From NCBI RefSeq assembly GCF_017641085.1, contig NZ_JAEPPI010000002.1, positions 558,001 through 622,000 of the forward strand: a stretch of 64,000 nt of DNA, written 5' to 3'. Position numbers and translations under genes: made by a program. Positions 1 through 64,000 of this stretch are shown piece by piece; position 1 is the first letter of the stretch; each line of letters opens with the position of its first letter. This stretch comes from Gracilimonas sp. GTDB taxonomy: Bacteria; Bacteroidota; Rhodothermia; Balneolales; Balneolaceae. Below the pieces are notes generated by a model, which saw only the letters and a list, made by a program, of their open reading frames with translations, was not told the origin of the DNA and made no database searches.

Positions 1-55
1 CTAAATGGGAGATTTCCTGCAAGGTCCAGTTATCTAATAAGATTTGATTGGGCAT
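1..55 (-). CDS. Start of an unidentified leftward gene, truncated by the window edge
   Basis: Reading the minus strand from an ATG at 55 gives 18 open codons (MPNQILLDNWTLQEISHL) to the window edge, with no stop. The fragment is too short to assign a family. It would be divergent from the AbiE pair, so bases 56-224 could hold promoters for both directions. No clear ribosome binding site is visible. Confidence 0.35.
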   Translation of the reverse strand, partial: MPNQILLDNWTLQEISHL

Positions 56-193
56 GAATTAATTTTTTGGGTTTATCTGCTTTGCATAATGTAAGAATAC
101 AGAGACTAAAGGGGATAAGCTATGCAGTTAGTAAATAACGCCATCTTATCCAATCACTTAATACTTGTATTTAATTATGCTTTTTTAGTTCTT

Positions 194-232
194 AACTGCA
201 TAACTGGATGAATTCCGTCCAGTAATGCAGTT
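194..232. promoter_or_regulatory. Large inverted repeat, probable AbiEi operator
   Basis: The left arm AACTGCATAACTGGA (194-208) and right arm TCCAGTAATGCAGTT (218-232) are complementary at 14 of 15 positions around a 9-nt centre. The right arm covers the ATG at 225. A further ATGCAGTT lies at 122-129, inside a looser repeat GGATAAG (113-119)/CTTATCC (145-151). AbiEi antitoxins are known to repress their own operon by binding inverted repeats upstream, so this is the natural candidate operator. Bases 56-224 otherwise show nothing I can assign. Confidence 0.6.
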
Positions 233-1052
233 GAAAACTAAAATGAACAACGGGAATACATACGAATACCTTAGCCGCTACTTAGACCAACTCCGAAGCA
301 GAGGGCGATATACATTTACTGGGGATGATGTCATTTCGGAGTTTAATTTATCTGATGAGGCTTATCAAAAAGTTATTCAGCGCCTTTCCGATAAAGATCG
401 AATATCAAGGCTCCGACAAAATTTTTACCTAATCATTCCTCCGGAATACGCATCCCGCCAAACCCTACCCTTGGGTTATTTCATTGATGATCTGATGAAA
501 TTCCTGGAAAGGGATTATTATGTGGGGCTACTAACCGCAGCCATGTATCATGGAGCTGCTCATCAACAACCACAAACACAATTCGTGGTCTCAGAGCCTC
601 CTTATTTAAGACCAATCAAAAACAGACAGCAATCTATTGTCTTTTGCCTGAAAAAAGGCTGGAATGCTGATTTTGTAACTCAACAGAAAACAGATGCGGG
701 ATATATTAATATTTCAAATCCGGCATTAACGGCTCTTGACTTGGTCTCTTACTCAGACCGTATTGGTGGTATAAACCGAGCCGCCACGGTTCTGGCTGAA
801 TTAGTCATTGAGCTGAAACCAGACACAATGGCAAAAGCAGCAGAGGATTTCTCTCAAACCACAACCCTTCAACGTTTAGGTTATTTGTTTGATGAGGTTC
901 TTCAGGAAACCACACTGGCTGATGCCATATATAGTGTATTAGACAACCGGAATTACTATCCAACTCAGCTAAATCCCAAAACAGACACCGAAAACCAAAA
1001 AGCACCTAACCGTTGGAAAATTATCCCAAATATGAATGTAGAGGTTGACTAA
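225..1052 (+). CDS. abiEi: AbiEi-family antitoxin / transcriptional repressor
   Basis: This 275-aa protein has an N-terminal winged-helix region (about residues 15-75) and the family-typical stretch YVGLLTAAMYHGAAHQQ (about 98-114), followed by a mixed C-terminal domain. It matches the AbiEi antitoxins of type IV toxin-antitoxin systems. In characterised AbiE systems the antitoxin represses the operon and counters AbiEii without a stable protein complex. The toxin ATG follows the stop after 2 nt. The first ATG lies inside the operator; the ATG at 243 is an alternative start and neither has a clear ribosome binding site. Confidence 0.85.
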   Translation: MQLKTKMNNGNTYEYLSRYLDQLRSRGRYTFTGDDVISEFNLSDEAYQKVIQRLSDKDRISRLRQNFYLIIPPEYASRQTLPLGYFIDDLMKFLERDYYVGLLTAAMYHGAAHQQPQTQFVVSEPPYLRPIKNRQQSIVFCLKKGWNADFVTQQKTDAGYINISNPALTALDLVSYSDRIGGINRAATVLAELVIELKPDTMAKAAEDFSQTTTLQRLGYLFDEVLQETTLADAIYSVLDNRNYYPTQLNPKTDTENQKAPNRWKIIPNMNVEVD

Positions 1053-1054
1053 CT

Positions 1055-1852
1055 ATGATCCCTAAAGCATACATAGATGCATGGCGGTCTGTAGCTCCAT
1101 GGACTGAATCTTCACAGGTTGAACAGGATTTGGTTATTTCCAGGGCCGTTGTGGAGATCTTTTCCAATGATTTTTTGAAGGAAAACCTCGCATTCCGAGG
1201 TGGTACAGCGTTGCACAAACTCTACCTGCATCCTCAGGCGAGGTATTCGGAAGATATTGATTTAGTACAGCTACATTCTGGGCCAGCCAAACCTATGCTT
1301 GAAGCTATTCGGGATCAGTTAATTTTCCTGGGTGGGAAAGATGACCGGCAAGTAAAACTGAATGAGCATAACTGCACGGTCTACTATCAATTTGAAACGG
1401 AAATGAGTCCCCCGCCAAGCATGCGGGTAAAAATTGAAATCAATACACGAGAACATTTCAATGTGTTGGGGTTACAGAAAGAAACTTTTTCCGTAGATAA
1501 TCCCTGGTATCAGGGAAGTGCGGAAGTAACGACTTATCAGCCAGAAGAGCTTTTAGGTACCAAACTCAGAGCATTATACCAGCGAAAAAAAGGCCGGGAT
1601 TTATTCGACCTCCACTATGCTTTGGAAAACCTTGATGTAGATATAGACAAAATAATTGAGTGTTTTCATGCCTACATGGAACAGGAAGACAACAAAGCCC
1701 CTACAGCCCGTGAATTCGAGCTTAATCTGGAAGAGAAGATGCAAGATGATGAGTTTACTGGGGATATTATGGCTTTACTCAGACCTGAAATTGAATATGA
1801 TCAGGTTAAAGCATATCAACAACTTCAGAAATTAATTATACAACGGCTTTAA
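1055..1852 (+). CDS. abiEii: AbiEii-family nucleotidyltransferase toxin
   Basis: This 265-aa protein carries the nucleotidyltransferase signature FRGGTALHKLY (about residues 46-56) with the acidic pair SEDIDLV (about 64-70). The conserved late motif TKLRALYQRKKGRDLFDL is also present. These are the hallmarks of the DUF1814/AbiEii family. In studied homologues the toxin arrests growth, and AbiE was first described as a phage abortive-infection system. All key residues look intact. The gene is translationally close to its antitoxin and opens a run of defence genes. Confidence 0.88.
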   Translation: MIPKAYIDAWRSVAPWTESSQVEQDLVISRAVVEIFSNDFLKENLAFRGGTALHKLYLHPQARYSEDIDLVQLHSGPAKPMLEAIRDQLIFLGGKDDRQVKLNEHNCTVYYQFETEMSPPPSMRVKIEINTREHFNVLGLQKETFSVDNPWYQGSAEVTTYQPEELLGTKLRALYQRKKGRDLFDLHYALENLDVDIDKIIECFHAYMEQEDNKAPTAREFELNLEEKMQDDEFTGDIMALLRPEIEYDQVKAYQQLQKLIIQRL

Positions 1853-1885
1853 AATATTAATTAATCCAAAATACCAAGGGGGTTT

Positions 1886-3595
1886 ATGTGGCTACGTGAT
1901 CTTAGTATCAAGAATTTTAGAAAAATAGAATCTTTAAATGTCACTTTTCAGAAAGGTCTTTCAATATTAGTTGGTGAGAATAATTCCGGTAAGACAGCAA
2001 TTATTGATGCCTTAAGACTTATTTTATTTCCAAGTAGGGATTACGATTCTTTAAAAATTTCAGAAGATGACTTTAGATACGGTACAGATTTCAAACCAAT
2101 CGAAATTTCTTGCCGATTCACAGATCTTAGTGAGATTGATGAAGTTCATTTCAGTGAATGTCTTGTAGATATTGGTGATGGAAAGTTTGAAATACAGATT
2201 AATCTAAGAATTGAATTTAGTACTATTTCTAATAGGCCTAATTTTAAAATGTGGGGAGGGGAGACTGAGGGAGGCTCATTGCCAAGTAATCATTATGATA
2301 GGCTTGAAACGGTGTATTTGCAGCCGCTTCGAGACCCTGAAAAAGGACTTAGACCAAGTCAATATTCACAAATTGCTCGATTGCTTTCAACTATAACATC
2401 TGAAGACAAAGAAGCCGACTATGAAGAGATAGTTAAGACTGCTAATCAGGCTATTCGCAGTCTAGATCAAGTCGAAAGTGCTGTTGGAAGTATAAACAAT
2501 AAATTGAAGGAAATAACCGGTGATGAGCTATCACAAAAAACGGATCTAATATTTAATGATCCTAATTTCCGACGCATAATTGCTGGCCTTCAACCTGAGA
2601 TAGATAACCTACCGTTCTCTTTGAATGGGCTGGGATATAACAATCTAATTTTTACAGCAACAACTTTAGCTACATTAAGTAGTGGAGATCAATTTTCACA
2701 TAAATCAATTCTGATTGAGGAACCAGAAGCTCATCTCCATCCTCAACTTCAGGTACTATTGCTCAGGCATTTAGCTAAGGTAACTGAGAAGGATGAAATC
2801 GACGTTCAAGTTATTGCAAGCACGCATTCTCCAATACTTGCAAGTCAGGCACCGATAGATTCGGTCATATCAGTTTCCGATATAGATGGAATAGTATCAA
2901 CAATTTGTGTAAATAAAATTAAAATTGAAGATAAGACAAAAAAGAAATTACAACGATATTTGGATGCTACAAGAGGAGAATTATTTTTTGCCAGACGCAT
3001 ATTGATGGTTGAAGGAATTTCTGAGGCATTATTGCTCCCTATTTTAACTCAATTTGCTGGTGGCGATCTGAAAGAATCAGCAATAACAGTAATTAATACT
3101 CAGGGTATTAATTTTGATGCTTTTTTATCCTTGTTCGTTCAGAATGAAAAAAATATGCCAATAGCAATATTAACAGATGGTGATGCAGATGAAATTGGTG
3201 GAGATATTTCAGCAACAGCAAAAGGGTTAAAAGAAAAGGAAGAAGTAGTACACAATCTAAGTGTAGAATTGCCAATAATTACATTTGAACATGAATTAGC
3301 CAGATCTGAAGTAATGCTATCTCATTTGATTAACGCTTTCAAGGAAGTTCACCCGCAACTTGGAGTGACCCTGGAACAAGAATTAAATAGTATAAATGGT
3401 ATTGACCAAAAAGCTAATCGGTTTCTTGAGGTATTCAAAGAGAAAAAAGTTTCAAAGGGTAAGTTTGCACAGGAGCTTGCTTATATTCTTGGTAAAACTG
3501 AATTAGGACCTGAGTTTGTACCTGAGTATATAAAAAAAGCTCTTCGACATTTGGGAGTAATAAAAAACGAGGTGAATGATGCGCAACCTTCATAA
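1886..3595 (+). CDS. gajA: Gabija GajA: OLD-family ATPase with TOPRIM nuclease domain
   Basis: The 569-aa protein starts with an ABC-type ATPase: Walker A GENNSGKT (30-37) and Walker B/signature ILIEEPEAHLHPQ (about 274-286). It ends in a TOPRIM domain with VEG (about 373-375) and DGDAD (about 430-434). Length and order match GajA (near 580 aa). In Gabija, GajA is a sequence-specific endonuclease that forms a supramolecular complex with GajB and is activated on nucleotide depletion. A strong AAGGGGG lies just before the ATG. The gene overlaps gajB by 20 nt. The upstream AbiE genes are close but probably a separate unit. Confidence 0.9.
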   Translation: MWLRDLSIKNFRKIESLNVTFQKGLSILVGENNSGKTAIIDALRLILFPSRDYDSLKISEDDFRYGTDFKPIEISCRFTDLSEIDEVHFSECLVDIGDGKFEIQINLRIEFSTISNRPNFKMWGGETEGGSLPSNHYDRLETVYLQPLRDPEKGLRPSQYSQIARLLSTITSEDKEADYEEIVKTANQAIRSLDQVESAVGSINNKLKEITGDELSQKTDLIFNDPNFRRIIAGLQPEIDNLPFSLNGLGYNNLIFTATTLATLSSGDQFSHKSILIEEPEAHLHPQLQVLLLRHLAKVTEKDEIDVQVIASTHSPILASQAPIDSVISVSDIDGIVSTICVNKIKIEDKTKKKLQRYLDATRGELFFARRILMVEGISEALLLPILTQFAGGDLKESAITVINTQGINFDAFLSLFVQNEKNMPIAILTDGDADEIGGDISATAKGLKEKEEVVHNLSVELPIITFEHELARSEVMLSHLINAFKEVHPQLGVTLEQELNSINGIDQKANRFLEVFKEKKVSKGKFAQELAYILGKTELGPEFVPEYIKKALRHLGVIKNEVNDAQPS

Positions 3596-5360
3596 CCTAA
3601 AAGAAAAAATAATTGCTCAATCCCCAACAGAAGAGCAGACGGAAGCAATTTTTTCAGAAGACGAGGAATTCCTTCTACGAGCGGCCCCGGGTAGTGGAAA
3701 AACATGGACTTCTTGCAGAAGATTTATCTGGCGTGGAGCACAATGGGATTATGAATCGGGTGGAATAGCATTAATGTCTTTTACCAATGTTGCTATTCGT
3801 GAATTTAAAAATGCAACCGCAAGGGTTGGGCGTGGTGATTTACTATCTGATCCAAATTATGTTGGCACCTTTGATTCCTTTGTTGAGCGGTTCATTATTA
3901 CTCCATTTGGACACTTAATTTCAGATACAACTAAACGCCCGAAGCTATTTAGTTCACCTCGACCAAGTGATTGGGATGACCCGAATTTAAAAGTATGGGT
4001 TAAGACGAATGGGAGAAATATTCCAAAGCATGCTTGGCAGGTAATTCCTTTCCCTGAAGATGATAAAATTAAATTCAAAACATCTAACTTTTATAATGAT
4101 CAGGTTTTACCCTTTGAGCAAGCAAAAAACGCTGTTTTAAGCTTGTTGGGATCGGGATATTACACTCATGCCCAAAGAGCGTTCTGGGGTGTAATTTTAC
4201 TATCCAAAAGACCACATATTGCATCATTACTGGCAAGAAGGTTTCCAGTAATTATTGTTGATGAAGCTCAAGATACAAATGCATGGTTAATTGTATTATT
4301 AAATCTAATACGAGAGAAAGGTTCGAAAATTACATTAGTGGGCGATCCGGACCAATGTATTTATGAGTTTAGTATGGCAGATGCTACATCACTCCTAAAC
4401 TTAAAGGACAAGTGGGAAATTCCAGAGAAACCGTTAAGCAAGTCTTTTAGATGTAATGATCAAATAGCTTCAGTAGTCAAGGTGATTGGTGGTAATAAAG
4501 GTTTTACTGGTTATGGTCCAAGCAACCGGGCAGAATATAAAGCATATGTTTACTGTGAATCTTCTGATGATTATCAAGGAAGTGTAGACACCTTTCAGGG
4601 GAAATTGAAAAGTTTAAAATTAGATAGGGATAAATCAGCAATTGTTTGCAGAGGTCATAAAGAACTTGAGCTAATGAGGGGAAAGGTAAATTATAAGGAT
4701 TTGCAAGGAAGTGCTAAACGACTGGCTAAGGCTGCATTTCTTAGAGATTCTATGAATGATTTCCATGAAGCATCAAAGACTGTTGAGAAAGTTCTTAGGG
4801 AGATTACTGGGGATGACCCTTATTGGGAAATTATTAATGAAAAACCGGATTCAATTGAAGCACGACACATGGCACTATGTATATGGAGATTTGTTAAGGA
4901 TGGGAATAAACTTCCATCAGTTAATTTGGTTGGGAGTAATTGGATATCCACTGTTAAAAAAAATATTGAAGACTTAATTGTTGAAATTGGTCTAAATCCT
5001 ATATCCGGACTTGGGTATAAAATAAATAAAAGAGGTTTATCGAATGATCAACTGAGCTTACCATTATTTGTGGTACTAAATGAATTTCCAAAAATAAGAA
5101 CAGAGACAATACATAAAGTTAAAGGTGAAAGTATTGATGCAGTTATGACCGTTGGGAGTACTAGATTTTGGAACTCAGTTGTGGATGCAATTGAAAATGG
5201 TGAAAATACAGAAGATCGACGGTTAGCATATGTGGCTATGACAAGAGCTCGACATTTTCTTTTTGTTTCGTTACCTGAAAACCATTTTAATACCCATTCT
5301 AAAAAATGGGTTAAATGGGGATTTGAAGTTATTGACTCCTCTGAAACTATTATCAATTGA
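3576..5360 (+). CDS. gajB: Gabija GajB: UvrD/Rep-like superfamily 1 helicase
   Basis: This 594-aa protein has a Q-like motif (TEEQTEAI), Walker A AAPGSGKTWT, motif II IIVDEAQDTNAW, motif III LVGDPDQCIYEF, a motif near HKVKGES and motif VI AYVAMTRARHFLFV. These are all in the order of UvrD-type helicases. It overlaps the 3' end of gajA, with GAGGTG just before ATGATG, as expected for translational coupling. It is somewhat longer than the typical GajB of about 500 aa. Known GajB proteins sense DNA ends and act with GajA. Confidence 0.9.
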   Translation: MMRNLHNLKEKIIAQSPTEEQTEAIFSEDEEFLLRAAPGSGKTWTSCRRFIWRGAQWDYESGGIALMSFTNVAIREFKNATARVGRGDLLSDPNYVGTFDSFVERFIITPFGHLISDTTKRPKLFSSPRPSDWDDPNLKVWVKTNGRNIPKHAWQVIPFPEDDKIKFKTSNFYNDQVLPFEQAKNAVLSLLGSGYYTHAQRAFWGVILLSKRPHIASLLARRFPVIIVDEAQDTNAWLIVLLNLIREKGSKITLVGDPDQCIYEFSMADATSLLNLKDKWEIPEKPLSKSFRCNDQIASVVKVIGGNKGFTGYGPSNRAEYKAYVYCESSDDYQGSVDTFQGKLKSLKLDRDKSAIVCRGHKELELMRGKVNYKDLQGSAKRLAKAAFLRDSMNDFHEASKTVEKVLREITGDDPYWEIINEKPDSIEARHMALCIWRFVKDGNKLPSVNLVGSNWISTVKKNIEDLIVEIGLNPISGLGYKINKRGLSNDQLSLPLFVVLNEFPKIRTETIHKVKGESIDAVMTVGSTRFWNSVVDAIENGENTEDRRLAYVAMTRARHFLFVSLPENHFNTHSKKWVKWGFEVIDSSETIIN

Positions 5361-5373
5361 AAATTTAGTTCCC

Positions 5374-5790
5374 ATGCCAAAATCACTAGAATTCTGGGCA
5401 CTAATCATATCCATTCTTGCGATAATCCTATCTATTTTCACGTGGTATAGGTCTCATAAGATTGACCGTGCCCGAAGAGATGATGAGCAAAGTGATCAGA
5501 ATAGTGTGGTTTTAAGGGCACATCTTGAACGAGATCCCGGAAAATTAGTGGTAGAAAATATTGGGAACTCAGAAGCGCGTAACATCTCTATTCGAGTAGA
5601 TAATAATCCTATACTGGATGCCCCAGGCATACAAGTTCCCGTTGGAAGAGATTATTTAATAGGGCCTCATAGTCACATATCATTTAGAGTAAGTTTAAAC
5701 TTCCAAATACCAGTTCCACAATACATTGAAGTTACTTGGGATGATGATGATTCAACCGGCAAAACCTACCGAAACTCTTTAAGCTATTAG
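5374..5790 (+). CDS. Membrane-anchored protein, third gene of the Gabija operon
   Basis: I do not recognise a named family. The likely start is the ATG at 5374, 13 nt after the gajB stop; an in-frame ATG at 5263 would sit inside gajB. The 138-aa product has one transmembrane segment near residues 5-24 (FWALIISILAIILSIFTWY), a short basic/acidic linker, and a beta-rich domain containing LVVENIGNSEARNISIRV that resembles an Ig-like/CARDB sandwich. The orientation suggests a cytoplasmic beta domain. Spacing implies co-transcription with gajAB; a link to Gabija function is only inferred. Confidence 0.7.
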   Translation: MPKSLEFWALIISILAIILSIFTWYRSHKIDRARRDDEQSDQNSVVLRAHLERDPGKLVVENIGNSEARNISIRVDNNPILDAPGIQVPVGRDYLIGPHSHISFRVSLNFQIPVPQYIEVTWDDDDSTGKTYRNSLSY

Positions 5791-5793
5791 ATT

Positions 5794-5809
5794 ATAGTCT
5801 CCAGACTAT
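5794..5809. repeat. Short perfect inverted repeat after the Gabija operon
   Basis: ATAGTCT (5794-5800) and AGACTAT (5803-5809) are perfectly complementary around CC. No T-run follows, so it is not a convincing terminator. It could be a recombination or protein-binding site near the left end of the integrase module. Confidence 0.4.
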
Positions 5810-5872
5810 TCTAAATAGACTGTAATAATTACCCATACTTATTCAGAAATAACCTTGCTTTTCTTATTTTTT

Positions 5873-5920
5873 ACAGTAAGCTTTACTGCATAATATCGAT
5901 AGTTGATATAAGCTTACTGT
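5873..5920. promoter_or_regulatory. Nested inverted repeats upstream of the integrase
   Basis: ACAGTAAGCT (5873-5882) and AGCTTACTGT (5911-5920) are perfect 10-bp inverted copies; the right arm ends 1 nt before the integrase ATG. Nested inside is CAGTAA-GCT-TTACTG (5874-5888). The 10-mer TTTACTGCAT (5882-5891) recurs near 22.1 kb. These could be integrase or excisionase binding sites, or an operator for the integrase gene. Confidence 0.55.
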
Positions 5921-5921
5921 T

Positions 5922-7154
5922 ATGACCACATTATCATACTACTTAAAAAAGCGGAAGAACAAGAATGAACACCCTTTATATCTCAGAGTTACCCATGACA
6001 GGGAATCAAGGTATATACGACTGGATATTGGTCTGGAGAAAGAGCATTGGAATGAGGAAAAAGAAATAGTTCGTAAATCGCACCCCCACTACGAAAAGAT
6101 CAATCGATATCTCAAAGTCAAGAAGCTAGACTCGGACACTCTAGTTTTAGAGCTTAAACAATTCAAGCCAGAAGCTGATATAGACTTAATGCAAAAAGTT
6201 CTTGAAACCGGTTCGTTAGATGGAGTTAAAAAATCCAGTAGAGTAGAGTTTTTAAGCTTTGCCGAAGAGTTAAGAGCTGGTTTCAAAGCTCAAGGTTCAC
6301 TGCAAAGATATAAGAACTATGGAACCGTACTTAATAAGCTCAAGGGTTTTTGGCCAAAGAATAAACTCTACTTCACTGATATGGATGTCCAGTTTCTCAG
6401 ACGCTTTGAAACCCACCTCATCTCGAAACATGGAAATGCAGTGAATACGGTGGGTAACAATATGAAGAAGATTAAAAGGGTGTTTAATGTTGCTATAAAT
6501 GAAGGAAAGATACCAGCTGACCTATATCCATTTCGGATATATAAAATCCCAAGTGAACCTGTCACAAAATCAAAGCTTTCTCAAAATGAAATAAGTGCCA
6601 TTGAATGCCTTGATCTTAAGCCAGGTACTAGAATATTCGATTCCAAAAACATTTTTCTATTTGCCTATTACTGCCGGGGTATGCGCTTTGGAGATGCAGT
6701 AACACTCAAGTGGAGTTCAATAAAAGAGGGTTATCTGGATTATGAAATGAGGAAAACAGGTAAGCGAATGTATTTAAAACTTACCGGCAAGGCGCTAAGG
6801 ATAATAAAGCAATACAGAGGAACGACCAAACCTAATCCCAAGCACTTTGTATTCCCATTATTAGATAATCGTAAAGATTACAGTGATGAAAATTTTCTTT
6901 CCGCACAGATTTCCTCTAAAACAGCCATAGTAAATAAGTACCTGAAAGAAATTAAAGGTCAGACGGATATAAATGAGAATATCACTACCCACATAGCTCG
7001 TCACTCCTTTGCCCAGTTAGCAAATAAGAAAAAGGTAAGGTTGTTGGAGATAAAAGAAATGCTGGGACACTCAAGTGTAGAAACAACCACCAAATACCTA
7101 GAGTCTCTTGGCAATGATCATTTAGACAAAACGGTAGAGGGCTTATTCAACTAA
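5922..7154 (+). CDS. Tyrosine site-specific recombinase (Bacteroidota-type integrase)
   Basis: The 410-aa protein has an N-terminal arm-binding domain (about 1-90), a SAM-like core-binding domain (about 105-200) and a catalytic domain. The catalytic residues appear intact: R255 in GMRFGD, H357-x-x-R360 in HIARHSF, H383 in LGHSS and Y392 in TTTKYLE. It should integrate and excise the element carrying it. The ATG is 1 nt after an inverted-repeat arm, so it may be autoregulated. It lies about 15.6 kb from the tRNA-Arg, which fits an integrase at the tRNA-distal end, though this is inference. Confidence 0.93.
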   Translation: MTTLSYYLKKRKNKNEHPLYLRVTHDRESRYIRLDIGLEKEHWNEEKEIVRKSHPHYEKINRYLKVKKLDSDTLVLELKQFKPEADIDLMQKVLETGSLDGVKKSSRVEFLSFAEELRAGFKAQGSLQRYKNYGTVLNKLKGFWPKNKLYFTDMDVQFLRRFETHLISKHGNAVNTVGNNMKKIKRVFNVAINEGKIPADLYPFRIYKIPSEPVTKSKLSQNEISAIECLDLKPGTRIFDSKNIFLFAYYCRGMRFGDAVTLKWSSIKEGYLDYEMRKTGKRMYLKLTGKALRIIKQYRGTTKPNPKHFVFPLLDNRKDYSDENFLSAQISSKTAIVNKYLKEIKGQTDINENITTHIARHSFAQLANKKKVRLLEIKEMLGHSSVETTTKYLESLGNDHLDKTVEGLFN

Positions 7155-7176
7155 AATAAAACCAAACAGAAAATCT

Positions 7177-8115
7177 ATGCAAACATCTACAAGCAGAAGT
7201 CAAACAGATAGATTTGACCCATACTTAATAAGAGAAATAACCCATGGGTATGGAGTGATAAAGAATGAGAATGATGACCCTATGTATGAAGCTTATAAAA
7301 GAGGGTATGAGATGCTCTATAAAGATTTACAGAAAACAAACGCGGAGAAAAGTCCATCTAGTTTTCATGTTATTCTAGAAAAAGCGGGGAATAACTTAAT
7401 AATACTTCACCAAAGGGCAGTTGCGAATTGCTTTCAAGTCATGAACTTCTCAAATAATTTTCTAAATATTATTAAAAATGAAGCAATGAAGACTAACACC
7501 GATGCAGGTGATTTTCTGAAATTTGTACACATAACATTGGATGAGGCTTTAAGAAGTAACAGCCTCCGAGAGGGAATTGAACTAATAAGAATACATTATT
7601 CTTTTATCTGTATGTGCTTACCAAATGATCTAGTAATAGAAGATTTTGAAGATATTAATACACTAGTTTTCGATGGCCTAAAAATAATCGAGGAGAAGCT
7701 GGTTGAAGCTGCAGAGAAATACAAAGTATTCCAGGGATTAAGTAATGCTCATAGTTATGCTCTTATCAAGGGACACCTTATTACTTTTGAAGAGTACAGA
7801 GCTAAAGCAAGTAATCTTAGTAGTGGTTTGAAATGGTCTGTCCAGCAAGATAAAACGCTGAGAGATTTAGTAAATTATGGTCATACACTTAAGACAGCCT
7901 GTAAGATTAAATTCATCAATTTAATCGGGGAGAAGGATAAAGGTGCTAAAGAGGCTTACTATGTCATCTATGACGAACTAAAAGAACTTGGAATTGATCC
8001 TGATGAAAGTTGTTACTTACCTGATTCTCCAAAAAATATGGTAGACCGGTCTAATCGTTTCCAAAAGAAAAGAATGGAAGAATTAAAACAAATAGCGAGA
8101 AAACCATCTCGTTAA
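7177..8115 (+). CDS. Unknown 312-aa protein of the integrase module
   Basis: I do not recognise a family. The product is soluble, mostly helical in appearance, lysine/glutamate rich, and shows no signal peptide or membrane segment. A ladder of amphipathic stretches runs from about residue 60 to 300. It starts 22 nt after the integrase stop, and an ACAGAAAAT box lies just before the start (7166-7174). Its place between integrase and excisionase-like HTH genes suggests an element maintenance or regulatory role, but nothing in the sequence shows one. Confidence 0.7.
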   Translation: MQTSTSRSQTDRFDPYLIREITHGYGVIKNENDDPMYEAYKRGYEMLYKDLQKTNAEKSPSSFHVILEKAGNNLIILHQRAVANCFQVMNFSNNFLNIIKNEAMKTNTDAGDFLKFVHITLDEALRSNSLREGIELIRIHYSFICMCLPNDLVIEDFEDINTLVFDGLKIIEEKLVEAAEKYKVFQGLSNAHSYALIKGHLITFEEYRAKASNLSSGLKWSVQQDKTLRDLVNYGHTLKTACKIKFINLIGEKDKGAKEAYYVIYDELKELGIDPDESCYLPDSPKNMVDRSNRFQKKRMEELKQIARKPSR

Positions 8116-8190
8116 CCAAGAAAGTGTTATTTGCTTCATTTTATAACTTCGTAATGAACTTTAATTCTCATCATATAAACCACGTTCGTT

Positions 8191-8475
8191 ATGAAGAATT
8201 CAATAACCATACAGTTGGATGAAGATACCCTAAAAGAGATTACTTCAGCTGTAAAAGAAGCCGTTAAAGAGCAACTCCCAATCTTGGCCGACTTCAAAAA
8301 AGATTGGCTGACGACTGAGGAAGTCATGGAAATGATGAATGTTTCCAGAAGAACCGTTCAGAACTATAGAGACGAAGGTAAAATACCGTATACCAAAGAG
8401 GGGCGAAAAATCTTATATCCCAGGCAAGGAATCGAGGAGTTCCTGCAAGATAATATGATAAAAGCCTACCGGTAA
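8191..8475 (+). CDS. Excisionase-like helix-turn-helix protein
   Basis: The 94-aa product has a C-terminal winged helix-turn-helix of the MerR/excisionase type: WLTTEEVMEMMNVSRRTVQ then NYRDEGKIPYTKEGRKI (about residues 36-72). Proteins of this kind sit beside integrases in Bacteroidota elements and act as recombination directionality factors or regulators. The next gene, the primase-helicase, begins 6 nt after the stop, so the two are probably co-translated. Whether it is an excisionase or a replication/transcription regulator cannot be told from sequence. Confidence 0.8.
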   Translation: MKNSITIQLDEDTLKEITSAVKEAVKEQLPILADFKKDWLTTEEVMEMMNVSRRTVQNYRDEGKIPYTKEGRKILYPRQGIEEFLQDNMIKAYR

Positions 8476-8481
8476 CAGCAG

Positions 8482-10704
8482 ATGGGTAATCTTTCAAAAG
8501 CATTAGAGCTGATAGATAACAACTTTAAGCTTATTCCTTTGCATACACCTACTCCAAATGGCCAATGCTCTTGTGGGCAACGGTGTGACAGCCAAGGTAA
8601 GCATCCCAGAATACGCAATTGGACGGAAAAGGCAAGTAATGACCCCGGCCAAATTAGAGAATGGTGGCAGAAATGGCCGGAGGCAAATATTGGAATTGTT
8701 TGTGGCCGGTTATCCAACATTGTTGTTCTTGATATGGACCCACGGCATAAAGGTGAGGAGTCATTAGAAGCACTAGAACAAGAATTAGGTGTCTTCACGC
8801 AAACAACTACCATAATGACTGGTGGAGGAGGGAAGCATTTTTATTATCTCTATCCCGGAGAAAATAAAATAAGGAACAGCAGTGGAAAACTGGGAGAAGG
8901 CTTAGATGTGAAGACAGACGGTGGTTATGTGGTCGCACCAGGTAGTTTACATAAATCTGGCAGTAAATATGACTTTTTGTTTGGGTTGGAAGAAATCAAG
9001 CCTTTTCCAGACAAGTTGGTAAAGAGATTAAGGAACCATCGTAAAACTGAAAATAAACCGGACCTGAGTTCATCAGACCCAATATGGGAGGGTAAGCGCA
9101 ACGATACATTATTTAGTATTGGCGTAGAATTACGAAAAAGAGGGGCAAACCGAATACAAATTGAGTCCGAACTCATAGATATAAATAGACTACGCTGTAA
9201 TCCCCCTCTAGAAAATTCAGAAATTAAGTCTATTGCAAACAGTGCAAGTAAGGGGCCTGGTTCAGTTAATGGTAATTTTATGAAAAATGCAGAAAACGAA
9301 GAGTATGGTCTCTGGGATACCGAATTTGGTAATGCTAATGAGTTTGTAGAAAGGTTTACTGAGGAGGTTAGATATAACATAGACGGAAAGCATTGGCTGG
9401 TCTGGGATGGAGCAAGATGGAAAAAAGACCCAAATGAACTCATTGTCTCAGGATATGCTAAGAAATTGATAGAGAAAATGTACGAGGAGGCCTCCAAAAT
9501 CAAGGATACAGAATTAAGAGACAAAAAAATTCAACACATTAAAAAATCAGCTAAAGGAACAGGAATAAATGCCATTCTTACGATTGCAAGAACAGACCTA
9601 CGGATTAGAATTACAGAAAATCAGCTCGATCAACGGCTGATGATGATTACCCTGGAAAACCTTACTTATGATCTGGACTCTGGAAAAAAATTAAAGCATA
9701 ATCCCAATCATTTTATCACAAAAAAACTTCCGTTTTCTTTTGATTCAAAAGCAAGGGGGCAAAGGTGGAGAGAGTTTGTTCTACAGATAATGAATGGGGA
9801 TGAGGAAATGGCTTCCTTCCTACAAGAGGCGGTTGGTTATTCACTAACCGGACTTACGTCAGAGCAATGCCTTTTCTTTTTATATGGCCAGGGGAAAAAC
9901 GGTAAAACCACATTTGTGGAAGTTTTAATGAAATTGTTTGATGAATATGCTTGCAAAGCAGAAAATCGAATGATTATGGATGTTGGTAATTCATCAGCTA
10001 TCCCTAACGATGTAGCCAGGTTGAATGGACACAGATTTGTGCTTTTTTCTGAAATTCAAGAAGGTCGAAGGCTTGATGAGGCAAAGGTTAAGAATTTGAC
10101 CGGTGGAGATACCATAACGGCTCGTTTTCTTCGTCAGGAATTTTTTGATTTCGAACCCTCTCATACCATTTGGCTATTTGGCAATCACAAACCATTAATT
10201 TCCGGAACAGATGATGGCATTTGGAGAAGACTTCGGCTGATCAAGTTTGCCCGGCAATTTTCAGAAAAAGAAAGAGATCGGCATCTGCGGGAGAAGTTGT
10301 ATAAGGAATTACCAGGAATTTTTAACTGGGCCCTCGAGGGACTTGAAAAATGGAAGGGTAATGGTAGAAGGTTAGCCATTCCTGAAAAAGTAAAAAGGGA
10401 AACCCTGAATTATCGAGGAGAAATGGATGTGCTCACTTCGTTTATTCAGGAAACGTGTAAGGAGGGTGTGACTTATTCGTGTAGCAATAAAGAATTGCGA
10501 TCTGCTTATGAGCTGTGGTGCTCGGAGAATGGATTACAGGTGATGAGTAACAAAACCATCAACCCGAAACTAGAGCAGAAAGGGTTCAAAAAGTATTATT
10601 CCAATGGCCGAGTACATTGGAAAGGCATAACCCCAGTCTTAGGAAACGAAGTAGAGGAAGTAGAGGATGTAGAGGAAAAATCAGATTATCAGCTAAAAAT
10701 TTAA
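8482..10704 (+). CDS. Primase-helicase (prim-pol N-terminus, D5/P4-type helicase C-terminus)
   Basis: The 740-aa protein begins with a bifunctional primase/polymerase-like domain (about 1-190; IGIVCGRLSNIVVLDMD, GGGGKHFYY, GEGLDVKTDGGYVVAPGS). A primase C-terminal linker follows, then a D5_N region and an SF3 helicase with Walker A YGQGKNGKTT (about 467-476) and Walker B-like RFVLFSEIQEG. The layout is that of phage- and satellite-type replication proteins. The 3' end encodes VEEVEDVEE from three 9-nt units that form half of an iteron array. Its presence argues that the element can replicate autonomously after excision. Confidence 0.9.
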   Translation: MGNLSKALELIDNNFKLIPLHTPTPNGQCSCGQRCDSQGKHPRIRNWTEKASNDPGQIREWWQKWPEANIGIVCGRLSNIVVLDMDPRHKGEESLEALEQELGVFTQTTTIMTGGGGKHFYYLYPGENKIRNSSGKLGEGLDVKTDGGYVVAPGSLHKSGSKYDFLFGLEEIKPFPDKLVKRLRNHRKTENKPDLSSSDPIWEGKRNDTLFSIGVELRKRGANRIQIESELIDINRLRCNPPLENSEIKSIANSASKGPGSVNGNFMKNAENEEYGLWDTEFGNANEFVERFTEEVRYNIDGKHWLVWDGARWKKDPNELIVSGYAKKLIEKMYEEASKIKDTELRDKKIQHIKKSAKGTGINAILTIARTDLRIRITENQLDQRLMMITLENLTYDLDSGKKLKHNPNHFITKKLPFSFDSKARGQRWREFVLQIMNGDEEMASFLQEAVGYSLTGLTSEQCLFFLYGQGKNGKTTFVEVLMKLFDEYACKAENRMIMDVGNSSAIPNDVARLNGHRFVLFSEIQEGRRLDEAKVKNLTGGDTITARFLRQEFFDFEPSHTIWLFGNHKPLISGTDDGIWRRLRLIKFARQFSEKERDRHLREKLYKELPGIFNWALEGLEKWKGNGRRLAIPEKVKRETLNYRGEMDVLTSFIQETCKEGVTYSCSNKELRSAYELWCSENGLQVMSNKTINPKLEQKGFKKYYSNGRVHWKGITPVLGNEVEEVEDVEEKSDYQLKI

Positions 10705-10739
10705 TACTGGAAGAAGTCTACATGCTCTACTTGGTCTAC
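10651..10739. repeat. Two sets of 9-bp-period iterons flanking an A+T-rich stretch (candidate origin)
   Basis: GTAGA begins at 10651, 10660 and 10669; its complement TCTAC begins at 10717, 10726 and 10735. Both sets have an exact 9-bp period and face each other across an A+T-rich spacer of about 43 nt. The first set is in the 3' end of the primase gene, the second is non-coding. SaPI-type satellites are known to have an origin just 3' of their rep gene, made of two short iteron sets around A+T-rich DNA, so this is a good origin candidate. No experiment is implied. Confidence 0.6.
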
Positions 10740-10772
10740 AAATCATAATTTTCACTTCTATTCCGAACAAGT

Positions 10773-11132
10773 ATGAACAATGCACCCAAGGTATGTGTCA
10801 CATGTGGAAAAGACATATCATTTAAGAGATGTGATGCAAAATACTGTAGTTCGCGATGTCGCATGCAAAAAAAGAGAGAAAAACAGAAAATTGAATTGGT
10901 TGAAAAACTGAAAAATATTTGCTCCTTACTGCCCAATCATACCGTTAAGGGACCAAAGGGTGAAATTTTCATAAAATCATGTAAGTGCTTTAAAGAGAAT
11001 CATAAATTTATCAGTATTTCAGATATACAGAATTACAGTTTTCATAAAATTGAACAGTGTGTGAAAGAAAAACAGAAAATTTTAAACATAGGAGGCCTGG
11101 TGAAAGGAATAGGGGATCTTATATCCCGGTAG
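10773..11132 (+). CDS. Small zinc-ribbon protein of the element core
   Basis: The 119-aa product opens with CVTCGKDI and CDAKYCSSRCRMQ, a four-cysteine (CxxC...CxxxC-like) zinc-binding pattern, followed by a basic helix and an unremarkable C-terminal half. Similar short zinc-ribbon proteins often follow primase genes in Bacteroidota integrative elements. The gene lies downstream of the candidate origin and is the last rightward gene of the core. Two ACAGAAAAT boxes are inside it (10883, 11072). The function is unknown; DNA binding is plausible. Confidence 0.7.
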   Translation: MNNAPKVCVTCGKDISFKRCDAKYCSSRCRMQKKREKQKIELVEKLKNICSLLPNHTVKGPKGEIFIKSCKCFKENHKFISISDIQNYSFHKIEQCVKEKQKILNIGGLVKGIGDLISR

Positions 11133-11191
11133 AAAACAAGTGATTTACAGAAAATTGGCCTTATATGAGGCTATATACGGAAAGAAAAGGG

Positions 11192-11404
11192 CGATTTTCT
11201 GTTTTTTTAAACCAGGCTTTAGAGTTGAGATTTTGAAAAACAGATTTTTGAATGAGTATCGCATCAATCAGAAATTAAAAATATGAAAATTGCATCGCCG
11301 TCAATGAGCAGTTCTTCAATATTGTCAAATAATCATTTTGAATTTCAGACAATTAGTAAGACCACGTGATTACTGGTTAAGTCTTTCAAAAAAACAGAAA
11401 ATCG
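11192..11404. repeat. Perfect 17-bp inverted repeats closing two convergent operons
   Basis: CGATTTTCTGTTTTTTT (11192-11208) recurs exactly in inverse orientation at 11388-11404. Each copy ends in seven T's on the strand of the operon that approaches it, so both may be terminator-like. The left copy can also pair with ACAGAAAAT at 11147-11155. The 277-nt gap (11133-11409) between the zinc-ribbon gene and the metallopeptidase gene holds no other gene I can see. Confidence 0.5.
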
Positions 11405-11409
11405 TAAGT

Positions 11410-12180
11410 TTACTTATATCCCTCCAGCTTATGCTTTCGCTTCTGCCAGTCCGGGAGCACCTTTTTCAGTAAATCATAAAACTTGCTGTCATGCTGAGGG
11501 TGCTTGATGTGACAAAGCTCATGAATTATCACATAATCGATACAGTAAACCGGATGTTTAATTAAATCGGGATTTAGTAAGATATTACCAGAGGCCGTGA
11601 AGCTTCCCCAGCGTTTATCCATGTGATACACTTTGAGCTCGTTAGGTTTTCCAATACCATACTTCTGAACCATATCTAAACAATCCTGGAGTCGGTCTCT
11701 AAACTTTTCCTCGGCTTTTTCCCGGTACCAGGCATCCAATTGAGCTTTTACATGCTTTGGGTTCCCCTTCTGTTTAGAATGAATAAAGAAGTAGCCTCTC
11801 TTTAGCTTGACCGATTCTTCTTCATTTTCAGGTTGTAATACCTTGAGCCTGTATTGTTTGCCTAAATATCGATGAGTTTCACCACTTACATATTCAAACT
11901 CTATCTGTTCATTCTCGAACCGGTCAAAATGTTTGATCTGTTTTGTGATCCACCGTCTCCGGTGTCTCACTTTCTCATAAATTTTATCAAGTGAGCTTTC
12001 CTCTGGTGCCGTAACCCAAACCGTTTGATCGGGATATACAGCAATTTCCAATGTTTCACGACTTGAGTAGCTCAGATTAAATTGAATAGACGTGGTGCCA
12101 TATTCAATCGTCTGAATATTATCGTGTACTAAAGGACTGCTTTGACTTGATGATGGTTTCTGCAATGCGCTCGATGACAT
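11410..12180 (-). CDS. YgjP/SprT-like zinc metallopeptidase (DUF45), last gene of the type I R-M operon
   Basis: The roughly 256-aa protein carries the zinc motif HELCHIKHPQHD near its C-terminus and the family stretch DKRWGSFTASGNILLNP. DUF45/YgjP-like metallopeptidases are regular companions of type I restriction operons, but their role there is not settled. The gene overlaps the 3' end of hsdR by about 60 nt in another frame. The ATG at 12180 is preceded by an in-frame TTG. The overlap indicates translational coupling to HsdR. Confidence 0.82.
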   Translation of the reverse strand: MSSSALQKPSSSQSSPLVHDNIQTIEYGTTSIQFNLSYSSRETLEIAVYPDQTVWVTAPEESSLDKIYEKVRHRRRWITKQIKHFDRFENEQIEFEYVSGETHRYLGKQYRLKVLQPENEEESVKLKRGYFFIHSKQKGNPKHVKAQLDAWYREKAEEKFRDRLQDCLDMVQKYGIGKPNELKVYHMDKRWGSFTASGNILLNPDLIKHPVYCIDYVIIHELCHIKHPQHDSKFYDLLKKVLPDWQKRKHKLEGYK

Positions 12181-15100
12181 CAAAATCTCGTTTAAGGTCT
12201 AATTCTCTGAATAATTCAATCATATAGTCTTCAATAGCAATGAACATCTGATTTTTGACATCGGGATTAGTTTCCCAATCCACAATTGTCAGTTTTTCCA
12301 TTATTTTATCCAATTCAAGACCAGCTTTAGTGTATAATTCTTCTCGTTCTTCTTCATCAACAGGTAGGTAAGCACCGTCAAACTTTTCTTCCAGCTCTTC
12401 TTTAACGCTATTGTAGAAGGACCGTGCTACCGGACGTTCTTTAAGTTCATTTGGAGTGCCATCCCAAATTCCTTGCTTCACACCCTGATTAATATCTTTC
12501 ACTTTTTCCAGGTACTCTTTCTCCGATATTCGGTCGTGTAAAAACTTCTGAATAGTCTCTTCAATTAAGTCAGAGAATTTACGATATAATGCCGGGTCTT
12601 CATCCATACGCTCCTGGATTACCTTCTTAGTCTTACTGGCTATTTCATCCGCTTTAGAGGCATCGGAGCGTTCTTTTTGCTTATTCTGCATCTCAAAGAA
12701 GTTGTCGCTGAATATATCAACCGGATCAACGATTTGATCAATGCCTTCAGTGCCTACATAGGAATCTATGAGCTTCTGCACCCGATCTTCATATTCTCGG
12801 TGATCAATGGCCTCACCGTATCGGATTCGCACAGACCTGCGAAGGTTTTCAAAAAACTTAAGGTCTTTCTTATAGGTGATGATCTTGGATTCATCGATAT
12901 AATCAAACAGCTTGTCTGCAGAAAAAGCGGCCTGAAGGGTGCGAGCAAAGTTTGAGAGTTTCTCATAAAATTCATCTCTCAAGTCATCATGCCTAAGATG
13001 TCGCTCCATTGCCTCATTGTCAGAAGTATCCTCACAGTCCTCAAATAAATCCCAGAGTTCTTGATGGAGTTTGGGTAGGGTTTCCGCAACTTCTTTGATT
13101 GGAGTTACCATTCCTTGTAAGTCTTTCTGCTCAAAACCGCTGAGCGCCGAGTACGTGTTAATAGCATCGGTTAAGGTTCCCAAAATCCCTACATAGTCAA
13201 TAATGAACCCATAATCTTTTCCTTCAAAAAGGCGGTTTACCCGTGCAATTGCCTGAAGCAAGTTGTGCTCTTCCAAATAGCGAGCCATATAAAGCACCGT
13301 ATTATTTGGAGCATCAAAACCGGTTAAGAGTTTGTAGACAACAATCACCAGCTCCACTTCCCGGCTGTCTGATTTAAATAGGTTAACCAGGCTCTTTTCG
13401 TAGTCTTCTTTGTTACTAAACCGATCCATCATTTGTTGCCAGAATATCTGAACTTCATCATTTGGATCGTCATAGGTATCATCATGACCTTCCCTCGTAT
13501 CAGGGGGGGAGATGACAAGTTCTGCATTGATTTGGCCTCGTTCCTTAAAATAGCGGTAATAGCGTACAGCGGTTTTGCGGTCCGGTACGGCAAGCTGTGC
13601 TTTATACTTGGTGTCTTTGAGGTTTTTCAAGAAATGATCGGTTACATCACGGGCAATTTCTTCAATGACTAACTGAGCAGTTAGCACTTTATTCAGCGTA
13701 GAATATCTAAGTTTATAATCAGCAACCTGCTCCTCAGACATATCTTTCATGTCCCGCTCAAATTCCCGATCCAGTTTTTCTTTCCAGGTGTCCAGCTTTG
13801 CAGCACGACCTTCATAGATGATAGGAACCACAGCTCCATCTTCTACGGCCTGATCCATAGAATAGGAATCAATAATACCTCCAAATTTATTGGCAGTATT
13901 CTTTTCATCTTTCATGAGAGGAGTTCCGGTAAATCCCAGGTAACAGGCATTGGGCAGAATCTTTTTCATTTGTGCATGCAGCAATCCGTACTGGGTACGG
14001 TGAGATTCATCTATGAGCACAAAGATGTTGCGAGACTTATTGATTAGATTTTTTTGGTTTAGAGCTGCCTTAAACTTGTTGATAATGGTAGATACGTTTT
14101 CAGCGCCCGGATCTTTAATAAGCTTAGCCAAATGTGTACCACTTCTGGCTTTGGTGATACTTTTACCACAGCTCTTAAATGTTTTATAGAGCTGATCATC
14201 CAAATCTGTGCGGTCTGTAACCAGCAAAATACGCTGGGAGGGAATGTCATCCGCGACGGCCAGGTTTTTAGACATAAACACCATTGTAATCGATTTTCCG
14301 CTACCCTGAGTATGCCAGATAACACCGCCTTTTCTACTACCGTCTGAATCTGTTTGACGGACCCGGCTCATCATTCGTTTAACCCCGAAATACTGCTGAT
14401 ATCGAGCAATCTTACGGGTGTTATTATCAAACACAGTGAAGTTGCGAGTTAGCTCAAGTAGTCGGTCAGGTTTGCATAGGCTGTATAGGTTTAAATCCTG
14501 GGTAGTGGGTTGCCGGTCTTTAGAAGCTGTGAGTGGCTTTTCATAGTAATGGCTTCGAAGTCTTGTCTTCCAATCTTCATTGACATCTGGTTGAGATACC
14601 AACTCCTTCACGACTTTCTCTATGTCTTCTTCTTCTCTCCAGATCGACCAGAACTTCTTACTTGTTCCGGTAGCTGCATACGATAACTCATTCACGCAGG
14701 AAGCAATTAACAACTGGGTAAAATGAAAGAAGCCAGGCACTTCTTCCTTCCCTTGATTGCGCAGATGTTGAGAGATGGCCTCGTCTAAAGCATGTTTTTT
14801 ATCTCTACGCTTATTTTCAATAGCCACAAAGGGGATACCGTTCACAAATAGGACGATATCAACTCGTCGAACCTGTGTTTTCCCTTTGATCTCGAATTCA
14901 TCTGCGACGTGATAAACATTATTCTCGGGATGTTCCCAGTCTACATAGTTGAACGGAAAGCTTTTTTTATCTCCTTTAACGACCTGTTCATAACTTTTCC
15001 CCAAAGTGAGTAGGTCATAAATCTTTTCATTTGTTTTGACCAGTCCTTCATCCAGTTGTTGTTGTAGATCATAAGCCGCCCGGCTAACAGCAGATTCCGG

Positions 15101-15307
15101 GAAGGGCAGGGTTTCCCCTTTGTATTCTATTTTGTTAATCTTGGATAGCTGCTCTTCCATGATATCCGTGAGCACAAACCGAGTCAGTAACCCATCTCGC
15201 ATTTCCAGTGCTTTCTCTGGCGAGATGTAGGTATATCCCATCTGTTGCAACAAGCGAATAGCTGGCAGCTGAGAGTCTTTGTCTTCAAGGTATGTTGATT
15301 GACTCAT
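12119..15307 (-). CDS. hsdR: Type I restriction enzyme, R (motor/nuclease) subunit
   Basis: The 1062-aa protein has a PD-(D/E)xK nuclease (D150, E164-x-K166 in VDIVLFVNGIPFVAIENK) and SF2 translocase motifs, including Walker A TQGSGKS (334-340) and DEAD-like LIDESHRTQYG. These are followed by the C-terminal helical region that docks to HsdM. It should translocate and cleave unmodified DNA with HsdM2S. The length is normal and no frame break is seen. It is separated from hsdS by five other genes, an unusual spacing described under findings. Confidence 0.95.
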   Translation of the reverse strand: MSQSTYLEDKDSQLPAIRLLQQMGYTYISPEKALEMRDGLLTRFVLTDIMEEQLSKINKIEYKGETLPFPESAVSRAAYDLQQQLDEGLVKTNEKIYDLLTLGKSYEQVVKGDKKSFPFNYVDWEHPENNVYHVADEFEIKGKTQVRRVDIVLFVNGIPFVAIENKRRDKKHALDEAISQHLRNQGKEEVPGFFHFTQLLIASCVNELSYAATGTSKKFWSIWREEEDIEKVVKELVSQPDVNEDWKTRLRSHYYEKPLTASKDRQPTTQDLNLYSLCKPDRLLELTRNFTVFDNNTRKIARYQQYFGVKRMMSRVRQTDSDGSRKGGVIWHTQGSGKSITMVFMSKNLAVADDIPSQRILLVTDRTDLDDQLYKTFKSCGKSITKARSGTHLAKLIKDPGAENVSTIINKFKAALNQKNLINKSRNIFVLIDESHRTQYGLLHAQMKKILPNACYLGFTGTPLMKDEKNTANKFGGIIDSYSMDQAVEDGAVVPIIYEGRAAKLDTWKEKLDREFERDMKDMSEEQVADYKLRYSTLNKVLTAQLVIEEIARDVTDHFLKNLKDTKYKAQLAVPDRKTAVRYYRYFKERGQINAELVISPPDTREGHDDTYDDPNDEVQIFWQQMMDRFSNKEDYEKSLVNLFKSDSREVELVIVVYKLLTGFDAPNNTVLYMARYLEEHNLLQAIARVNRLFEGKDYGFIIDYVGILGTLTDAINTYSALSGFEQKDLQGMVTPIKEVAETLPKLHQELWDLFEDCEDTSDNEAMERHLRHDDLRDEFYEKLSNFARTLQAAFSADKLFDYIDESKIITYKKDLKFFENLRRSVRIRYGEAIDHREYEDRVQKLIDSYVGTEGIDQIVDPVDIFSDNFFEMQNKQKERSDASKADEIASKTKKVIQERMDEDPALYRKFSDLIEETIQKFLHDRISEKEYLEKVKDINQGVKQGIWDGTPNELKERPVARSFYNSVKEELEEKFDGAYLPVDEEEREELYTKAGLELDKIMEKLTIVDWETNPDVKNQMFIAIEDYMIELFRELDLKRDFDVIERIAETIIKSKQSFSTR

Positions 15308-15311
15308 ACTG

Positions 15312-15794
15312 TTAATTTTTTGGTTTTATAAACAGTTGTTCACCTTCACTCAGGTAATAGGAGTCTTTATTAGTGGTGGTATTCTCCTTCTCCCACAATT
15401 CTTCTAGTGTATCGAGCTTCTGATACCAATAGTTCATCCCCGCTTGCCAAGAACTCCATATTTTTGGATCAATCCTGCCCTTTGAGTGCCAAAGTCTTTC
15501 CTCAGCACATAAGTTTAGATAATCATTGAGCTTGCTATACAGCTCTGGCTTATTCTCTCTAAGAAAGTTTAGGTCAACATTCTGATTATTGCTTTCAAGG
15601 GTCTTGATATCATGTAACTTATCATTTAATTCATCATACCAATCATTAAACCGTATTAAAAGGGTATGATTAAATTCATCTTCAGCCAATTTATGTTGGC
15701 TTTTTGAATACTTATATGTGACCCAAAGTCCAGCCCCACCAAGTATTATACCTTGAATTCCAAACTTTATTATCTCCAACCAAAATTCACTCAT
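15312..15794 (-). CDS. Single-TM protein between the CBASS-like pair and hsdR
   Basis: The 160-aa product has an N-terminal membrane segment (about residues 9-28, IKFGIQGIILGGAGLWVTYK) and a soluble part with FNDWYDELNDKL and YLNLCAEERLWHSKGRID. The soluble part looks like the helical DUF4760-type domains found in small membrane proteins of unknown role. It ends 4 nt before the hsdR start, so the two are probably coupled, while 78 nt separate it from the CD-NTase gene. I cannot assign a function; it could belong to either neighbour or be a separate effector. Confidence 0.65.
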   Translation of the reverse strand: MSEFWLEIIKFGIQGIILGGAGLWVTYKYSKSQHKLAEDEFNHTLLIRFNDWYDELNDKLHDIKTLESNNQNVDLNFLRENKPELYSKLNDYLNLCAEERLWHSKGRIDPKIWSSWQAGMNYWYQKLDTLEELWEKENTTTNKDSYYLSEGEQLFIKPKN

Positions 15795-15872
15795 AAGTTG
15801 CTCCTATTACTACAAATCTATTTATTTAATTTGTACTCCTAATTCGATTGATTTAAACCAATCCATATGGTA

Positions 15873-16691
15873 TCAGTTTAGGGGTGGAAATATTTTTTTT
15901 AGTATGTCTACAGCATCACTTTCATGTCCTTTCTTTTTAAACCGTTTAATCACATCCACACGATCTTTGAGACGCCCAATTTTTTCTCTTTTCCAGTCAG
16001 GGTCATTCCATGAATTGGTAATGCCATTAACAAATTCATAGAAATAATCCTCTAACTTTTCATTTGAGAAATATTGGTACATGAAAGGATTTACATAGAA
16101 GGCTTTAAGTATTTTTTCTTCTAAGTCAAATGACCTGAAAGGATACTTATTTACTGCATTCCAGTATTTAATCACCCTAATCAAAGGCTTGATGAGGGAA
16201 TTATTTTCTTTGTTTGATATTACAAGGTCAGTTTCAAGTTCCAATGGACTTGTTCTAACCCAGTCATCATAGGATGATGCTTTATCTGGTATTCTATATT
16301 CTGCTGCTCTCCAAAAACTTGATAGTGCTGGGACTAGCTCAAAATGGATATGACTTAAGGATAAAATGATAGTAGGATGTGATTGTTTTATCTCTGATCT
16401 GGAATATTTCATATCTGAAAACCTTCTCAGTCTATCCAAGTAGGTTTGAGGTTTGTAGTTGTCATCTTTAAAAACAATCATGTAATCTACATCAGAGTTG
16501 CTATCCATTTTTCTAGGCATCATTGTATCTCTATTTGAAGAGCCAAACTGGAAGTGATCAGTTAAATCAGATCCAAAATATTGATTCAATCTATCAGAAA
16601 GTGTCGAAATTGACCTCTTGATATTTTGCTTTTCCTCATCTCTGACGATAGCTTGGTTTGCAATACTCGTTAAATAACTATTGATGGTCAT
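15873..16691 (-). CDS. CD-NTase-like (SMODS-type) nucleotidyltransferase
   Basis: The 272-aa protein shows the CD-NTase active site: GSS (50-52), paired acids D67/D69 in NSDVDYMIVF, and a third acid E118 in HIHFELVPAL. CD-NTases make cyclic oligonucleotides that switch on CBASS effectors. Its start ATG overlaps the stop of the SLATT gene (TAATG), so the two are translationally coupled. An effector with two membrane helices encoded directly upstream fits a minimal CBASS-like system. The product nucleotide cannot be read from sequence. A Glu at the third position is the family norm for SLATT-linked members as I recall it. Confidence 0.85.
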   Translation of the reverse strand: MTINSYLTSIANQAIVRDEEKQNIKRSISTLSDRLNQYFGSDLTDHFQFGSSNRDTMMPRKMDSNSDVDYMIVFKDDNYKPQTYLDRLRRFSDMKYSRSEIKQSHPTIILSLSHIHFELVPALSSFWRAAEYRIPDKASSYDDWVRTSPLELETDLVISNKENNSLIKPLIRVIKYWNAVNKYPFRSFDLEEKILKAFYVNPFMYQYFSNEKLEDYFYEFVNGITNSWNDPDWKREKIGRLKDRVDVIKRFKKKGHESDAVDILKKIFPPLN

Positions 16692-17194
16692 TATTCTTTA
16701 GTATCTATTCGGTGTGTACTACGACCTTCATCTATGTCCTTCTTAGCTTGGTCATAGTCTTTTCTACTTATTGAAGGTGAGTTTTGATTTAAATCATCCC
16801 TTATTTCACCCAATTCTTTAATCCTTTTTTTGGCGAAATCTTCATCGAAACTATGCTCTAAGTCAATCTCCCGGAAAATTCTTGTTTGATTTCTGAGCTT
16901 TAAATATTGGTTACCAGCACTTTTGTGAAGCTCAGATTTTTCAGATGGTTTGAGAAAAGTCAATGTTGTAGTAAGTGCCGTGGAAACGGCTGCAAGAATA
17001 AGGGCAAGTACCGTTTCTTCTCCAATATATGCCCCTCCTGAAAGTGCAACTGCTAAAGCCGAAGGCAGTCCAATTGTATAGTGATACTTCTTCCACCGGT
17101 TACCTGCATTAAAGTGACTGCGGGCAGAATGATCAACATCTTCTTCAATGCGTGAAGCTTCATTAGCTACTTTTGTTTTTAAATCAGACATCAT
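16691..17194 (-). CDS. SLATT-domain two-TM protein, putative CBASS-like effector
   Basis: The 167-aa product has two adjacent membrane segments (about residues 38-59, YHYTIGLPSALAVALSGGAY, and 63-84, TVLALILAAVSTALTTTLTF). They are flanked by helical regions with RSHFNAGNRWKKYHY and LHKSAGNQYLKLRNQTRIF. This is the pattern of SLATT proteins, predicted pore-forming effectors tied to SMODS/CD-NTase enzymes. It precedes and overlaps the CD-NTase gene. The expected role is membrane disruption once the nucleotide signal is made; that is known for other TM effectors and inferred here. Confidence 0.8.
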   Translation of the reverse strand: MMSDLKTKVANEASRIEEDVDHSARSHFNAGNRWKKYHYTIGLPSALAVALSGGAYIGEETVLALILAAVSTALTTTLTFLKPSEKSELHKSAGNQYLKLRNQTRIFREIDLEHSFDEDFAKKRIKELGEIRDDLNQNSPSISRKDYDQAKKDIDEGRSTHRIDTKE

Positions 17195-17211
17195 GTTTCC
17201 TTTATGGATGT

Positions 17212-17496
17212 TTAAACGTTTAACCCTTTATTCCTCAAATAAAGCAGATGAGTAGCTGGTTCAATAACTTCTGTATCAATAAATGTTCTATATAGGCTTT
17301 CAGGATCATCAAAAGAGGCGTTCAATCGTCCGATATCAGTACCTCCGCGATTGACTAGTAGCCTGTTGTCTGTTACTCGAAAGCGATCTGTTGCATGTGG
17401 ATGAAACCAATACTCACCATCCTTTTCCATTCCAAATTCAATCAGGCTTTCTTCTTCGAAATTTATTAATAGGGTATATAACTCATCACTGGTCAT
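17212..17496 (-). CDS. Unknown 94-aa protein between Shedu and SLATT genes
   Basis: No family is recognised. The product is short, acidic, without membrane segments, and looks like one alpha/beta domain (EYWFHPHATDRFRVTDNRLL in the middle). It lies 14 nt after the Shedu stop and 17 nt before the SLATT start, in the same direction. It is therefore almost certainly translated as part of the defence operon. It could be an accessory, inhibitor or sensor for either neighbour. Confidence 0.65.
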   Translation of the reverse strand: MTSDELYTLLINFEEESLIEFGMEKDGEYWFHPHATDRFRVTDNRLLVNRGGTDIGRLNASFDDPESLYRTFIDTEVIEPATHLLYLRNKGLNV

Positions 17497-17510
17497 AGTC
17501 TTATATTTTT

Positions 17511-18701
17511 TTAAAAAGGTAAATCGTTATCCCAATCTTCAAATTCATCATTTTCGACATTATTGAATGATTCTTTGGAGTCCATTACACTATTTAATTC
17601 TTGTTGGTTCACAATGAATTTTGCTCGCTCATAAAGTTCATCAAATGTGATGATTTCTGGATTTGATAGATTTCTTCTGTAAAGTTCAAAAGTAGATCTT
17701 GCGTCTACAGATTCTTGTAATTGATTTGTATCTCCAATAACTAAGATACCTTTTGGTTGATAGGTGAATATCTCCTGCGATGTAAGTTGTTCAAAGTCAT
17801 CAGTTCTTTTTGAACCTTCTGTGTACCATCGGTGGCAATTTGATTGAAGCTGGGAGACACCTCCGGTTAATTCATCATGAAGTAGAAGGGCACCATTTCT
17901 ATGTCTTTTCAACTCTTTTTTTGAGTTTTTTTGAAAAAATGGAGTATCAGGTTTTTTGATTTCTACAAGAACAGTAAAACGGACTTTTGCTTCTGTATTC
18001 ATTAAGAAATCACCTTTCTGAGATCCCTTCCCGGTATACCCTCTGCCTCCATAATCTGGCTGATCTTCCAGTAAATGCAAGAACCGATAGTTCAACCCAT
18101 ATCCGAAAATCCAAGTATTCTTTTCAAAGTATTTTTGCCACCATTGCTCATCTAATTGGGATGTTCTCTCAAGAGATTGTGTAAAATGTTTAAGCGAATT
18201 TTCACGGTTTTGCTGAATCCTCGCGTTAGCCAGCTTGGTTGCCAAATCAGGCTTTTGATCTAATAGCTCTTGCCAAATTTCATCACCAAAATCCTGCTCA
18301 AGTAGTCTTTGAACAAAAACTCTTCGGCTGGCATCAACTTTTATAATCTGATCAGCTCTTTCTACCGTCCATTCTTTTTCACCCCTTGGCAATCCATCTT
18401 TGGCAATTTCATATAAATGATTTAGAGCTTCAAAAAGTCTATTCATTTGTTTGCTTCTCAAGAGAAGTTTTACACCTTCACCTCCTTTTAAGGTATTTAG
18501 GTTGATTGACTCTGTATCCTCCCAATCATCATTTACATTTTTTCGTTGATGTATAATGTAGCCCCGTACATATACTTTGCCATCTTTCCGGGTAATTTGA
18601 GGTCGGAATATTTTTCTGGTATGTCCAGGGGCTTCATCAAGAATAATATCCTCAACATCCACTGAATTTCGTGAAGTACTTCTTGTTTTATATGTAGTCA
18701 T
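17511..18701 (-). CDS. sduA: Shedu-type nuclease SduA (DUF4263)
   Basis: The 396-aa protein has a C-terminal PD-(D/E)xK domain with D231 (GDFLMNTE), E247-x-K249 (FTVLVEIKKPDTPFF) and a glutamine-rich follow-up (GGVSQLQSN), matching the DUF4263 signature of Shedu. The N-terminal half (about 1-180) is the variable regulatory/sensor part. Shedu is a single-gene anti-phage nuclease whose N-terminal domain senses DNA ends or other cues in studied cases. Here it sits 20 nt downstream of hsdS, within a type I R-M operon, so it may be co-expressed with the methylase. Confidence 0.87.
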   Translation of the reverse strand: MTTYKTRSTSRNSVDVEDIILDEAPGHTRKIFRPQITRKDGKVYVRGYIIHQRKNVNDDWEDTESINLNTLKGGEGVKLLLRSKQMNRLFEALNHLYEIAKDGLPRGEKEWTVERADQIIKVDASRRVFVQRLLEQDFGDEIWQELLDQKPDLATKLANARIQQNRENSLKHFTQSLERTSQLDEQWWQKYFEKNTWIFGYGLNYRFLHLLEDQPDYGGRGYTGKGSQKGDFLMNTEAKVRFTVLVEIKKPDTPFFQKNSKKELKRHRNGALLLHDELTGGVSQLQSNCHRWYTEGSKRTDDFEQLTSQEIFTYQPKGILVIGDTNQLQESVDARSTFELYRRNLSNPEIITFDELYERAKFIVNQQELNSVMDSKESFNNVENDEFEDWDNDLPF

Positions 18702-18721
18702 AGTACCTCTTAGTTTTTGAT

Positions 18722-19981
18722 TTACACTTTAACCCTCACCTTCCCAGTCAGTAACTGCTGCATCAAACCTTTCTTCTGCTGCTGATACTTTTCAAGTTGT
18801 TCCTCTAACAACTCAATTTCACTCATAGCCTCATTTAATATTGAAGCTATCTTCTTTTGCTCCTTATATTGAGGTAATGTGAGATTGATCTCAAAAAACT
18901 CTTTCACACTTACATTCAGTAAGCCGTGATTGCGGGCTCCTTCTCGGGCAATCTTATAAATGCCGTGGTCCAACCCACCATATTCGAAGAAGTGGGTAAT
19001 AAAATCACTATCTACATTATCTGAGGCTAATTTGAAACAAATATATAAAGGAGACAATACACCCTTTTCATAATCATGAAGCCTTTTTATGGCCCCTAAT
19101 GGATAACCTTCTGAATAGCTTTTGTTGTAAGCAAAGTCACCCTGTCTTAAAACGATGTAGTTGGACAAGTCCTTACTTGCTACTGATTTATTATAGTAGT
19201 CTGTTTGACTTACTAAACCATCCTGAGCGGAAATAGTTAATACGTTTTTTACAGATTCTGATTCGTTCTTTTCAGTGACTCTATCAAATACCTCACCTAA
19301 CTTCACCTCAACCCAATCTTCTCCTTCAAATTCCGGAAAGCGAACTTTGCCGGCAAGCAGCCGCTGCATGAGGCCTTTTTTATACTGCTTCTTGGCTTGG
19401 ATGAGCTTTTGTACTTTAGAAATAGCTTTATCCCAAGCATTTATCACTTCAAGAATCAGATCTTGTTCTTTAATAGGAGGTAACAATATTGGCATCCTCC
19501 TATACTCCTTGGAATTAACCCCTGGTTGACCACTTCTTTGTGAAATCGCCTGTATCCAATTTCTATAAAAAGCTGTATCAGTATAGAGTTTCAAGAATTT
19601 TGGTCTTATTATATTTGGGTCAGGTTCGAATTTAATAAGATAGCCCGCATAAACTAACTTCCCATTTTCCTCTTTATGCAAATATGTTTTGCCTACAGTG
19701 TTTCCGGTTCTGGCAAATACTATTTCACCTTCTTCTAATAAGTATTTAGCGTAATCCTCACTATCCACGGATTTTTCACCATCCTGTTTTAGATTACCAT
19801 AATCATCTATATCGGTTATTCTAAGATATCTTGGTTTTTGGGGATCATAATCTGAAGCAGATTCATTAATTCCATACCTGCCATTTCCTTTTATACACTC
19901 TCCCAAAGGAGCAACACTCCAGCCTTCAGGGGTATTCTTTATTTCAGGGCCAATATATTTTTTGTTACTAACCATAATCAC
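18722..19981 (-). CDS. hsdS: Type I restriction enzyme, S (specificity) subunit
   Basis: The 419-aa protein contains two target-recognition domains (about 15-170 and 225-385). Each is followed by a conserved coiled spacer with matching ends: KKGLMQRLLAGKVRFPEF after the first and KKGLMQQLLTGKVRVKV after the second. It should set the bipartite DNA target for HsdM and HsdR. A GTG at 19981 overlaps the hsdM stop (GTGA); the ATG at 19975 is an equally good start. Both recognition domains are full length. Confidence 0.93.
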   Translation of the reverse strand: MIMVSNKKYIGPEIKNTPEGWSVAPLGECIKGNGRYGINESASDYDPQKPRYLRITDIDDYGNLKQDGEKSVDSEDYAKYLLEEGEIVFARTGNTVGKTYLHKEENGKLVYAGYLIKFEPDPNIIRPKFLKLYTDTAFYRNWIQAISQRSGQPGVNSKEYRRMPILLPPIKEQDLILEVINAWDKAISKVQKLIQAKKQYKKGLMQRLLAGKVRFPEFEGEDWVEVKLGEVFDRVTEKNESESVKNVLTISAQDGLVSQTDYYNKSVASKDLSNYIVLRQGDFAYNKSYSEGYPLGAIKRLHDYEKGVLSPLYICFKLASDNVDSDFITHFFEYGGLDHGIYKIAREGARNHGLLNVSVKEFFEINLTLPQYKEQKKIASILNEAMSEIELLEEQLEKYQQQKKGLMQQLLTGKVRVKV

Positions 19982-21474
19982 AGATTCAGGTTTGCTAACT
20001 TATTCTTCAACTCACTCTGTACCTTGGTCAACTCATCTTCAAGAGTGTCCAATTCATTTTGGACCTCTTCAATATCCACTTCAGCCTCTGGTTCAAACGT
20101 ATCCACATAACGGGGTATGTTCAGGTTGTAATCGTTTTCCTTGAGCTCATCCGGTGAAGCCACATACGAGTATTTGTCTTTCTCCTCAACGGCCTCATAG
20201 GTCTCTACAATTTTATCAATGTCTTCTTGCCGTAGCTTATTCTGTCGGGTACCTTTCTCAAAGCCTTTGCTGGCATCAATAAAGAGCACATCTTCTTTTT
20301 TCTTGGCTTTGTTGAATATCAGAATTGCTGCCGGTATTCCGGTACCAAAGAAGAGGTTCTCAGGAAGCCCAACCACGGCTTCCAACAGGTTCTCTTTAAT
20401 CAACGCTTCCCGAATACGCCCTTCAGCCCCGCTTCGAAATAATACTCCATGCGGGACAATCACCCCAACCTTGCCTTTCTTCTCTTTCGCCGTTTCAATC
20501 ATGTGCTGGATAAAGGCGTAATCAGCGCGGCTCTTAGGAGGGATGCCCCTGGAGTAACGATTGTACGGATCATCCTTGGCATCTTCCTTTCCCCACTTAT
20601 CCAAACTAAAGGGAGGATTAGCCACAACAATGTCAAACTTCATGAGCTCGTCATCTTCTACTAAATCAGGACTGTTCAAGGTATCACACCATCGTATATC
20701 AGCGGCATCCATACCATGAAGAAACATGTTCATTTTTGCTAGTGCCCAGGTGCTCCCGTTACTTTCCTGTCCGTAAATACGAAAATCTTTTCCATCCACC
20801 TCTTCGGCAACAGTAATAGCAAGAGACCCTGAACCAATGGCCGGATCACAAATACGATCACCGGACTTTGGCTTCAGTAGCTTGGCCAATAATTCAGAGA
20901 CTTCATGAGGGGTATAAAATTCCCCGCCTTTTTTACCGGCATCTGAAGCAAAGCGCTCAATCAGATACATATACCCATTACCAATAATGTCTTCCGTACC
21001 AATCACAGAAGGGCGGAAGTTCAGTTCTTTTTTATTGAAATCATTGATCAGGTTCTTGAGTCGGCGGTTCCTATCTTTGGTTTTCCCAAGGTTACTTTCT
21101 GAGTTGAAATCAACGTTTCGGAATACCCCCTCCAGTTTCTCATAATTCGCCTCTTCAATTTTCTCCAAGGCTTTGTTGATCTTATTCCCGAGATCATCGG
21201 CATTCTGGTTTTCTACCAGGTAATCAAAGGAGCAGTTCTCAGGCAGTACAAAGCGCTCTCGCTTCATTCGGCGACGGATCAACTCTTCATCGTCTCCATA
21301 TTCCTCTTTGTACTTATCGTAGTGATCTTTCCATACATCACTTAAGTACTTAAGAAAGAGAAATACGAGGATGTAATTTTTATACTCCGAAGGATCTACT
21401 ACCCCACGAAAGGTGTCGCAGGCAGACCATAAAGCATTGTTAATTTCCTGTTGAGTTGGTTTGTAATCTGTCAT
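19978..21474 (-). CDS. hsdM: Type I DNA methyltransferase, M subunit (N6-adenine)
   Basis: The 498-aa protein has the HsdM N-terminal helical domain (FRGVVDPSEYKNYILVFLF), the entry motif GGEFYTPHEV (183-192), the AdoMet-binding motif DPAIGSGSLA (210-219) and the catalytic NPPF (286-289) of N6-adenine methylases. Its C-terminus carries the coiled stretch that contacts HsdS. It modifies host DNA with HsdS. It overlaps hsdS by 3-4 nt and lies 29 nt downstream of a half-HsdS gene. Confidence 0.95.
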   Translation of the reverse strand: MTDYKPTQQEINNALWSACDTFRGVVDPSEYKNYILVFLFLKYLSDVWKDHYDKYKEEYGDDEELIRRRMKRERFVLPENCSFDYLVENQNADDLGNKINKALEKIEEANYEKLEGVFRNVDFNSESNLGKTKDRNRRLKNLINDFNKKELNFRPSVIGTEDIIGNGYMYLIERFASDAGKKGGEFYTPHEVSELLAKLLKPKSGDRICDPAIGSGSLAITVAEEVDGKDFRIYGQESNGSTWALAKMNMFLHGMDAADIRWCDTLNSPDLVEDDELMKFDIVVANPPFSLDKWGKEDAKDDPYNRYSRGIPPKSRADYAFIQHMIETAKEKKGKVGVIVPHGVLFRSGAEGRIREALIKENLLEAVVGLPENLFFGTGIPAAILIFNKAKKKEDVLFIDASKGFEKGTRQNKLRQEDIDKIVETYEAVEEKDKYSYVASPDELKENDYNLNIPRYVDTFEPEAEVDIEEVQNELDTLEDELTKVQSELKNKLANLNL

Positions 21475-21503
21475 AAAATTGGTGCTATTAAGTATTCTTT
21501 GGC

Positions 21504-22085
21504 TTATTTAGAATTCAGTTTGTCAATTTGCTGTTGAAGTAACTCATCAATGAGTTGTTCTTTTTTTGCGGCAATCTCTTTGTGTAAATAAATTTCCCTT
21601 CTCTTAAGCGTGTCTAAATTTGCAATCCTTTGCTGCTCGTCCAATGATGGTAATACAACCTCAAGAGCCTCCAGGGCTTTGATGGAAAGGTTTGGGACAT
21701 TAGTCCCGGCGGCCATCTCTTTAAAGAAATATTGGGCTCGTTTTGAGTTCAGAAACCAGGCTAAATATTCAGGTAGAATACGATGTAAGTCTGGCTTCAT
21801 CACCAAAAAACTGTTAATTGTAACAGCTCTTCCAAGGTTTTCAGGTATAACAAAGGCATCGATATTATATCCCTTGCTGATCATAATTACGTCACCAGCT
21901 TTCAAGAAATACCGGTCATTCCTGGGGTCAAAGTCACGAAGAGTTTGTAATTTTTCTACCAATATTCCCTCATACTTATCTACGTCACCCATTTGTATAA
22001 CCTTGGTTTCACCAGAAGGGTGGTGCTTAATCTTGGTGCGAAACGAGTACCCAGTCGATATTTCAGCTATTTCTTTAAGTTTCAC
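21504..22085 (-). CDS. Half-length HsdS-like protein, first gene of the R-M operon
   Basis: The 193-aa product has one target-recognition domain (MKLKEIAEISTGYSF ... LEVVLPSLDEQQRI) and one helical spacer (about 145-193). It is therefore half of a normal S subunit, and it is full length for the short family rather than a truncation with a broken frame. It begins with GTG (22085), shortly after the inverted repeat TTTATGCAG/CTGCATAAA. Being first in the operon and beside a palindrome, it could be a DNA-binding regulator or form a homodimeric S subunit. Both ideas are inference. Confidence 0.8.
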   Translation of the reverse strand: MKLKEIAEISTGYSFRTKIKHHPSGETKVIQMGDVDKYEGILVEKLQTLRDFDPRNDRYFLKAGDVIMISKGYNIDAFVIPENLGRAVTINSFLVMKPDLHRILPEYLAWFLNSKRAQYFFKEMAAGTNVPNLSIKALEALEVVLPSLDEQQRIANLDTLKRREIYLHKEIAAKKEQLIDELLQQQIDKLNSK

Positions 22086-22091
22086 GCGGTT

Positions 22092-22176
22092 TTTATGCAG
22101 TAAAGTGTTTCTGCATAAATGTAATCAACATTTATAGCTTTTACAAGATTATTTGCGGTAAACGTTTACTGCATGT
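22092..22176. promoter_or_regulatory. Palindromes between the R-M operon and the divergent 22235 gene
   Basis: TTTATGCAG (22092-22100) and CTGCATAAA (22111-22119) are perfect inverted copies just upstream of the half-HsdS start. A second near-palindrome GCGGTAAACGTTTACTGC (22157-22174) has one mismatch. ATGCAGTAAA at 22095-22104 and TTTACTGCAT at 22167-22176 are inverse copies of one 10-mer that also stands before the integrase. The site can control both directions or serve as recombinase arm sites. Confidence 0.55.
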
Positions 22177-22234
22177 ATATTTAAGTGTCTACAAATACCA
22201 TAAAAACAGATAATTACCCTATATAAGTTAAATT

Positions 22235-22558
22235 ATGAGTTCTATCAAAGCTGAAATTCAATATCCAAAAAACCTAAATACTTATAGCATTGAGGCTTTA
22301 AATGGTAAGGTGGATATTATCAAGTTATGTGATCATGTATTAGAGGGCGAAGAAAGATATGTTTTTGAGGTTGATGGGGTTGAACAGCACAACCATAAGG
22401 GCAAAAAGCTAAAGATAGAAATTAGCAGGGCTTTGGTGGACCAAATTGTTGAACAGATTCTCGAGCTTCAGAAAGTTTCTCCTGAAAGTCATTTTACTAC
22501 ATCGGAGGGAGAGACCTATTACTTTCACAAACCCAAAACAAAGTCGATCGAGTTTTAA
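22235..22558 (+). CDS. Unknown 107-aa protein at the tRNA-proximal end of the island
   Basis: I do not recognise the family. The product is a small, charged, soluble protein (start MSSIKAEIQYPKNLN; RYVFEVDGVEQHNH in the middle; SEGETYYFHKPKTK at the end) with no membrane segment. It is divergent from the ten-gene R-M/defence operon across a palindrome-rich 149-nt gap. It is the last gene before the tRNA-Arg boundary. It may belong to the element or be the regulator that uses the palindromes; neither is shown. Confidence 0.6.
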   Translation: MSSIKAEIQYPKNLNTYSIEALNGKVDIIKLCDHVLEGEERYVFEVDGVEQHNHKGKKLKIEISRALVDQIVEQILELQKVSPESHFTTSEGETYYFHKPKTKSIEF

Positions 22559-22572
22559 ATATTAGTAATAAA

Positions 22573-22592
22573 TGTACCCTTATTTGTACCCT
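22573..22592. repeat. Tandem TGTACCCT direct repeat near the island edge
   Basis: TGTACCCT occurs at 22573-22580 and 22585-22592 (12-bp spacing), followed by an A-run. Short direct repeats of this kind near a tRNA-proximal island end are often integrase arm sites; that reading is inferred. The rest of 22559-22720 shows no gene. Confidence 0.4.
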
Positions 22593-22720
22593 CAAAAAAA
22601 GCTGCGGTTTGGCTGGAGGTCTAATAATAAAAGAGGGATTTGGAATAAAAGCTCGGTCTGAGCAAAATAGGGCAGGAAAAAGCAAATGTTTGCCATATGT
22701 TGGCCAAGCTAAAAATAAAA

Positions 22721-22760
22721 TAGGCCGTTAAGTATTGTAAATTAGCAACTTAACGGCCTA
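22721..22760 (-). terminator. Rho-independent terminator of tRNA-Arg
   Basis: TAGGCCGTTAAGT (22721-22733) and ACTTAACGGCCTA (22748-22760) form a perfect 13-bp stem with a 14-nt loop. On the minus strand it follows the tRNA 3' end by 7 nt and runs into a T-rich tail. It lies on the island side of the tRNA. Confidence 0.85.
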
Positions 22761-22767
22761 TAATAAG

Positions 22768-22841
22768 TACGCCCGGAAGGATTCGAACCCTCAGCCTTCT
22801 GATCCGAAGTCAGACGCTCTATCCGGTTGAGCTACGGGCGC
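22768..22841 (-). tRNA. tRNA-Arg, anticodon TCG
   Basis: On the minus strand the acceptor arms GCGCCCG and CGGGCGT pair (first pair G:U). The D arm contains AGCTCAACCGGATAGAGC, the anticodon arm is TCTGA-CTTCGGA-TCAGA with TCG as anticodon (reads CGA and related Arg codons), and the T arm has GGTTCGAATCC. The discriminator base is A, and no CCA is encoded. It is downstream of queA in the same direction and followed by a strong terminator. Its 3' end marks the island edge. Confidence 0.95.
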
Positions 22842-22955
22842 ATTTGAATATCGAACAAGGAACACCGAAGGGTGAACATCGAGTGATATTTTCAAAAGGG
22901 CATCAAATATAAGAAGAGTAGGGTTCAGAAACAGCAAAAAACAAGTCTGAATTTA

Positions 22956-23963
22956 TTAAAGAATCAGCATGGCATCGCCGAAGGAGTAGAAACGGTATTC
23001 CTCGCTGATGGCGTGTTCATAAACCCGTTTCATTTCATCGAATCCCATAAAAGCAGCGACCAGCATCAGCAGGGTACTTTTTGGAAGGTGAAAATTGGTG
23101 ATCAAAGCATCCACTGCTTTAAAGGAATAGCCCGGAGTGATGAAAATGTCGGTTTCCCTGCTTTCGGGAGTGAATTCTTGTTCGGAGTTTGAGGCAGTCT
23201 CCAGCACGCGGATACTGGTGGTCCCAACCGCGGTTATATGACGGGCTGCATTCAGCTCTTCACAGGTTGACTCGGTTAGCTGAAACCATTCGCTGTGCAT
23301 GTTGTGTTGGTCCAGGTTTTCCGTTTTTACCGGGGCGAAGGTACCTAAGCCGACATGTAGGGTGACTTCCGTTTTCTTTATCCCACTTTCTTTCAGTTTG
23401 GCAAGCAATTCATCAGTGAAATGAAGTCCGGCCGTAGGGGCTGCCTTACTTCCCAAATCCTTTGCATATACGGTTTGATACTCATCGGAAAGAGATTCAT
23501 CCTGCTCGATGTAAGGAGGAAAGGGCGTGTGTTTATAAGGTTCCAGCTTTGGGTCGTCCATATCACAGGACAGCATCAGGGTTCGTAACCCGTCTTCGGC
23601 AATATTGATTACTTTCGCAGAGATGTCTTCAGTCAATTGAAGTTCTTTGCCCTGCTTAAACTTCTTGCCGGGCCGGACCATAGCTTCAATGGTATTATTG
23701 TTACTTACGGAGGTTACAAAAAGCTCCTTTTTTCCATCATCAAATAACAGCCGGCACTTCTCAACTTTGCTGTTATTAACCACCATTGTGGTATCGCCCG
23801 GCAGGTAATCGCCGATATTGTAGAAATGGTCATCGGTGATGGTTTTGTCTTCCCGGCTGTAAACCAGCAAGCGGGCATGGTCTCTGGGCTGAGCCGGGGA
23901 CTGGGCGATAAGTTCTTCAGGAAGGTTGTAGTCAAAATCAGAAAGGGTAAAATTCATGCCCAA
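22956..23963 (-). CDS. queA: QueA: S-adenosylmethionine:tRNA ribosyltransferase-isomerase
   Basis: The 335-aa protein starts with the family signature LSDFDYNLPEELIAQ and contains AAPTAGLHFT and HVGLGTFAPV, both typical of QueA. The C-terminal NFHLPKSTLLMLVAAF is also typical. QueA transfers and isomerises the ribosyl group of AdoMet to make epoxyqueuosine in tRNA with GUN anticodons. ATG at 23963 or the in-frame ATG at 23957 are possible starts. It ends a leftward gene row (comEC, xseB, dxs, lipoprotein, queA) and is close to average length for the family. Confidence 0.95.
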   Translation of the reverse strand: MGMNFTLSDFDYNLPEELIAQSPAQPRDHARLLVYSREDKTITDDHFYNIGDYLPGDTTMVVNNSKVEKCRLLFDDGKKELFVTSVSNNNTIEAMVRPGKKFKQGKELQLTEDISAKVINIAEDGLRTLMLSCDMDDPKLEPYKHTPFPPYIEQDESLSDEYQTVYAKDLGSKAAPTAGLHFTDELLAKLKESGIKKTEVTLHVGLGTFAPVKTENLDQHNMHSEWFQLTESTCEELNAARHITAVGTTSIRVLETASNSEQEFTPESRETDIFITPGYSFKAVDALITNFHLPKSTLLMLVAAFMGFDEMKRVYEHAISEEYRFYSFGDAMLIL

Positions 23964-23972
23964 AAAATCAGG

Positions 23973-24626
23973 TTAATCAACAACAATCTCAAAGAAATTA
24001 TCCTGGTTGGGCTTGAATTTGACAGGCTTTATAGCTTGAATGGTGCTGTCCTGAACAACATATATTTTGAGGCTGTCTTTTACTTCAAAACTACCGGCAA
24101 TGGAGGTAAAAGAACGACCCAAGGCAAGATGTTCCGGATCCAGCGTGAACTCTCCGTTAGCGTTGGTTTGGGTAAGCGGAAAGGAACCAGGAAGCAAGCT
24201 GTCGGGCTTATTGACCAGGAAAAGGCTGCTGGTTAACATGTCAAAATTAGATCTGACTTCATAGCCCAAAATTCCATTGGTCAGAAGAGAATCGGGAACT
24301 AGAATAGAGTGTTCCCCTGCGCCCAAAGTATCTTCGAAAAAAGTATTATAGACACTATCAGAACCAATGCGGAATAGTGAGAGGGTATATAAAGCTTCAA
24401 TCTGTACGCTGAAGTTAATTGTATAACTGGGTGCTGCAGGTTCTTGGGAAAATCCTCCGGGATCAAATTTATTGCGGATATGAATGTCAGCATTGGCAAC
24501 GGCTTCGCCATTCTCCAACACTACACCTTCTGCTTCCCGGTAAACCGGCGTGCTGTCATTATTAAAAAAACAGCCCGTCAGGGTTAAGGATGAAATGACT
24601 AACAGTAGTAGGGATGTGTATCTCAA
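23973..24626 (-). CDS. Uncharacterised lipoprotein
   Basis: The 217-aa product has a type II signal peptide with lipobox LTGC (MRYTSLLLLVISSLTLTGC), so it should be a lipid-anchored envelope protein. The mature part looks beta-rich, with ANADIHIRNKFDPGG near the front and TQTNANGEFTLDPEHL later, reminiscent of carboxypeptidase-regulatory/Ig-like folds. No catalytic motif is seen. It is 2 nt from the end of dxs and 9 nt from queA, so it is in the same operon, with no obvious link to either pathway. Confidence 0.75.
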   Translation of the reverse strand: MRYTSLLLLVISSLTLTGCFFNNDSTPVYREAEGVVLENGEAVANADIHIRNKFDPGGFSQEPAAPSYTINFSVQIEALYTLSLFRIGSDSVYNTFFEDTLGAGEHSILVPDSLLTNGILGYEVRSNFDMLTSSLFLVNKPDSLLPGSFPLTQTNANGEFTLDPEHLALGRSFTSIAGSFEVKDSLKIYVVQDSTIQAIKPVKFKPNQDNFFEIVVD

Positions 24627-24628
24627 AA

Positions 24629-26545
24629 CTAAACCTTTACCTTTGCTTTTTGCTTAACATTCTCAATAATGCCGGCAACGCCAATTCCGATTTCATCATG
24701 AAGTTCTTCCTGGGTGCCGTGCTCTACTATACGATCGGGAATGCCCATTATTTTAAGTGTGGGCTTATCTTCCTTGTCGGCAATGTATTCAGCAACAGCA
24801 CTTCCGAATCCACCCATCTTAGAACCGTCTTCCAGGGTGATGATGTGGCTGTACTTGTTGCAAACCTGATCGATTAATTCCGTATCAAGGGGCTTGGCGT
24901 AGCGCATATCATAATGCCCGATTTCAAGGCCTTCTTTAGAAAGCTGATCGGCGGCTTCAAATACATATTTTCCAATCGGGCCAAAGCTCAGGATGGCAAT
25001 GTCTTCACCTTCTCTGAGCTCTATCCCTTTTCCGATTTCTATCAGTTCAAAGTTCTCCCGAACATCCATTCCGGTCGCTCTTCCACGTGGATAGCGAATG
25101 GCCCAGGCGGCATCATCATACTTGGAGGCCGTGTACATCATATCGCGTAAATCCTGTTCATTAAGTGGAGACGAGATAATCATATTGGGGATTGCCCGCA
25201 TATAGGCGGTGTCATATGCCCCGTGGTGAGTGGGGCCATCGGCTCCAACAAGTCCGGCACGGTCAATACAAAAAACTACGGGCAGGTTTTGAATGGCTAC
25301 ATCGTGAACAAGCTGGTCGTAACCGCGTTGTAAGAATGATGAGTAGATAGCACAAAAGGCTTTCTTCCCTTCGGCAGCTAATCCGGCTGCAAACGTAACG
25401 GCGTGCTGTTCAGCGATACCAACATCAAAGGCTCGCTCGGGAAAGGTATTCATCATCGGCCAAAGGCTGGAACCACTGGGCATGGCCGGAGTCATACTTA
25501 CAATTCGTTCGTCTTTTTCGGCCAGCTCAACCAAAGCATCCCCAAACACATCCTGATATTTTGGAATAGGATTTGGCTTGGATGGTGTGGAAAGTGATTT
25601 GCCGGTAATTTTGTCAAAAGGACTGCTGGAAGCGTGCCACTTGGTTTGCTCTCGCTCGGCCGGGGCAAATCCTTTGCCTTTTACGGTAACGGCATGAAGC
25701 AATTTCGGTCCTTTCACATCTTTTAGGTCTTCCAGCATTCTGCGGAGTCCGTCAACGTCATGTCCGTCAACCGGGCCGTAATATTTAAATCCTAAAGAGC
25801 GAAACAGAGAGCCGGGGGTGAGTGCAGCCGTCATGGCTTTTTCCAGGCGAGAGGCTACTTTGCGCATCTTCTCACCGGCAGATTTAAAGTGCCCGAGCAT
25901 ATCGTACACTTCGTCCCTCATTTTATTAAAAGTCTTGCTGGTGGTGATGTCAGCCAAATATTCTTTCAGGGCACCAACATTCGGGTCAATCGACATGTTA
26001 TTGTCGTTGAGGATCACCAGAATATCGCTGTTCATCGCGCCGGCGTTATTCATGGCTTCAAAAGCGAGGCCGGCTGTCATGGCGCCATCACCGATCACGG
26101 CCACAACTTTCTTGTCAGATTGGTCTAAATCGCGGGCTACAGCCATGCCCAGTGCAGCAGAAATTGAAGTGCTGGAGTGACCTACACCAAAAGTGTCATA
26201 TTCGCTTTCCGATCTTTTTGGAAATCCTGAAAGACCGCCATAGATGCGATTGGTATGAAACTGTTCTCTTCGGCCGGTTAGTATTTTGTGCCCATAGGCC
26301 TGATGTCCAACATCCCAAACCAGCAGGTCTTTAGGGGTGTCATACACATAGTGAAGCGCGGTGGTTAGTTCCACTACCCCAAGGCTGGCACCAAAATGAC
26401 CACCATGTACAGAAACCATGTCAATAATGTACTGGCGAAGTTCATCGCAAACTTCCTGAAGCTGATCGGCCTCAAGCTTTTTTAAATCGGAAGGAGAATT
26501 AATCTGAGCGAGTAACTTTCCCGGTTTTGGCTGTTTCTGTTCCAT
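24629..26545 (-). CDS. dxs: 1-deoxy-D-xylulose-5-phosphate synthase
   Basis: The 638-aa protein carries the thiamine diphosphate motif GDGAMTAG (about 150), the N-terminal VWDVGHQAYGHKILTGR and the pyrimidine-domain DRAGLVGADGPTHHG typical of DXS. It condenses pyruvate and glyceraldehyde 3-phosphate in the first step of the MEP isoprenoid pathway. Length is standard. It lies downstream of xseB (14-nt gap) in the same direction, an arrangement also seen in other bacteria where xseB and isoprenoid genes are neighbours. Confidence 0.97.
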   Translation of the reverse strand: MEQKQPKPGKLLAQINSPSDLKKLEADQLQEVCDELRQYIIDMVSVHGGHFGASLGVVELTTALHYVYDTPKDLLVWDVGHQAYGHKILTGRREQFHTNRIYGGLSGFPKRSESEYDTFGVGHSSTSISAALGMAVARDLDQSDKKVVAVIGDGAMTAGLAFEAMNNAGAMNSDILVILNDNNMSIDPNVGALKEYLADITTSKTFNKMRDEVYDMLGHFKSAGEKMRKVASRLEKAMTAALTPGSLFRSLGFKYYGPVDGHDVDGLRRMLEDLKDVKGPKLLHAVTVKGKGFAPAEREQTKWHASSSPFDKITGKSLSTPSKPNPIPKYQDVFGDALVELAEKDERIVSMTPAMPSGSSLWPMMNTFPERAFDVGIAEQHAVTFAAGLAAEGKKAFCAIYSSFLQRGYDQLVHDVAIQNLPVVFCIDRAGLVGADGPTHHGAYDTAYMRAIPNMIISSPLNEQDLRDMMYTASKYDDAAWAIRYPRGRATGMDVRENFELIEIGKGIELREGEDIAILSFGPIGKYVFEAADQLSKEGLEIGHYDMRYAKPLDTELIDQVCNKYSHIITLEDGSKMGGFGSAVAEYIADKEDKPTLKIMGIPDRIVEHGTQEELHDEIGIGVAGIIENVKQKAKVKV

Positions 26546-26559
26546 AGGTTTATAAAAAT

Positions 26560-26763
26560 TTACTGCGTATTCGCTTCGTTTACTTGTTCTATACGAAGTT
26601 CAGCTTGCTCTAAGATTTCAGTACAAAACTTAGATAGTTGAACGCCTTCTTCATACAGCTTAACGGAATCTTCCAGTGTAATCTCTTCGTCTTCAAGTTG
26701 TTCCACTATCGATTCCAATTTCTTTAAAGCCTCTTCAAAGCTGAGTCGTTCCTTTTCTGCCAT
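26560..26763 (-). CDS. xseB: Exodeoxyribonuclease VII small subunit
   Basis: The 67-aa product matches XseB in length and in the motifs LSFEEALKKLESIVEQLE and SVKLYEEGVQLSKFC. XseB binds the large subunit XseA to form ExoVII, which degrades single-stranded DNA. xseA is not in the window. The gene is 14 nt upstream of dxs and downstream of a MITE-like insertion that separates it from comEC. Confidence 0.92.
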   Translation of the reverse strand: MAEKERLSFEEALKKLESIVEQLEDEEITLEDSVKLYEEGVQLSKFCTEILEQAELRIEQVNEANTQ

Positions 26764-26868
26764 TAAGATTTTTTTGGTACGGTGATTTTTGAATACAGTT
26801 TAGCCCTGAAGGATACCGGTTTTTTAGGAAAAAGGCACAGTTTACTGTGTTGGATGTGATGATTATGA

Positions 26869-27091
26869 ATAAATAGCCCCGTCCTTTAGGGCGGGGGCAT
26901 TGAGAGTAACACAAAACCCAAGCATCATAAGAATACGCGGAAGATATGGTTTTCGCAGGGTTGGGCACATACACGTTAGTCGGCTACTTAGTCAAAGCTT
27001 CGGATACCAGAAAATTTTCATTTCTGCTTGTGGGGCGAAGCTTTTTTGTTCGCTCCTTTTTTAACCCGCCCTAAAGGACGGGGCTATTTAT
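26869..27091. mobile_element. 223-bp MITE-like element with hairpin-forming 27-bp inverted ends
   Basis: Bases 26869-26895 and 27065-27091 are exact 27-bp inverted copies. Each copy folds on itself (CCCCGTCC-TTTA-GGGCGGGG type stem). Inside is another perfect pair AAAGCTTCG (26994-27002)/CGAAGCTTT (27036-27044) followed by T's. No transposase is encoded. Hairpin ends like these are typical of REP/IS200-IS605-related non-autonomous elements. It sits between comEC and xseB, 14 bp from the comEC stop. The rest of the gap (26764-26868) holds a small CACAG-TTTA-CTGTG hairpin at 26836-26849 and no gene. Confidence 0.7.
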
Positions 27092-27105
27092 CTCACCGAT
27101 CACAG

Positions 27106-29508
27106 TCACCAGTGGATGCGTTGAATGGATTTGCCGTCTGATTCAAAAATGATGGCTCTCTCCCGACTGGTAAAGAGTATTTGGGCGTCTGTGCGATGGA
27201 GTCGATTCAGGGCTTCGCGATGTGGATGCCGGAACCGGTTTCGTTCAGCCAGTGACACCACAGCAATTTCGGGAGTCACAGAACTCAGGAAGGCTGAACC
27301 CGAACTGGTCCGGCTTCCGTGGTGACCTACTTTCAGAAGATCAGTATCCAATAAGTGATTGTAAGCATGCACCAGGCGTTCTTCCTGGTCTTCGCCCGCA
27401 TCGCCGGTAAATAGAAACTCCGACTCCCCATATATCACATTCAGTACAATGGAATGTTCGTTCGGGTCAGAGTTATAGATGTTACCATCCGGGCCAAGTA
27501 CGAGAAACAGCATGGATGGATCCAGCGCGAGTGTATCTCCGGATACCAATGACTGTACAGGAATAGATTTTTCGGTGGCTGATTTCAGGTAGGTTTGATA
27601 TAGGTTGGAATCATATTCATAACCGGAATTATAAATTACATCGATGGGGATAGAGTTCATCAGCTCAAGAATGCCTCCGATATGATCGGCATGGGGATGA
27701 CTGAGAACAACGGCATCCAGCTTTTTGATTCCGGCTGATTTAAGATGCGGGATGATAACGGACTTTCCACTATTGTACCCCAGGGACCAAACTCCGGCAT
27801 CAATCAGAATGTATTTATCGTTCGGAGTGTGGAGGAGGGCGGCATCACCCTGACCAACATCAAAGAAAGTGACGCTCAGTGTGGCCGGCTTTAACCTCTC
27901 GATTGCATTAAGTGATGCCATCAGGCAAGCTGTAGCCAGAAAAAAAGTCGTTAATTTCCACCGTAAAGCAGAGGTGTGCCAGGCGGCGATTCCTAATATC
28001 AGAAAAAGCCATAGGATGAAAATCAGGTTATTGTTTAGGGAAGCGGTGGTCCAGGCCCAGTCCCACTCTGCGGCCATATTCACAAAGTCGCTCATCCACC
28101 CAAGAAAAATATAAGAAGGATAATTGAGGATAAATCCGGCAGCAGGAATAATGGCGGTGATAAACAGAGCGACAAGAGACAGCGGAACCACAATTCCAAG
28201 AAAGGGGACGAACAGGGCATTGGCAATAGGACTTACTAAAGAAATTTCCCCAAAGTAATATACCTGTAAGGGATATAACCCAAATTGAACCACCAGTGAA
28301 ACAATGACGACCATCAGGGGTTTGCTGTACCACCGAACCCGAACCCAATACGGCAGTAGGTTTTGGATGACCGGCAGAATGAGCAGTATAATCAGTACTG
28401 CCGAAAAGGAAAGCTGAAACCCGATATCAAATAGCTGCGATGGGTTGATAATTAAGAGAACAAGAGCGGCCGCTGCCGTGAGGTTAATGGAGTCGTTAAT
28501 CTTATGGAAAAGTTTACCGTAGGTCAGAAAACCGGCCATTACAGATGCTCTCATCACAGATGGAGAAAACCCGGTGATGCCCGCATAACTGAATAGGATC
28601 AGGATCAAAAGAAGTAACCCGATTTTGCTTCCATGCTTTTTGGTCCAGAAATAGGGAATGATGATCCAGAAGGGAGCAATGATAAACCCAACGTGTAAAC
28701 CCGAAACCGCCATAATGTGAGAGAGTCCGGCGCGGGCGAAAGCTGTTTTTGATTCGCTATCTAATTCTTGCTTGTATCCAACCAGTAAGGCCTTGGCTAT
28801 CGGGGAGGTTTGAGTGTCAAAGTTTTTGTCGACAAGTTCTAAGGCACATTCTCTCCACCACACCCATTCAGCCGGGTTGCTGTTTGGTTGTACCTGGTGA
28901 AGGCTGTCGAGCTTGAATTGAGCAGAAATGCTTTGTGCATGGAGGTATGCTTTGTAGTCAAAGCCGAGTGGATTACGCTTTTCGGAAATGGGGATTATAG
29001 TTCCTGAAAAGCTCACCTTATCTCCCAATTTAGCTGCTCGCGCCGCTTCGTCTGCCAATATCCGTGCTTTATAGTTCAGATCAGAATTCAGGTGGTTTAT
29101 TTTTGTTTCAGAAATGGCAACATCCCAGCGTTCTTTACCTGAGGAGGTTGTTGAAATAGAGGTGATCGATCCGGTTACATAGACCGGCTCCCAATCAGAA
29201 ACTTGAATCAGTTTAATAATCAGCGGAGTTTCTTGTGCGGAATGAAGAGTATTTCTGAATATCCCGAATGAGACGATTAACAAGAGAAAAAGTGAGATCC
29301 CCAATTTTGGAAAAGCAGAGATTGAGGACTGCTGAACCTTCCACTCAACCCAGCCAAAAATCAGACAAAGCAGGGTAAATAGAATGAGGGAGAAGTGCAG
29401 AGCAGGCTTATAGTACTCATGAAGCAGAATGCCGACAATGATCAGCAGAACAATTCTGACGGCCGGATAGCGGCTAAAGGGGAATTGGTATGTTGTACGG
29501 GCTCCCAT
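27106..29508 (-). CDS. comEC: ComEC/Rec2 DNA-uptake channel protein
   Basis: The 800-aa protein has the full ComEC layout: N-terminal membrane segments and an OB-like domain, the Competence domain with many helices (SHIMAVSGLHVGFIIAP), and a C-terminal metallo-beta-lactamase domain (FFDVGQGDAALLH near 548, LSHPHADHIGG near 601, KVGHHGSRTSSGS). It should move single-stranded DNA across the inner membrane and perhaps degrade the other strand. It is first in the leftward row leading to queA. A small hairpin CACCCATT (29528-29535)/AATGGGTG (29565-29572) lies in its upstream region. Confidence 0.93.
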   Translation of the reverse strand: MGARTTYQFPFSRYPAVRIVLLIIVGILLHEYYKPALHFSLILFTLLCLIFGWVEWKVQQSSISAFPKLGISLFLLLIVSFGIFRNTLHSAQETPLIIKLIQVSDWEPVYVTGSITSISTTSSGKERWDVAISETKINHLNSDLNYKARILADEAARAAKLGDKVSFSGTIIPISEKRNPLGFDYKAYLHAQSISAQFKLDSLHQVQPNSNPAEWVWWRECALELVDKNFDTQTSPIAKALLVGYKQELDSESKTAFARAGLSHIMAVSGLHVGFIIAPFWIIIPYFWTKKHGSKIGLLLLILILFSYAGITGFSPSVMRASVMAGFLTYGKLFHKINDSINLTAAAALVLLIINPSQLFDIGFQLSFSAVLIILLILPVIQNLLPYWVRVRWYSKPLMVVIVSLVVQFGLYPLQVYYFGEISLVSPIANALFVPFLGIVVPLSLVALFITAIIPAAGFILNYPSYIFLGWMSDFVNMAAEWDWAWTTASLNNNLIFILWLFLILGIAAWHTSALRWKLTTFFLATACLMASLNAIERLKPATLSVTFFDVGQGDAALLHTPNDKYILIDAGVWSLGYNSGKSVIIPHLKSAGIKKLDAVVLSHPHADHIGGILELMNSIPIDVIYNSGYEYDSNLYQTYLKSATEKSIPVQSLVSGDTLALDPSMLFLVLGPDGNIYNSDPNEHSIVLNVIYGESEFLFTGDAGEDQEERLVHAYNHLLDTDLLKVGHHGSRTSSGSAFLSSVTPEIAVVSLAERNRFRHPHREALNRLHRTDAQILFTSRERAIIFESDGKSIQRIHW

Positions 29509-29582
29509 GTAAGTAAGAGCGATAAATCACCCATTCCTTACAAAAAATTTTATCGCAAATGAGAAATGGGTGGCCAATAAAA

Positions 29583-29608
29583 AAAGCCTGACCAAACAAT
29601 CAGGCTTT
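29583..29608 (-). terminator. Terminator of the sugar dehydrogenase gene
   Basis: AAAGCCTGA (29583-29591) and TCAGGCTTT (29600-29608) form a 9-bp stem with an 8-nt loop; on the minus strand a run of T's follows directly. It lies 26 nt after the stop at 29634. Confidence 0.85.
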
Positions 29609-29633
29609 CAGAAAAAAATATAAGAAGAAGTGT

Positions 29634-30779
29634 TTAGTCTTCAGTGGGGACTAACCGGTAAATTCCATCTCCTTCCGCAGAAAAATAAATGTAGCCGTCA
29701 GGACCTTGCTCAACGGCGCGGATTCTTCCGGCACCTTCTACCAGTTTTTGTTCACCTACAACTTCATCGCCATTCAAATCTAAGTGGGCGATATAGGCGA
29801 ATTTCAAAGAACCTACCAGAAGATCTCCTTCCCAGCCCGGATATTTATCACTGGTGATGAATGCCATTCCGGATGGTGCAATTGATGGATCCCAATAAGT
29901 GATGGGCTGCTCCATGCCTTCGCGGGCGGTGTCTTCGGCAAACTCGGTTCCATCGTAATTAATACCATAACTGATAACCGGCCATCCGTAGTTATTACCC
30001 GGTTCAATGATGTTGACTTCATCCCCACCACGCGGGCCGTGTTCGTGCGACCAAACCAGTCCGCTTTCAGGATGAACAGCCATTCCCTGGGGATTTCTGT
30101 GGCCATAGGTGTACATGGCATCAAGTCCGTCTTTGCCTACAAAAGGATTGTCAGCCGGAACAGAGCCATCGGCATTCAACCGATAAATCTTACCGCCGTC
30201 ACGATTGATGTCCTGGGGATTAACATCACGATTTCCGCGATCTCCGATGGAGAAAAACAGATATCCATTATCGTCAAAAACAATGCGGCTTCCGTAATGC
30301 TGTCCGCGGCGGGAGTTGGGCGTTCCTTTATAAATTTCTTCAATGGAAGTCAGGCTGTTTCCATCCAGTTTGGCGCGTATAATTTTTGTGTTACTGCCTG
30401 AGCCTTCTCCTTGGCTGGAAGCATAGGAAAAGTAAATCCAGCCGTTTTCTTCGTAATCCGGATGGGTTTCTACATCAAGGAAACCTCCCTGTCCGTTCAC
30501 ATCAAGATCAGAAGGAATGCCTTCGGTAATTTCAGCAACAATTTCACCGTCACTGATATGGTACAGGGTTCCGCCTTTCTCGGTTACCAGCATATCTCCA
30601 TTGGGGAGAAAGCCAATTCCCCAGCCAATACGGATTCCTTCTACAACTAATTGGGCCTCAACGCTAAGGTCAGAGGCCGGAGGGGTCTTGGTGTCGTTGG
30701 TTTGGCTGTTGCACCCGGTAGAAAATACAAGCAGCGCAACAACAGGCAGTAAGTGTTGGGTCAGTTTTTTGAAAATCAT
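29634..30779 (-). CDS. PQQ-type aldose sugar dehydrogenase-like lipoprotein
   Basis: The 381-aa protein has a lipobox (LLVFSTGC) and a six-bladed propeller typical of soluble glucose/sorbosone dehydrogenases. Signature pieces are WGIGFLPNGDMLVTEKGG, GDRGNRDVNPQD, YGHRNPQGMAVHPESG, EHGPRGGDEVN and NNYGWPVISYG. These enzymes oxidise aldose sugars in the periplasm using PQQ and calcium; activity and substrate cannot be fixed by sequence. No PQQ synthesis genes are in the window. It forms a leftward pair with the thioredoxin-like gene (23-nt gap) and ends at a clear terminator. Confidence 0.88.
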   Translation of the reverse strand: MIFKKLTQHLLPVVALLVFSTGCNSQTNDTKTPPASDLSVEAQLVVEGIRIGWGIGFLPNGDMLVTEKGGTLYHISDGEIVAEITEGIPSDLDVNGQGGFLDVETHPDYEENGWIYFSYASSQGEGSGSNTKIIRAKLDGNSLTSIEEIYKGTPNSRRGQHYGSRIVFDDNGYLFFSIGDRGNRDVNPQDINRDGGKIYRLNADGSVPADNPFVGKDGLDAMYTYGHRNPQGMAVHPESGLVWSHEHGPRGGDEVNIIEPGNNYGWPVISYGINYDGTEFAEDTAREGMEQPITYWDPSIAPSGMAFITSDKYPGWEGDLLVGSLKFAYIAHLDLNGDEVVGEQKLVEGAGRIRAVEQGPDGYIYFSAEGDGIYRLVPTED

Positions 30780-30802
30780 AATAAGTCTTTGGTTAATCCT
30801 GA

Positions 30803-31261
30803 TTATTGGTATAAGAACTGTCGGAATTCATCTACGCCCATATAACCTGTTTTTTTCTTGATAACGTTTCCCTGTGTGTCCAGGATCAGGGAAGTAGGAA
30901 ATACATAGGCCCCTTTGCTTTGGGCGAATTCTTTGGAGGGGATTTCCTGTCCGTTGAACTGAATAGGTTCCGTTGAGTTCCCATCGATACGAACGGGGAT
31001 GTAGTTGGCATCCAGTACCTGGCGCACGGTGGAGTCCGGGAATACTTCCCGGTCCATTGCCCGGCAGTATTTGCAGCCGATTTCATATACATCCACAAAA
31101 ATAAGCTTATCGGTAGATGCGGCTACTTTCTGGGCTTCATTAATCGGAATCCATTCAGGGGCGTTTTCTATTACATTGGGTTGAACCTTGGAAAGGGAGT
31201 TGTACATAAAAATCCCAAGGAACGCACAAACCACGATAGTAATGGCAACTTTCTTCTTCAT
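30803..31261 (-). CDS. Membrane-anchored thioredoxin-fold protein
   Basis: The start chosen is the ATG at 31261, which gives a 152-aa protein with an N-terminal membrane/signal segment (KVAITIVVCAFLGIFMYNS). A longer in-frame version from 31327 adds an implausible leader. The mature part is a thioredoxin fold with C63-K-Y-C66 in DVYEIGCKYCRAMD, similar to DUF255/thioredoxin_7 proteins. It likely acts as a periplasmic thiol oxidoreductase. It lies upstream of the sugar dehydrogenase, perhaps helping envelope proteins fold. Confidence 0.8.
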   Translation of the reverse strand: MKKKVAITIVVCAFLGIFMYNSLSKVQPNVIENAPEWIPINEAQKVAASTDKLIFVDVYEIGCKYCRAMDREVFPDSTVRQVLDANYIPVRIDGNSTEPIQFNGQEIPSKEFAQSKGAYVFPTSLILDTQGNVIKKKTGYMGVDEFRQFLYQ

Positions 31262-31392
31262 TAACGAAATAAATTGGTTAAAGATGAAAAATAGTAAATC
31301 TGAGGCATTTGTTATGCATGAAACCAATTTAAAAGCGGTTAAAGTTCAACAGCTGAAAGCAGATTTTTTTACCTTCCTGAAAAAAATAATTC

Positions 31393-31602
31393 ATGGAAGA
31401 AAGAGATTCATACAGGCTCGGAAATGTTCAGGTTACTATCTCGGAGACGGACAAGCCCAACAAACTAAAAGTAGAATGTTTTGACGGGGAGTATCGCTCT
31501 GAGTTTACGGTGAGTGAATATGAGTTTAAAAACTACCGTCGCCTGATGAACCAGCGCATCACTCAGGCATACAAAAACATCGATGGAGAAGAGGAAGGTT
31601 AA
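31393..31602 (+). CDS. Small conserved-looking protein of unknown function
   Basis: The 69-aa product is highly charged (MEERDSYRLGNVQVTISE; KNYRRLMNQRITQAYKN) and has no signal peptide or membrane segment. The stop overlaps the 3' end of the convergent PycTM-like gene by 4 nt. No family is recognised; the ordinary codon use and intact frame between two well-defined genes support it being real. Confidence 0.6.
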   Translation: MEERDSYRLGNVQVTISETDKPNKLKVECFDGEYRSEFTVSEYEFKNYRRLMNQRITQAYKNIDGEEEG

Positions 31603-32198
31603 AAACCGAAGCCTCCCGAAATTATCAGGTAAACCAAAATAAAGCTGCTTACCGATAGCACCAGCCCAACCATAAATACGTTGTAGGCAATCCTGATCAG
31701 CCGGTATTTTTCAGAAAGAACAGATCCCAATCCATATAAATCGCGGGCCATGGTATCATACAGACGTTCGCTGTCCGTCATCAGCTCTTCCATGCCGGTT
31801 ACATAATCTTCACGGTTCAGCTTATTAAAATTTCCGAAAAACAGAATGTTCGACCGGTTTGAACGCACATCTTCCAGCGATACTTCTTCTTTGCTAACCC
31901 TCGGGCGGGCTGCCAAAACCGAATACACCAGGGCAACCATACAGGTTACCAGTAAAATAGAAGTCGGGATGAGTAGCCAGGGGTTTGAATCAATTTTAGG
32001 GGAGATGGATGCAAGGATAATAGATATAATAATCCCGTTGATGCTGATCATGATGTTGGACTTGTTATCTGCAATGGCACTCAGCTCAATGTGAGTGCGG
32101 TACGAAGTCCGAAACATATCTGAAACACCCCGCTTGCGTGAGCCGAGATCTTTCTTTTCCTCTTCCGGTTGAGGGTTTTCTTGTTGTGTGTCTGACAT
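31599..32198 (-). CDS. Pycsar-type membrane effector-like protein (PycTM/DUF5706)
   Basis: The 199-aa protein shows the DUF5706/PycTM pattern. MFRTSYRTHIELSAIADNKS (about 28-47) leads into two adjacent membrane segments (about 47-63 and 72-92). A cytosolic helical part follows with NILFFGNFNKL, then a third membrane segment near the end (NVFMVGLVLSVSSFILVYLI). In Pycsar systems such proteins open the membrane when a cyclase makes cCMP or cUMP. The gene lies 45 nt downstream of a class III cyclase in the same direction. Homologues are common in Bacteroidota, so a housekeeping signalling role is also possible. Confidence 0.8.
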   Translation of the reverse strand: MSDTQQENPQPEEEKKDLGSRKRGVSDMFRTSYRTHIELSAIADNKSNIMISINGIIISIILASISPKIDSNPWLLIPTSILLVTCMVALVYSVLAARPRVSKEEVSLEDVRSNRSNILFFGNFNKLNREDYVTGMEELMTDSERLYDTMARDLYGLGSVLSEKYRLIRIAYNVFMVGLVLSVSSFILVYLIISGGFGF

Positions 32199-32243
32199 GG
32201 TTTTCCCGAGTTGTGAATCGCTAAGATACGAAAAGGCAATGAA

Positions 32244-34211
32244 TTAATGAGCGTTGAGGCTCACTTTTGATTCTTTAGGAAGTCCGATCTTATGAACCAG
32301 ATCTTCAAACCGCGGATCGCCTTTCAGGTTTTTTATGACGGGCAGTGTTTGTATTAAAAGGAGCGAGCCGAGTTTTTGTTTATACGCCTTATTCAGGTAC
32401 TTGAAGGCCCGGTCTTTATCGCCAAGAGCGGCATATACCATGGCATAATCCAGCGTCAGGTTTTGGTTAGGCTGGTCTTTTTCTCTTTTTTTGATGAGTT
32501 CGATACTTTCTTCCGTCCGTTTTTTATCTCCCATCAAAGCGTAAATACAGGCAAGCTGAGAGCCTCCTTTGTACTTAGAATCGATGAGGTCGATGTACTT
32601 TTTGGCGGCCCGCAAGGCTTTGTCATATTTCTTTTGGCTCATATAAACCAACGCCCTTCCTTCCAACGCAGCACGGAAAAGAGGATCTAAATCGAGTGCC
32701 TCATTAAATGAGTTCAGGGCTTTTTCATAATTGCCAACCACCCAATGGGAGCGGCCTAATTCGAGCAGTGCCGGTAGAGAAAGAGGGTCAATTTTGGCAG
32801 CTGCTTCCGCTTGTTGAAGCATCTTATCAAACCGACCGACAATCCGGTTATAAAATGACAAAGCTTGCCGGGCTTCGCTGCTGTTGGGCTCCATGGTTAT
32901 GGCCTTCCGGAAGTTGGATTCGGCTGTGTAAAAATCCCACTTAAAAAACAGGTTCACGAAACCCAGGGCAATGTAAGAGTCGGCCCGGGAATTGTTAATC
33001 TCAATAGCCTTCAGCGCATTCTTTTCTGCCTTGGTAAACGCTTTTTCGCCCGGCATATGTCCTATGGTTCCGAGGTAGGTATAGCAATTTGCAAGATAGG
33101 AGTAGGCGTTGGTGTAGGTATTGCATTCACGGATGGCTTTCTCAAAGTAGGTAATGGCTTTTTTGACAGCTTCGGGAGACCGTTTGTTCCAGTAAAAAAG
33201 CCCCTGTAAGTAATAATTATAGGCATCAATATTCTGTGTGGAAGATTCATAAAGGCGATCTTTTTCCTGTTCAGTGAAACTGTCCTCCAATCGGGTTACG
33301 ATTTTAAGAGCAATTTCGTCCTGCACCGAAAAAATATCCTTCATTTCCCCGTCAAAGTTTTCAGACCAGATATGGAAGCCATCATCAGCATTGATAAGCT
33401 GGGCGGTAACTCTGATTCGATTTCCGGCCTTGCGCACACTGCCCTCCAGAAGAGTCGCTACATTCAATTCTTTGCCAATATCGCGGACGTCTTTGGTTAC
33501 GCTCTTGTAGGCGAATACAGAGGTTCGGGAGGCAACGCGCAGGTCTTTTACTTTTGTGAGGGTGTTGATGATCTCCTCGGTGATGCCGTCACTAAAATAT
33601 TCGTTGTCTGCTTCGGAGCTGAAATTGGTAAAGGGTAAAACAGCGATGCTCTTTTGAGAACTTCCGGTCAGCTCTTCGATGTAGCTTTGTTTGGGGACTT
33701 CGAGGCCGCGATCGGCCAGGGCATAGATGCTTATAGGGATGTAGATGTTTTTAAGCTCATGTTCACCGAAAGCCTCTACGCGAATACCGGGGTGATTTTT
33801 GACTTCATCAAACACCTTCCCGGAAATCATAACCGAGCCTGTAATTCCCAGCGCCTGAACCCGAGCAGCTACATTTACAGCGTCTCCATAAATGCCTTCA
33901 TCATCGTACACCACATCCCCGATATGAATGCCAATGCGAAGGGGCACAGTCGGTTCGCTTCGAAGTACTTCCTGAATTTCTTTGGCGCAGTTTACGGCAT
34001 CCAGGGCGCTGCCAAACATGATGAGCGTGCCATCCCCATAATACTGCATCACCTGCCCGTGATACTTCAGTAAAGACTTCTCGATTACAGATCGCTGACG
34101 GTCTCTAAGCTCTTTTGCGTTCGCCTCATTATCCTGCATCATTTTTGAATAACCGACAATATCGGCAAACATGATGGCAGCGAGCAATCGTATGTTATTA
34201 GTTTTGGCCAT
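32244..34211 (-). CDS. Class III nucleotidyl cyclase with TolB-like and TPR domains
   Basis: The 655-aa protein has an N-terminal cyclase domain (about 8-165) with metal acids D17 (FADIVGYSKM) and D60 (QYYGDGTLIMF), and transition-state residues N113/R117 (AVNVAARVQ). A FlgO/TolB-like domain follows (about 185-320, SIAVLPFTNFSSEADNEYFS), then TPRs (about 325-650). Where adenylyl cyclases carry the purine-selecting Lys (4 before the second Asp) and Asp (7 before the Asn), this one has Q56 and G106. It is upstream of the PycTM-like gene. The nucleotide made is therefore open. Confidence 0.88.
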   Translation of the reverse strand: MAKTNNIRLLAAIMFADIVGYSKMMQDNEANAKELRDRQRSVIEKSLLKYHGQVMQYYGDGTLIMFGSALDAVNCAKEIQEVLRSEPTVPLRIGIHIGDVVYDDEGIYGDAVNVAARVQALGITGSVMISGKVFDEVKNHPGIRVEAFGEHELKNIYIPISIYALADRGLEVPKQSYIEELTGSSQKSIAVLPFTNFSSEADNEYFSDGITEEIINTLTKVKDLRVASRTSVFAYKSVTKDVRDIGKELNVATLLEGSVRKAGNRIRVTAQLINADDGFHIWSENFDGEMKDIFSVQDEIALKIVTRLEDSFTEQEKDRLYESSTQNIDAYNYYLQGLFYWNKRSPEAVKKAITYFEKAIRECNTYTNAYSYLANCYTYLGTIGHMPGEKAFTKAEKNALKAIEINNSRADSYIALGFVNLFFKWDFYTAESNFRKAITMEPNSSEARQALSFYNRIVGRFDKMLQQAEAAAKIDPLSLPALLELGRSHWVVGNYEKALNSFNEALDLDPLFRAALEGRALVYMSQKKYDKALRAAKKYIDLIDSKYKGGSQLACIYALMGDKKRTEESIELIKKREKDQPNQNLTLDYAMVYAALGDKDRAFKYLNKAYKQKLGSLLLIQTLPVIKNLKGDPRFEDLVHKIGLPKESKVSLNAH

Positions 34212-34296
34212 CAGTTATGGCATTGTGACTTGGTGATTTAGATAGGTTTGACCTGTATAAATATACTCAATAATTAAGCCTTAAAGAATATGGGCA

Positions 34297-37200
34297 TTAG
34301 AATAAAAATCCTGCTTTCACTGAAAACAAGGTTCCTTCTTCCGAGACACCAATACTCGAATTGATTAAAAAAGATTCAAACACATTAAACCAAATGCCTC
34401 CGCCATAGCCGGTATGCCAAAGCTCGGAATTCTCTCCCTCAAACCAAACGCGGCCCACATCAAAAAAGCCACTGATTCCCACCTTTCCGCCTAACAGGTA
34501 GTTGTAGAAATCGAAGAGCTCCACGCGCAGCTCGGTGTTATTGAAAAAGCTGGTTCTCCCCGAAAAACGACGCCCGTTGTATCCTCTTAAGTTGGTGGTG
34601 CCTCCAAGGGTATTGGCCTCGTAAAATGGAAAGTCTCCAATGTTATGGGCCGAGCCGACTCTGTTGGCGATGGTAATTTGCGGGTCAAGCCGGGGTGAGA
34701 AGTACAGCTCCAGTTCAGACTGAAGCCGGCTGAAGGTTTCGTCCGTATTCAGAACTCCCACATTTAACTCCCCATCCAGAATAAGTCGATATCCTTGTTT
34801 TGGGTTAAGGCCATTATCTAAATCAGAAAAGTGAAGGGAAGTTACCAAGCCGGTAAACCACTGTTCGTCAAAATCGCCACGTGGGATTCCCTGTGTTGGG
34901 TCGGTGACAATGTTGTTCGGGTCTTTCTCCACATTGGTACCACGCAGGTTAATACCGGCATAAAGCTCCAGGATGTTTTTTTGGATGGTCATTCCCGGTT
35001 CAATGGAGTACTGATACAGGCGGGCTCGGTAATAATTCAAAGAGCGGTCTTGCAATGTCGTTTCATTTCCGAAACCGAAAAAATTCTTATAACTCTTGGG
35101 AAATAAAAACTCCCCTTCCAATTTGACATCCCACTTTTGGATCACATCATACCAGGTTCCATTATAGCGTACGTTTGCAGCTCCGGTAAGCGGGGCGTAA
35201 TTGGCCCGCGGATAATGAACAGACGCCGGTTGCTTTCTGAAGCCATTTTGAATGATGTTCGGCCCGCCGCCCAGGAACAAACCGTCATCGTTATTGTATT
35301 CAAAAAATAGGCTGGCACGGATGGTATTCCAGCGGAAATCCTTGCTGTAATTGTAATGAATATTTTCGGCTTTGTCGTAGAGGTTTACATCGGTGTTAGA
35401 GCCTTTCGATACGGAGTTGCCATTCCTTGTATCATAAATTTCAACCTGGCGGAACAAGCCTTTACGGGAGGTTGAATCCGAGTACACATCATTTCCCGAA
35501 CCGCCGACAATCCTGATTTTGGTATTATTCTTTTCCTCTCCATTCAATCGGAAAATATCGTCATCGCCCATTCCATACAGGCGTAATTCATGGGTTTCAT
35601 TTCGGGAGAAAACACGTTCATAATATTGCTCCCGAACCTCTCCTTTTCCCGATAGCTTAAACACTTTTACCTGTATTTCATCGGCGCTAAGCACCTGCAC
35701 CTCAAATAGCTCCCGCTCGTTGCTTCCCTGAATTGAAGCCACACCGGAAATCAGTTCATAGTAGTCGGCAGCAACATCAATTATTTTGTCTCTGCGGATT
35801 TTAAACGTTCGGATGGTTTCATCTCCAAACTTCTCAAAAACCGGTGCCGGGTAGTTTCGAACGGCTTCCTCTATCACTTCATCCGTAAGGGAGTTTTTGA
35901 TGTCTTCCGCAATATCCAGCCAGTCTTTTTTGGTAAGCTGATTTGTGAACCGGCGCGTCATAGCCAGCGAGTTATTATTTAACCCTTTGAGATATCCATA
36001 GTCGTCAGAAAAATTTTGATACTGGGAAAAAGGCCCCAGCACTTTAGCCAGTGAAGGTATTACACCGGTCATGTTCATTAGTGCAATATCCCGGTCGCGT
36101 GGAATGGGTTTGTAGATTTTGCCTTTCTCGTCTTCCGGTTCAAAAGAAGCCCATCGCCATTGGTCTTCATGCCGATCCCAGTCGGCCAGTAGCATATCTA
36201 AGAGCCGGTTTTTGGCAAAAGCTTGTTGGTCCACACGATGATCTATATCATTATCCAGCTCGCGAAGTAGTTCCGTGCTGCTGAGCACTTCTTCAGTAAA
36301 TCCAACGCTGGCAACATCACTCATGTCGCCGTTGGGGCGTTCTTCAAACAGAGCAAGTTGCCCGCTTATTTCATCGGCATAGACGCCAAGCTTGGGGTCG
36401 TCCGGCACATAATAGATCTCGGGGTTGGTATGATAAGTGCCGATGGCATCTGCAAGTGTTGGGATCAACAATGCGGAATAGGGATTGATGATAGAGAACT
36501 GATCCTGGGCTAAATCCCGGGCAATGGTTTTCTTGAGTTCTTCATCCCAGATCCGGCCGGCTTCTTTGTCAACTGAGCGGAGCACAAAATCCCGGCCGTC
36601 TTCGCGTTCAAGGTGAATGGTGGTAGATTGTCCTTTCCCCCCGGTTCGTACGGGCGTTAACCCGTCTTCCACTTCGGTGATGTCAAACACAGGGAACTCA
36701 TGTTCAACCGACCAGTATTTTCGGTTATGTGCCCCAATAAAAAACTCGAACAGGCCGTTCTTACCATCATAATCATGGTTGGCAGCAGCCACTTTTGTGC
36801 TGTCGGTGTAATCAATGTCAGCCACATCCTCTATGGAATCCTGATCAGGAAAGGCCTCCTCGAAAGGGGGCTTAAGTTGGTTTCGATACAGTAATTTTCC
36901 GGTAGACCCATCTCCTTGGGGAGTCCACGCTTCCAGCCAGACAGACCCATCCCCATAATATTGAATAGTCAAAAATCCGTTTCCGGAGTGGATAAACTCA
37001 GCGCCCCGCCCGGAGGCTACATAATTCTCTTTTGTGCCGGAACCGCTGATCAGGTAATGATGATTGATGCGGGTGCCTTCCTCGCGGTGATATTGAAGGC
37101 TGTGTGCATGACCGGAAGCATATATCAAATCCTCCAGTTCATAGGTGTGAAATAAGTTCTCCAGTGCGTCCACCATTTTTGCATATTGATGATGGTGAAC

Positions 37201-38034
37201 ATCCTGTGGGTTGCCAAACACTCTGCGGTACAACGCATATAAACTCCCAAAAACGGGCGGTTTCAGGTGGGTGGAAGGAGGCAGATATCCGCCATGATTC
37301 CCATTTGTTTTTAAAGGATGGTGGGCAGCAATCAACAAATAATCATTTCGTTGCTTTTTCAGAATGTCATCCAGTTCGATAAGGATATCGCCGGCATCAA
37401 AGAGTTCATACTCTCCGGTATCGCCATATGGTTTGTCGTATTTGTGAAGCCACCACTGCGTATCTAAAACAATAAGCCGGATGTCTTCGCGAAGCCGGGG
37501 GTCGTCATTGTCGTCCAGAAGTTTAACGGATACCGGTCCAGGGAAGCCATTGTCGGGCAAAAACGTATTGCCACGATTCAGGTACGATTCCACAAAACGT
37601 TCTTGTCGCTTTACGGCCTCTACACCATCAGGTCCACCATCATCCCAGTCGTGGTTGCCGGGTATAAAAACCACACGTCCTTTAAAGTTGTCAACGGTTT
37701 TGAGCTGCTCCATTAATCGCTGCTCATAAAAAGCTCTTCGCGGATGAGCAGAGTCAGGGAGTCCATTCATGTAAATATTATCACCCAAAAATACAGCAGC
37801 ACTTCGCTCGCCGGACTTTTCAAGTTGTTGCTGAAGGAACTTCAGGTTTGGTTCCTGAACATCCAAGGAAGGGGCGCCGGCGTCACCGATCAGGAATACC
37901 CGATAGACTAAGTCATTACTGTCGGGGGGAGAAAGAGAAAAGGGGTCGCCGTCTTCCCGGTTAATATATGTTTGGCTGGCCGAACAAGAAGAAAGAAGGA
38001 AAAGGAGTAAGAGGGCGTAACACTTATTAATCAT
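34297..38034 (-). CDS. Giant lipoprotein: metallophosphatase, kinase-like middle, outer-membrane barrel
   Basis: The 1245-aa protein starts with a lipobox (LLSSCSAS). A calcineurin-type phosphoesterase follows (about 45-380; FLIGDAGAP, FLGDNIY, FIPGNHDWDDGG, AAHHPL, ASGHAHS). A middle region (about 450-770) contains LADWDRHEDQWRW (near 620) and PIPRDRDIAL (near 646), resembling the catalytic loop and metal site of CotH/FAM20-like kinases. Next is a stretch with GGSGNDVYSD (near 850), then a C-terminal beta barrel (about 890-1245) ending in FLF, as in BamA/TamA-type proteins. The phosphatase and barrel calls are firm; the kinase call is inference. It is probably an outer-membrane protein with periplasmic or surface domains. 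Confidence 0.8.
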   Translation of the reverse strand: MINKCYALLLLFLLSSCSASQTYINREDGDPFSLSPPDSNDLVYRVFLIGDAGAPSLDVQEPNLKFLQQQLEKSGERSAAVFLGDNIYMNGLPDSAHPRRAFYEQRLMEQLKTVDNFKGRVVFIPGNHDWDDGGPDGVEAVKRQERFVESYLNRGNTFLPDNGFPGPVSVKLLDDNDDPRLREDIRLIVLDTQWWLHKYDKPYGDTGEYELFDAGDILIELDDILKKQRNDYLLIAAHHPLKTNGNHGGYLPPSTHLKPPVFGSLYALYRRVFGNPQDVHHHQYAKMVDALENLFHTYELEDLIYASGHAHSLQYHREEGTRINHHYLISGSGTKENYVASGRGAEFIHSGNGFLTIQYYGDGSVWLEAWTPQGDGSTGKLLYRNQLKPPFEEAFPDQDSIEDVADIDYTDSTKVAAANHDYDGKNGLFEFFIGAHNRKYWSVEHEFPVFDITEVEDGLTPVRTGGKGQSTTIHLEREDGRDFVLRSVDKEAGRIWDEELKKTIARDLAQDQFSIINPYSALLIPTLADAIGTYHTNPEIYYVPDDPKLGVYADEISGQLALFEERPNGDMSDVASVGFTEEVLSSTELLRELDNDIDHRVDQQAFAKNRLLDMLLADWDRHEDQWRWASFEPEDEKGKIYKPIPRDRDIALMNMTGVIPSLAKVLGPFSQYQNFSDDYGYLKGLNNNSLAMTRRFTNQLTKKDWLDIAEDIKNSLTDEVIEEAVRNYPAPVFEKFGDETIRTFKIRRDKIIDVAADYYELISGVASIQGSNERELFEVQVLSADEIQVKVFKLSGKGEVREQYYERVFSRNETHELRLYGMGDDDIFRLNGEEKNNTKIRIVGGSGNDVYSDSTSRKGLFRQVEIYDTRNGNSVSKGSNTDVNLYDKAENIHYNYSKDFRWNTIRASLFFEYNNDDGLFLGGGPNIIQNGFRKQPASVHYPRANYAPLTGAANVRYNGTWYDVIQKWDVKLEGEFLFPKSYKNFFGFGNETTLQDRSLNYYRARLYQYSIEPGMTIQKNILELYAGINLRGTNVEKDPNNIVTDPTQGIPRGDFDEQWFTGLVTSLHFSDLDNGLNPKQGYRLILDGELNVGVLNTDETFSRLQSELELYFSPRLDPQITIANRVGSAHNIGDFPFYEANTLGGTTNLRGYNGRRFSGRTSFFNNTELRVELFDFYNYLLGGKVGISGFFDVGRVWFEGENSELWHTGYGGGIWFNVFESFLINSSIGVSEEGTLFSVKAGFLF

Positions 38035-38134
38035 CGGGATAAATTAGGGAACCGCATCCTAACAAAAAACCGGGAATGAAAAGGAATGTAACCGGATTAG
38101 AAGCAAGGATTAGTGAGAGGCAGGCATAAAAAAT

Positions 38135-38158
38135 CCCGCACAGGTTTTAGCTGCCGGG
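38135..38158. terminator. Imperfect hairpin with T-runs on both sides
   Basis: CCCG (38135-38138) pairs with CGGG (38155-38158) and CAG (38141-38143) with CTG (38151-38153), with a bulge. T-runs follow on both strands. It lies in the 277-nt gap between two divergent gene starts, an odd place for a terminator. It may be the remnant of a lost gene's end or a REP-like site. Confidence 0.4.
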
Positions 38159-38311
38159 CTTGTTTTTTTGAATAACTGCTTCCAATATACGGCGGAACCG
38201 GTGCCTCGACCAAATCTAATTTCTTTTCGATAACTAATAGCAACTAATAATAAATTATTTGTAGTTTAAAGGTGATAAACAGTAATCAAAATTTGATAAT
38301 TAAAAAGCGAA

Positions 38312-38725
38312 ATGCCCAAGACAGTAGGAGATTTAACGCTGTATTCGGTCGATGACCTGCATGAGCAACTCGGAATTTCAAAGATGACTTTGCGAACTTA
38401 CCTTCGGGAAGGACGAATCCGGGGGCGAAAGCTGGGGGTTAGCTGGTATGTTACGGAAGAAGCCATCCGCGAGTATTTTAATGAGCCTCAGGAGCCATCA
38501 CTCCAAACTTCAAAAAAGAAAAGTGATAAGCAGTACCGGTATATTGTGCAAGGCATTAACGACCTTGTGAGTGAAACCGAAGAATGCGAAACTATTGATG
38601 AAGTAATATCCACGCTGAAGGAACAGGCGATCATAAGCTTATTCCAGGTTCGGATTGTGGATAAAGAATCAGATGAAATCACAGAAATTATTAAAGCCAG
38701 AGAATTTTTAGAACGCCATGCTTAA
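38312..38725 (+). CDS. HTH (excisionase/MerR-like) DNA-binding protein
   Basis: The 137-aa product has an N-terminal helix-turn-helix (about 11-55; YSVDDLHEQLGISKMTLRTY then REGRIRGRKLGVSWYV) and a helical C-terminal half. The DNA-binding part is like that of excisionase-family regulators. The upstream region contains a near-palindrome ATCAAAATTTGAT shortly before the start. The stop overlaps the next gene by 8 nt, so the two are translated together. No mobile-element genes are adjacent; it is probably a chromosomal regulator. Confidence 0.75.
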   Translation: MPKTVGDLTLYSVDDLHEQLGISKMTLRTYLREGRIRGRKLGVSWYVTEEAIREYFNEPQEPSLQTSKKKSDKQYRYIVQGINDLVSETEECETIDEVISTLKEQAIISLFQVRIVDKESDEITEIIKAREFLERHA

Positions 38726-39005
38726 ACTGAAAGATACCGGATTAGAGGAATTTTCGTTTGGAGACGGACCCGATGATCAATTCTATATTTTAGTGAACAA
38801 GAAGATCAGTCCCGATGGAATAGATGTGGACAAACTAAGCAAGACCGACCCCCGGAAATTTGATCAGGTACTCTCTGATATGGGGTGTGTGCTGATGCTG
38901 AATGGAGTGGAAGTCACCGAGTTATGCATGCGTGGCGAGCTGGACAATGAAAACCTGCATGAAAGCATGTATGAGCTTGCTAAAGATGAAGGGATTATTA
39001 AATAA
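38718..39005 (+). CDS. Unknown 95-aa partner of the HTH protein
   Basis: The product is acidic and soluble (LEEFSFGDGPDDQFYILVNK; ELCMRGELDNENLHESMYE), without a recognised domain. It overlaps the 3' end of the HTH gene (ATGCTTAA), which makes co-translation very likely. Its size and acidity would fit a regulator partner, but this is a guess. It ends 18 nt before the convergent Nudix gene. Confidence 0.6.
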   Translation: MLKLKDTGLEEFSFGDGPDDQFYILVNKKISPDGIDVDKLSKTDPRKFDQVLSDMGCVLMLNGVEVTELCMRGELDNENLHESMYELAKDEGIIK

Positions 39006-39023
39006 AGCTTCCTGTTTTAGTTT

Positions 39024-39593
39024 TTAAGATAACTTGAAAGGCTCATTATTCTGCCACCACTGCCATGCCCTGAGTAAACAGATCACGGTTTTCCCATCGT
39101 TGATTTCTCCGGAGTGAACCATATTGACTGCTTCTTTGAAAGGAATACGCTGGCGGGTAACAAACTCATCCTCATCTACTTTCTGCGGAACCGGCTTCAG
39201 GTTCCAGGCCACATAGATATGGATGACTTCATCGGAATATCCGATGCCGGGGTAAAAGTGCCCGACGTAGGTGAAATCAGTTGTAGAAACGCCGGCTTCC
39301 TCCTCAAGTTCCCGCATAGCGGTAGTATCTTGCTGCTCTCCGGTATCAATTTTACCGGCAGGGACTTCCCAGAAAATCTGTTTCATGGGATATCTAAACT
39401 GGCGGATCATCATCAGGTCTCCGTTATCAAAAACTGGAACCACAGCACAGGCACCGGGATGTTTAATCCATTCCCGGGTAGAAGTCGAACCATCCGGCAG
39501 CCGGACTTCATCATAGAAAACGTGCAACAGCTTTCCGTTAAAAACTTCTTTCGATGTCAGGGTTTTCTCTACCAGTAATTTGTGCTCGTTCAT
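39024..39593 (-). CDS. Nudix hydrolase, ADP-ribose pyrophosphatase-like
   Basis: The 189-aa protein has an intact Nudix box GKIDTGEQQDTTAMRELEEE followed by AG. Upstream are WIKHPGACAVVPVF and RQFRYPMKQIFWEVPAG, as in ADP-ribose pyrophosphatases (NudF-type). It probably hydrolyses ADP-ribose or a similar nucleoside-diphosphate sugar. It is a single gene, convergent with the HTH pair and divergent from the CDP-alcohol phosphatidyltransferase gene. Confidence 0.88.
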   Translation of the reverse strand: MNEHKLLVEKTLTSKEVFNGKLLHVFYDEVRLPDGSTSTREWIKHPGACAVVPVFDNGDLMMIRQFRYPMKQIFWEVPAGKIDTGEQQDTTAMRELEEEAGVSTTDFTYVGHFYPGIGYSDEVIHIYVAWNLKPVPQKVDEDEFVTRQRIPFKEAVNMVHSGEINDGKTVICLLRAWQWWQNNEPFKLS

Positions 39594-39656
39594 GGTGGTT
39601 TTAGAGACTTAAGGACTGTAAATTTGGACAGGCAATATCGCAATTAAAAACAAGGT

Positions 39657-40250
39657 TTGGCTAATACAACCAAAAATATAGATGGCAAGAAAGTGGAGGT
39701 AACAGGACGGGTATTTACCTGGTCCAATACCATTTCGTTCAGCCGTATTTTAGTGGCCTTTCCGGTGGTATATTTACATTACCTGAATGATTTGCAGGTG
39801 AATACCGCTATTATGGTATTAATTGTATATGGAGTGATATCCGATTACCTGGATGGTTTTATTGCCCGAAAGACCGACACCATCTCAGAACTGGGCAAGA
39901 TGATTGACCCGATTGCCGATAAACTGTGTGCTCTCGTTCTGTTCGTGTACACTGTGTGGATAGGGTGGATTCCCCTTTGGTTTTTGATATTTGCAGTAAT
40001 CCGGGACAGTATGATCATGCTGGGCTCGTACTATATCAAAAAGAAATATAATAAGGTGGCCATGGCCATTATGTCCGGAAAAATTTCTGTGAACGTGTTA
40101 GCCTTGTACTGGATCGCTGTGTTTTTCTTTCCGGATGCCGGAAGCGTTCATATGTTTTTGATGGCATGTTCACTCACATTAATGATTATCTCCTGGATCG
40201 ATTACTTTAATCGCTACCGCCTGATTATGAGCGGAGCAGAATTCAATTAG
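39657..40250 (+). CDS. CDP-alcohol phosphatidyltransferase, PgsA-like
   Basis: The 197-aa membrane protein carries the catalytic signature DYLDGFIARK then GKMIDPIADK (DG-x2-AR-x8-G-x3-D-x3-D) and about five hydrophobic segments. It most resembles CDP-diacylglycerol-glycerol-3-phosphate 3-phosphatidyltransferase, the first committed step to phosphatidylglycerol. The start used is TTG at 39657, preceded by CAAGG; no earlier or nearby in-frame ATG fits. It lies 11 nt upstream of ftsY, so both are likely in one operon of membrane biogenesis genes. Confidence 0.85.
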   Translation: MANTTKNIDGKKVEVTGRVFTWSNTISFSRILVAFPVVYLHYLNDLQVNTAIMVLIVYGVISDYLDGFIARKTDTISELGKMIDPIADKLCALVLFVYTVWIGWIPLWFLIFAVIRDSMIMLGSYYIKKKYNKVAMAIMSGKISVNVLALYWIAVFFFPDAGSVHMFLMACSLTLMIISWIDYFNRYRLIMSGAEFN

Positions 40251-40261
40251 CTATTATTTAT

Positions 40262-41215
40262 ATGGGATTTCTTGAAAAATTAGGACTGAAGAAAAAAGAA
40301 AAGCTTGACGAAGGTGTTGAGAAAAGCCGCGATGGCCTGCTCAATAAAATCGGGAAGGCCTTTGTCGGGAAAGATAAAGTTGATGATGCCATTCTGGATG
40401 ACCTCGAAGAAATCCTGATTACTTCGGACGTAGGGGTTAACACCACCATCGAAATTATTAAGAAAATTGAAGCCCGGGTTGCCAAAGATAAGTATGTAAC
40501 GCAGGATGAGCTGCAGGCAATGCTCCGGGAAGAAATTGTACACCTGCTGGAAGACAATGCCCCTGATAAACCCGCAGAATTTGAAGCTGAATTCCCCATC
40601 AACCCACACGTTATTTTAGTGGTTGGGGTGAATGGAGTCGGGAAAACGACCACCATCGGAAAGCTGGCTCACCTATATAAAAAAGCAGGCAAAAAAGTGA
40701 TTTTAGGAGCTGCAGATACCTTCCGTGCGGCGGCGGTCAATCAGCTTAAAATCTGGAGCGAACGAGCGGATGTTCCCATCATCCAGCAGGGCCAAAATGC
40801 AGACCCGGCTTCCGTTGCCTACGACACGGTTGCAGCAGCTAAAGCCCGGGGAAGTGATGTTGCTTTGATTGATACAGCCGGCCGGCTTCACAACAAAAAA
40901 GCACTGATGGAAGAACTCGCTAAAATAAAGCGGGTGATGGGGAAGGTGGTGGAAGGAGCTCCCCATGAAGTGATTTTAGTACTGGATGCTTCCACCGGAC
41001 AGAATGCCATGCAGCAGGCAAAAGCGTTCACTGAAACGGTAGATATCACCGGGCTGGCTCTCACTAAATTAGATGGAACGGCTAAAGGAGGGATCGTAAT
41101 CGGAGTATCGCACGAGCTTAGCGTTCCTGTTAAATATATCGGGCTGGGTGAGAAAATCGAAGACCTTCAGGTATTTGACCGGGCCGGTTTTGTGAATGCG
41201 CTGTTTGGGGAATAA
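40262..41215 (+). CDS. ftsY: Signal recognition particle receptor FtsY
   Basis: The 317-aa protein has the SRP-GTPase N domain and G domain with P-loop GVNGVGKTTTIGKLA (about 122-136), DTFRAAAVNQL, DTAGRLHNKKALMEEL and TKLDGTAKGG. It receives ribosome-SRP complexes at the inner membrane. The acidic N-terminal A domain is short, as in many Bacteroidota. It follows the PgsA-like gene by 11 nt and ends 4 nt before a terminator hairpin. Confidence 0.97.
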   Translation: MGFLEKLGLKKKEKLDEGVEKSRDGLLNKIGKAFVGKDKVDDAILDDLEEILITSDVGVNTTIEIIKKIEARVAKDKYVTQDELQAMLREEIVHLLEDNAPDKPAEFEAEFPINPHVILVVGVNGVGKTTTIGKLAHLYKKAGKKVILGAADTFRAAAVNQLKIWSERADVPIIQQGQNADPASVAYDTVAAAKARGSDVALIDTAGRLHNKKALMEELAKIKRVMGKVVEGAPHEVILVLDASTGQNAMQQAKAFTETVDITGLALTKLDGTAKGGIVIGVSHELSVPVKYIGLGEKIEDLQVFDRAGFVNALFGE

Positions 41216-41219
41216 AAAA

Positions 41220-41240
41220 AGCCACGTTTATCACGTGGCT
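41220..41240. terminator. Bidirectional terminator between ftsY and the small minus-strand ORF
   Basis: AGCCACGT (41220-41227) and ACGTGGCT (41233-41240) form an 8-bp stem with a 5-nt loop. The T-run of seven lies on the minus-strand side; the plus side is only moderately T-rich. It therefore terminates leftward transcription best, which supports the 35-aa ORF at 41264-41371. Confidence 0.75.
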
Positions 41241-41263
41241 ATATCTTTATATATAAAGAGTTT

Positions 41264-41371
41264 TTAGCCTCCCCCTGTTTTACCTCCATCGTCTGGGTTA
41301 TCGGTGCCGTCTCCGGGCTTGTCATCGTCCACGGCATTGTTTGCCCTATTGCTGCTCAACGTATCTTTCAT
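41264..41371 (-). CDS. Possible 35-aa Gly/Asp-rich peptide
   Basis: An ATG at 41371 opens a 35-codon frame ending in TAA (41264-41266). The peptide begins MKDTLSSNRANNAVDDDKPG and ends with GGKTGGG. An A-rich leader (CAAACAAAATG) precedes it, and the best terminator tail of the region follows 24 nt after the stop on the same strand. It is divergent from the TPR-CHAT protease gene. The composition is low complexity, so it may be a spurious frame; the matching terminator is the main argument for it. Confidence 0.4.
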   Translation of the reverse strand: MKDTLSSNRANNAVDDDKPGDGTDNPDDGGKTGGG

Positions 41372-41442
41372 TTTGTTTGATTATTTCTTGTTCATCGAAA
41401 AAAAACAATATATTGGCATTAATTGCAATAATGAGAGTGTAC

Positions 41443-44367
41443 ATGAAGACCGTTTACTTAACCGCTATTCTGATGGTATCGGGATTTATTCCGGGACTTA
41501 AGGCGCAAGATACCGCTTCAGATTCGCTGTACAATCAGGCCCATGATTTGTACCGGCAGGCCAAGTATGAGCAGGCGGCTGATCTGTTTAAGGAAGCATC
41601 TGAAAGTTACCTATCGGTTGGTGATTCTGCAGACTGGGCACTTTCCATTTTGAGACAAGGTGATGCTTTCTTGAATCAGGGTGAAGTAAGGAAAGGGGAG
41701 GAACTTTTTATATATGTAAGTGAACATCACCCAAGAAACGCGGAGCCCTCTTTAAAAGCCCAAATATTTAAAAATTTGGGGAGGGTGTACCGGCAGATGG
41801 AGCAATACGAGAAATCAACCGGGTTTTACCAAAAAAGTATTGACTTTGCGGCTGTCACTAAGGATTCATCCCTTATTGCGCAACTAAATAATAATATTTC
41901 CTACCCTTACCTGTACTCCGGAGATTATGAAAAGGCCTTTTCTTATCAGAAAAAAGCAAAAGAAATTTATGAGTCTATAGGAGAAGAGTATAATTTATCC
42001 TTTGTATTGAATGGCATGTTTCTGACGCTCAGAAATTTAGGACTCCATAAACAGGCTAATAAATACATCAGGCACAGTATGGATATAAGGGAAAGGAAGG
42101 GTAACCCAGACTTTATGGATGTTGCTTATCATAATATGGCCGTTAGTTTTAATGATATGGGGCAAACGGATAGTGCCATCATCTACTATGGAAAGTCACT
42201 GGAACTATCCCGCATGCTGGAGAACCCGTATGACATCACGCAGACGCTAATCAATATTGGTCAGCTTTATAAGCGCTCGGGTGAATATGATAATGCACTG
42301 GCTTATTTCAATGAGGCCCTTGAAACCAATTATCAGACTGAACGGCCACGTTCCATTGCCAACAACCTGAAAGAGCTGGCAGAAGTGGCCATTCTGAATG
42401 ATGACCTGAATAACGCTGATAGTTTCTACCGGGAAGCACTGAACTGGATGAAAAAAGTGGATTCCCCTCAAGAGCTGGCTGAGCTTTATGTGGATATTGC
42501 CGGGTTAAAATTAAAGCAGGATAAGTTCGGCGAAGCCAAAGAGTATGTTGAGGAAGCAAAAGACATCTCCATGGGTAATTATGCTTTGCAGCAATCAAAG
42601 GCTCATACTGTACTTGCTGAAATTTACGAGGCACAAGGGGCATTCCGTAAAAGCGTGAATCAATACAGAAGGGCGTATACCTTGTATACCGGTCAAAGTA
42701 TTTCTTCACAAATAGAGCCAACCATAAACCTTGCGGGGGCCTACAGTAAAATCGAATCGGACAGCGCCTTTACATTAGCCGACAAGGCTTTTGCTTTGAT
42801 CGATACTGTCCGAACGAATGTGGCTGGACTTACTTTCAGATCAGGCTTTTTCCGGGATTATGCCGGGTTTTATAACGAGGTGGCTTCCTGGTATGTCACC
42901 CAAAAGAATGACCCGGAGAAGGCTTTTGACTTAGTTGAGGCTGCTAAAGCTCGTGTGCTGATGGATGAGTTAGCCGAGGCCCGTAAAAAAGTGTACGAAA
43001 CGCTGGACGAAGCTACCCTGATCAAAAAGCAGCAGAAAGCTAAACAAATAGACCGGTTATACAGTCAGCTTGAACAAGCAGATTCAAAAGAGGGGGCTGC
43101 GGCAATCAGGGAAGAACTCAAAGATCTGGAATTCGAGTACCAATCTTTTCTGAACGAACTTCATTTAAACAGCAGAGAATTAAAGAATTTTGATTATCCG
43201 AGACCGGTAACCCTCGGCAAAGTACAGGAATTGCTGAATAAAGAAACGGCCGTTGTGGAGTATGCTTTTACCCACACCGGCATAATCAGGTTGGTGGTAC
43301 AACGAGATAATATTTCTGCTTCCTATATAGATTCAGTGAGCTCAACGGATGCCCGGTCATTTTTTACAGAGCACGTGCGCCGTTTCCGCCAATCCATAAC
43401 TGAATCAGAAGAGAAAAGCACGATATATGAGCAGGGTTCGAACTTGTATGATTATTTGATTCCGGCTTTTGAAGAAGTCGAAGGCCCGAAAACAGCAAAC
43501 CTTGTTATCATTCCGGACGGTCCGTTGAGCTTCCTGCCCTTTGAAGCTTTAAGCAGAAACACCCGGTATCTGATCCAGGATTTCCAGGTTAAATACCTGC
43601 CCTCTGCATCCATTTATTCTTTTATACAACCTCCTCACCGGGATACGGAATATGACTTATTGGCTCTGGCCGGCTCCGGTTTTGAAAGTGAAGAAAGCGC
43701 AGCTTACCCGGCGCGTTCGCAGGCCTCATTTGCTTCATTGCCTTCAACTTTGCTGGAGGTGGATTCCATATCGGTGAATTTCAGTAAGGTTAAGGTTCTT
43801 AAGAATGATGATGTTACCGAAGCCACTTTGAAATCCCATAATCTGGGGAATTATCGAATCCTGCATTTTGCTACTCACGCCAATGTGGATGAAACCAATC
43901 CGTTTCGAAGCGGGCTCATACTTTCCAAAAAAGCTGAAGTGGAATCGTTATTTGGGGAAGACGGCCACCTGAATAGTCGCGAAATTTCCAGCCTGAAACT
44001 GAATGCCGATCTGGTAACGCTAAGCGCCTGTAATACCGGTATGGGTAAACTGGTGACTGGCGAGGGACTGCTGGGCTTACAGCGCTCATTTCTTTCCGCC
44101 GGAGCTTCATCGGTGATGGTAAGCTTATGGTCAGTTTTTGACCGAAGTACATCGGTGTTTATGTCGAACTTTTACAGCAGCATGTTAGCTCATCAGCAAG
44201 AGGATTACGGTATGTGGAATCAAACCCTGGATTGGTTTGGCATGTATGAACACCCGATGATTGATTACAAAACCAAAGCTATCCGAGATGCCAAACTGGC
44301 GATGATCGATCACCCTTATTACAACCACCCGGTGTACTGGGCTCCGTTTATTCTGATCGGTAAATAA
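41443..44367 (+). CDS. Secreted TPR-CHAT protease-like protein
   Basis: The ATG at 41443 gives a 974-aa protein with a signal peptide (KTVYLTAILMVSGFIPGLKA); an in-frame ATG at 41341 would add an unlikely leader. Many TPRs follow (about 25-500), then a coiled linker, then a C-terminal CHAT domain. The CHAT domain has the caspase-type dyad His in HFATHA (about 807) and Cys in LSACNTG (about 862). CHAT proteases act as regulated peptidases in several bacterial pathways. The signal peptide places it in the periplasm or outside. The partner or substrate is unknown. A strong terminator follows. Confidence 0.88.
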   Translation: MKTVYLTAILMVSGFIPGLKAQDTASDSLYNQAHDLYRQAKYEQAADLFKEASESYLSVGDSADWALSILRQGDAFLNQGEVRKGEELFIYVSEHHPRNAEPSLKAQIFKNLGRVYRQMEQYEKSTGFYQKSIDFAAVTKDSSLIAQLNNNISYPYLYSGDYEKAFSYQKKAKEIYESIGEEYNLSFVLNGMFLTLRNLGLHKQANKYIRHSMDIRERKGNPDFMDVAYHNMAVSFNDMGQTDSAIIYYGKSLELSRMLENPYDITQTLINIGQLYKRSGEYDNALAYFNEALETNYQTERPRSIANNLKELAEVAILNDDLNNADSFYREALNWMKKVDSPQELAELYVDIAGLKLKQDKFGEAKEYVEEAKDISMGNYALQQSKAHTVLAEIYEAQGAFRKSVNQYRRAYTLYTGQSISSQIEPTINLAGAYSKIESDSAFTLADKAFALIDTVRTNVAGLTFRSGFFRDYAGFYNEVASWYVTQKNDPEKAFDLVEAAKARVLMDELAEARKKVYETLDEATLIKKQQKAKQIDRLYSQLEQADSKEGAAAIREELKDLEFEYQSFLNELHLNSRELKNFDYPRPVTLGKVQELLNKETAVVEYAFTHTGIIRLVVQRDNISASYIDSVSSTDARSFFTEHVRRFRQSITESEEKSTIYEQGSNLYDYLIPAFEEVEGPKTANLVIIPDGPLSFLPFEALSRNTRYLIQDFQVKYLPSASIYSFIQPPHRDTEYDLLALAGSGFESEESAAYPARSQASFASLPSTLLEVDSISVNFSKVKVLKNDDVTEATLKSHNLGNYRILHFATHANVDETNPFRSGLILSKKAEVESLFGEDGHLNSREISSLKLNADLVTLSACNTGMGKLVTGEGLLGLQRSFLSAGASSVMVSLWSVFDRSTSVFMSNFYSSMLAHQQEDYGMWNQTLDWFGMYEHPMIDYKTKAIRDAKLAMIDHPYYNHPVYWAPFILIGK

Positions 44368-44404
44368 AAAACGCTCCGACGTCGAGCGTGCGGAGCGTTT
44401 TTTT
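44366..44404. terminator. Strong bidirectional terminator after the TPR-CHAT gene
   Basis: AACGCTCCG and CGGAGCGTT (within 44366-44404) form a stem extended by A-run/T-run pairing with a 12-nt loop. Seven T's follow on the plus strand and six on the minus strand, so it serves both the TPR-CHAT gene and the convergent peptidase gene. The following 117 nt (44405-44521) show nothing else. Confidence 0.85.
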
Positions 44405-44521
44405 AAACTCAATATCTAACTTCGAACAAAAAAGGCTCAAGTTTGAAGTTCTCTTACCTTGCTCCAATCGCTCTGCGTTAGAGCAGAAAAGATCGAAGGT
44501 TGGTGTTGGATGTTCTTTGTT

Positions 44522-46153
44522 CTACCGAGGATCAACCTGTGTCTTTTCGATGAACTCCTGGTTGTCAACCTGTGGGCGATCCGGGGAGTTGGCTAAAAGA
44601 GCAGTAAGGTTATAAACGAGTTTTGTGCGCTTTAAATAAGGCTCGAATGTAATTTTTTCGATGTGATCCTGCGGGCGGTGATAATCTTCGTGCGTTCCGT
44701 TAAAGAAAAACACAAAAGGCACTCCAAGTCGCCCAAAGTTCCAGTGGTCACTTCTGCGATAAAACTGGTTTGGATCTTCAAGATCATTATATCGGTCGCT
44801 AAGTACCAGGTTTGGCCCCATCACATTGGCCATTTGAGTAAGGCTGTCCATTTGTGAGGAAATAATTTTCCCACCAATGATGTACACATAGCTGCTGTCA
44901 CTGTTTTGGTGTTCAGGATCAACCCTTCCAATCATGTCAATGTTAATGTTCGCCACCGTATTCTCGATGGAGAAAATAGGGTGGTCGGAATAATAGCGGG
45001 AACCTAAGAGTCCTTTTTCCTCACCGGATACACTCAAAAATAAAACACTTCTTTTTGGCCCAACACCGGCGGCTTTTGCCTCAGCCATGGCTTGTGCGGT
45101 ATGCAGCGTAGCTACGGTTCCACTTCCGTCGTCATCGGCGCCGTTGTAAATGTTATCTCCGGTTGAATCGGGCTGACCAACACCAACGTGATCGTAGTGT
45201 GCGCTAAGTACTACCACTTCATTCTTCAGCTCCGGGTCGCTTCCTTCCAGTAAAGCAACCACGTTTTTGGTATGAACCGTATTCTCATTCACAACAGGAT
45301 TGTGGTATAACGTTTGTCCTTCCAAAGGCTTGGCTTGGAAAGAGGCAGGCTCTTCGAGAATTTTTCTTTGTGTTTCGGCTAAGGCCTCCAGGTTTTCAAG
45401 TCCAAGCATCCGGGCTCCCAGTTCAGGGTGAACACGGTTGAATGCCGGAGCCGTACTGCCATCATCTTCCTGCAAATACTTGAGGTTCAGTCCTTGTCCG
45501 CGCCCAAAATAATTCTGGCGTGTTTTTGCTTCCTGAAGAAAGTCGGTGGTGTCGGTTCCTACAATCAGGATGGTACCTACCGCGCCACCAGATGTAAGTG
45601 CTCTTTGCAAGTATTGCATGTTGGTGTTAGAGCGCTCATACAGCACAAACAACCATTTACCGGATACATCTTCCGGAAAGTGATTGATGCCTTCCGCTTC
45701 GTTATACATGCCGGCGCCTGCAAAAACAACAGGCCCGCTTACGGTGTCACTACCGCCAAAAAGCGTAACAAAGTTTCCGATTTCTTGTGCGTTATGAGTT
45801 GAATTGTCAACTACTTCATCACCATCAGCAAGGCGGTAGGTAACCTCTTCAACGGCAGGTTGGGTAAGTTCGTAGTGTTGAAAATAGGAGTTATCGTCAC
45901 CTACAGGTTTCAGTCCTATTTCCGCATATCGCTTGGACAAATAGCGTGCGGCTTTTTCTTCACCAATGGTTCCGGTTTCCCTTCCCTGAAGAGAGTCGTG
46001 GGCCAATACGGCCAGGTCGTTGTATAAGCGATCTTTGGTGATTTCTTCAGAAAACGAATAAATGGTTGGAGGAGGTGTGTCAGGTCCTTTCTTGAAAATA
46101 CTGCATGCAGAAAGGGATAATGCGAGTAAAAAAAGTAGTGCTTTATTAGTCAT
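44522..46153 (-). CDS. M28-family zinc aminopeptidase lipoprotein
   Basis: The 543-aa protein has a lipobox (ALSLSACS), a PA-like insert (about 110-300) and a catalytic M28 domain. Zinc-ligand motifs are SAHYDHVG, GADDDGSGT, SGEEKGLLGS, INIDMIGR and a late HEDYHRPQDH. It should trim peptides from the amino end on the envelope side. It is a typical two-zinc M28 member of normal length with all ligands visible. It lies 14 nt downstream of scpA in the same direction. Confidence 0.9.
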   Translation of the reverse strand: MTNKALLFLLALSLSACSIFKKGPDTPPPTIYSFSEEITKDRLYNDLAVLAHDSLQGRETGTIGEEKAARYLSKRYAEIGLKPVGDDNSYFQHYELTQPAVEEVTYRLADGDEVVDNSTHNAQEIGNFVTLFGGSDTVSGPVVFAGAGMYNEAEGINHFPEDVSGKWLFVLYERSNTNMQYLQRALTSGGAVGTILIVGTDTTDFLQEAKTRQNYFGRGQGLNLKYLQEDDGSTAPAFNRVHPELGARMLGLENLEALAETQRKILEEPASFQAKPLEGQTLYHNPVVNENTVHTKNVVALLEGSDPELKNEVVVLSAHYDHVGVGQPDSTGDNIYNGADDDGSGTVATLHTAQAMAEAKAAGVGPKRSVLFLSVSGEEKGLLGSRYYSDHPIFSIENTVANINIDMIGRVDPEHQNSDSSYVYIIGGKIISSQMDSLTQMANVMGPNLVLSDRYNDLEDPNQFYRRSDHWNFGRLGVPFVFFFNGTHEDYHRPQDHIEKITFEPYLKRTKLVYNLTALLANSPDRPQVDNQEFIEKTQVDPR

Positions 46154-46167
46154 TAAGGTAATCAGGT

Positions 46168-46911
46168 TTAGTTAGCGCCGATGATTTCATCCACCGGCTT
46201 TAGGTCGATATAAAATTTCGTAGGGTCTTCTTCGAGAAACAGGTTGATTTGTTGCTCCTTAATCATTTCCAGAACTGCCAGGAAAGTCACAACCACATAG
46301 ATTTTGTTCTTCAGGGTTGAACAGATTTCCATAAAGGTTTGCCGGCCGTGCTCTTGTAAGCGGTTCAGTACAAATTCGGCTTGTTCTTCAACGGTAGTGC
46401 TTACTTTTTCAACGTGGTGAACAATGTTCTTTCGCTCAATATCCTGTAGTACTTTTTTGAAGGCGGCGATCAGGTCAAACATAGTTACGTCCTGCAAAGC
46501 TTCTCCGGTGGCCTGTTGTTCCACATCGTCGGCTTCCGGGTATCCGCGCATAAACTGTTTGCGGACTTCTTCGTCCATGTCGGCCATTTTTTCCGACATT
46601 TCCTTGTATCGTTTGTATTCCAGCAGCCGTTGCACCAGTTCATATCGCGGATCAGACTCATCCATTTCTTCATCGTCAGAGTCTTCCCGAGGGAGCATCA
46701 TTTTGGCTTTGATTGACATCAGCATACTGGCCATCAAAATAAATTCACTGGCTACATCCAGGTCCAGTTCTTCCAGCATATGAATGTAATCCAGGAATTG
46801 CTTGGTGATGTAGGAGATAGGGATATTGTAAATATCGAGTTCGTCCTTTTTGATAAAGAAAAGGAGCAGGTCGAGCGGGCCTTCAAAGTTGTTGAGCTGT
46901 ACGCGATACAT
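46168..46911 (-). CDS. scpA: Segregation and condensation protein A
   Basis: The 247-aa protein begins with the ScpA signature MYRVQLNNFEGPLDLLLFFI, then KDELDIYNIPISYIT, and ends with a winged-helix-like C-terminal domain. ScpA is the kleisin that bridges the SMC heads in chromosome condensation. scpB and smc are not in the window. It is divergent from the sigma factor gene across a 97-nt gap. Confidence 0.95.
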   Translation of the reverse strand: MYRVQLNNFEGPLDLLLFFIKKDELDIYNIPISYITKQFLDYIHMLEELDLDVASEFILMASMLMSIKAKMMLPREDSDDEEMDESDPRYELVQRLLEYKRYKEMSEKMADMDEEVRKQFMRGYPEADDVEQQATGEALQDVTMFDLIAAFKKVLQDIERKNIVHHVEKVSTTVEEQAEFVLNRLQEHGRQTFMEICSTLKNKIYVVVTFLAVLEMIKEQQINLFLEEDPTKFYIDLKPVDEIIGAN

Positions 46912-46962
46912 ACCTTAAAACTACACTGTTAGAAACTAAATTTCTTTATTTTCTTTTGGTTG

Positions 46963-46985
46963 GTGAATGTTATTTTAGCATTCAC
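46963..46985. promoter_or_regulatory. Inverted repeat upstream of the sigma factor gene
   Basis: GTGAATG (46963-46969) and CATTCAC (46979-46985) are perfect 7-bp inverted copies around 9 nt, ending 23 nt before the sigma factor ATG. It could be an operator or a leader hairpin; no T-run follows. Confidence 0.35.
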
Positions 46986-47008
46986 TTAATTTAGGCAAAA
47001 ATAAGGGC

Positions 47009-47554
47009 ATGGATTATTCGAAATTTGTAGATGCCATACTGGAAAACAATGAGGCTGCAATCACGGAACAGGTGAATGTAATCACTCCGGTGCTTATTAA
47101 GTTTTTGATGGTACGCCTGGATGCCACAGTTCATGATGCTCAGGACTGCGCACAAAATACGCTCCTGATTGCCATAGAAAAAATTCGCGAAGACAAGATT
47201 TCGAACCCGGATGCGGTAATAAACTACCTGTTTACCACGGCCAAACACGAGTATTTTAAGCAGCTTTCCAAAGACCGTGAGGTCAATTATGAGGACCTTC
47301 CCGAGCACCATTCAGACAAGGCCGATCAGCTTAACCGATTGCTCGATAATGAGAAAATGAACATCCTGAAACGCTGTATGGAGTCGTTAAAGGCTGATTA
47401 TAAAAAATACATTGAATATTGGTTTCAGAATCCTGACTACGAAACTTCGGTGGTTGCCGATCATTTTAATATCTCTGTGAACAATGCCTGGACCAAGAAA
47501 CACCGGGTGATAAATGTGCTCAAAGAATGCTTCGAAAAAAAAATTAAACTTTAA
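47009..47554 (+). CDS. ECF-like sigma-70 family factor
   Basis: The 181-aa protein has a region 2-like part (DAQDCAQNTLLIAIEKIRED, NYLFTTAKHEYFKQLSKDRE, about 50-95) and a C-terminal region 4-like helix-turn-helix (VADHFNISVNNAWTKKHRVI, about 148-167). The match to standard ECF factors is moderate. The gene is followed after 89 nt by a one-TM TPR protein with an anti-sigma-like layout. Function is inferred from domains. Confidence 0.8.
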   Translation: MDYSKFVDAILENNEAAITEQVNVITPVLIKFLMVRLDATVHDAQDCAQNTLLIAIEKIREDKISNPDAVINYLFTTAKHEYFKQLSKDREVNYEDLPEHHSDKADQLNRLLDNEKMNILKRCMESLKADYKKYIEYWFQNPDYETSVVADHFNISVNNAWTKKHRVINVLKECFEKKIKL

Positions 47555-47643
47555 CTGTAAGGAATTGCTTTTTCATCGCTCTAACTATGTGAGATCAGAA
47601 TGTATTTATAGAATACATTCTGAAGTAATAGAAAAGCTTTAGT

Positions 47644-48450
47644 ATGGAAAATTCGAGAGAAACAGAAATTAGACAGCAGATAGATGCCTACATAAAAGGG
47701 CAACTTTCGGAGGAAGAGATTCAGGCTCTGTGGAATGAGTTCGCGAAAAACCCGGAACTGTTGGATGTTCTTGAAGTTGAGGTAAACGTAAAAGAACTGA
47801 TTGAACGTGAAGCATTAAACTCAAAACCGGATTCAGGGTCGGCTACCATCAGGAAACTTCCTTCTTACACCTGGCATGTAGCGGCAGCGGCCGTTTTTGT
47901 GATCATTGCTTTGGTGCAAATATTCAGGATAGAAACTCCAACTCAGATCGACCAGTTTGTAATTAATCAAATCGGACCCGATCAGGTGGAAACGTCAGAT
48001 GGTGTTCGGGCTAAAGACATGCGCATTACCACAGCAGATTCTCTCCTGAACCTCGGCTTTGAAGCCATCGTCTCAGGAAACGAAGACCGCGCACTTGAGC
48101 TGTTTGATGAGGTTATAAACCGATTTGATGAAGAGCCCTATGGATCGAAAGCATATCTCAATAAAGGGATTATACTTTACAACGAATCTAATTACGAAGA
48201 GGCAATCTCTGCATTCCGGGAAGCGGCAGAACGGGTTGAAGACAGCCGCATGATTCTCGAAAAAGCGTATTGGTATATGGGCAATGCCCTTGTGAATGTA
48301 GGAGAACTCGAGGAAGCTCAAAAAGCAGTATTCGAAGCCTATCAACTGGATGGCATGTTTCGTCAGCCGGCTTTCCGTTTGCTGAAGAAGCTTAACGACG
48401 ACCTTGGCAGTTCAGACTACGAAGGCTTTGATGCCCAGCAGTTAGAGTAA
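47644..48450 (+). CDS. Single-TM TPR protein, putative anti-sigma factor
   Basis: The 268-aa product has a short cytosolic N-terminus (about 1-75; QQIDAYIKGQLSEEEIQALW), one membrane segment (about 78-96; WHVAAAAVFVIIALVQIF) and periplasmic TPRs (about 130-260). The N-terminal part resembles the small sigma-binding domains of anti-sigma factors in Bacteroidota, and the gene follows a sigma factor. It could therefore hold the sigma factor at the membrane and sense periplasmic protein state through its TPRs. Confidence 0.65.
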   Translation: MENSRETEIRQQIDAYIKGQLSEEEIQALWNEFAKNPELLDVLEVEVNVKELIEREALNSKPDSGSATIRKLPSYTWHVAAAAVFVIIALVQIFRIETPTQIDQFVINQIGPDQVETSDGVRAKDMRITTADSLLNLGFEAIVSGNEDRALELFDEVINRFDEEPYGSKAYLNKGIILYNESNYEEAISAFREAAERVEDSRMILEKAYWYMGNALVNVGELEEAQKAVFEAYQLDGMFRQPAFRLLKKLNDDLGSSDYEGFDAQQLE

Positions 48451-48460
48451 TTTCCAGCAA

Positions 48461-50716
48461 TTACTCACTGTGTACCTGAGGAATAGGTTCGGCTCCTTCC
48501 TTCATATGATTCATCAGGAAATCATGAGCACTCAGCTTGGAATCGCCTTTTTCTTTTTGAGCCCGCTGATAGCTTCCGTCTTCCATTAATAGCCATCGCT
48601 GCTTGTTATCATTAAAATAGATATTGATCACAAACTGCAGGTATTTTTTTAACTCGGTTTTCTCGATAGGGGTAATGGCTTCCACACGGGCATCCAGGTT
48701 GCGGTGCATCCAGTCAGCTGAACCGATAAAGTACTTATGCTCCCCACCATGGTGGAAATAGTAGACACGGGAATGCTCCAGGTACCGTCCAATGATAGAG
48801 TGTACGGTTATGTTCTCACTCATTCCTGCTTTACCCGGAACAAGTCGGCAGACTCCACGGACAATCAGATCTATTTTAACCCCAATCTGAGAGGCTTCAT
48901 ACAGCTTTTGGATAATCATCGGGTCTTCCAGACTGTTCATTTTGGCGATGATACGAGCAGGATTCCCTTTCCGTGCTTCTTTCACCTCTTTTTCAATCAG
49001 TTCGTTCATCTGCTTACGCATATGGTTGGGAGCAACCAATAACTTTTCAAAAGTTTGTTCGGGAGCGTAGCCTGTTAGCAGGTTGAAGATGTCGGTAACA
49101 TCGGAACAGAGTTTTTCATCACAGGTGAAAAGAGCCAGATCTTCATAGAGTTGAGCCGTGTCAGGGTGGTAGTTCCCGGTTCCGATGTGGCAATAGGTTC
49201 TGAGGCCGTCGCTTTCTTCACGAACAACCATGGTGAGCTTGGTGTGAATTTTTAACCCGGGAATGCCATAGGCCACGTGCACACCAAAGTTCTCCAGCTT
49301 TTGTGCCCAATTGATGTTTCGTTCTTCATCAAACCGGGCTTTAATTTCAACCAATACAGCAACCTGTTTTCCCTCCTCAGCGGCATTCATCAGGGAGTGC
49401 ATTAATGGAGAGTCTTTCGAGGTTCTGTATAAAGTTTGTTTTATGGCAAGTACTTTGGGGTCTCGTGCTGCCTCTTCTACAAACCGCTGCGTTGAAAGTT
49501 CAAAACTGTGGTAGGGATGGTGTACCATAAAATCACCTTTCTTGATGACCTCAAAAATGCTAGGGATCTCTTCTTCAGGGTTATGTTTGAGGGAAGGATG
49601 TAAAACCGGAGTCCATACCCGCTCTTTAAGTCTGTTGAACCCACTGAGCTTGGCTATTTCCATAGAATCAGCCAGACCGATCGTTCCTTTCATCTCATAC
49701 ACATCCTGCCAGTTGATGTTCAGGTTTTTGATGAGATATTTTTTCAGATGTTTGGGCATCTCGGCATCAATTTCGAGCCGCACAATTTCGGCAAACTTTC
49801 GTTCTCTCAGCTCATCCTCAATGGTCTCAAGCAGATCTTCGGCTTCTTCCTCATTGCGGTCAACAGAGGCATTCCGGGTTACCCGAAACATGTGCGCGGA
49901 AAGCACCTTCATTCCCGGGAAAAAATGATCCATTTTCTCGCGGATGATATCCTCGATAGGCACAAGAATCACCTTGTTTCCTTTTCGGTGCACCTGCACA
50001 AAACGATTCCTGTTAGCAGGAATCTTAAGTCGGGCAAACGATTTTTCTTTGGTTCTGGGGTTTACCAACTCGATAGCAAAAGAGAGGCTCTTGTTCGAGA
50101 TGAATGGAAAGGGGTGGGATTCATCAACCGCCAGCGGGGTAACGATTGGGTAAACCTGTTTTTGAAAATACCGGTCGCTTACGCTTTGCTGATAGTCGGT
50201 GAGGTCGGAATAGGATTTTATCTGAATACCTTTCTGGGAAAGTTTGGGAACGAGATCCTCAAAAAAACAGCTCCGATAAGCTTCAATCATATTCTGTACT
50301 TCATGCCGAACCGATTTAAGCTGATCGGAAGGGGTCATGCCATCTACTGATAATTCTTTGACTCCGGCCAGCAACTGTCGTTTGAGTCCACCTACCCGCT
50401 TTTGGAAAAACTCATCAAGGTTAGAGCAGACGATAGAAAGAAACTTTACCCGCTCCAGGATTTTATTCTTGTCATTTTGGGCTTCGGCCAGCACACGCTC
50501 GTTGAATTTTAGCCAGCTCAACTCGTAATTGAAAAAGTAATCGCTCCCGAAAATTTTCAGGTTGCTGGATCGCAAATCCTTATGCATACCTTTCTGTTTA
50601 AGGATTTCGTTCTTTTTGGGATTGGCCCTTTTCTTGGCAATCTTCGATTTTTCTGTAACCGATGGGTCGAAGTTAACTTCATCGGGCGATAAGGACGTCT
50701 TTTTCATAAAGGGCAT
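48461..50716 (-). CDS. ppk1: Polyphosphate kinase 1
   Basis: The 751-aa protein has the PPK1 domains in order: an N-terminal domain with NYELSWLKFNERVLAEAQND, the middle domain, and two catalytic PLD-like domains with TYCHIGTGNYHPDTAQLYED and GSADWMHRNLDARVEAI. It makes polyphosphate from ATP by way of a phosphohistidine. An N-terminal extension of about 55 Lys-rich residues precedes the usual start, so a later start is possible. No ppx gene is next to it. Confidence 0.96.
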   Translation of the reverse strand: MPFMKKTSLSPDEVNFDPSVTEKSKIAKKRANPKKNEILKQKGMHKDLRSSNLKIFGSDYFFNYELSWLKFNERVLAEAQNDKNKILERVKFLSIVCSNLDEFFQKRVGGLKRQLLAGVKELSVDGMTPSDQLKSVRHEVQNMIEAYRSCFFEDLVPKLSQKGIQIKSYSDLTDYQQSVSDRYFQKQVYPIVTPLAVDESHPFPFISNKSLSFAIELVNPRTKEKSFARLKIPANRNRFVQVHRKGNKVILVPIEDIIREKMDHFFPGMKVLSAHMFRVTRNASVDRNEEEAEDLLETIEDELRERKFAEIVRLEIDAEMPKHLKKYLIKNLNINWQDVYEMKGTIGLADSMEIAKLSGFNRLKERVWTPVLHPSLKHNPEEEIPSIFEVIKKGDFMVHHPYHSFELSTQRFVEEAARDPKVLAIKQTLYRTSKDSPLMHSLMNAAEEGKQVAVLVEIKARFDEERNINWAQKLENFGVHVAYGIPGLKIHTKLTMVVREESDGLRTYCHIGTGNYHPDTAQLYEDLALFTCDEKLCSDVTDIFNLLTGYAPEQTFEKLLVAPNHMRKQMNELIEKEVKEARKGNPARIIAKMNSLEDPMIIQKLYEASQIGVKIDLIVRGVCRLVPGKAGMSENITVHSIIGRYLEHSRVYYFHHGGEHKYFIGSADWMHRNLDARVEAITPIEKTELKKYLQFVINIYFNDNKQRWLLMEDGSYQRAQKEKGDSKLSAHDFLMNHMKEGAEPIPQVHSE

Positions 50717-50799
50717 TCATTAATTAGCATGCGCAATTCGCTATAAAACTAAGTATAATTCTGTAAACTTAGCGTTAACAATTAGACTATCTCTATAAC

Positions 50800-51813
50800 G
50801 TGAATAATCCACTATTAAATCCTGAAGAAAAAGAAGAAGCATTTGAACAGACGGTTCGTCCGGGATCGCTTCAGGAATTTATTGGCCAGAAAAAGGCCAT
50901 TTCTAATCTTTCAGTTTTTATAAAGGCAGCTAAACAGCGGGGCGATGCGCTGGATCACGTCATTCTTTCTGGTCCACCGGGGCTGGGAAAAACCACGCTT
51001 TCCTATATTATTGCGAATGAAATGGGTGTCAAAATTCGCCCCACCACTGGACCAGTACTTGAAAAGCCGGGAGATCTGGCAGGCATGCTCACGAATCTGG
51101 ATGAAGGGGATGTGCTTTTCATTGATGAAATTCACCGGCTGAACCCGGTGATCGAAGAATATTTGTATTCAGCTATGGAAGACTATAAGCTGGATATAGT
51201 GATTGACTCCGGGCCCAACGCACGCAGTATTCAGATTGAGCTAAACCATTTTACACTGGTTGGGGCAACAACCCGTAAAGGACTGTTGACGGCCCCACTC
51301 CGCGCACGTTTCGGTATCGACATGCGACTGGATTATTACGATGTAGAATTGCTTCAGCGAATTGCCCTCCGAACGGCAGACATTATGGGGATGGGAATAA
51401 CCGAAGCCGGCGCTCATGAAATTGCCCGAAGAAGCCGCGGAACTCCACGTATCGTCAATAAGCTGCTCCGCCGCACCCGGGATTTTGCGCAGGTGGAAAG
51501 TTTGGATACCATAGACGACAAAATTGCAGATAAAGCCCTCAACGCTCTTGATGTAGATAACAACGGACTGGATGAAATGGACATCCGGATTCTGAAAGCA
51601 ATCATCGAAAATTACGATGGAGGTCCGGTCGGTTTAAGTACGCTGGGCGTAGCCGTTGGAGAGGATAAAGGTACGATTGAAGAGGTATATGAACCTTTCC
51701 TGATTAAAGAAGGTTTTTTGCAACGAACCCCCAAAGGCCGGATTGGCACGAAGAAAGCGTATCAGTATTTGAATGTTGATCCTTCTAAGACCGACCGTGA
51801 TTTGTTTAATTAG
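50800..51813 (+). CDS. ruvB: Holliday junction branch migration helicase RuvB
   Basis: The 337-aa protein has the RuvB signature VRPGSLQEFIGQKKAI, Walker A GPPGLGKTT (58-66), Walker B LFIDEIHRLNP and the C-terminal winged helix ending in GRIGTKKAYQYL. It drives branch migration with RuvA. The start is GTG at 50800. It is divergent from ppk1. ruvA and ruvC are not in the window, as is often the case in Bacteroidota. Confidence 0.97.
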   Translation: MNNPLLNPEEKEEAFEQTVRPGSLQEFIGQKKAISNLSVFIKAAKQRGDALDHVILSGPPGLGKTTLSYIIANEMGVKIRPTTGPVLEKPGDLAGMLTNLDEGDVLFIDEIHRLNPVIEEYLYSAMEDYKLDIVIDSGPNARSIQIELNHFTLVGATTRKGLLTAPLRARFGIDMRLDYYDVELLQRIALRTADIMGMGITEAGAHEIARRSRGTPRIVNKLLRRTRDFAQVESLDTIDDKIADKALNALDVDNNGLDEMDIRILKAIIENYDGGPVGLSTLGVAVGEDKGTIEEVYEPFLIKEGFLQRTPKGRIGTKKAYQYLNVDPSKTDRDLFN

Positions 51814-51837
51814 TGCATTCTGTTAAATTCTTGCATC

Positions 51838-52053
51838 ATGGGTAATCAAATCGTTATAGAACACCTTACACAGAAAGAAAAGCTTCTGCTAATGGAAGAT
51901 CTATGGAAAGATATTAGTAAAGAAGCTGATTATACTCCTCCTGTTTGGCATAAGAATGTGTTGGATAATAGAGAGCAGGCGCTTAAAGAGGGAAAAGATT
52001 CATTTACAGATTGGAAGAAAGCCAAAGAGGACATTAGAAGACAGATATCATGA
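51838..52053 (+). CDS. Addiction-module antitoxin (Unstab_antitox family)
   Basis: The 71-aa product shows the pattern of this family: EHLTQKEKLLLMEDLWKDI at the front, then ALKEGKDSFTDWKKAKEDIR. Such antitoxins pair with ParE/RelE-like toxins. The stop overlaps the start of the toxin frame (ATGA at 52050-52053). The toxin is broken by a nonsense codon, so the antitoxin may now be a leftover or cross-react with other toxins. Confidence 0.82.
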   Translation: MGNQIVIEHLTQKEKLLLMEDLWKDISKEADYTPPVWHKNVLDNREQALKEGKDSFTDWKKAKEDIRRQIS

Positions 52054-52343
52054 AGATTCTGATTCTGGATTCAGCCAAATCAGACTTAGTAAATGGGTTT
52101 TACTTCTATGAAAGTCAGGAACAGGGCCTGGGAGACTACTTTCTTGATGCCCTTTATTAAGACATAGATTCACTAATGTTATATGCCGGAGTACATCCCA
52201 AAAAGTTTGGAAGTTACCATTGCATGTTTGCTAAGCGGTTCCCATTTGCGATTTACTATAAAATGAATGAGGACTTAGTATATGTTCACGCCATACTTGA
52301 TTGTAGAAGAGATCCTGGAATGATATCCGAGAGGCTTGAGTAG
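52050..52343 (+). pseudogene. ParE/RelE-like toxin with an in-frame stop
   Basis: From the ATG at 52050 the frame reads MKILILDSAKSDLVNGFYFY, typical of ParE-family toxins. It hits TAA at codon 37 (52158-52160) and then continues in the same frame with DIDSLMLYAGVH, FAKRFPFAIYYK and VYVHAILDCRRDPG to TAG at 52341-52343. The family usually has a Ser codon at the stop position, so a single base change (TCA to TAA) would explain it. The rest of the frame is intact, so inactivation looks recent. Confidence 0.85.
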
Positions 52344-52393
52344 AAAAAGAAATGAAAGTCGATATACATAGCTTTTTTCTCGTCAAATCTTTT

Positions 52394-52401
52394 TAACTTT
52401 G
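52394..52401 (+). promoter_or_regulatory. Bacteroidota-type -7 promoter element before metK
   Basis: TAACTTTG matches the TAnnTTTG consensus of the Bacteroidota primary sigma factor; the -33 TTTG element is degenerate (T-rich around 52372-52379). It implies a metK leader of roughly 80 nt. I see no convincing SAM riboswitch in that leader. Confidence 0.5.
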
Positions 52402-52486
52402 CAGCCTTTGTGAAGCGGGGAGATTCCCAAACATCACATTTTCCTAACCGAAAGCACCTTATTATTTCAAAGAATTTAGTTTACGC

Positions 52487-53611
52487 ATGAAAAATCTTTT
52501 TACCTCTGAGTCTGTATCCGAAGGACATCCGGATAAAGTAGCCGATCAAATTTCAGACGCCATTTTAGATGCTCTCCTCGCTGACGACCCTGAATCCCGT
52601 GTTGCTGTTGAAACCCTTGTGACCACCGGCTTGGCTGTGGTTTCCGGTGAGGTGACCACTGAGTCATATATTGATGTGCAGGAAATTGTAAGGGAGGTAA
52701 TACGTGAAATTGGGTACACTAAAGCTTCCTACCGATTTGATTCAGAGAGTTGTGGTGTGCTTTCCACCATCCATAATCAAAGTCCTGATATCGCCCAGGG
52801 GGTAGATAGAGACGGAGCCGGTGATCAGGGCATGATGTTTGGTTATGCGACTAAAGAAACCCCGGAGTTTATGCCCATGCCGCTCCAGTACTCACACAAC
52901 TTGCTGAAGGAACTGGCAAAAATCCGTAAACAAACGGATAAGATGAATTACCTGGGTCCGGACAGTAAAAGCCAGGTTACCATTGAGTATGACGAAAACG
53001 GAAAGCCGGCCCGCATTCATACGATTGTACTTTCAACCCAGCATGATGCGGGTGTGGAGCAGGCTCAGATTCAGTCCGACATTAAAAAACACCTGATTGG
53101 GAATGTAATACCCGTGGAGTTGGTGGATGATCAAACGATTTATCATGTAAACCCAACCGGGAAGTTTGTAATTGGAGGTCCGCACGGTGATACTGGCTTG
53201 ACTGGCCGAAAAATCATCGTGGATACCTATGGCGGACGAGGAGCCCATGGCGGCGGGGCTTTTTCCGGGAAAGATCCATCGAAGGTGGATCGTAGTGCAG
53301 CCTATGCATCCCGGCATATCGCCAAAAACATTGTAGCTGCCGGCCTGGCTGAAGAATGTCTTGTACAGCTTGCCTATGCCATCGGCGTGGTTGAGCCGGT
53401 ATCCATAAATGTACACACCTACGGTACCGGTAAAATGAGCGATGTTGAACTGGCCGATAAAGTAGCCAAAACCTTTGACTGCACTCCACAAGGGATTATC
53501 AAACGCTTCAACCTTAAAAGCCCAATCTACCGTAAAACAGCCGCCTACGGACACTTCGGAAGAGAAGAATTCCCCTGGGAGAAGCTGGATTTTGTGGATG
53601 AGTTGGGGTGA
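52487..53611 (+). CDS. metK: S-adenosylmethionine synthetase
   Basis: The 374-aa protein has all MetK motifs: [64 protein letters not shown] and a C-terminal [13 protein letters not shown]. It makes AdoMet from methionine and ATP, which also feeds QueA and HsdM in this window. Length is near the family norm. It stands alone, convergent with the wzi-like gene. Confidence 0.98.
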
Positions 53612-53656
53612 TTTAAAGATCTTATTTTATACACTGCTTCTTAGGTCATTCACTAT

Positions 53657-55225
53657 TTAGAAATGATATCTAAATGCGACCTTCGAGTGTATATTTACTT
53701 TTAAAATAGGGTCTTGATACAGGTAGTTATTTCTAATCCCGGTAAAAAAGGCAGCATTAAATGTAAGCTTGTTGAATTGTTTGCTGGTGTATTGAAAGCC
53801 TACGTGATGTTCCAGATCAAAGGGTCTTTTCTGATCTCCAGCCACCTGAGTTAAAAAGTAATCATCGTTAAATCGGGTGCGCTGATATTCCAGGGATAAA
53901 GAGGTTTCTTCCCAGAAGTAAGTAAGTCTTATTTCATCTGAATTCCCACCGGGCCCTATCGACGCCCCAATAATTTGACCGTTCTTGGTGTACCCTTGCT
54001 TATTTACTCCATGAGTGTAGAAAGAAGGCGCACCATATCCGGCAGTATATCGGAGATCCCAAGCAGCAAGAGCCGAGTGCTCAAAGAGTAAGCGAAATCT
54101 GTTATCATTGGATAGGGTAAATTCTTTCCAAAATCCTATAGTGAATGCACCGTAATCATCTGGATGCTCGAGGAAGTTTGAAATTCCGGCAGCGAAATCA
54201 CCCCATCCCCATTCCCAGTATAAACTGAAACGGTCATCAGTGTTTAAATACTTCAAAGAAAGGGTCATCATTTGATCATAGACATCATTGGCGAAATACC
54301 GGCCATTTATGGTCTTGCCTTTATCGGGAGATATCACACCAGAAAAAACGGCTAACCCATTATCAAAGAAACCAGTGAGATATCGGGTTTGAGTATATAA
54401 TACACGGTGAACGGTTACAGAAAATTCTTTAAAGAAATGAGGGCTGTATCCTAAAGTAATCCCCGTTAAATATCGTTGGTCATCTTCAGGGTCGTCATTA
54501 TAGTATTCAGACTCATCAATTAACCCCCAAATAATTTGGCCATCAATGTCACCTATAGAGGTTTCCAAAACTTCACTGGTTCCAATCCTGAAGTGAGGAA
54601 AGCCACCTGCGTTAGTGCTCATAAGAATGGGGTTATAAATAGCAGGACCCCAGCGCATATTTTGGGTGGACAGTGAAAACTTTATTTTATTAAGAGACAG
54701 TGCAACTTCGCTTTGACCAGGATAGAGTTTTACATCTGAACTTTCTCCGTATCTAATTACATAATCAATGTCATCAAAAGGATACTGGTATGGATTATTA
54801 CGACTAGTGTATTGCACACCGGTATTAAATGGGAGGTTCTGGTTGTATTGAATGATAGGGTTAAAAACGTAAGTGAGATTTCCCCACCTTCCGGAAAAAC
54901 CAAAAGCTGTAGTAAAATTCACTCCTTTACCTTGCCAGGCAGGACCATCGTTCAAGCCTCTGGCATATTCAGAATTATAAACGGTGTTTGTGTAAAATGG
55001 CAAAACATTGAAATAGCCTTTGATATCATCAGTACAAGCAATCGAAGGGAAAAAGCTTATGTGGTCATCGTAGCAGGAGTTTTCGTAATTATCGAGCAGG
55101 TCTTGTTGGTCAAGAATAATTGTCTGAGCTGAAACACCGGAAAGTAATGTAAGGGACAAAAATATCGTGAATAGGTACGTAGTAGTTTTTAGTACTCGAT
55201 ATTTGGTTGAATAGTTGTTTGACAT
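53657..55225 (-). CDS. Capsule assembly Wzi-family outer-membrane protein
   Basis: The 522-aa protein has a signal peptide (FTIFLSLTLLSGVSA) and a beta-barrel pattern of alternating aromatic strands, ending in VAFRYHF with a terminal Phe. Wzi proteins bind capsular polysaccharide at the surface; motifs such as NMRWGPAIYNPILMS and YWEWGWGDFA fit the family. It precedes the surface-polymer genes, in the same direction as the neighbouring glycosyltransferases. The link to capsule is based on family and context. Confidence 0.85.
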   Translation of the reverse strand: MSNNYSTKYRVLKTTTYLFTIFLSLTLLSGVSAQTIILDQQDLLDNYENSCYDDHISFFPSIACTDDIKGYFNVLPFYTNTVYNSEYARGLNDGPAWQGKGVNFTTAFGFSGRWGNLTYVFNPIIQYNQNLPFNTGVQYTSRNNPYQYPFDDIDYVIRYGESSDVKLYPGQSEVALSLNKIKFSLSTQNMRWGPAIYNPILMSTNAGGFPHFRIGTSEVLETSIGDIDGQIIWGLIDESEYYNDDPEDDQRYLTGITLGYSPHFFKEFSVTVHRVLYTQTRYLTGFFDNGLAVFSGVISPDKGKTINGRYFANDVYDQMMTLSLKYLNTDDRFSLYWEWGWGDFAAGISNFLEHPDDYGAFTIGFWKEFTLSNDNRFRLLFEHSALAAWDLRYTAGYGAPSFYTHGVNKQGYTKNGQIIGASIGPGGNSDEIRLTYFWEETSLSLEYQRTRFNDDYFLTQVAGDQKRPFDLEHHVGFQYTSKQFNKLTFNAAFFTGIRNNYLYQDPILKVNIHSKVAFRYHF

Positions 55226-55292
55226 ATGAGTTTCGAAAAATGTTTAAGTCAGGTTAGAATGATAGCCCGTTTATATCAATATTAAAGAGTAG

Positions 55293-56270
55293 TTACCCTG
55301 ATTTGTTGTCTTGGAAGTTTAACCATCTCTCTTCAAAGTATTTAATGCCAATGGTGTTATTACGGTCTTCGTTTTTAGGTTTGTTCCAGTTATTGATTTT
55401 AGCAAGGCTGCTGGAACTGAAATCCTGGCGCTTAAAAAAAGGTGAATAACAAAATCTATGCATTGGGAATACAATTTTTGGGACCAATGCGTGTGCACTT
55501 ATCCAAACATCATCCACAAACCTTAACGCTTTCGGAGCTGAGGAATAATCCTGAAGTTCATTTAAATTGAAAAACTCGGGTTTTAAAAGATAACCAGAAT
55601 ACCCTTGTATAACATCTATGGGATATGGCTTATTTACTCGAGTTCCGGGTATCGGGGTGGGTGGAATTTTAAAGATATTTGACTTCAGGGTGGTCGGTTT
55701 GTCGATGAGATCATCGGGTACTCTCCATCCACTGGCAGCTAATATTTTTTCAGGATGATGGCGGGAAGCCTGTTCAAACTGTTCCACATAATTGGGCGGA
55801 TAGATGTTGTCATCATCCACTACTAAAATATGCTGTTTTTCCGGAAACTGAGCCAATGCGTGAATAAATTTTGTGGCCGGCCCGTAATCCACCTCAACCC
55901 GGTGAATGTGAATGTTACTCAACTCATTTAAATGAGTAGGAACGTTATAAGGCTTATTATTTCTGAAACTCCGATATGGGAGATAAATATTAATGCTTGC
56001 CGGTTTCGTGTTTTGATACAACAAACTTTTCAGAGTAAGATCCAGCTTATCAATTCTTTCCGGAATGGTAGTAAAGGAAATTACGATGTCATTACTTTTG
56101 GAAAGATCGGAGTGATAGCGGTCCCATTCCTTTAGTGACTTTGAGTTCAACCTGATGAAATGCACAAAGTCTTTTATCAGGTTTTTTCCTGACAGATAGT
56201 TGTAGATCCATACTGATAATCCCATCAAGGCAAAAACCACTAAAATCGGTATGTATATCATGCCATCCAT
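55293..56270 (-). CDS. GT-A-type glycosyltransferase with N-terminal membrane segment
   Basis: Starting at ATG 56270 gives about 325 aa with one N-terminal TM helix (YIPILVVFALMGLSVWIYNY) and a GT-A domain. FTTIPERIDKLDLTLKSLL and the metal motif VVDDDNIYPP are typical. The acceptor and donor are unknown. It starts 2 nt after the stop of the next upstream gene, in an evident operon with the other transferase, ABC transporter and Stealth genes. A longer start at 56300 overlaps that gene and is less likely. Confidence 0.8.
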   Translation of the reverse strand: MDGMIYIPILVVFALMGLSVWIYNYLSGKNLIKDFVHFIRLNSKSLKEWDRYHSDLSKSNDIVISFTTIPERIDKLDLTLKSLLYQNTKPASINIYLPYRSFRNNKPYNVPTHLNELSNIHIHRVEVDYGPATKFIHALAQFPEKQHILVVDDDNIYPPNYVEQFEQASRHHPEKILAASGWRVPDDLIDKPTTLKSNIFKIPPTPIPGTRVNKPYPIDVIQGYSGYLLKPEFFNLNELQDYSSAPKALRFVDDVWISAHALVPKIVFPMHRFCYSPFFKRQDFSSSSLAKINNWNKPKNEDRNNTIGIKYFEERWLNFQDNKSG

Positions 56271-56271
56271 A

Positions 56272-57105
56272 TCAGAAAAGGCGGTTAATGAGCATATCAA
56301 TTTGGCGGACTACCTTGAAGTAAGGAATGGTTAGTACGTTCAGGCTTTCGGGAATACTTGGTGAAACGAAATTTCTGACGCTAATAAATGAAGTCGGATT
56401 CCATGAACTGATGTCAACTTCGTCATCTGTGAGGGTGAGGTTATCCTTTTCAGCGGCTTCCATTAGTAAAATGGAAAGCAGGGATTGATCATCACGATGA
56501 TTGCTTCGATTAGCGCCTTCCGGCTTAATGCACTCTTTAATTAATGCCAACTCTCTCCACTTTTCAATAACCTCTTTAATCACTTTATTGGAATGCGAAA
56601 ACCCACAGGTATTACCGGCACGATTACGTTTCCCGTACCAATGCTGAGGAACGTTCATGTAATCTAAGGTCTCCTGAACCGTCCACTCATCAAGCGTACC
56701 CGAACCGCTGAACGGGACATAACTGCCGGTTTCAGATATCACATTCCATATCGACTTCAGGTTCTTGAGGATAATATTGGCACTATCGAGCCACAGGATA
56801 TTTGCTTCTTTTTGATTAATAACCTCTTGTATAATGATTGGCTTCCAGGAATAAGTTTTGTATTTCAGTTTCACGAACTCAGGATAGTTCTCAAAACCAA
56901 ACTTATGAGAGATGAAATTATGACTGCTTTTTGATTGTAGTTCTTTCAGATAGACTCTCTGTTCGCTATTCAAGCCGATGTCATAAAATATAAATCCACT
57001 GTTATTAAACTCTTCTGTTTGAATGTAAGAATGGTAGAGTTGAAGGAAACTCCGGAAGTATCTTTCATCTGCAGCAGAAATAATATAGTTAGGATTCGTC
57101 CCCAA
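56272..57105 (-). CDS. Nucleotide-sugar glycosyltransferase-like protein
   Basis: The 277-aa protein has an N-terminal YIISAADERYFRSFLQLYHS and a DxS-type motif, NILWLDSANIIL. A later stretch reads GNTCGFSHSNKVIKEVIEKW. It resembles galactosyltransferase/DUF1647-like GT-A enzymes. No signal peptide is seen, so it acts in the cytoplasm or at the inner membrane. Spacing to both neighbours is a few nt, so it is in the same polymer operon. The sugar used cannot be told. Confidence 0.75.
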   Translation of the reverse strand: MGTNPNYIISAADERYFRSFLQLYHSYIQTEEFNNSGFIFYDIGLNSEQRVYLKELQSKSSHNFISHKFGFENYPEFVKLKYKTYSWKPIIIQEVINQKEANILWLDSANIILKNLKSIWNVISETGSYVPFSGSGTLDEWTVQETLDYMNVPQHWYGKRNRAGNTCGFSHSNKVIKEVIEKWRELALIKECIKPEGANRSNHRDDQSLLSILLMEAAEKDNLTLTDDEVDISSWNPTSFISVRNFVSPSIPESLNVLTIPYFKVVRQIDMLINRLF

Positions 57106-57115
57106 GGCTTATGTT

Positions 57116-58747
57116 CTATTTAGTAACGAGTGAGTCTTTTGCTGCAATTTTCCCATCTTGCATTTTCACCACACGATCCGCGGTATCAAAATACCGGTCA
57201 TCATGAGTAATTACGATAACGGTTTTCCCTTTTTCGATAAGGAAGGGAATAATCTTGTTATAGAAGATAGTCTTGAAGTGAGGGTCCTGATGAGCAGCCC
57301 ATTCATCCAGTAGATATATATCTTTATCCTCGAGTATGGCCTGAATTAATGAGAGCCTTTTACGTTGGCCGTCCGAAAGCTTTTTTGTGGTGAATCTGTT
57401 TTCAACGATAGAAACTTTATCAGTTAGTTCCAGCAATTCAATCAAATAGTCACCTTCTCTGTCAACTTTTCCTACAGAGATATGATGAAGGTGATCAAAT
57501 ACATAGGAATCTGAAAAAACGGTAGCAAAATGTGAACGGTAGTGTTTCAGGTTTCGGTCGTTAACAGGCTGACCATAATACTTAAGATTGCCACCCACCG
57601 GTTTATATAAGCCTGTAATAATTTTTGCAAGAGTGGTTTTACCGGAACCGTTTCCCCCTACAAGAAAGATTACTTCACCTTGATTAATTTTTAAGTCAAT
57701 CGGCCCAAGCTCAAATACTTTCCCTCCATCATCATTGAGATACTGATGTACTACTGCTTCTAACTCAATTTGGGGTAGCCCGGTTTTTGTGTCATCTAAT
57801 GTAATTTCATTTATAGAGCCATCGGTATTTTCCATAGTGAGGCCAATCGATTCTATTTGCTCCAGTGCGGTTTCGATACGTTTCAAATTGCTTAAAAAAC
57901 CACTTGCAGTGGATAAAGGGGCCAGCGTAAACAAAACGAGTGTCAGGTAACGCCCAAAAAACTCCAGATCAACAAAACCGGTTTTATATATAGCGATTAT
58001 CATTCCCCCCAAACCCATAAGCAATACGATATCCGTCATACGATTGGAAAAAGAAGCGATAACATTTTCTTTCAGGGCATGCAGGTTCTGTATCCTGCTC
58101 GTAGGAATAATCTCCTTATTCAGGTAAGATTCTTTGAAATCTTTATTCAAAGTGAGTTCTTTTATTCCAAATACTAAGCCTTCAAAATGCTGGTACAAAT
58201 CGTTGAGTTGTTCACGGGCCAGGTCAGAATATTTTTTAACGAATGGTAAGGTGACTTTCGTAAATAGAAAGACCAGGGCGAATAGTACAATTGTTGCAAC
58301 GGTAAGGATTGGAGAATAAAACACAAGGTAGGCTACAATCCCCAAAACAGTAGCGATACCGGTTGTTACACCGGGGAGTCTGTCAAGCGAGTAGGCAATT
58401 GTTTTGATGTCTTCCGTAAGTATTGCCAGAAGCTTCGGCTGTTTTTTTTCAACCGATTCAAAAGAAGCTTTCAGGATTTTGCGGGAGAGATCTTCACGAA
58501 GTTTATGGACAATCGATTGGATGAGTTTTGATACTGAGTAAGAAGCTATGAAGGCAAAAATCATATACCCCAAAGCAAATAAACCGAAATTCCACAGAAA
58601 CTGATCTAAGGTGAAATCAGCAGACGTAACCGCCTGATGTATTGTTTTAATTAAAAAAGTTGAACACAGTCCCGTCAATGCACTGGATATACTGGATACC
58701 AGAAATATGGGCATTGAGGATTTTATAAGTAAAGCGATAAACCGCAT
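57116..58747 (-). CDS. Exporter-type ABC transporter (cyclic-peptide/SyrD-like), fused TM and ATPase
   Basis: The 543-aa protein has about six membrane segments (1-290) and a C-terminal ATPase with Walker A GGNGSGKTT (about 366-374). The signature is an altered LSDGQRKRLSL (about 456) and the Walker B region reads YLLDEWAAHQDPHF. The DEWAAHQDP form is typical of the SyrD/PvdE/YojI exporters for peptides. Here it lies between a Stealth transferase and glycosyltransferases, so the cargo may be a lipid- or peptide-linked surface building block. The substrate is not determined. Confidence 0.88.
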   Translation of the reverse strand: MRFIALLIKSSMPIFLVSSISSALTGLCSTFLIKTIHQAVTSADFTLDQFLWNFGLFALGYMIFAFIASYSVSKLIQSIVHKLREDLSRKILKASFESVEKKQPKLLAILTEDIKTIAYSLDRLPGVTTGIATVLGIVAYLVFYSPILTVATIVLFALVFLFTKVTLPFVKKYSDLAREQLNDLYQHFEGLVFGIKELTLNKDFKESYLNKEIIPTSRIQNLHALKENVIASFSNRMTDIVLLMGLGGMIIAIYKTGFVDLEFFGRYLTLVLFTLAPLSTASGFLSNLKRIETALEQIESIGLTMENTDGSINEITLDDTKTGLPQIELEAVVHQYLNDDGGKVFELGPIDLKINQGEVIFLVGGNGSGKTTLAKIITGLYKPVGGNLKYYGQPVNDRNLKHYRSHFATVFSDSYVFDHLHHISVGKVDREGDYLIELLELTDKVSIVENRFTTKKLSDGQRKRLSLIQAILEDKDIYLLDEWAAHQDPHFKTIFYNKIIPFLIEKGKTVIVITHDDRYFDTADRVVKMQDGKIAAKDSLVTK

Positions 58748-58761
58748 AAGCAGGGCGTGTA

Positions 58762-59658
58762 CTAATCAGTTAATTCAAACGAAGAAGGTGCCGGATACTT
58801 CTGTTCCAAAAAATCTTTCACCAGCTCCACAACCTTTGGATTCGGGTTCCCGCGGAGGTCATCATTCAAGCAATAAAATTCCGGGCTGTTTCTTCTCATT
58901 TTATCAAAGAAAGATTGTTGTTTGCTGAAATTGTTGGTCAATTTATGAAATCTGAAGATTTTAATTAGTTCGGTAATCCATACAGGGTCCGATTCATCTC
59001 GGTGATGTTTCAGCATGTGGTACCGATATAACTTCAAAGGAAATAAATCGCGGTCATTCCGAAATTTATGCTGACGCGTGTTCTCGGTTTTGTCGGGAAA
59101 TACCGAGAAGGCTTCTTCCCAGTATTTCTTATTTATCAGAATAGGCTGATGTTCAATGATGCCCAATCCGACAATATCTCTGTATCCGTCATGGATTCTC
59201 CATTTCAGATTCTCTCCAAAAAAGGTGTTGTACACTCGATACTTATGATCCTTATAAAATGATTGCAGGCTAACGGGGGCTCCAAACAAAAAATCGTCGT
59301 TCATGTAGAGAAAATTCTTGCTTAATCCGGGAATATTATGAAGAAAACTTTCAATAACATTTGAGTTAAACGTAGGGAGATATTTATCCGGAATTACCTG
59401 GTCGTGATGTACCAGCTCTATTCGTTCATTACTTACATCAAGCCATTCGGGTACCTGTGGTCTTGCCGTTAAAATGTATATCTTGTTAAATCTGTTAAAG
59501 TACTTTTCGAGTGAACGCAGGCTAAAACGGATCATTTGAAAGGTGTCACGATAGCGCTCAGGATTGGTATCTTTTTTTTTGGATGCATAGGCATCACGGG
59601 TCTTTGCATACTCTTGATCTGATCCGTTGACCCACGTGTAAACTACATCAAAATTCAT
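58762..59658 (-). CDS. Stealth-family capsular polysaccharide phosphotransferase
   Basis: The 298-aa protein has Stealth CR1 (FDVVYTWVNGSD at the start), CR2 (IYILTARPQVPEWL, HHDQVIPDKYLPTFNSNVIE, NFLYMNDDFLFG) and later conserved pieces near FYCLNDD. Stealth enzymes link sugars by phosphodiester bonds in capsule-like polymers. It is first in the leftward polymer row and divergent from the LicD-like gene. All core motifs are present. Confidence 0.9.
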   Translation of the reverse strand: MNFDVVYTWVNGSDQEYAKTRDAYASKKKDTNPERYRDTFQMIRFSLRSLEKYFNRFNKIYILTARPQVPEWLDVSNERIELVHHDQVIPDKYLPTFNSNVIESFLHNIPGLSKNFLYMNDDFLFGAPVSLQSFYKDHKYRVYNTFFGENLKWRIHDGYRDIVGLGIIEHQPILINKKYWEEAFSVFPDKTENTRQHKFRNDRDLFPLKLYRYHMLKHHRDESDPVWITELIKIFRFHKLTNNFSKQQSFFDKMRRNSPEFYCLNDDLRGNPNPKVVELVKDFLEQKYPAPSSFELTD

Positions 59659-59681
59659 TCAGTGATTATAAGGAGGACTTT

Positions 59682-60281
59682 TTGTTAAACCCCATAAGTT
59701 ACCATTTCAGACGACTGCAGGAATATACTCAAAGATTAGTTCATACGAGAATGAATAACGGAGACTTAAGGCAACAAATACTTTGGGAACTGTTCGAGTC
59801 TTCCAACCGGTTTTTGCAGGATATAAAGGTAGATTATTGGGTTGATTTCGGCACTTTGCTGGGCTTTTACAGGGAGAATGATATCATTGCCCACGATATC
59901 GATATCGATTATGGTTGCCATGAAAAACACTATCCCTATATTTTGAATAATCTGGATAAGCTGCCTGCGGAACTTACTATGCATGATACCTCTAACCGGC
60001 ATAACGGCCCCAAACTGTATATGAGTTATAAAGGCTTTGATGCTGATATCTATTTTTACAGAGAGGAAGAAGGTCAATTATTTAGTACGGAAGAAACGGA
60101 CTGGGAAAACTATAATTCTCCAAGCCCGAAGGACTTGGTTTTTCCAACCAAAGACTTCGAGATTCGGGGGCTGCAAACACGCATACCTGACAAGACAGAA
60201 GCGTATCTGAAAACCATTTATGGATGTTTGGATAAGGATGCTGTTAGAAATCCTGAAACAGGCTACTGGGAAAAGCCTTAG
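59682..60281 (+). CDS. LicD-like phosphotransferase/nucleotidyltransferase
   Basis: The 199-aa protein has the LicD/fukutin-type core WVDFGTLLGFYREND followed by IIAHDIDIDYG (acidic metal site, about 54-78). LicD-type enzymes transfer phosphocholine or similar phospho-groups to cell-surface sugars. The TTG start at 59682 is supported by an AGGAGG at 59671-59676. It is convergent with a LicC-like nucleotidyltransferase, whose product could be its donor. Confidence 0.82.
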   Translation: MLNPISYHFRRLQEYTQRLVHTRMNNGDLRQQILWELFESSNRFLQDIKVDYWVDFGTLLGFYRENDIIAHDIDIDYGCHEKHYPYILNNLDKLPAELTMHDTSNRHNGPKLYMSYKGFDADIYFYREEEGQLFSTEETDWENYNSPSPKDLVFPTKDFEIRGLQTRIPDKTEAYLKTIYGCLDKDAVRNPETGYWEKP

Positions 60282-60317
60282 GGTTAGTTGAACCCCTGCA
60301 GAACAGCAACCTGAAAA

Positions 60318-61046
60318 TCATTGTATGATTTTGGGCAACACATCAGTCAGAGCAAACTCAAGGTGATCTTCATTATCTATTTCACACCAGTTCAGTTCCC
60401 GGAAATGGGCAATATTAATAGGCTCCTGTTCTGATGAGTACTGTGCCAATAACACTTCGTAATCCTCACTGTAATCGATGTTAATCTGTTCACAGAATGT
60501 GGTAAATCGTTTCATAAACCCAGCCGAAAATGCCCATATTCCTGTCATTGCTCCTTCCGGATCCACTATTTTCTCAGCATTTTTTGTGAGCTTGGTCAGC
60601 CGGCCCGCTTTGGAACTGAAATATACATTGTCGTCCAGGTTCAGGGGAGCAGAGGTGAGGATTAGGTTTTGATTGTCATCTGTCGGGGTGAACCGTTCAA
60701 AAATGGTGGGGTCATACAAAATATCGGCTTCCAATAAATAGAATGGCTTATCCATCAGCGACTCAAACATCAGCAACGTATAAATGCTTGCCCGGGTATC
60801 ATAAAATGGATTCTCAACGATCGCTACTTCACTATACTTTTTCTCCAGGTAGTTGAATTCTGGCAGCAAATGACCACAACCGATCAGAATTCTTTGAATC
60901 CCCGCGCCTCTCAATGCTTGTATGGAGTACTCAATGAGGGGTTGTTCTTTTAACGGGGTTAAAGGCTTCGGGATTTCGTCCCCGGTTACGCTTCTCAGCC
61001 TTGTGCCTTTACCTGCAGCCAGTATAATTGCTGTTTTTATCTCCAT
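60318..61046 (-). CDS. Sugar/polyol-phosphate nucleotidyltransferase (LicC- or inositol-P-type)
   Basis: With ATG 61046 (one base after the upstream stop) the 242-aa protein starts MEIKTAIILAAGKGTRLR, a classic nucleotidyltransferase P-loop-like motif. KPLTPLKEQPLIEY and LLEADILYDP follow. It could activate phosphocholine, phosphonate or inositol phosphate with CTP. The neighbouring PimA-like transferase and CDP-alcohol phosphotransferase favour an inositol- or similar alcohol-phosphate substrate; LicD nearby favours choline. The substrate is unresolved. Confidence 0.82.
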   Translation of the reverse strand: MEIKTAIILAAGKGTRLRSVTGDEIPKPLTPLKEQPLIEYSIQALRGAGIQRILIGCGHLLPEFNYLEKKYSEVAIVENPFYDTRASIYTLLMFESLMDKPFYLLEADILYDPTIFERFTPTDDNQNLILTSAPLNLDDNVYFSSKAGRLTKLTKNAEKIVDPEGAMTGIWAFSAGFMKRFTTFCEQINIDYSEDYEVLLAQYSSEQEPINIAHFRELNWCEIDNEDHLEFALTDVLPKIIQ

Positions 61047-61047
61047 T

Positions 61048-62190
61048 TCACTGTGAATAAATGTGTTCAATTTGTTGGGCAATCAGTTTCCAGTCGTGTT
61101 TAGAAGCTATTTCCAATCCTTTTTTTATGAGAATGCTTTGCTCTTCGGCAGACATCTTCAGGTGCTGTTTTGCCAACTCGAAAAGGGCCTCAGTGTCTCC
61201 GGGTGTAGGAAAGTTTTCTTCTCCGTACTTCCTTCCAATGTTAAGGTACCCTTCATTTCCATACCCGATCACCCGTACACCAAGTGCCATCGCTTCCAGC
61301 AGTACAATTCCGAAGCTTTCCCCATACAATGCAGGAGCAATCATGAGGTCTGATTCCGATAACAGCCTGTTCTTCTCATTATCATTCACGCCATTATGAA
61401 AAGATACTCTTTTCAGCCCATGCTCATTTACAAAATTCTTCATCTCCGATAGCTGAGGACCACTCCCTACTAAAGTGAGTGAAATTTTTTGATTTAGCGA
61501 TTCACTTTGTAATCTCCGGTAGATTTCCAGCAACTCAAAGACACCCTTTCTGTTTTCAAAACGACCTATAAAAATGATCCTGAACTCATCGTCAGGGGTT
61601 GATTTCTTTTCCATATTTTGGCCGGCTTCAGCATCAATCCCGTTGGGCAGAATTCTAAAGTTTTGGGGAAGGTTCTCTGGGTCAGCACCCATGGCTTTTG
61701 TCTGAGTTTCGGATACAGAAATGATTTCATCCATTTTGGGGAGGTAGTATTTGGCCCCTACTTTCATCAGGTTTGCACCGATATGTTTCCCCAGCCCACG
61801 ATCAGGTGGGGTATCATGAAAGGTGCCGACTTTCTTTATCGAATCCGGTAACATCCAAAGCAGCTGGGTTTGCATCACCGGGTTCCAGATGGTGTGAAAG
61901 TGGATGACATCCGGCTCAAATTCATCAAAAAATTGGCGGAGCTGGCTTTTTTCATTCGGTTTCAGCACCGATACATCAATGGAGGTTCCCCACCAGGGAA
62001 TACGCGTACTGCTTGTTATATGCTTTACCTCGCAGTCTGCCTCTCTTTCTGAGTTGGGATTGGCTGGCCGTGGCGCAAGAATCACCACCTTGTTATTTTT
62101 CCTCACTAATTCGTTACTTAATTGCGTAACATGGGTCTGAACCCCTCCGGGAATCGATAAATCGTAAGGGCACACCTGAATGATATTCAT
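61048..62190 (-). CDS. GT4 glycosyltransferase, PimA-like
   Basis: The 380-aa protein begins MNIIQVCPYDLSIPGGVQTH, close in pattern to phosphatidylinositol mannosyltransferase PimA, and has the GT-B donor site (IIFIGRFENRKGV, APALYGESFGIVLLEAMALG). Such enzymes add a sugar from a nucleotide donor to a lipid or glycan. It overlaps closely with the nucleotidyltransferase gene downstream and is divergent (22-nt gap) from the PLD-family gene. The lipid acceptor is inferred from context. Confidence 0.86.
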   Translation of the reverse strand: MNIIQVCPYDLSIPGGVQTHVTQLSNELVRKNNKVVILAPRPANPNSEREADCEVKHITSSTRIPWWGTSIDVSVLKPNEKSQLRQFFDEFEPDVIHFHTIWNPVMQTQLLWMLPDSIKKVGTFHDTPPDRGLGKHIGANLMKVGAKYYLPKMDEIISVSETQTKAMGADPENLPQNFRILPNGIDAEAGQNMEKKSTPDDEFRIIFIGRFENRKGVFELLEIYRRLQSESLNQKISLTLVGSGPQLSEMKNFVNEHGLKRVSFHNGVNDNEKNRLLSESDLMIAPALYGESFGIVLLEAMALGVRVIGYGNEGYLNIGRKYGEENFPTPGDTEALFELAKQHLKMSAEEQSILIKKGLEIASKHDWKLIAQQIEHIYSQ

Positions 62191-62212
62191 ATTAAAACCG
62201 CGTCGATAGTAT

Positions 62213-63205
62213 ATGTGTATAAATTACGCTGCCAGTGAAATCCGTGTTTTTATGGATAGCGATCATTTTTTTGAGCAGCTAACCGCTGATGTTCAAAATG
62301 CCAGGCATTCAGTTTCCATCCAATGCATGAGTTTTGAGGCCGATCAGGTTGGTACCAAACTTATTGAATTGCTCGGCAGCAAGCCAACCCTCGAACGAAC
62401 TTTGTTAATTGACGATTATTCGCGGTTTGTTGTGAATGATACATTTCTGAATGCCCCTCAGGGGTGGTTGAATAAAAACAACGCCCGCAAAGAGCGGCAG
62501 GCTTTAGACGGATTATTGGAGCAGGCAAGACAGTCCGGAATTCGGGTAAAATTCACCAATCCCATGGGTTTTTTGATGTACCGATACCCGGCTCGTAATC
62601 ATAAAAAAATGGTACTGGTCGATGAGGAGATATCCTACCTGGGTGGGATGAATTTTACGGAACATAATTTTGAGTGGAGTGATGCCATGGTTCGCCATAC
62701 CAACCCTGATATCGCAGCTGCGCTCAAGGCATCATTTCAGGCAGACCTGAATGAGACAACGCCCCCACCAATTACCGAAATTAACCCGAAGACAGTGCTC
62801 TACCTGTTAAACGGGTGGAAGACAAAGGAAGCTTATACAAATTTATTGGAGCGCGTTACTTCCAGTCGTAAGGTGGTTGCGCTCTCACCCTATATCTCTT
62901 ACCCCATGCTGGATGCGATTGCCTCTGTTCCTGATAATCAGGTGATCCTTCCGAAGGCGAATAACAAACCACTAATGCATTATATACATAACCTTAAGCG
63001 GTATTCTGAAATTAATTTTAAATACGTATCAGGGAAAATGGTTCATGCAAAAATGCTTATTTTAGATGACGAAGTAGCTGTGTACGGGTCTTCAAATTTT
63101 GATGTCATCAGTTACTTTTTTGAAAAGGAAGTGGTAATGGTGAATAAAAATCCTGAACTGATAAAACAGCTAACTTCATTTACCTCACAGTTAATAAATA
63201 AATAA
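62213..63205 (+). CDS. Phospholipase D / cardiolipin synthase-like protein
   Basis: The 330-aa protein contains two HKD motifs: NHKKMVLVDEEISYLGGMN (about 126-144) and VHAKMLILDDEVAVYGSSN (about 281-299). PLD-family enzymes of this size make cardiolipin or move phosphatidyl groups. No membrane segment is seen. It is followed after 6 nt by a CDP-alcohol phosphotransferase, so the pair probably works on phospholipids. The start at 62213 leaves only 22 nt to the divergent gene; ATG at about 62252 is an alternative. Confidence 0.85.
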   Translation: MCINYAASEIRVFMDSDHFFEQLTADVQNARHSVSIQCMSFEADQVGTKLIELLGSKPTLERTLLIDDYSRFVVNDTFLNAPQGWLNKNNARKERQALDGLLEQARQSGIRVKFTNPMGFLMYRYPARNHKKMVLVDEEISYLGGMNFTEHNFEWSDAMVRHTNPDIAAALKASFQADLNETTPPPITEINPKTVLYLLNGWKTKEAYTNLLERVTSSRKVVALSPYISYPMLDAIASVPDNQVILPKANNKPLMHYIHNLKRYSEINFKYVSGKMVHAKMLILDDEVAVYGSSNFDVISYFFEKEVVMVNKNPELIKQLTSFTSQLINK

Positions 63206-63211
63206 CCATAG

Positions 63212-64000
63212 ATGTCTTCGAAGGGTTTTTTCAGCGAGTACGACAAGTCGATTAAGAATAGAATTGTTGAGGAAGGTTATGATCTTTATTTTAGTCGCCC
63301 CTGTGGGTATGTGCTTGCCAAATTTTTTCATAAGCTAAAATTTACTCCCACCAATATTTCTGTTTTGGGGATGCTGATCGGAGTAACCGGTGGGATTTTA
63401 CTGTATTGGCAGGATGTTCTGTTGTACACTTCCATCGGGTTTGTGCTGGTTACATTTGCAGGATTAATGGACAGTGCAGACGGACAAGCGGCCCGCATTT
63501 ATGATCAGCGATCGGAAATGGGGAAGTACCTCGATTTCTTTAATGATATGCTGGTTTTTATCAGTTGCTACCTGTTCGGGTTGCTCTATTTTACGGATAC
63601 ATACACCCTTGCCGGTATATTAGCTTTAGGGCTTGTTTCTGGCTATGTACACAGTATCAAATCGAACTTGTATGAATATTATAAAGGGGAGTTCCTTCAC
63701 TTTAGCCTGACAGATTCCAAACACCGGAATCCGCCCGTTGATCACATTAAAGAGAATTTTGACAGAACATCTTCTCTGCTTAGAAAGGTTACCTATCCCG
63801 TCTTGATTGATTATGTGAAGCGACAAAACAAGATCAAATTCAGAAGCGATGAAACAACCCGAATCTTTGAAGAAGCGAGGGAGCAGGATCCTCAAAAATT
63901 CAAAGAAATCTACGAGCGCAATAGTCGAAAAATGCTGGCAGGATGGGCCTGGGTGTGTGGTTCTAATGTAATGCGGAATGGTATCCTGGTATCCAGTCTG
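63212..64000 (+). CDS. CDP-alcohol phosphotransferase-family membrane protein (cut by window edge)
   Basis: From the ATG at 63212 the frame is open to the window end (263 codons, no stop). The catalytic signature DSADGQAARIYDQ then GKYLDFFNDML (DG-x2-AR-x8-G-x3-D-x3-D) is intact, with several hydrophobic segments around it. The family joins a CDP-activated alcohol to a second alcohol, as in phosphatidylinositol or phosphatidylcholine synthesis. Neighbours (nucleotidyltransferase, PimA-like GT4, PLD) suggest an unusual phospholipid head group. The C-terminus lies outside the window. Confidence 0.85.
   Translation, partial: MSSKGFFSEYDKSIKNRIVEEGYDLYFSRPCGYVLAKFFHKLKFTPTNISVLGMLIGVTGGILLYWQDVLLYTSIGFVLVTFAGLMDSADGQAARIYDQRSEMGKYLDFFNDMLVFISCYLFGLLYFTDTYTLAGILALGLVSGYVHSIKSNLYEYYKGEFLHFSLTDSKHRNPPVDHIKENFDRTSSLLRKVTYPVLIDYVKRQNKIKFRSDETTRIFEEAREQDPQKFKEIYERNSRKMLAGWAWVCGSNVMRNGILVSSL

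Follow-up and report, generated by a model that had tools for sequence, protein, structure and literature searches.

Opposed GTAGA iterons at the 3' end of a primase-helicase gene: a probable replication origin in an integrative defence element

Introduction

A 64-kb stretch of a Gracilimonas sp. genome (hereafter ‘the window’) contains two short sets of repeats that face each other at the end of a gene encoding a D5-type primase-helicase, among several defence systems. The initial annotation of this locus suggested that the repeats look like a satellite replication origin, and that the DNA around them is either a phage satellite or a replicating integrative element carrying defence cargo. The questions raised are therefore what the repeats do, and to what kind of element they belong. 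Our analysis indicates that they very probably serve a ∼33-kb integrative defence element as its replication origin, to which that element's own PrimPol-D5 primase-helicase would bind.

Results

An integrative element with at least five defence systems

The repeats lie within an integrative element of ∼32.95 kb, the right 22.8 kb of which falls within the window (Table 1). Each end carries the same 15-bp repeat, AAGTACGCCCGGAAG, with the attL copy located at window coordinate −10189 (G000:C2 ∼547811). In a congener (G023) the corresponding site is unoccupied: the match to the tRNA gene and right flank starts exactly at the att point, and the element's left flank is found 1.2 kb from the right flank with the element absent. 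The att repeats at both ends and the empty site in a relative thus mark it as a tRNA-integrative element. Another genome, G022, contains a 28.6-kb version in the same tRNA-Arg gene.

The cargo includes at least five defence systems (AbiE, Gabija, type I restriction-modification (R-M), CBASS and Shedu). In the type I R-M region (15312–22085), hsdM has the full hsdS on one side and a separate hsdS of half length (193 aa) on the other, and the Shedu and CBASS genes sit between hsdS and hsdR as insertions. Among the genes in the left part of the element, outside the window, are those for SRAP, an IMS-type polymerase and an IS110 transposase; none was recognised as a phage structural or packaging gene. 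The domains of the integrase (PF13102, PF17293) suggest that the host is of Bacteroidota type. The 312-aa ORF that follows the integrase gene gave no usable family match in profile searches.

Table 1. Features of the element within the window
Feature	Position	Strand	Basis
AbiEi/AbiEii, cargo	225–1852	+	
Gabija GajA/GajB, cargo	1886–5360	+	
Near-palindrome TACAGTAAGCTTTACTGCA / TACAGTAAGCTTTACTGC, upstream of int	5872–5890	.	Common to all three elements
Tyrosine integrase (Arm-DNA-bind_5, Phage_int_SAM_5, Phage_integrase; PF13102, PF17293)	5922–7154	+	Pfam
312-aa ORF, always between int and HTH	7177–8115	+	Position kept in all three elements, 23–26% identity
HTH_17/excise-family small DNA-binding protein (AlpA/Xis-like)	8191–8475	+	Profile searches
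PrimPol-PriCT_1-D5_N/DUF5906 primase-helicase, 740 aa, presumed initiator	8482–10704	+	Pfam; TIGR01613 primase_Cterm; PDB relatives; fold
C-terminal domain of primase-helicase (aa 650–718), winged-helix-like, presumed iteron-binding	10429–10635	+	AlphaFold model, mean pLDDT 87.9
Left iteron array, GTAGA x3, 9-bp period	10651–10673	+	Inside 3' end of primase ORF; kept in L007 and L008
Spacer, 43 nt, A+T-rich, presumed melting site	10674–10716	.	72% A+T
Right iteron array, minus-strand GTAGA x3 (plus-strand TCTAC), 9-bp period	10717–10739	-	Kept in L007 and L008
119-aa CxxC...CxxxC protein directly 3' of iterons	10773–11132	+	Relatives in both other elements; weak phrog_6975
YgjP-like protease, cargo	11410–12183	-	
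Type I R-M, cargo: hsdR	12119–15307	-	
CBASS cyclase and 2TM effector, cargo	15873–17194	-	
Shedu, cargo	17511–18701	-	
Type I R-M, cargo: hsdS	18722–19981	-	
Type I R-M, cargo: hsdM	19978–21474	-	
Type I R-M, cargo: half hsdS	21504–22085	-	
attR, AAGTACGCCCGGAAG, tRNA-Arg 3' end, 15-bp repeat	22765–22779	.	att repeat comparison
tRNA-Arg (tcg), integration target	22767–22841	-	

Two mirrored triplets flank an A+T-rich spacer

The six units described in the initial annotation are all present where expected, with an exact 9-bp period in both sets (GTAGA at 10651, 10660 and 10669; TCTAC at 10717, 10726 and 10735), and the spacer between them is indeed A+T-rich (72%, compared with 57% in the 151 nt that precede it). 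The placement of the arrays at the 3' end of the primase-helicase gene also holds, except that they straddle the end of the ORF (stop codon at 10702–10704): the left set is still within it, where it encodes EVEEVEDVEE, whereas the right set falls just beyond it. A pattern of three GTAGR units and three opposed YCTAC units matches the window once and was absent from 100 shuffled sequences. A scan for any 5-mer at periods of 6–20 likewise identified this as the sole opposed 3x3 array in the 64 kb (0 of 60 shuffles), and looser 2x2 opposed arrays are expected only 0.2 times per 64 kb. By the looser 6-mer test applied in the survey below, the window itself is not significant.

GC skew lends no support to the origin reading and, if anything, counts against it, since its cumulative maximum is located near 11 kb, whereas a bidirectional origin in long use would give a minimum. 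The skew tracks the coding strand, however (which also flips there), and an integrated element need not bear the imprint of its own origin.

The arrays are conserved in related elements

Using the primase as query against 129 genomes of the order, we found two more copies of it (66% and 55% identical to the window primase), giving a close family of three members. Both relatives have opposed GTAGA/TCTAC triplets of 9-bp period at the 3' end of the primase gene: GTAGATGATGTAGAGGGTGTAGA ... CCTACACCCTCTACTTACTCTAC in L007 (genome G022), in which one unit reads CCTAC, and GTAGACCAAGTAGAGGGAGTAGA ... TCTACTCCCTCTACACCTTCTAC in L008 (genome G020), in which the arrays are positioned at and after the stop codon and are non-coding. 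The comparison of related elements that the initial annotation had proposed as a check therefore came out in its favour, as all three members of the close family carry the arrays.

The translation of the left array in the window might suggest that it is merely a Glu-Val-Glu codon repeat, arising from coding or by chance. The right array is non-coding, however, no such arrays arose in shuffled sequence, and the L008 arrays lie entirely outside the gene, indicating that selection acts on the DNA rather than the protein. The L008 arrangement refutes the coding-repeat reading, to which we assign practically no weight.

The same comparison bears on whether the repeats could be the arms of an RNA hairpin (a terminator, attenuator or mRNA stabiliser) that ends the primase transcript. 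The two arms form a 23-nt inverted repeat that is 87% complementary, with an RNA folding z of −5.4, and in the relatives the inner 4-nt spacers of one arm agree with those of the other (GGGT/GGGT and GGGA/GGGA), so that some secondary pairing role is possible. The outer spacers are unpaired, however. Across the three relatives the 5-mers are retained, whereas the arms match at only 10 of 20 spacer positions, which argues against a hairpin. Furthermore, there is no T run, no terminator was predicted at the site and no Rfam match was found, and a hairpin would leave unexplained both the 9-bp periodicity and the enrichment at primase genes over other 3' ends (described below). Given their direct 9-bp phasing and free spacers, the repeats are better explained as protein binding sites than as a stem, and we regard the hairpin as unlikely.

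All three elements share the same order of integrase, 312-aa ORF, HTH_17 gene, primase, arrays, small Cys-rich ORF and type I R-M, while the remaining defence genes vary. The AbiEi protein of the G022 element is 92% identical to that of the window, and in that element a frameshift has apparently split the AbiEii gene (L009/L010) into overlapping frames of 157 and 119 aa.

In addition to the near-palindrome upstream of the integrase gene, each of the three elements has an inverted repeat just before or over the start of the HTH gene; both are probably operators. The iterons might themselves act as an autoregulatory operator or incompatibility site, at which the primase or the HTH protein would control expression or copy number rather than initiation. 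Plasmid iteron sites often serve also as control sites, and the arrays are positioned upstream of the small Cys-rich gene as well as downstream of the primase. Such a role would not, however, call for mirrored triplets flanking an A+T-rich spacer; probable operators of other sequence are already found upstream of the integrase and HTH genes, and the origins of phage A2 and of the PICIs (see Discussion) are located at exactly this place. We consider a purely regulatory role very unlikely.

Several further repeats were observed in these genomes. A second element-specific repeat, AAAACAGAAAAT, occurs in the window at 10880, 11069 and 11391 (+) and at 11194 (−), which are all of its copies in the 64 kb, and its shorter word AACAGAAAAT is found also at 7165, between the 312-aa ORF and the integrase gene. 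At the matching place in the G020 element another word, AATGTATAAC, occurs in four copies. Beyond the G022 element, an intergenic region (L009:1386–1470) contains opposed TGTGA pairs with a 9-bp period, with no primase seen nearby.

Across 394 genomes of the phylum, the six-unit pattern was found in four, comprising the three elements and one genome (G450) whose match was rejected as a perfect hairpin within an unrelated 995-aa ORF. A second viral match to the pattern (L021) was rejected as a coding Pro-Val-Asp repeat. An IMG/VR phage contig (L020:210–305) has three opposed TGTAGG units per side with a 9-bp period near its end; it was left out of the counts because the primase side is cut off, the neighbouring replication gene having probably been lost at the contig end.

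The primase-helicase is modelled with a winged-helix-like tail

The protein encoded next to the arrays scores above cut-off for PF09250, PF08706, PF08708 and TIGR01613, corresponding to a PrimPol domain, a D5_N domain and a primase_Cterm region, and solved D5-family primases match it in both sequence and fold. The last 70 residues of its model run helix-strand-helix-helix-strand-strand, which is the order of a winged helix (pLDDT mostly 79–92 within this block), and residues 647–708 match Pox_D5 under the Pfam cut-off. A relative, C962R, is reported to possess a winged-helix tail that resembles the origin-binding domain of phage P4 (PMC10516667). A scan of contigs with the window primase as query returned distant, short contigs only.

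Opposed arrays are associated with D5-type primases

We surveyed 55 D5-type primases with less than 70% mutual identity, mostly from viral contigs (phages), scanning from −150 to +600 of each primase stop codon for a single 5-mer present in at least two copies per side, at one fixed period of 7–13 bp, with the two sets facing each other within 300 bp. Arrays of this kind were found at 23 of the 55 loci, compared with 7 of 542 control windows from the same loci (Fisher p = 1.5e-20); with the three relatives removed, the count was 20 of 52 (p = 8.6e-18). Shuffled windows were positive in 8 of 2200 cases. Since non-coding DNA might be repeat-rich in any case, the 3' ends of other genes were also tested, and gave 7 positives in 302, or 3 in 109 where non-coding DNA comes next (one of those three being the Thermaerobacter arrays discussed below). 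The period among the 23 positives was 9 bp in 13 and 10 bp in 6, and the A+T content of the spacer was usually above that of the locus. Examples include L137 (TAGGGATAG x3), L056 (CTGAGGTAACTGAG) and L058 (GTGACTTTAGTGAC).

The looser 6-mer test was positive at 19 of the 55 loci and in 5 of 299 control windows, and the two tests together identified 33 of the 55. A further 21 loci from the phylum of the window element, collected later, contributed four new cases in 20, three of them with a period of 9. The finding that would have counted against the initial annotation, an intact primase lacking repeats, is absent from the close family; the majority of distant D5 primases, however (32 of 55, of which 10 have an over-represented opposed 6-mer), lack a strict opposed array. 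The array rule is thus not universal; D5 primases do not all have opposed arrays, and origins can lie elsewhere.

Inverted repeats are frequent at recombination and transfer sites, and the arrays might accordingly represent an oriT, a resolution site or a packaging site. The att sites of this element, however, are located at the tRNA-Arg ends; none of the element proteins searched was recognised as a relaxase, resolvase or terminase; and the site follows the primase gene through phages, plasmids and islands. We judge this explanation highly improbable.

Discussion

The conservation of the arrays in three elements, together with their match to the layout of satellite origins, suggests that this defence island is probably able to copy itself on excision. 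By analogy with the biochemistry of its relatives, we infer the most likely course and timing of events. The integrase and the excisionase-like HTH protein would release the element as a circle, after which the C-terminal domain of the PrimPol-D5 protein would bind the three GTAGA iterons on each side. The mirror orientation of the two sets could allow two helicase hexamers to be loaded face to face. Once the A+T-rich spacer had melted, the D5 helicase rings would unwind outward on both sides, and synthesis primed by the fused PrimPol domain would be completed by the host polymerase and enzymes.

It is thus very likely that a chromosomal island carrying AbiE, Gabija, type I R-M, CBASS and Shedu has an origin of its own, which bears on how defence islands are amplified and moved. 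The survey further suggests that D5-type primases commonly have the layout once ascribed to PICIs alone, in a form whose repeats recur about once per helical turn while the word itself varies. Somewhat more speculatively, with the balance tipping slightly in favour, D5-family primase-helicases of phages, plasmids, satellites and defence islands would widely use origins in which opposed iterons of 5–6 nt recur at a 9–10-bp pitch at the gene's 3' end, and the island family to which this element belongs would be self-replicating and possibly helper-induced. If true, origins and initiator-iteron pairs could be read from sequence; origins could be predicted in many phages and islands, and the co-evolution of initiator and iteron could be studied.

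The two halves of the initial annotation fared differently. The origin is strongly supported by the relatives, the D5 survey and the PICI and SCCmec cases, and a replicating integrative element with defence cargo is well supported by the integrase, the HTH gene, the att sites, the empty site and the defence systems. We think it doubtful, though a real possibility, that the element is a phage satellite. It is large for one, and none of the element proteins searched was recognised by Pfam as a terminase, capsid, portal or helper-control protein (a PHROGs search covered seven window proteins).

Among the closest known systems are the PICIs, whose origins are found directly 3' of rep and consist of an A+T-rich region between two iteron sets; one such origin was cloned and tested for plasmid maintenance by its authors, who regarded the layout as shared by no other known bacterial replicon (PMC6092414). 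The SaPI-type origin just 3' of rep invoked in the initial annotation matches these published cases. In the window element the probable origin has the same position, with iteron sets flanking an A+T-rich region, a presumed primase-helicase initiator and arrays conserved among its relatives, and the element has the PICI gene set of int, xis/alpA and pri-rep. It differs from SaPIs and PICIs in its tRNA-Arg site, its size and its wealth of defence systems, and in having no recognised interference gene or master regulator, nor any packaging or capsid-redirecting gene (terS and the like) in the element proteins searched by Pfam, although terS itself is present in PICIs only sometimes (PMC6092414).

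The PICMI satellites of Vibrionaceae encode an integrase, an HTH_17-type AlpA, a DUF5906 primase and defence genes, including type I R-M beside the primase (PMC10803314), and the window element shares the first three as well as defence cargo. PICMIs are small, however, and fis is mandatory in their search model (PMC10803314), whereas the window element measures ∼33 kb, is integrated at tRNA-Arg and gave no fis-family match in the proteins searched. Because it has no recognised packaging or helper-control gene, we file the element neither as a PICI nor as a PICMI; its sequence points instead to a new family of defence islands whose probable origin resembles that of PICIs.

In SCCmec, the C-terminal domain of Cch2, a protein closest to SaPI5 Rep, binds a 23-bp region just 3' of its own gene that contains three 5-nt AAGTG iterons, and unwinding requires AAGTG (PMC7581432). 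The iterons would be spaced at 9 bp, since three 5-mers at that pitch occupy exactly 23 bp. Cch2 thus resembles the window protein in its D5/Primase_Cterm helicase and in the iteron triplet just 3' of its gene (PMC7581432), but has a single triplet rather than two opposed ones, and a separate polymerase-primase partner.

Phage A2 (AJ251789.2) has an annotated rep_origin directly 3' of a D5-type primase gene, with opposed repeats around an A+T-rich stretch; it is a phage genome, and differs in its iteron word (CGGGA) and in the 12-bp period of its best array. Finally, the Thermaerobacter plasmid NZ_CP037897.1 encodes a full-length PrimPol-D5 relative (36% identity), an integrase and an HTH protein, and carries opposed GTGAAC x3 / GTTCAC x3 arrays (GTGAACGAT-type) with a 9-bp period. 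These arrays, on a plasmid rather than a chromosome and 5' of the HTH-primase pair rather than 3' of the primase, are presumably that plasmid's origin.

Follow-up and report, generated by a model that had tools for sequence, protein, structure and literature searches.

A predicted type I restriction–modification operon of Gracilimonas with exchangeable defence cargo and a candidate paired-site control region in front of a half-size HsdS

Introduction

Defence genes embedded in type I restriction–modification (R-M) operons are already described in the available text of published accounts. In the RRDM island of enteropathogenic E. coli the order is RptR, HsdM/HsdS, DarTG2, HsdR and M48, and the excerpted text has the authors calling the hsdS–hsdR site a potential recombination hotspot (PMC12255303). 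In Vibrio cholerae, TgvAB is embedded in the type I operon of VPI-2, in an account that also names RloF (PMC11411939). In Mycoplasma gallisepticum the type I hsd genes are preceded by a regulator of the C-protein family (PMC12707154).

Here we analyse ten genes of Gracilimonas sp., at 11410–22085 of the window (the whole 64,000-nt stretch of DNA under study), which begin with a gene for a half-size specificity subunit (half-HsdS). As far as the RRDM island is described in the available text, the two share a regulator gene (here a proposed one) in first place, a defence system flanked by hsdS and hsdR, and a zinc peptidase gene in last place; the regulator there is RptR, of 79 aa, acting on TAGCTA sites, whereas the first gene here is half-HsdS, and the window adds a head with two sites 58 nt apart, two slots and more varied cargo. 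No TAGCTA site occurs within 21900–22900 and, judged by this and by its first gene, the operon is not an RptR-controlled type I system. With TgvAB it has in common that a mobile island carries the type I R-M operon and that a complete second defence system lies within it, although only a single system is found there and half-HsdS is not mentioned in the accessible portion of PMC11411939. The parallel with M. gallisepticum, so far as the partial text goes, is a linked first gene that appears to repress the whole type I operon, as we propose for half-HsdS; the regulator there is a helix-turn-helix (HTH) C protein, whereas no HTH family was found by Pfam among the ten operon genes, so that none qualifies as a C protein, and the candidate here is half-HsdS. 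The reading that we favour, with a probability of about 0.6, is a chassis operon with swappable cargo, on which a half-HsdS homodimer, probably together with HsdM, would sit on both sites and repress the operon at rest.

Materials and methods

HsdM matches were found in 35 other genomes, and 28 loci were fetched; matches in G184, G311, G424, G337, G388, G442 and G239, most of them close to a contig end, were left out. The count of 24 fully readable loci leaves out L013, L017, L036 and L037, which are cut or incomplete, and L027, a locus missed by the open reading frame script, in which tblastn found half-HsdS, HsdM, HsdS, HsdR and YgjP in order. L038 and L095 were left out of a further set of 80 as the same loci as L032 and L029, and L172, a stretch of just 144 nt, was excluded from nine extra loci of genus g69. 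In L014, L023 and L034, open reading frames of 130–133 aa without a family were counted as cargo.

Results

All ten leftward genes that the first-pass annotation had described were recovered in the open reading frame listing, and Pfam and PADLOC profiles bore out their naming. Read from the operon head, all on the minus strand, they begin with half-HsdS (21504..22085; 193 aa with one target domain, Methylase_S PF01420 at 1.8e-15), the type I N6-adenine methyltransferase HsdM (19978..21474; N6_Mtase PF02384 at 2.7e-108, HsdM_N PF12161 at 2.8e-34) and a 419-aa HsdS with two target-recognition domains (18722..19981; PF01420 at 9.2e-17 in two stretches, PADLOC Specificity_I at 2.4e-111). The cargo follows: the Shedu protein SduA (17511..18701), in which both the N-terminal domain (SduA_N PF21407, 1.3e-21) and the nuclease domain (SduA_C PF14082, 2.3e-31) are above cut-off; a 94-aa protein without a family (17212..17496); a SLATT-type protein with two transmembrane segments, resembling a CBASS effector (16691..17194; PADLOC PDLC00712 at 3.3e-62, Pfam SLATT_4 at 1.1e-5, slightly below cut-off); a SMODS CD-NTase (15873..16691; PF18144 at 9.1e-34, PADLOC Cyclase PDLC00769 at 1.1e-99); and, as the final cargo gene, a 160-aa single-transmembrane protein without a family (15312..15794). 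The operon closes with the restriction and translocase subunit HsdR (12119..15307; HSDR_N PF04313, SWI2/SNF2 PF18766, T1R_D3 PF22679, PADLOC REase_I at 1.7e-191) and a YgjP-like zinc metallopeptidase (11410..12183; PF01863, formerly DUF45, at 1.2e-54), the final gene of the scaffold.

With an N6-adenine methylase fold in HsdM, two domains in HsdS, and a nuclease N-terminus and SF2 translocase in HsdR (Pfam, PADLOC), the window holds by domain content a predicted type I R-M system. The CD-NTase gene lies beside, and overlaps, the SLATT effector gene, a pair that by gene content would be of CBASS type. From half-HsdS to YgjP the intergenic gaps are 29, −4, 20, 14, 17, −1, 78, 4 and −65 nt (negative values being overlaps), the last computed from the longest TTG start of YgjP, whose true start probably lies further in; the foreign defence genes thus share a strand with hsdS and hsdR and lie between them, with gaps of −1 to 78 nt. 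In a simple scan of the intergenic gaps the coding strand showed nothing resembling a terminator, and promoter-like matches, scored on both strands with a model of E. coli-type promoters only, fell below the shuffle level (22 versus a shuffle mean of 34.3). One transcript for the ten genes is plausible, and the conserved control feature found appears to be a paired-site promoter region at the operon head rather than a sign of internal staging.

Relatives of the 94-aa protein occupy the same slot in L007 (61%) and L008 (49%), with one weak match elsewhere; it occurs in 4 of 146 genomes, its own included, and no relative turned up in the collections of genome contigs and plasmids searched. Its gene accompanies either cargo, Shedu or the SLATT/CD-NTase pair; a single-sequence AF2 model was poor (mean pLDDT 48.7) and was set aside. 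The 160-aa protein has a 50% relative in L008 and distant relatives in seven other genomes. At the five of those loci inspected, no CD-NTase or SLATT relative was found within ∼1.5 kb on each side where the contig allows, so the protein need not be a CBASS part, and a dedicated role of that kind was dropped.

The operon sits in a 33-kb element at tRNA-Arg(tcg) (22767..22841, minus strand), the likely integration site, with a 15-bp direct repeat at 22765–22779 and near L006:7811. The element encodes a tyrosine integrase (5922..7154, plus strand; PF00589, PF13102, PF17293) and a Prim-Pol/D5 primase-helicase (8482..10704, plus strand; PF09250, PF08706), and its core includes an HTH_17 gene (8191–8475). 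Relatives of both enzymes adjoin the operon in L012 (integrase 82%, primase-helicase 67%) and in L014 (52% and 56%).

By comparison of predicted gene orders, the window operon is a cargo-bearing 'chassis' member of a Bacteroidota-wide type I R-M family with the scaffold half-HsdS, HsdM, [slot A], HsdS, [slot B], HsdR, YgjP. In the window, slot A has no insert, and Shedu, the 94-aa protein, the SLATT/CD-NTase pair and the 160-aa membrane protein occupy slot B. The order is repeated in the 24 fully readable HsdM-selected loci (L024 begins at HsdM, where its contig is cut); of 78 further loci, 56 show HsdM, HsdS and HsdR together, and these too have that order. YgjP lies 3′ of HsdR in 21 of the 23 HsdM-selected loci where its position can be seen. 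Cargo is present in 24/24 of the readable loci and includes CBASS, Pycsar, Shedu and Qat. The proposal of nested defence systems in a compact type I operon, with modification genes first and HsdR late, is thus upheld; recurrence of the gene order elsewhere holds for the scaffold and for sub-cassettes, and fails for the exact ten-gene order, which appears in no other locus read. R-M, Shedu and CBASS did not prove to be a fixed co-operating set, the latter two being exchangeable: L007 has the Shedu/94-aa cassette, its SduA 81% identical to that of the window, and lacks the CBASS pair; L008 has the 94-aa/CBASS cassette and lacks Shedu; and L012, of the same genus, has neither despite an HsdM 88% identical. 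Hsd loci of Campylobacter jejuni likewise contain R-linked and M-linked ORFs, variable genes between hsdS and hsdR or between hsdM and hsdS as in the chassis slots; to our knowledge they have no half-HsdS head or paired operator.

Such loci could also arise by ordinary stacking of a defence island, in which recombination is tolerated, there is no common control, half-HsdS serves as a second specificity and an unlinked host regulator binds the sites. Inserts in 11 of 13 control M-S-R loci speak for this reading, as does the published embedding of defence genes cited above, and they led us to drop the idea that nesting is peculiar to this operon: nesting itself is common, and what appears new is the operon head. 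Inserts are, however, more numerous in chassis operons (mean 4.1 ORFs) than in controls (mean 1.5; p=2e-6), and the head tells further against stacking, which we consider unlikely.

A pair of GTA(N7)TAC sites first came to light in 10 of 27 loci (mean 0.005 and maximum 1 over 200 shuffles). In a test set fetched later, two such sites lie 5′ of half-HsdS in 74 of 78 loci (mean 0.05 and maximum 1 over 100 shuffles), spaced 64–66 nt apart in 64 of the 74, and the remaining 1.26 Mb of the same 78 loci holds only two pairs. Control R-M loci (687 kb) contain no pair, nor does one precede any of 100 control hsd genes. Paired sites thus accompany half-HsdS-led operons in many Bacteroidota records, and locus comparison marks a conserved, putatively regulatory, site pair in front of half-HsdS; an unlinked regulator would need to accompany the mobile locus. 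A clear site pair is absent in L020, L022, L023, L026 and L028. In L043, which we count in favour of the regulatory reading, an open frame that shows no similarity to HsdM comes after half-HsdS and its paired sites, on a contig that ends 1.3 kb past half-HsdS. No relatives of half-HsdS were found in viral contigs, where 32 stretches fit the site pattern and were taken as chance; a literature search found no paper on the motif.

The downstream GTA(N7)TAC copy overlaps a TAnnTTTG box, which we take to be the Bacteroidota −7 box. This is a typical repressor position and counts against the view that half-HsdS is an activator, or a C-protein-like activator and repressor, rather than a simple repressor; the upstream copy, mostly 64–66 nt before the downstream one, is at a possible activator position, and we rate this alternative as quite improbable. 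The target of a half-HsdS dimer would be palindromic and bipartite with a spacer of 5–8 nt. GTA(N7)TAC of group 1 fits this spacing, with a consensus that is asymmetric in its flanks (TTTGTAG on the left, TAC on the right) and no clean palindrome; the fit of the window class is less clear.

That class, CAGNAA twice at 58 nt, differs from GTA(N7)TAC. Its upstream copy (CAGTAA..., 22154..22173, minus strand) is a 20-nt near-palindrome and an operator-like candidate, and its downstream copy (CAGAAA..., 22096..22115, minus strand) is a candidate just 5′ of the half-HsdS start, both identified by locus comparison. In a palindrome test on this locus alone the pair showed no excess, 29 of 60 shuffles reaching its score, and the window site therefore rests on cross-locus conservation. 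The pair recurs at 58 nt in L012 and L014, and the distant f26 half-HsdS subclass has it in 10 of its 15 testable loci, that is, in 4 of the 7 seen while exploring (L021, L022, L025, L034–L037; L022 is of genus g74, the others of g69) and in 6 of the 8 fetched afterwards; the second copy in f26 is not palindromic. Only 1 of the 78 group-1 loci has it. The site class appears to differ with the half-HsdS subclass, which again counts against stacking; identity of HsdM does not separate these site classes (0.613 versus 0.608), and the window-type half-HsdS is barely closer to f26 than to group 1 (0.316 versus 0.292). Across the 27-locus set, half-HsdS and HsdM each correlate with the site class, and pairwise covariation does not tell the two apart. 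L013 pairs a window-like HsdM (85%) with a half-HsdS at 31–33% and lacks the CAGNAA pair. A divergent 107-aa gene (22235–22558) was dropped as a candidate regulator, its stretch being absent from L012, which keeps the paired sites.

In an AF2 model (mean pLDDT 86.9), half-HsdS consists of one target-recognition domain and a 45-residue C-terminal helix. Its best Foldseek match is Esub1 (8vsr; E 1e-12, TM 0.77), followed by HsdS chains, and PDB HsdS chains are also matched by profile. By PDB titles alone, Esub1 (8vsq, 8vsr) is a co-crystal with a protein named Prx; a literature search found no paper on it. The model thus suggests that half-HsdS keeps the HsdS target-domain fold, as one domain with a dimerisation helix, which is also what a second specificity under island stacking would show. 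Its divergence is not that of HsdS target domains, a further point against stacking: identity of half-HsdS tracks that of HsdM (r=0.88), while the HsdS target domains, cut at fixed residues for this comparison, do not (r=0.12, 0.13), and in the 25 pairs with HsdM >0.72 the values are 0.60 for half-HsdS versus 0.28 and 0.37, although the lead of half-HsdS over HsdS target domain 2 nearly vanishes when all 253 pairs are taken together (0.329 versus 0.316).

The engineered N-terminal half-HsdS dimers of EcoR124I recognise GAAN7TTC, with the same N7 spacing as GTA(N7)TAC (PMC2877798), whereas the target of the CC398-1 half-S has N5 (PMC6158711). These two proteins and M.AhdI share with the half-HsdS of the window one target domain and a helix, and they form a dimer on a palindromic bipartite site, as half-HsdS may do; they are modification enzymes, for which the accessible text of PMC2877798 and PMC6158711 describes no binding to their own promoters. 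Half-HsdS dimers with HsdM are, by the same partial texts, active methyltransferases on palindromic sites, each half-site of GTA(N7)TAC contains an adenine as in type I targets, and promoter methylation regulating R-M genes has its own section in a review (PMC12707154, available text). The operon could accordingly work as a methylation-sensitive switch, in which half-HsdS with HsdM methylates GTA(N7)TAC and promoter activity follows the mark, as read by RNA polymerase or a host protein, rather than occupancy. Methylation by itself gives no reason for a second site at an almost constant distance, and the lack of any paper on the motif in our search also weighs against the switch, to which we give a low probability.

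Discussion

Our inference is that the operon is under autoregulation by half-HsdS, probably acting with HsdM. It would be a fixed-specificity DNA-binding subunit acting as a homodimer, and its complex would bind both paired sites and repress at rest, placing all cargo under feedback control of the modification complex. Reviews, in the parts available, state that S without M does not bind DNA; half-HsdS may therefore need its partner, in which case HsdM would have to be supplied in trans in L043. How repression might be relieved is more speculative: infection may titrate the complex to incoming unmodified DNA or, alternatively, YgjP may cut half-HsdS, after which the whole gene set would be expressed. 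The full version, a specificity subunit turned transcription factor that with HsdM represses R-M and cargo from its own targets until infection releases all, we put forward only tentatively, at somewhat less than even odds.

The slot genes may act in defence, and several match no family, such as those of the 94-aa protein here and of the 1271-aa cargo protein in L020, for which Pfam gave no match and PADLOC a marginal one only. The chassis scaffold may serve as a search handle for defence genes. A conserved paired-site head combined with a half-size specificity subunit offers a testable controller for type I R-M operons, whose control is little known. If the same promoter drives many embedded defence systems, a newly swapped-in cassette would receive ready-made control.

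A ten-gene operon on a conserved two-slot scaffold

All ten leftward genes that the first-pass annotation had described at 11410–22085 of the window are present. Eight could be named from Pfam and PADLOC profiles (half-HsdS, HsdM, HsdS, Shedu, a SLATT-type 2TM protein, a SMODS CD-NTase, HsdR and a YgjP-like peptidase), while the 94-aa and the single-TM 160-aa proteins match no family in either. The successive gaps measure 29, −4, 20, 14, 17, −1, 78, 4 and −65 nt (negative values are overlaps), and a sequence scan of the intergenic gaps showed nothing resembling a terminator on the coding strand; the ten genes likely share a single predicted transcript.

HsdM searches gave matches in 9 of 128 genomes of the order (E ≤ 1e-120) and 32 of 394 genomes of the phylum (E ≤ 1e-150), which combined make 35 genomes besides the window's own. 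We took 28 of the matched loci (L007, L008 and L012–L037), and 24 loci, the window counted, are readable in full, with contig ends cutting HsdR in L021 and the head in L024. Their order is half-HsdS, HsdM, slot A, HsdS, slot B, HsdR, YgjP, a scaffold that we call the chassis, and every one of the 24 carries cargo genes. Slot B is filled in 22/24 (empty in L018 and L019) and slot A in 19/24 (empty in the window, L014, L022, L026 and L031); YgjP follows HsdR in 21 of the 23 loci where its place is visible, the exceptions being L019 and L026. In L027 the scaffold was recovered by tblastn and the cargo was left out of the assignment. Across these loci gene order is conserved for the scaffold but not for the cargo, which varies: the window and L012 are 88% identical in HsdM, 85% in HsdR and 85% in HsdS, yet have no cargo in common.

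For a second set of loci, an alignment of half-HsdS sequences served to search named genome contigs. The best 80 of 128 relatives were taken, all titled as Bacteroidota save one Methylotenera and one Ignavibacteriaceae MAG, and removal of two already-seen loci left 78. In 76 of these 78 among the best 80, HsdM comes after half-HsdS, either immediately or beyond a single ORF. All three hsd genes (HsdM, HsdS, HsdR) can be seen in 56, where slot B holds an ORF of at least 100 aa in 56/56 and slot A in 40/56. YgjP comes next in 24 of the 32 loci with a full HsdR; seven of the others stop at the locus end, and L092 has a YgjP start by tblastn. Wherever the operon head is visible, half-HsdS is the first gene.

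To provide controls, 61 genomes of the phylum were scanned with PF12161; 42 gave matches, from which we took 40 further type I loci, and profiles detected HsdM in 38 of these loci. None of these 38 has a half-HsdS ahead of HsdM (in L130 one comes later), and the control loci gave three YgjP-like matches, all short (103–110 aa). Nesting is common among this phylum's type I operons, since inserts occur in 11/13 controls of M-S-R order with HsdR visible and in 7/8 of R-S-M order. Inserts of at least 90 aa average 4.1 ORFs per chassis operon versus 1.5 per control (Mann–Whitney p = 2e-6, 56 versus 13 loci). The nesting of defence genes in the window operon is real, but of an already known kind: embedding in type I operons has been published (PMC12255303, PMC11411939), and guilt-by-embedding papers are also in print.

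Cargo exchange and the carrying element

Families were named from scanned representatives of the cargo proteins. CD-NTase cargo occurs with SLATT (window, L008), with HNH-SAVED (L008, L015, L033) and as patatin/DncV/E2-like (L016) or SMODS-AGS_C with SLATT_4 (L032) sets; Pycsar (L028), Qat (L025) and Shedu (window, L007) are also found, as are LA2681-type HEPN, KilA-N, Bro-N, YhcG nuclease and the PADLOC candidate systems PDC-S05, S06, S39, M29A and M41A. BLAST clustering of 100 cargo proteins placed 11 in RhuM and 9 in Fic. L012 has a RhuM in slot A (3634–4662) and a related RhuM-Fic protein in slot B (5970–6980), L008 a different CD-NTase system in each of its two slots (6036–12102), and L020 a 1271-aa cargo protein (5425–9240) with no Pfam and only a marginal PADLOC match. 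By BLAST similarity, L082, L105 and L112 have a CD-NTase in slot A, accompanied in L082 and L105 by an E2-like gene, and an HNH-SAVED protein in slot B; a single CBASS system therefore appears divided by hsdS in these three loci.

Shedu is 81% identical between the window and L007, yet HsdM is 60% and HsdR 45% identical. DNA similarity (78.7%) starts at window position 18778, within the hsdS end, and breaks off at 17210, where the 94-aa gene ends; in L007, HsdR directly follows that gene. L008 has the 94-aa gene, SLATT, CD-NTase and the 160-aa protein and lacks Shedu. Because L007 holds one part and L008 the other, the window cargo seems to be made up of two cassettes with the 94-aa gene in common.

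A tRNA-Arg (22767–22841) adjoins the operon, and 15 bp of its 3′-end (22765–22779) recur ∼33 kb off, near position 7811 of L006, the locus holding the left arm, where G+C content falls. Between the two copies lie an integrase, an HTH_17 protein, a Prim-Pol/D5 primase and, at window 225–5360, an AbiEi/AbiEii pair with the two Gabija genes, GajA and GajB, after it. Integrase, primase and HTH relatives flank the same R-M operon in L014 and in L012, which is of the same genus and also beside tRNA-Arg. From these repeats and flanking relatives, the R-M operon is read as cargo that travels on an integrative element; with the AbiE and Gabija pairs, that element therefore holds at least five defence types. 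G+C is raised at L006:12526–15836 in the left arm, with genes that we take, by eye, to be an IS110-like transposase and a UmuC-like protein.

Paired sites and a candidate controller at the operon head

In 27 loci the upstream region was scanned for paired motifs of the form XYZ(Nk)Z′Y′X′. A GTA(N7)TAC pair occurs in 10/27 (200 shuffles: mean 0.005, maximum 1; best shuffled motif of any kind, 6 loci) and in 74 of the 78 loci fetched later (100 shuffles: mean 0.05, maximum 1; best of any kind, 17), the pairless L089, L103, L113 and L116 having a single site apiece. The copies are spaced 64–66 nt in 64/74, their spacer bases vary, and the downstream copy overlaps a TAnnTTTG box and mostly starts 25–26 nt before the half-HsdS start. 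Elsewhere in the 78 loci such pairs number 2 in 1.26 Mb, the control loci have none in 687 kb, and the stricter TTTGTA form occurs once in six whole genomes, at the G185 chassis. Because these loci are kin (half-HsdS mean identity 0.64, 400 random pairs among 62), they are not 78 independent events.

The window has another site class, two CAGNAA copies 58 nt apart, with the same spacing in L012 and L014; considered singly, its pair is no better than shuffles. A CAGNAA pair stands at 57–60 nt in 4/7 loci (L021, L034, L035, L037) of family f26, which has a distant half-HsdS subclass, at 56–60 nt in 6/8 further testable loci of its genus g69, and in 1 of the 78 GTA(N7)TAC-class (group 1) loci (Fisher p = 4e-7 for new loci only, those being one genus). 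No clear site pair was found in L020, L022, L023, L026 and L028.

Several observations make half-HsdS the candidate reader of these sites. Among scaffold genes other than HsdS and HsdM, it is the one whose product should recognise DNA sequence. Its divergence tracks that of HsdM (r = 0.88), versus 0.12 and 0.13 for the HsdS target domains (253 pairs, 23 loci). Mean identity is 0.60 for half-HsdS versus 0.28 and 0.37 for those domains where HsdM identity exceeds 0.72 (25 pairs), and 0.329 versus 0.255 and 0.316 over all 253 pairs; half-HsdS thus seems to retain a single specificity while HsdS varies. Site class varies with half-HsdS subclass (identity of window-type to f26 0.316, to group 1 0.292), and HsdM identity does not separate the classes (0.613 and 0.608). 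L013 combines a window-like HsdM with a different half-HsdS and has no CAGNAA pair. In L043, half-HsdS and paired sites precede a 424-aa open frame unlike HsdM (2970–4241, cut at the contig end; no Pfam or PADLOC match), with a GmrSD gene upstream; it is perhaps another kind of operon that shares this control. Counting against half-HsdS as the reader of the sites, its correlation with site class across the 27 loci is inseparable from that of HsdM, the group-1 site consensus is asymmetric, and the five loci named above have no clear pair.

In its favour, the AF2 model of half-HsdS comprises an HsdS half and a 45-residue helix, with Esub1 and HsdS chains as nearest structures, and an engineered half-HsdS dimer has the target GAAN7TTC (PMC2877798), which shares with GTA(N7)TAC an N7 between 3-bp half-sites. 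A further point against is that, according to reviews, DNA binding by S requires M; half-HsdS therefore probably acts in a complex with HsdM. In the RRDM island RptR takes the first place (PMC12255303), the one that half-HsdS occupies here, and in Mycoplasma gallisepticum a C-protein-family member appears to repress a type I hsd operon (PMC12707154). Our searches of the open-licence PubMed Central literature listed no report on GTA(N7)TAC, and none on a half-HsdS that controls the promoter in front of it. What is new, as read from sequence, is a chassis that has two slots, paired sites at its head and a half-HsdS whose specificity seems fixed, and this head gives the chassis operon a testable candidate controller.
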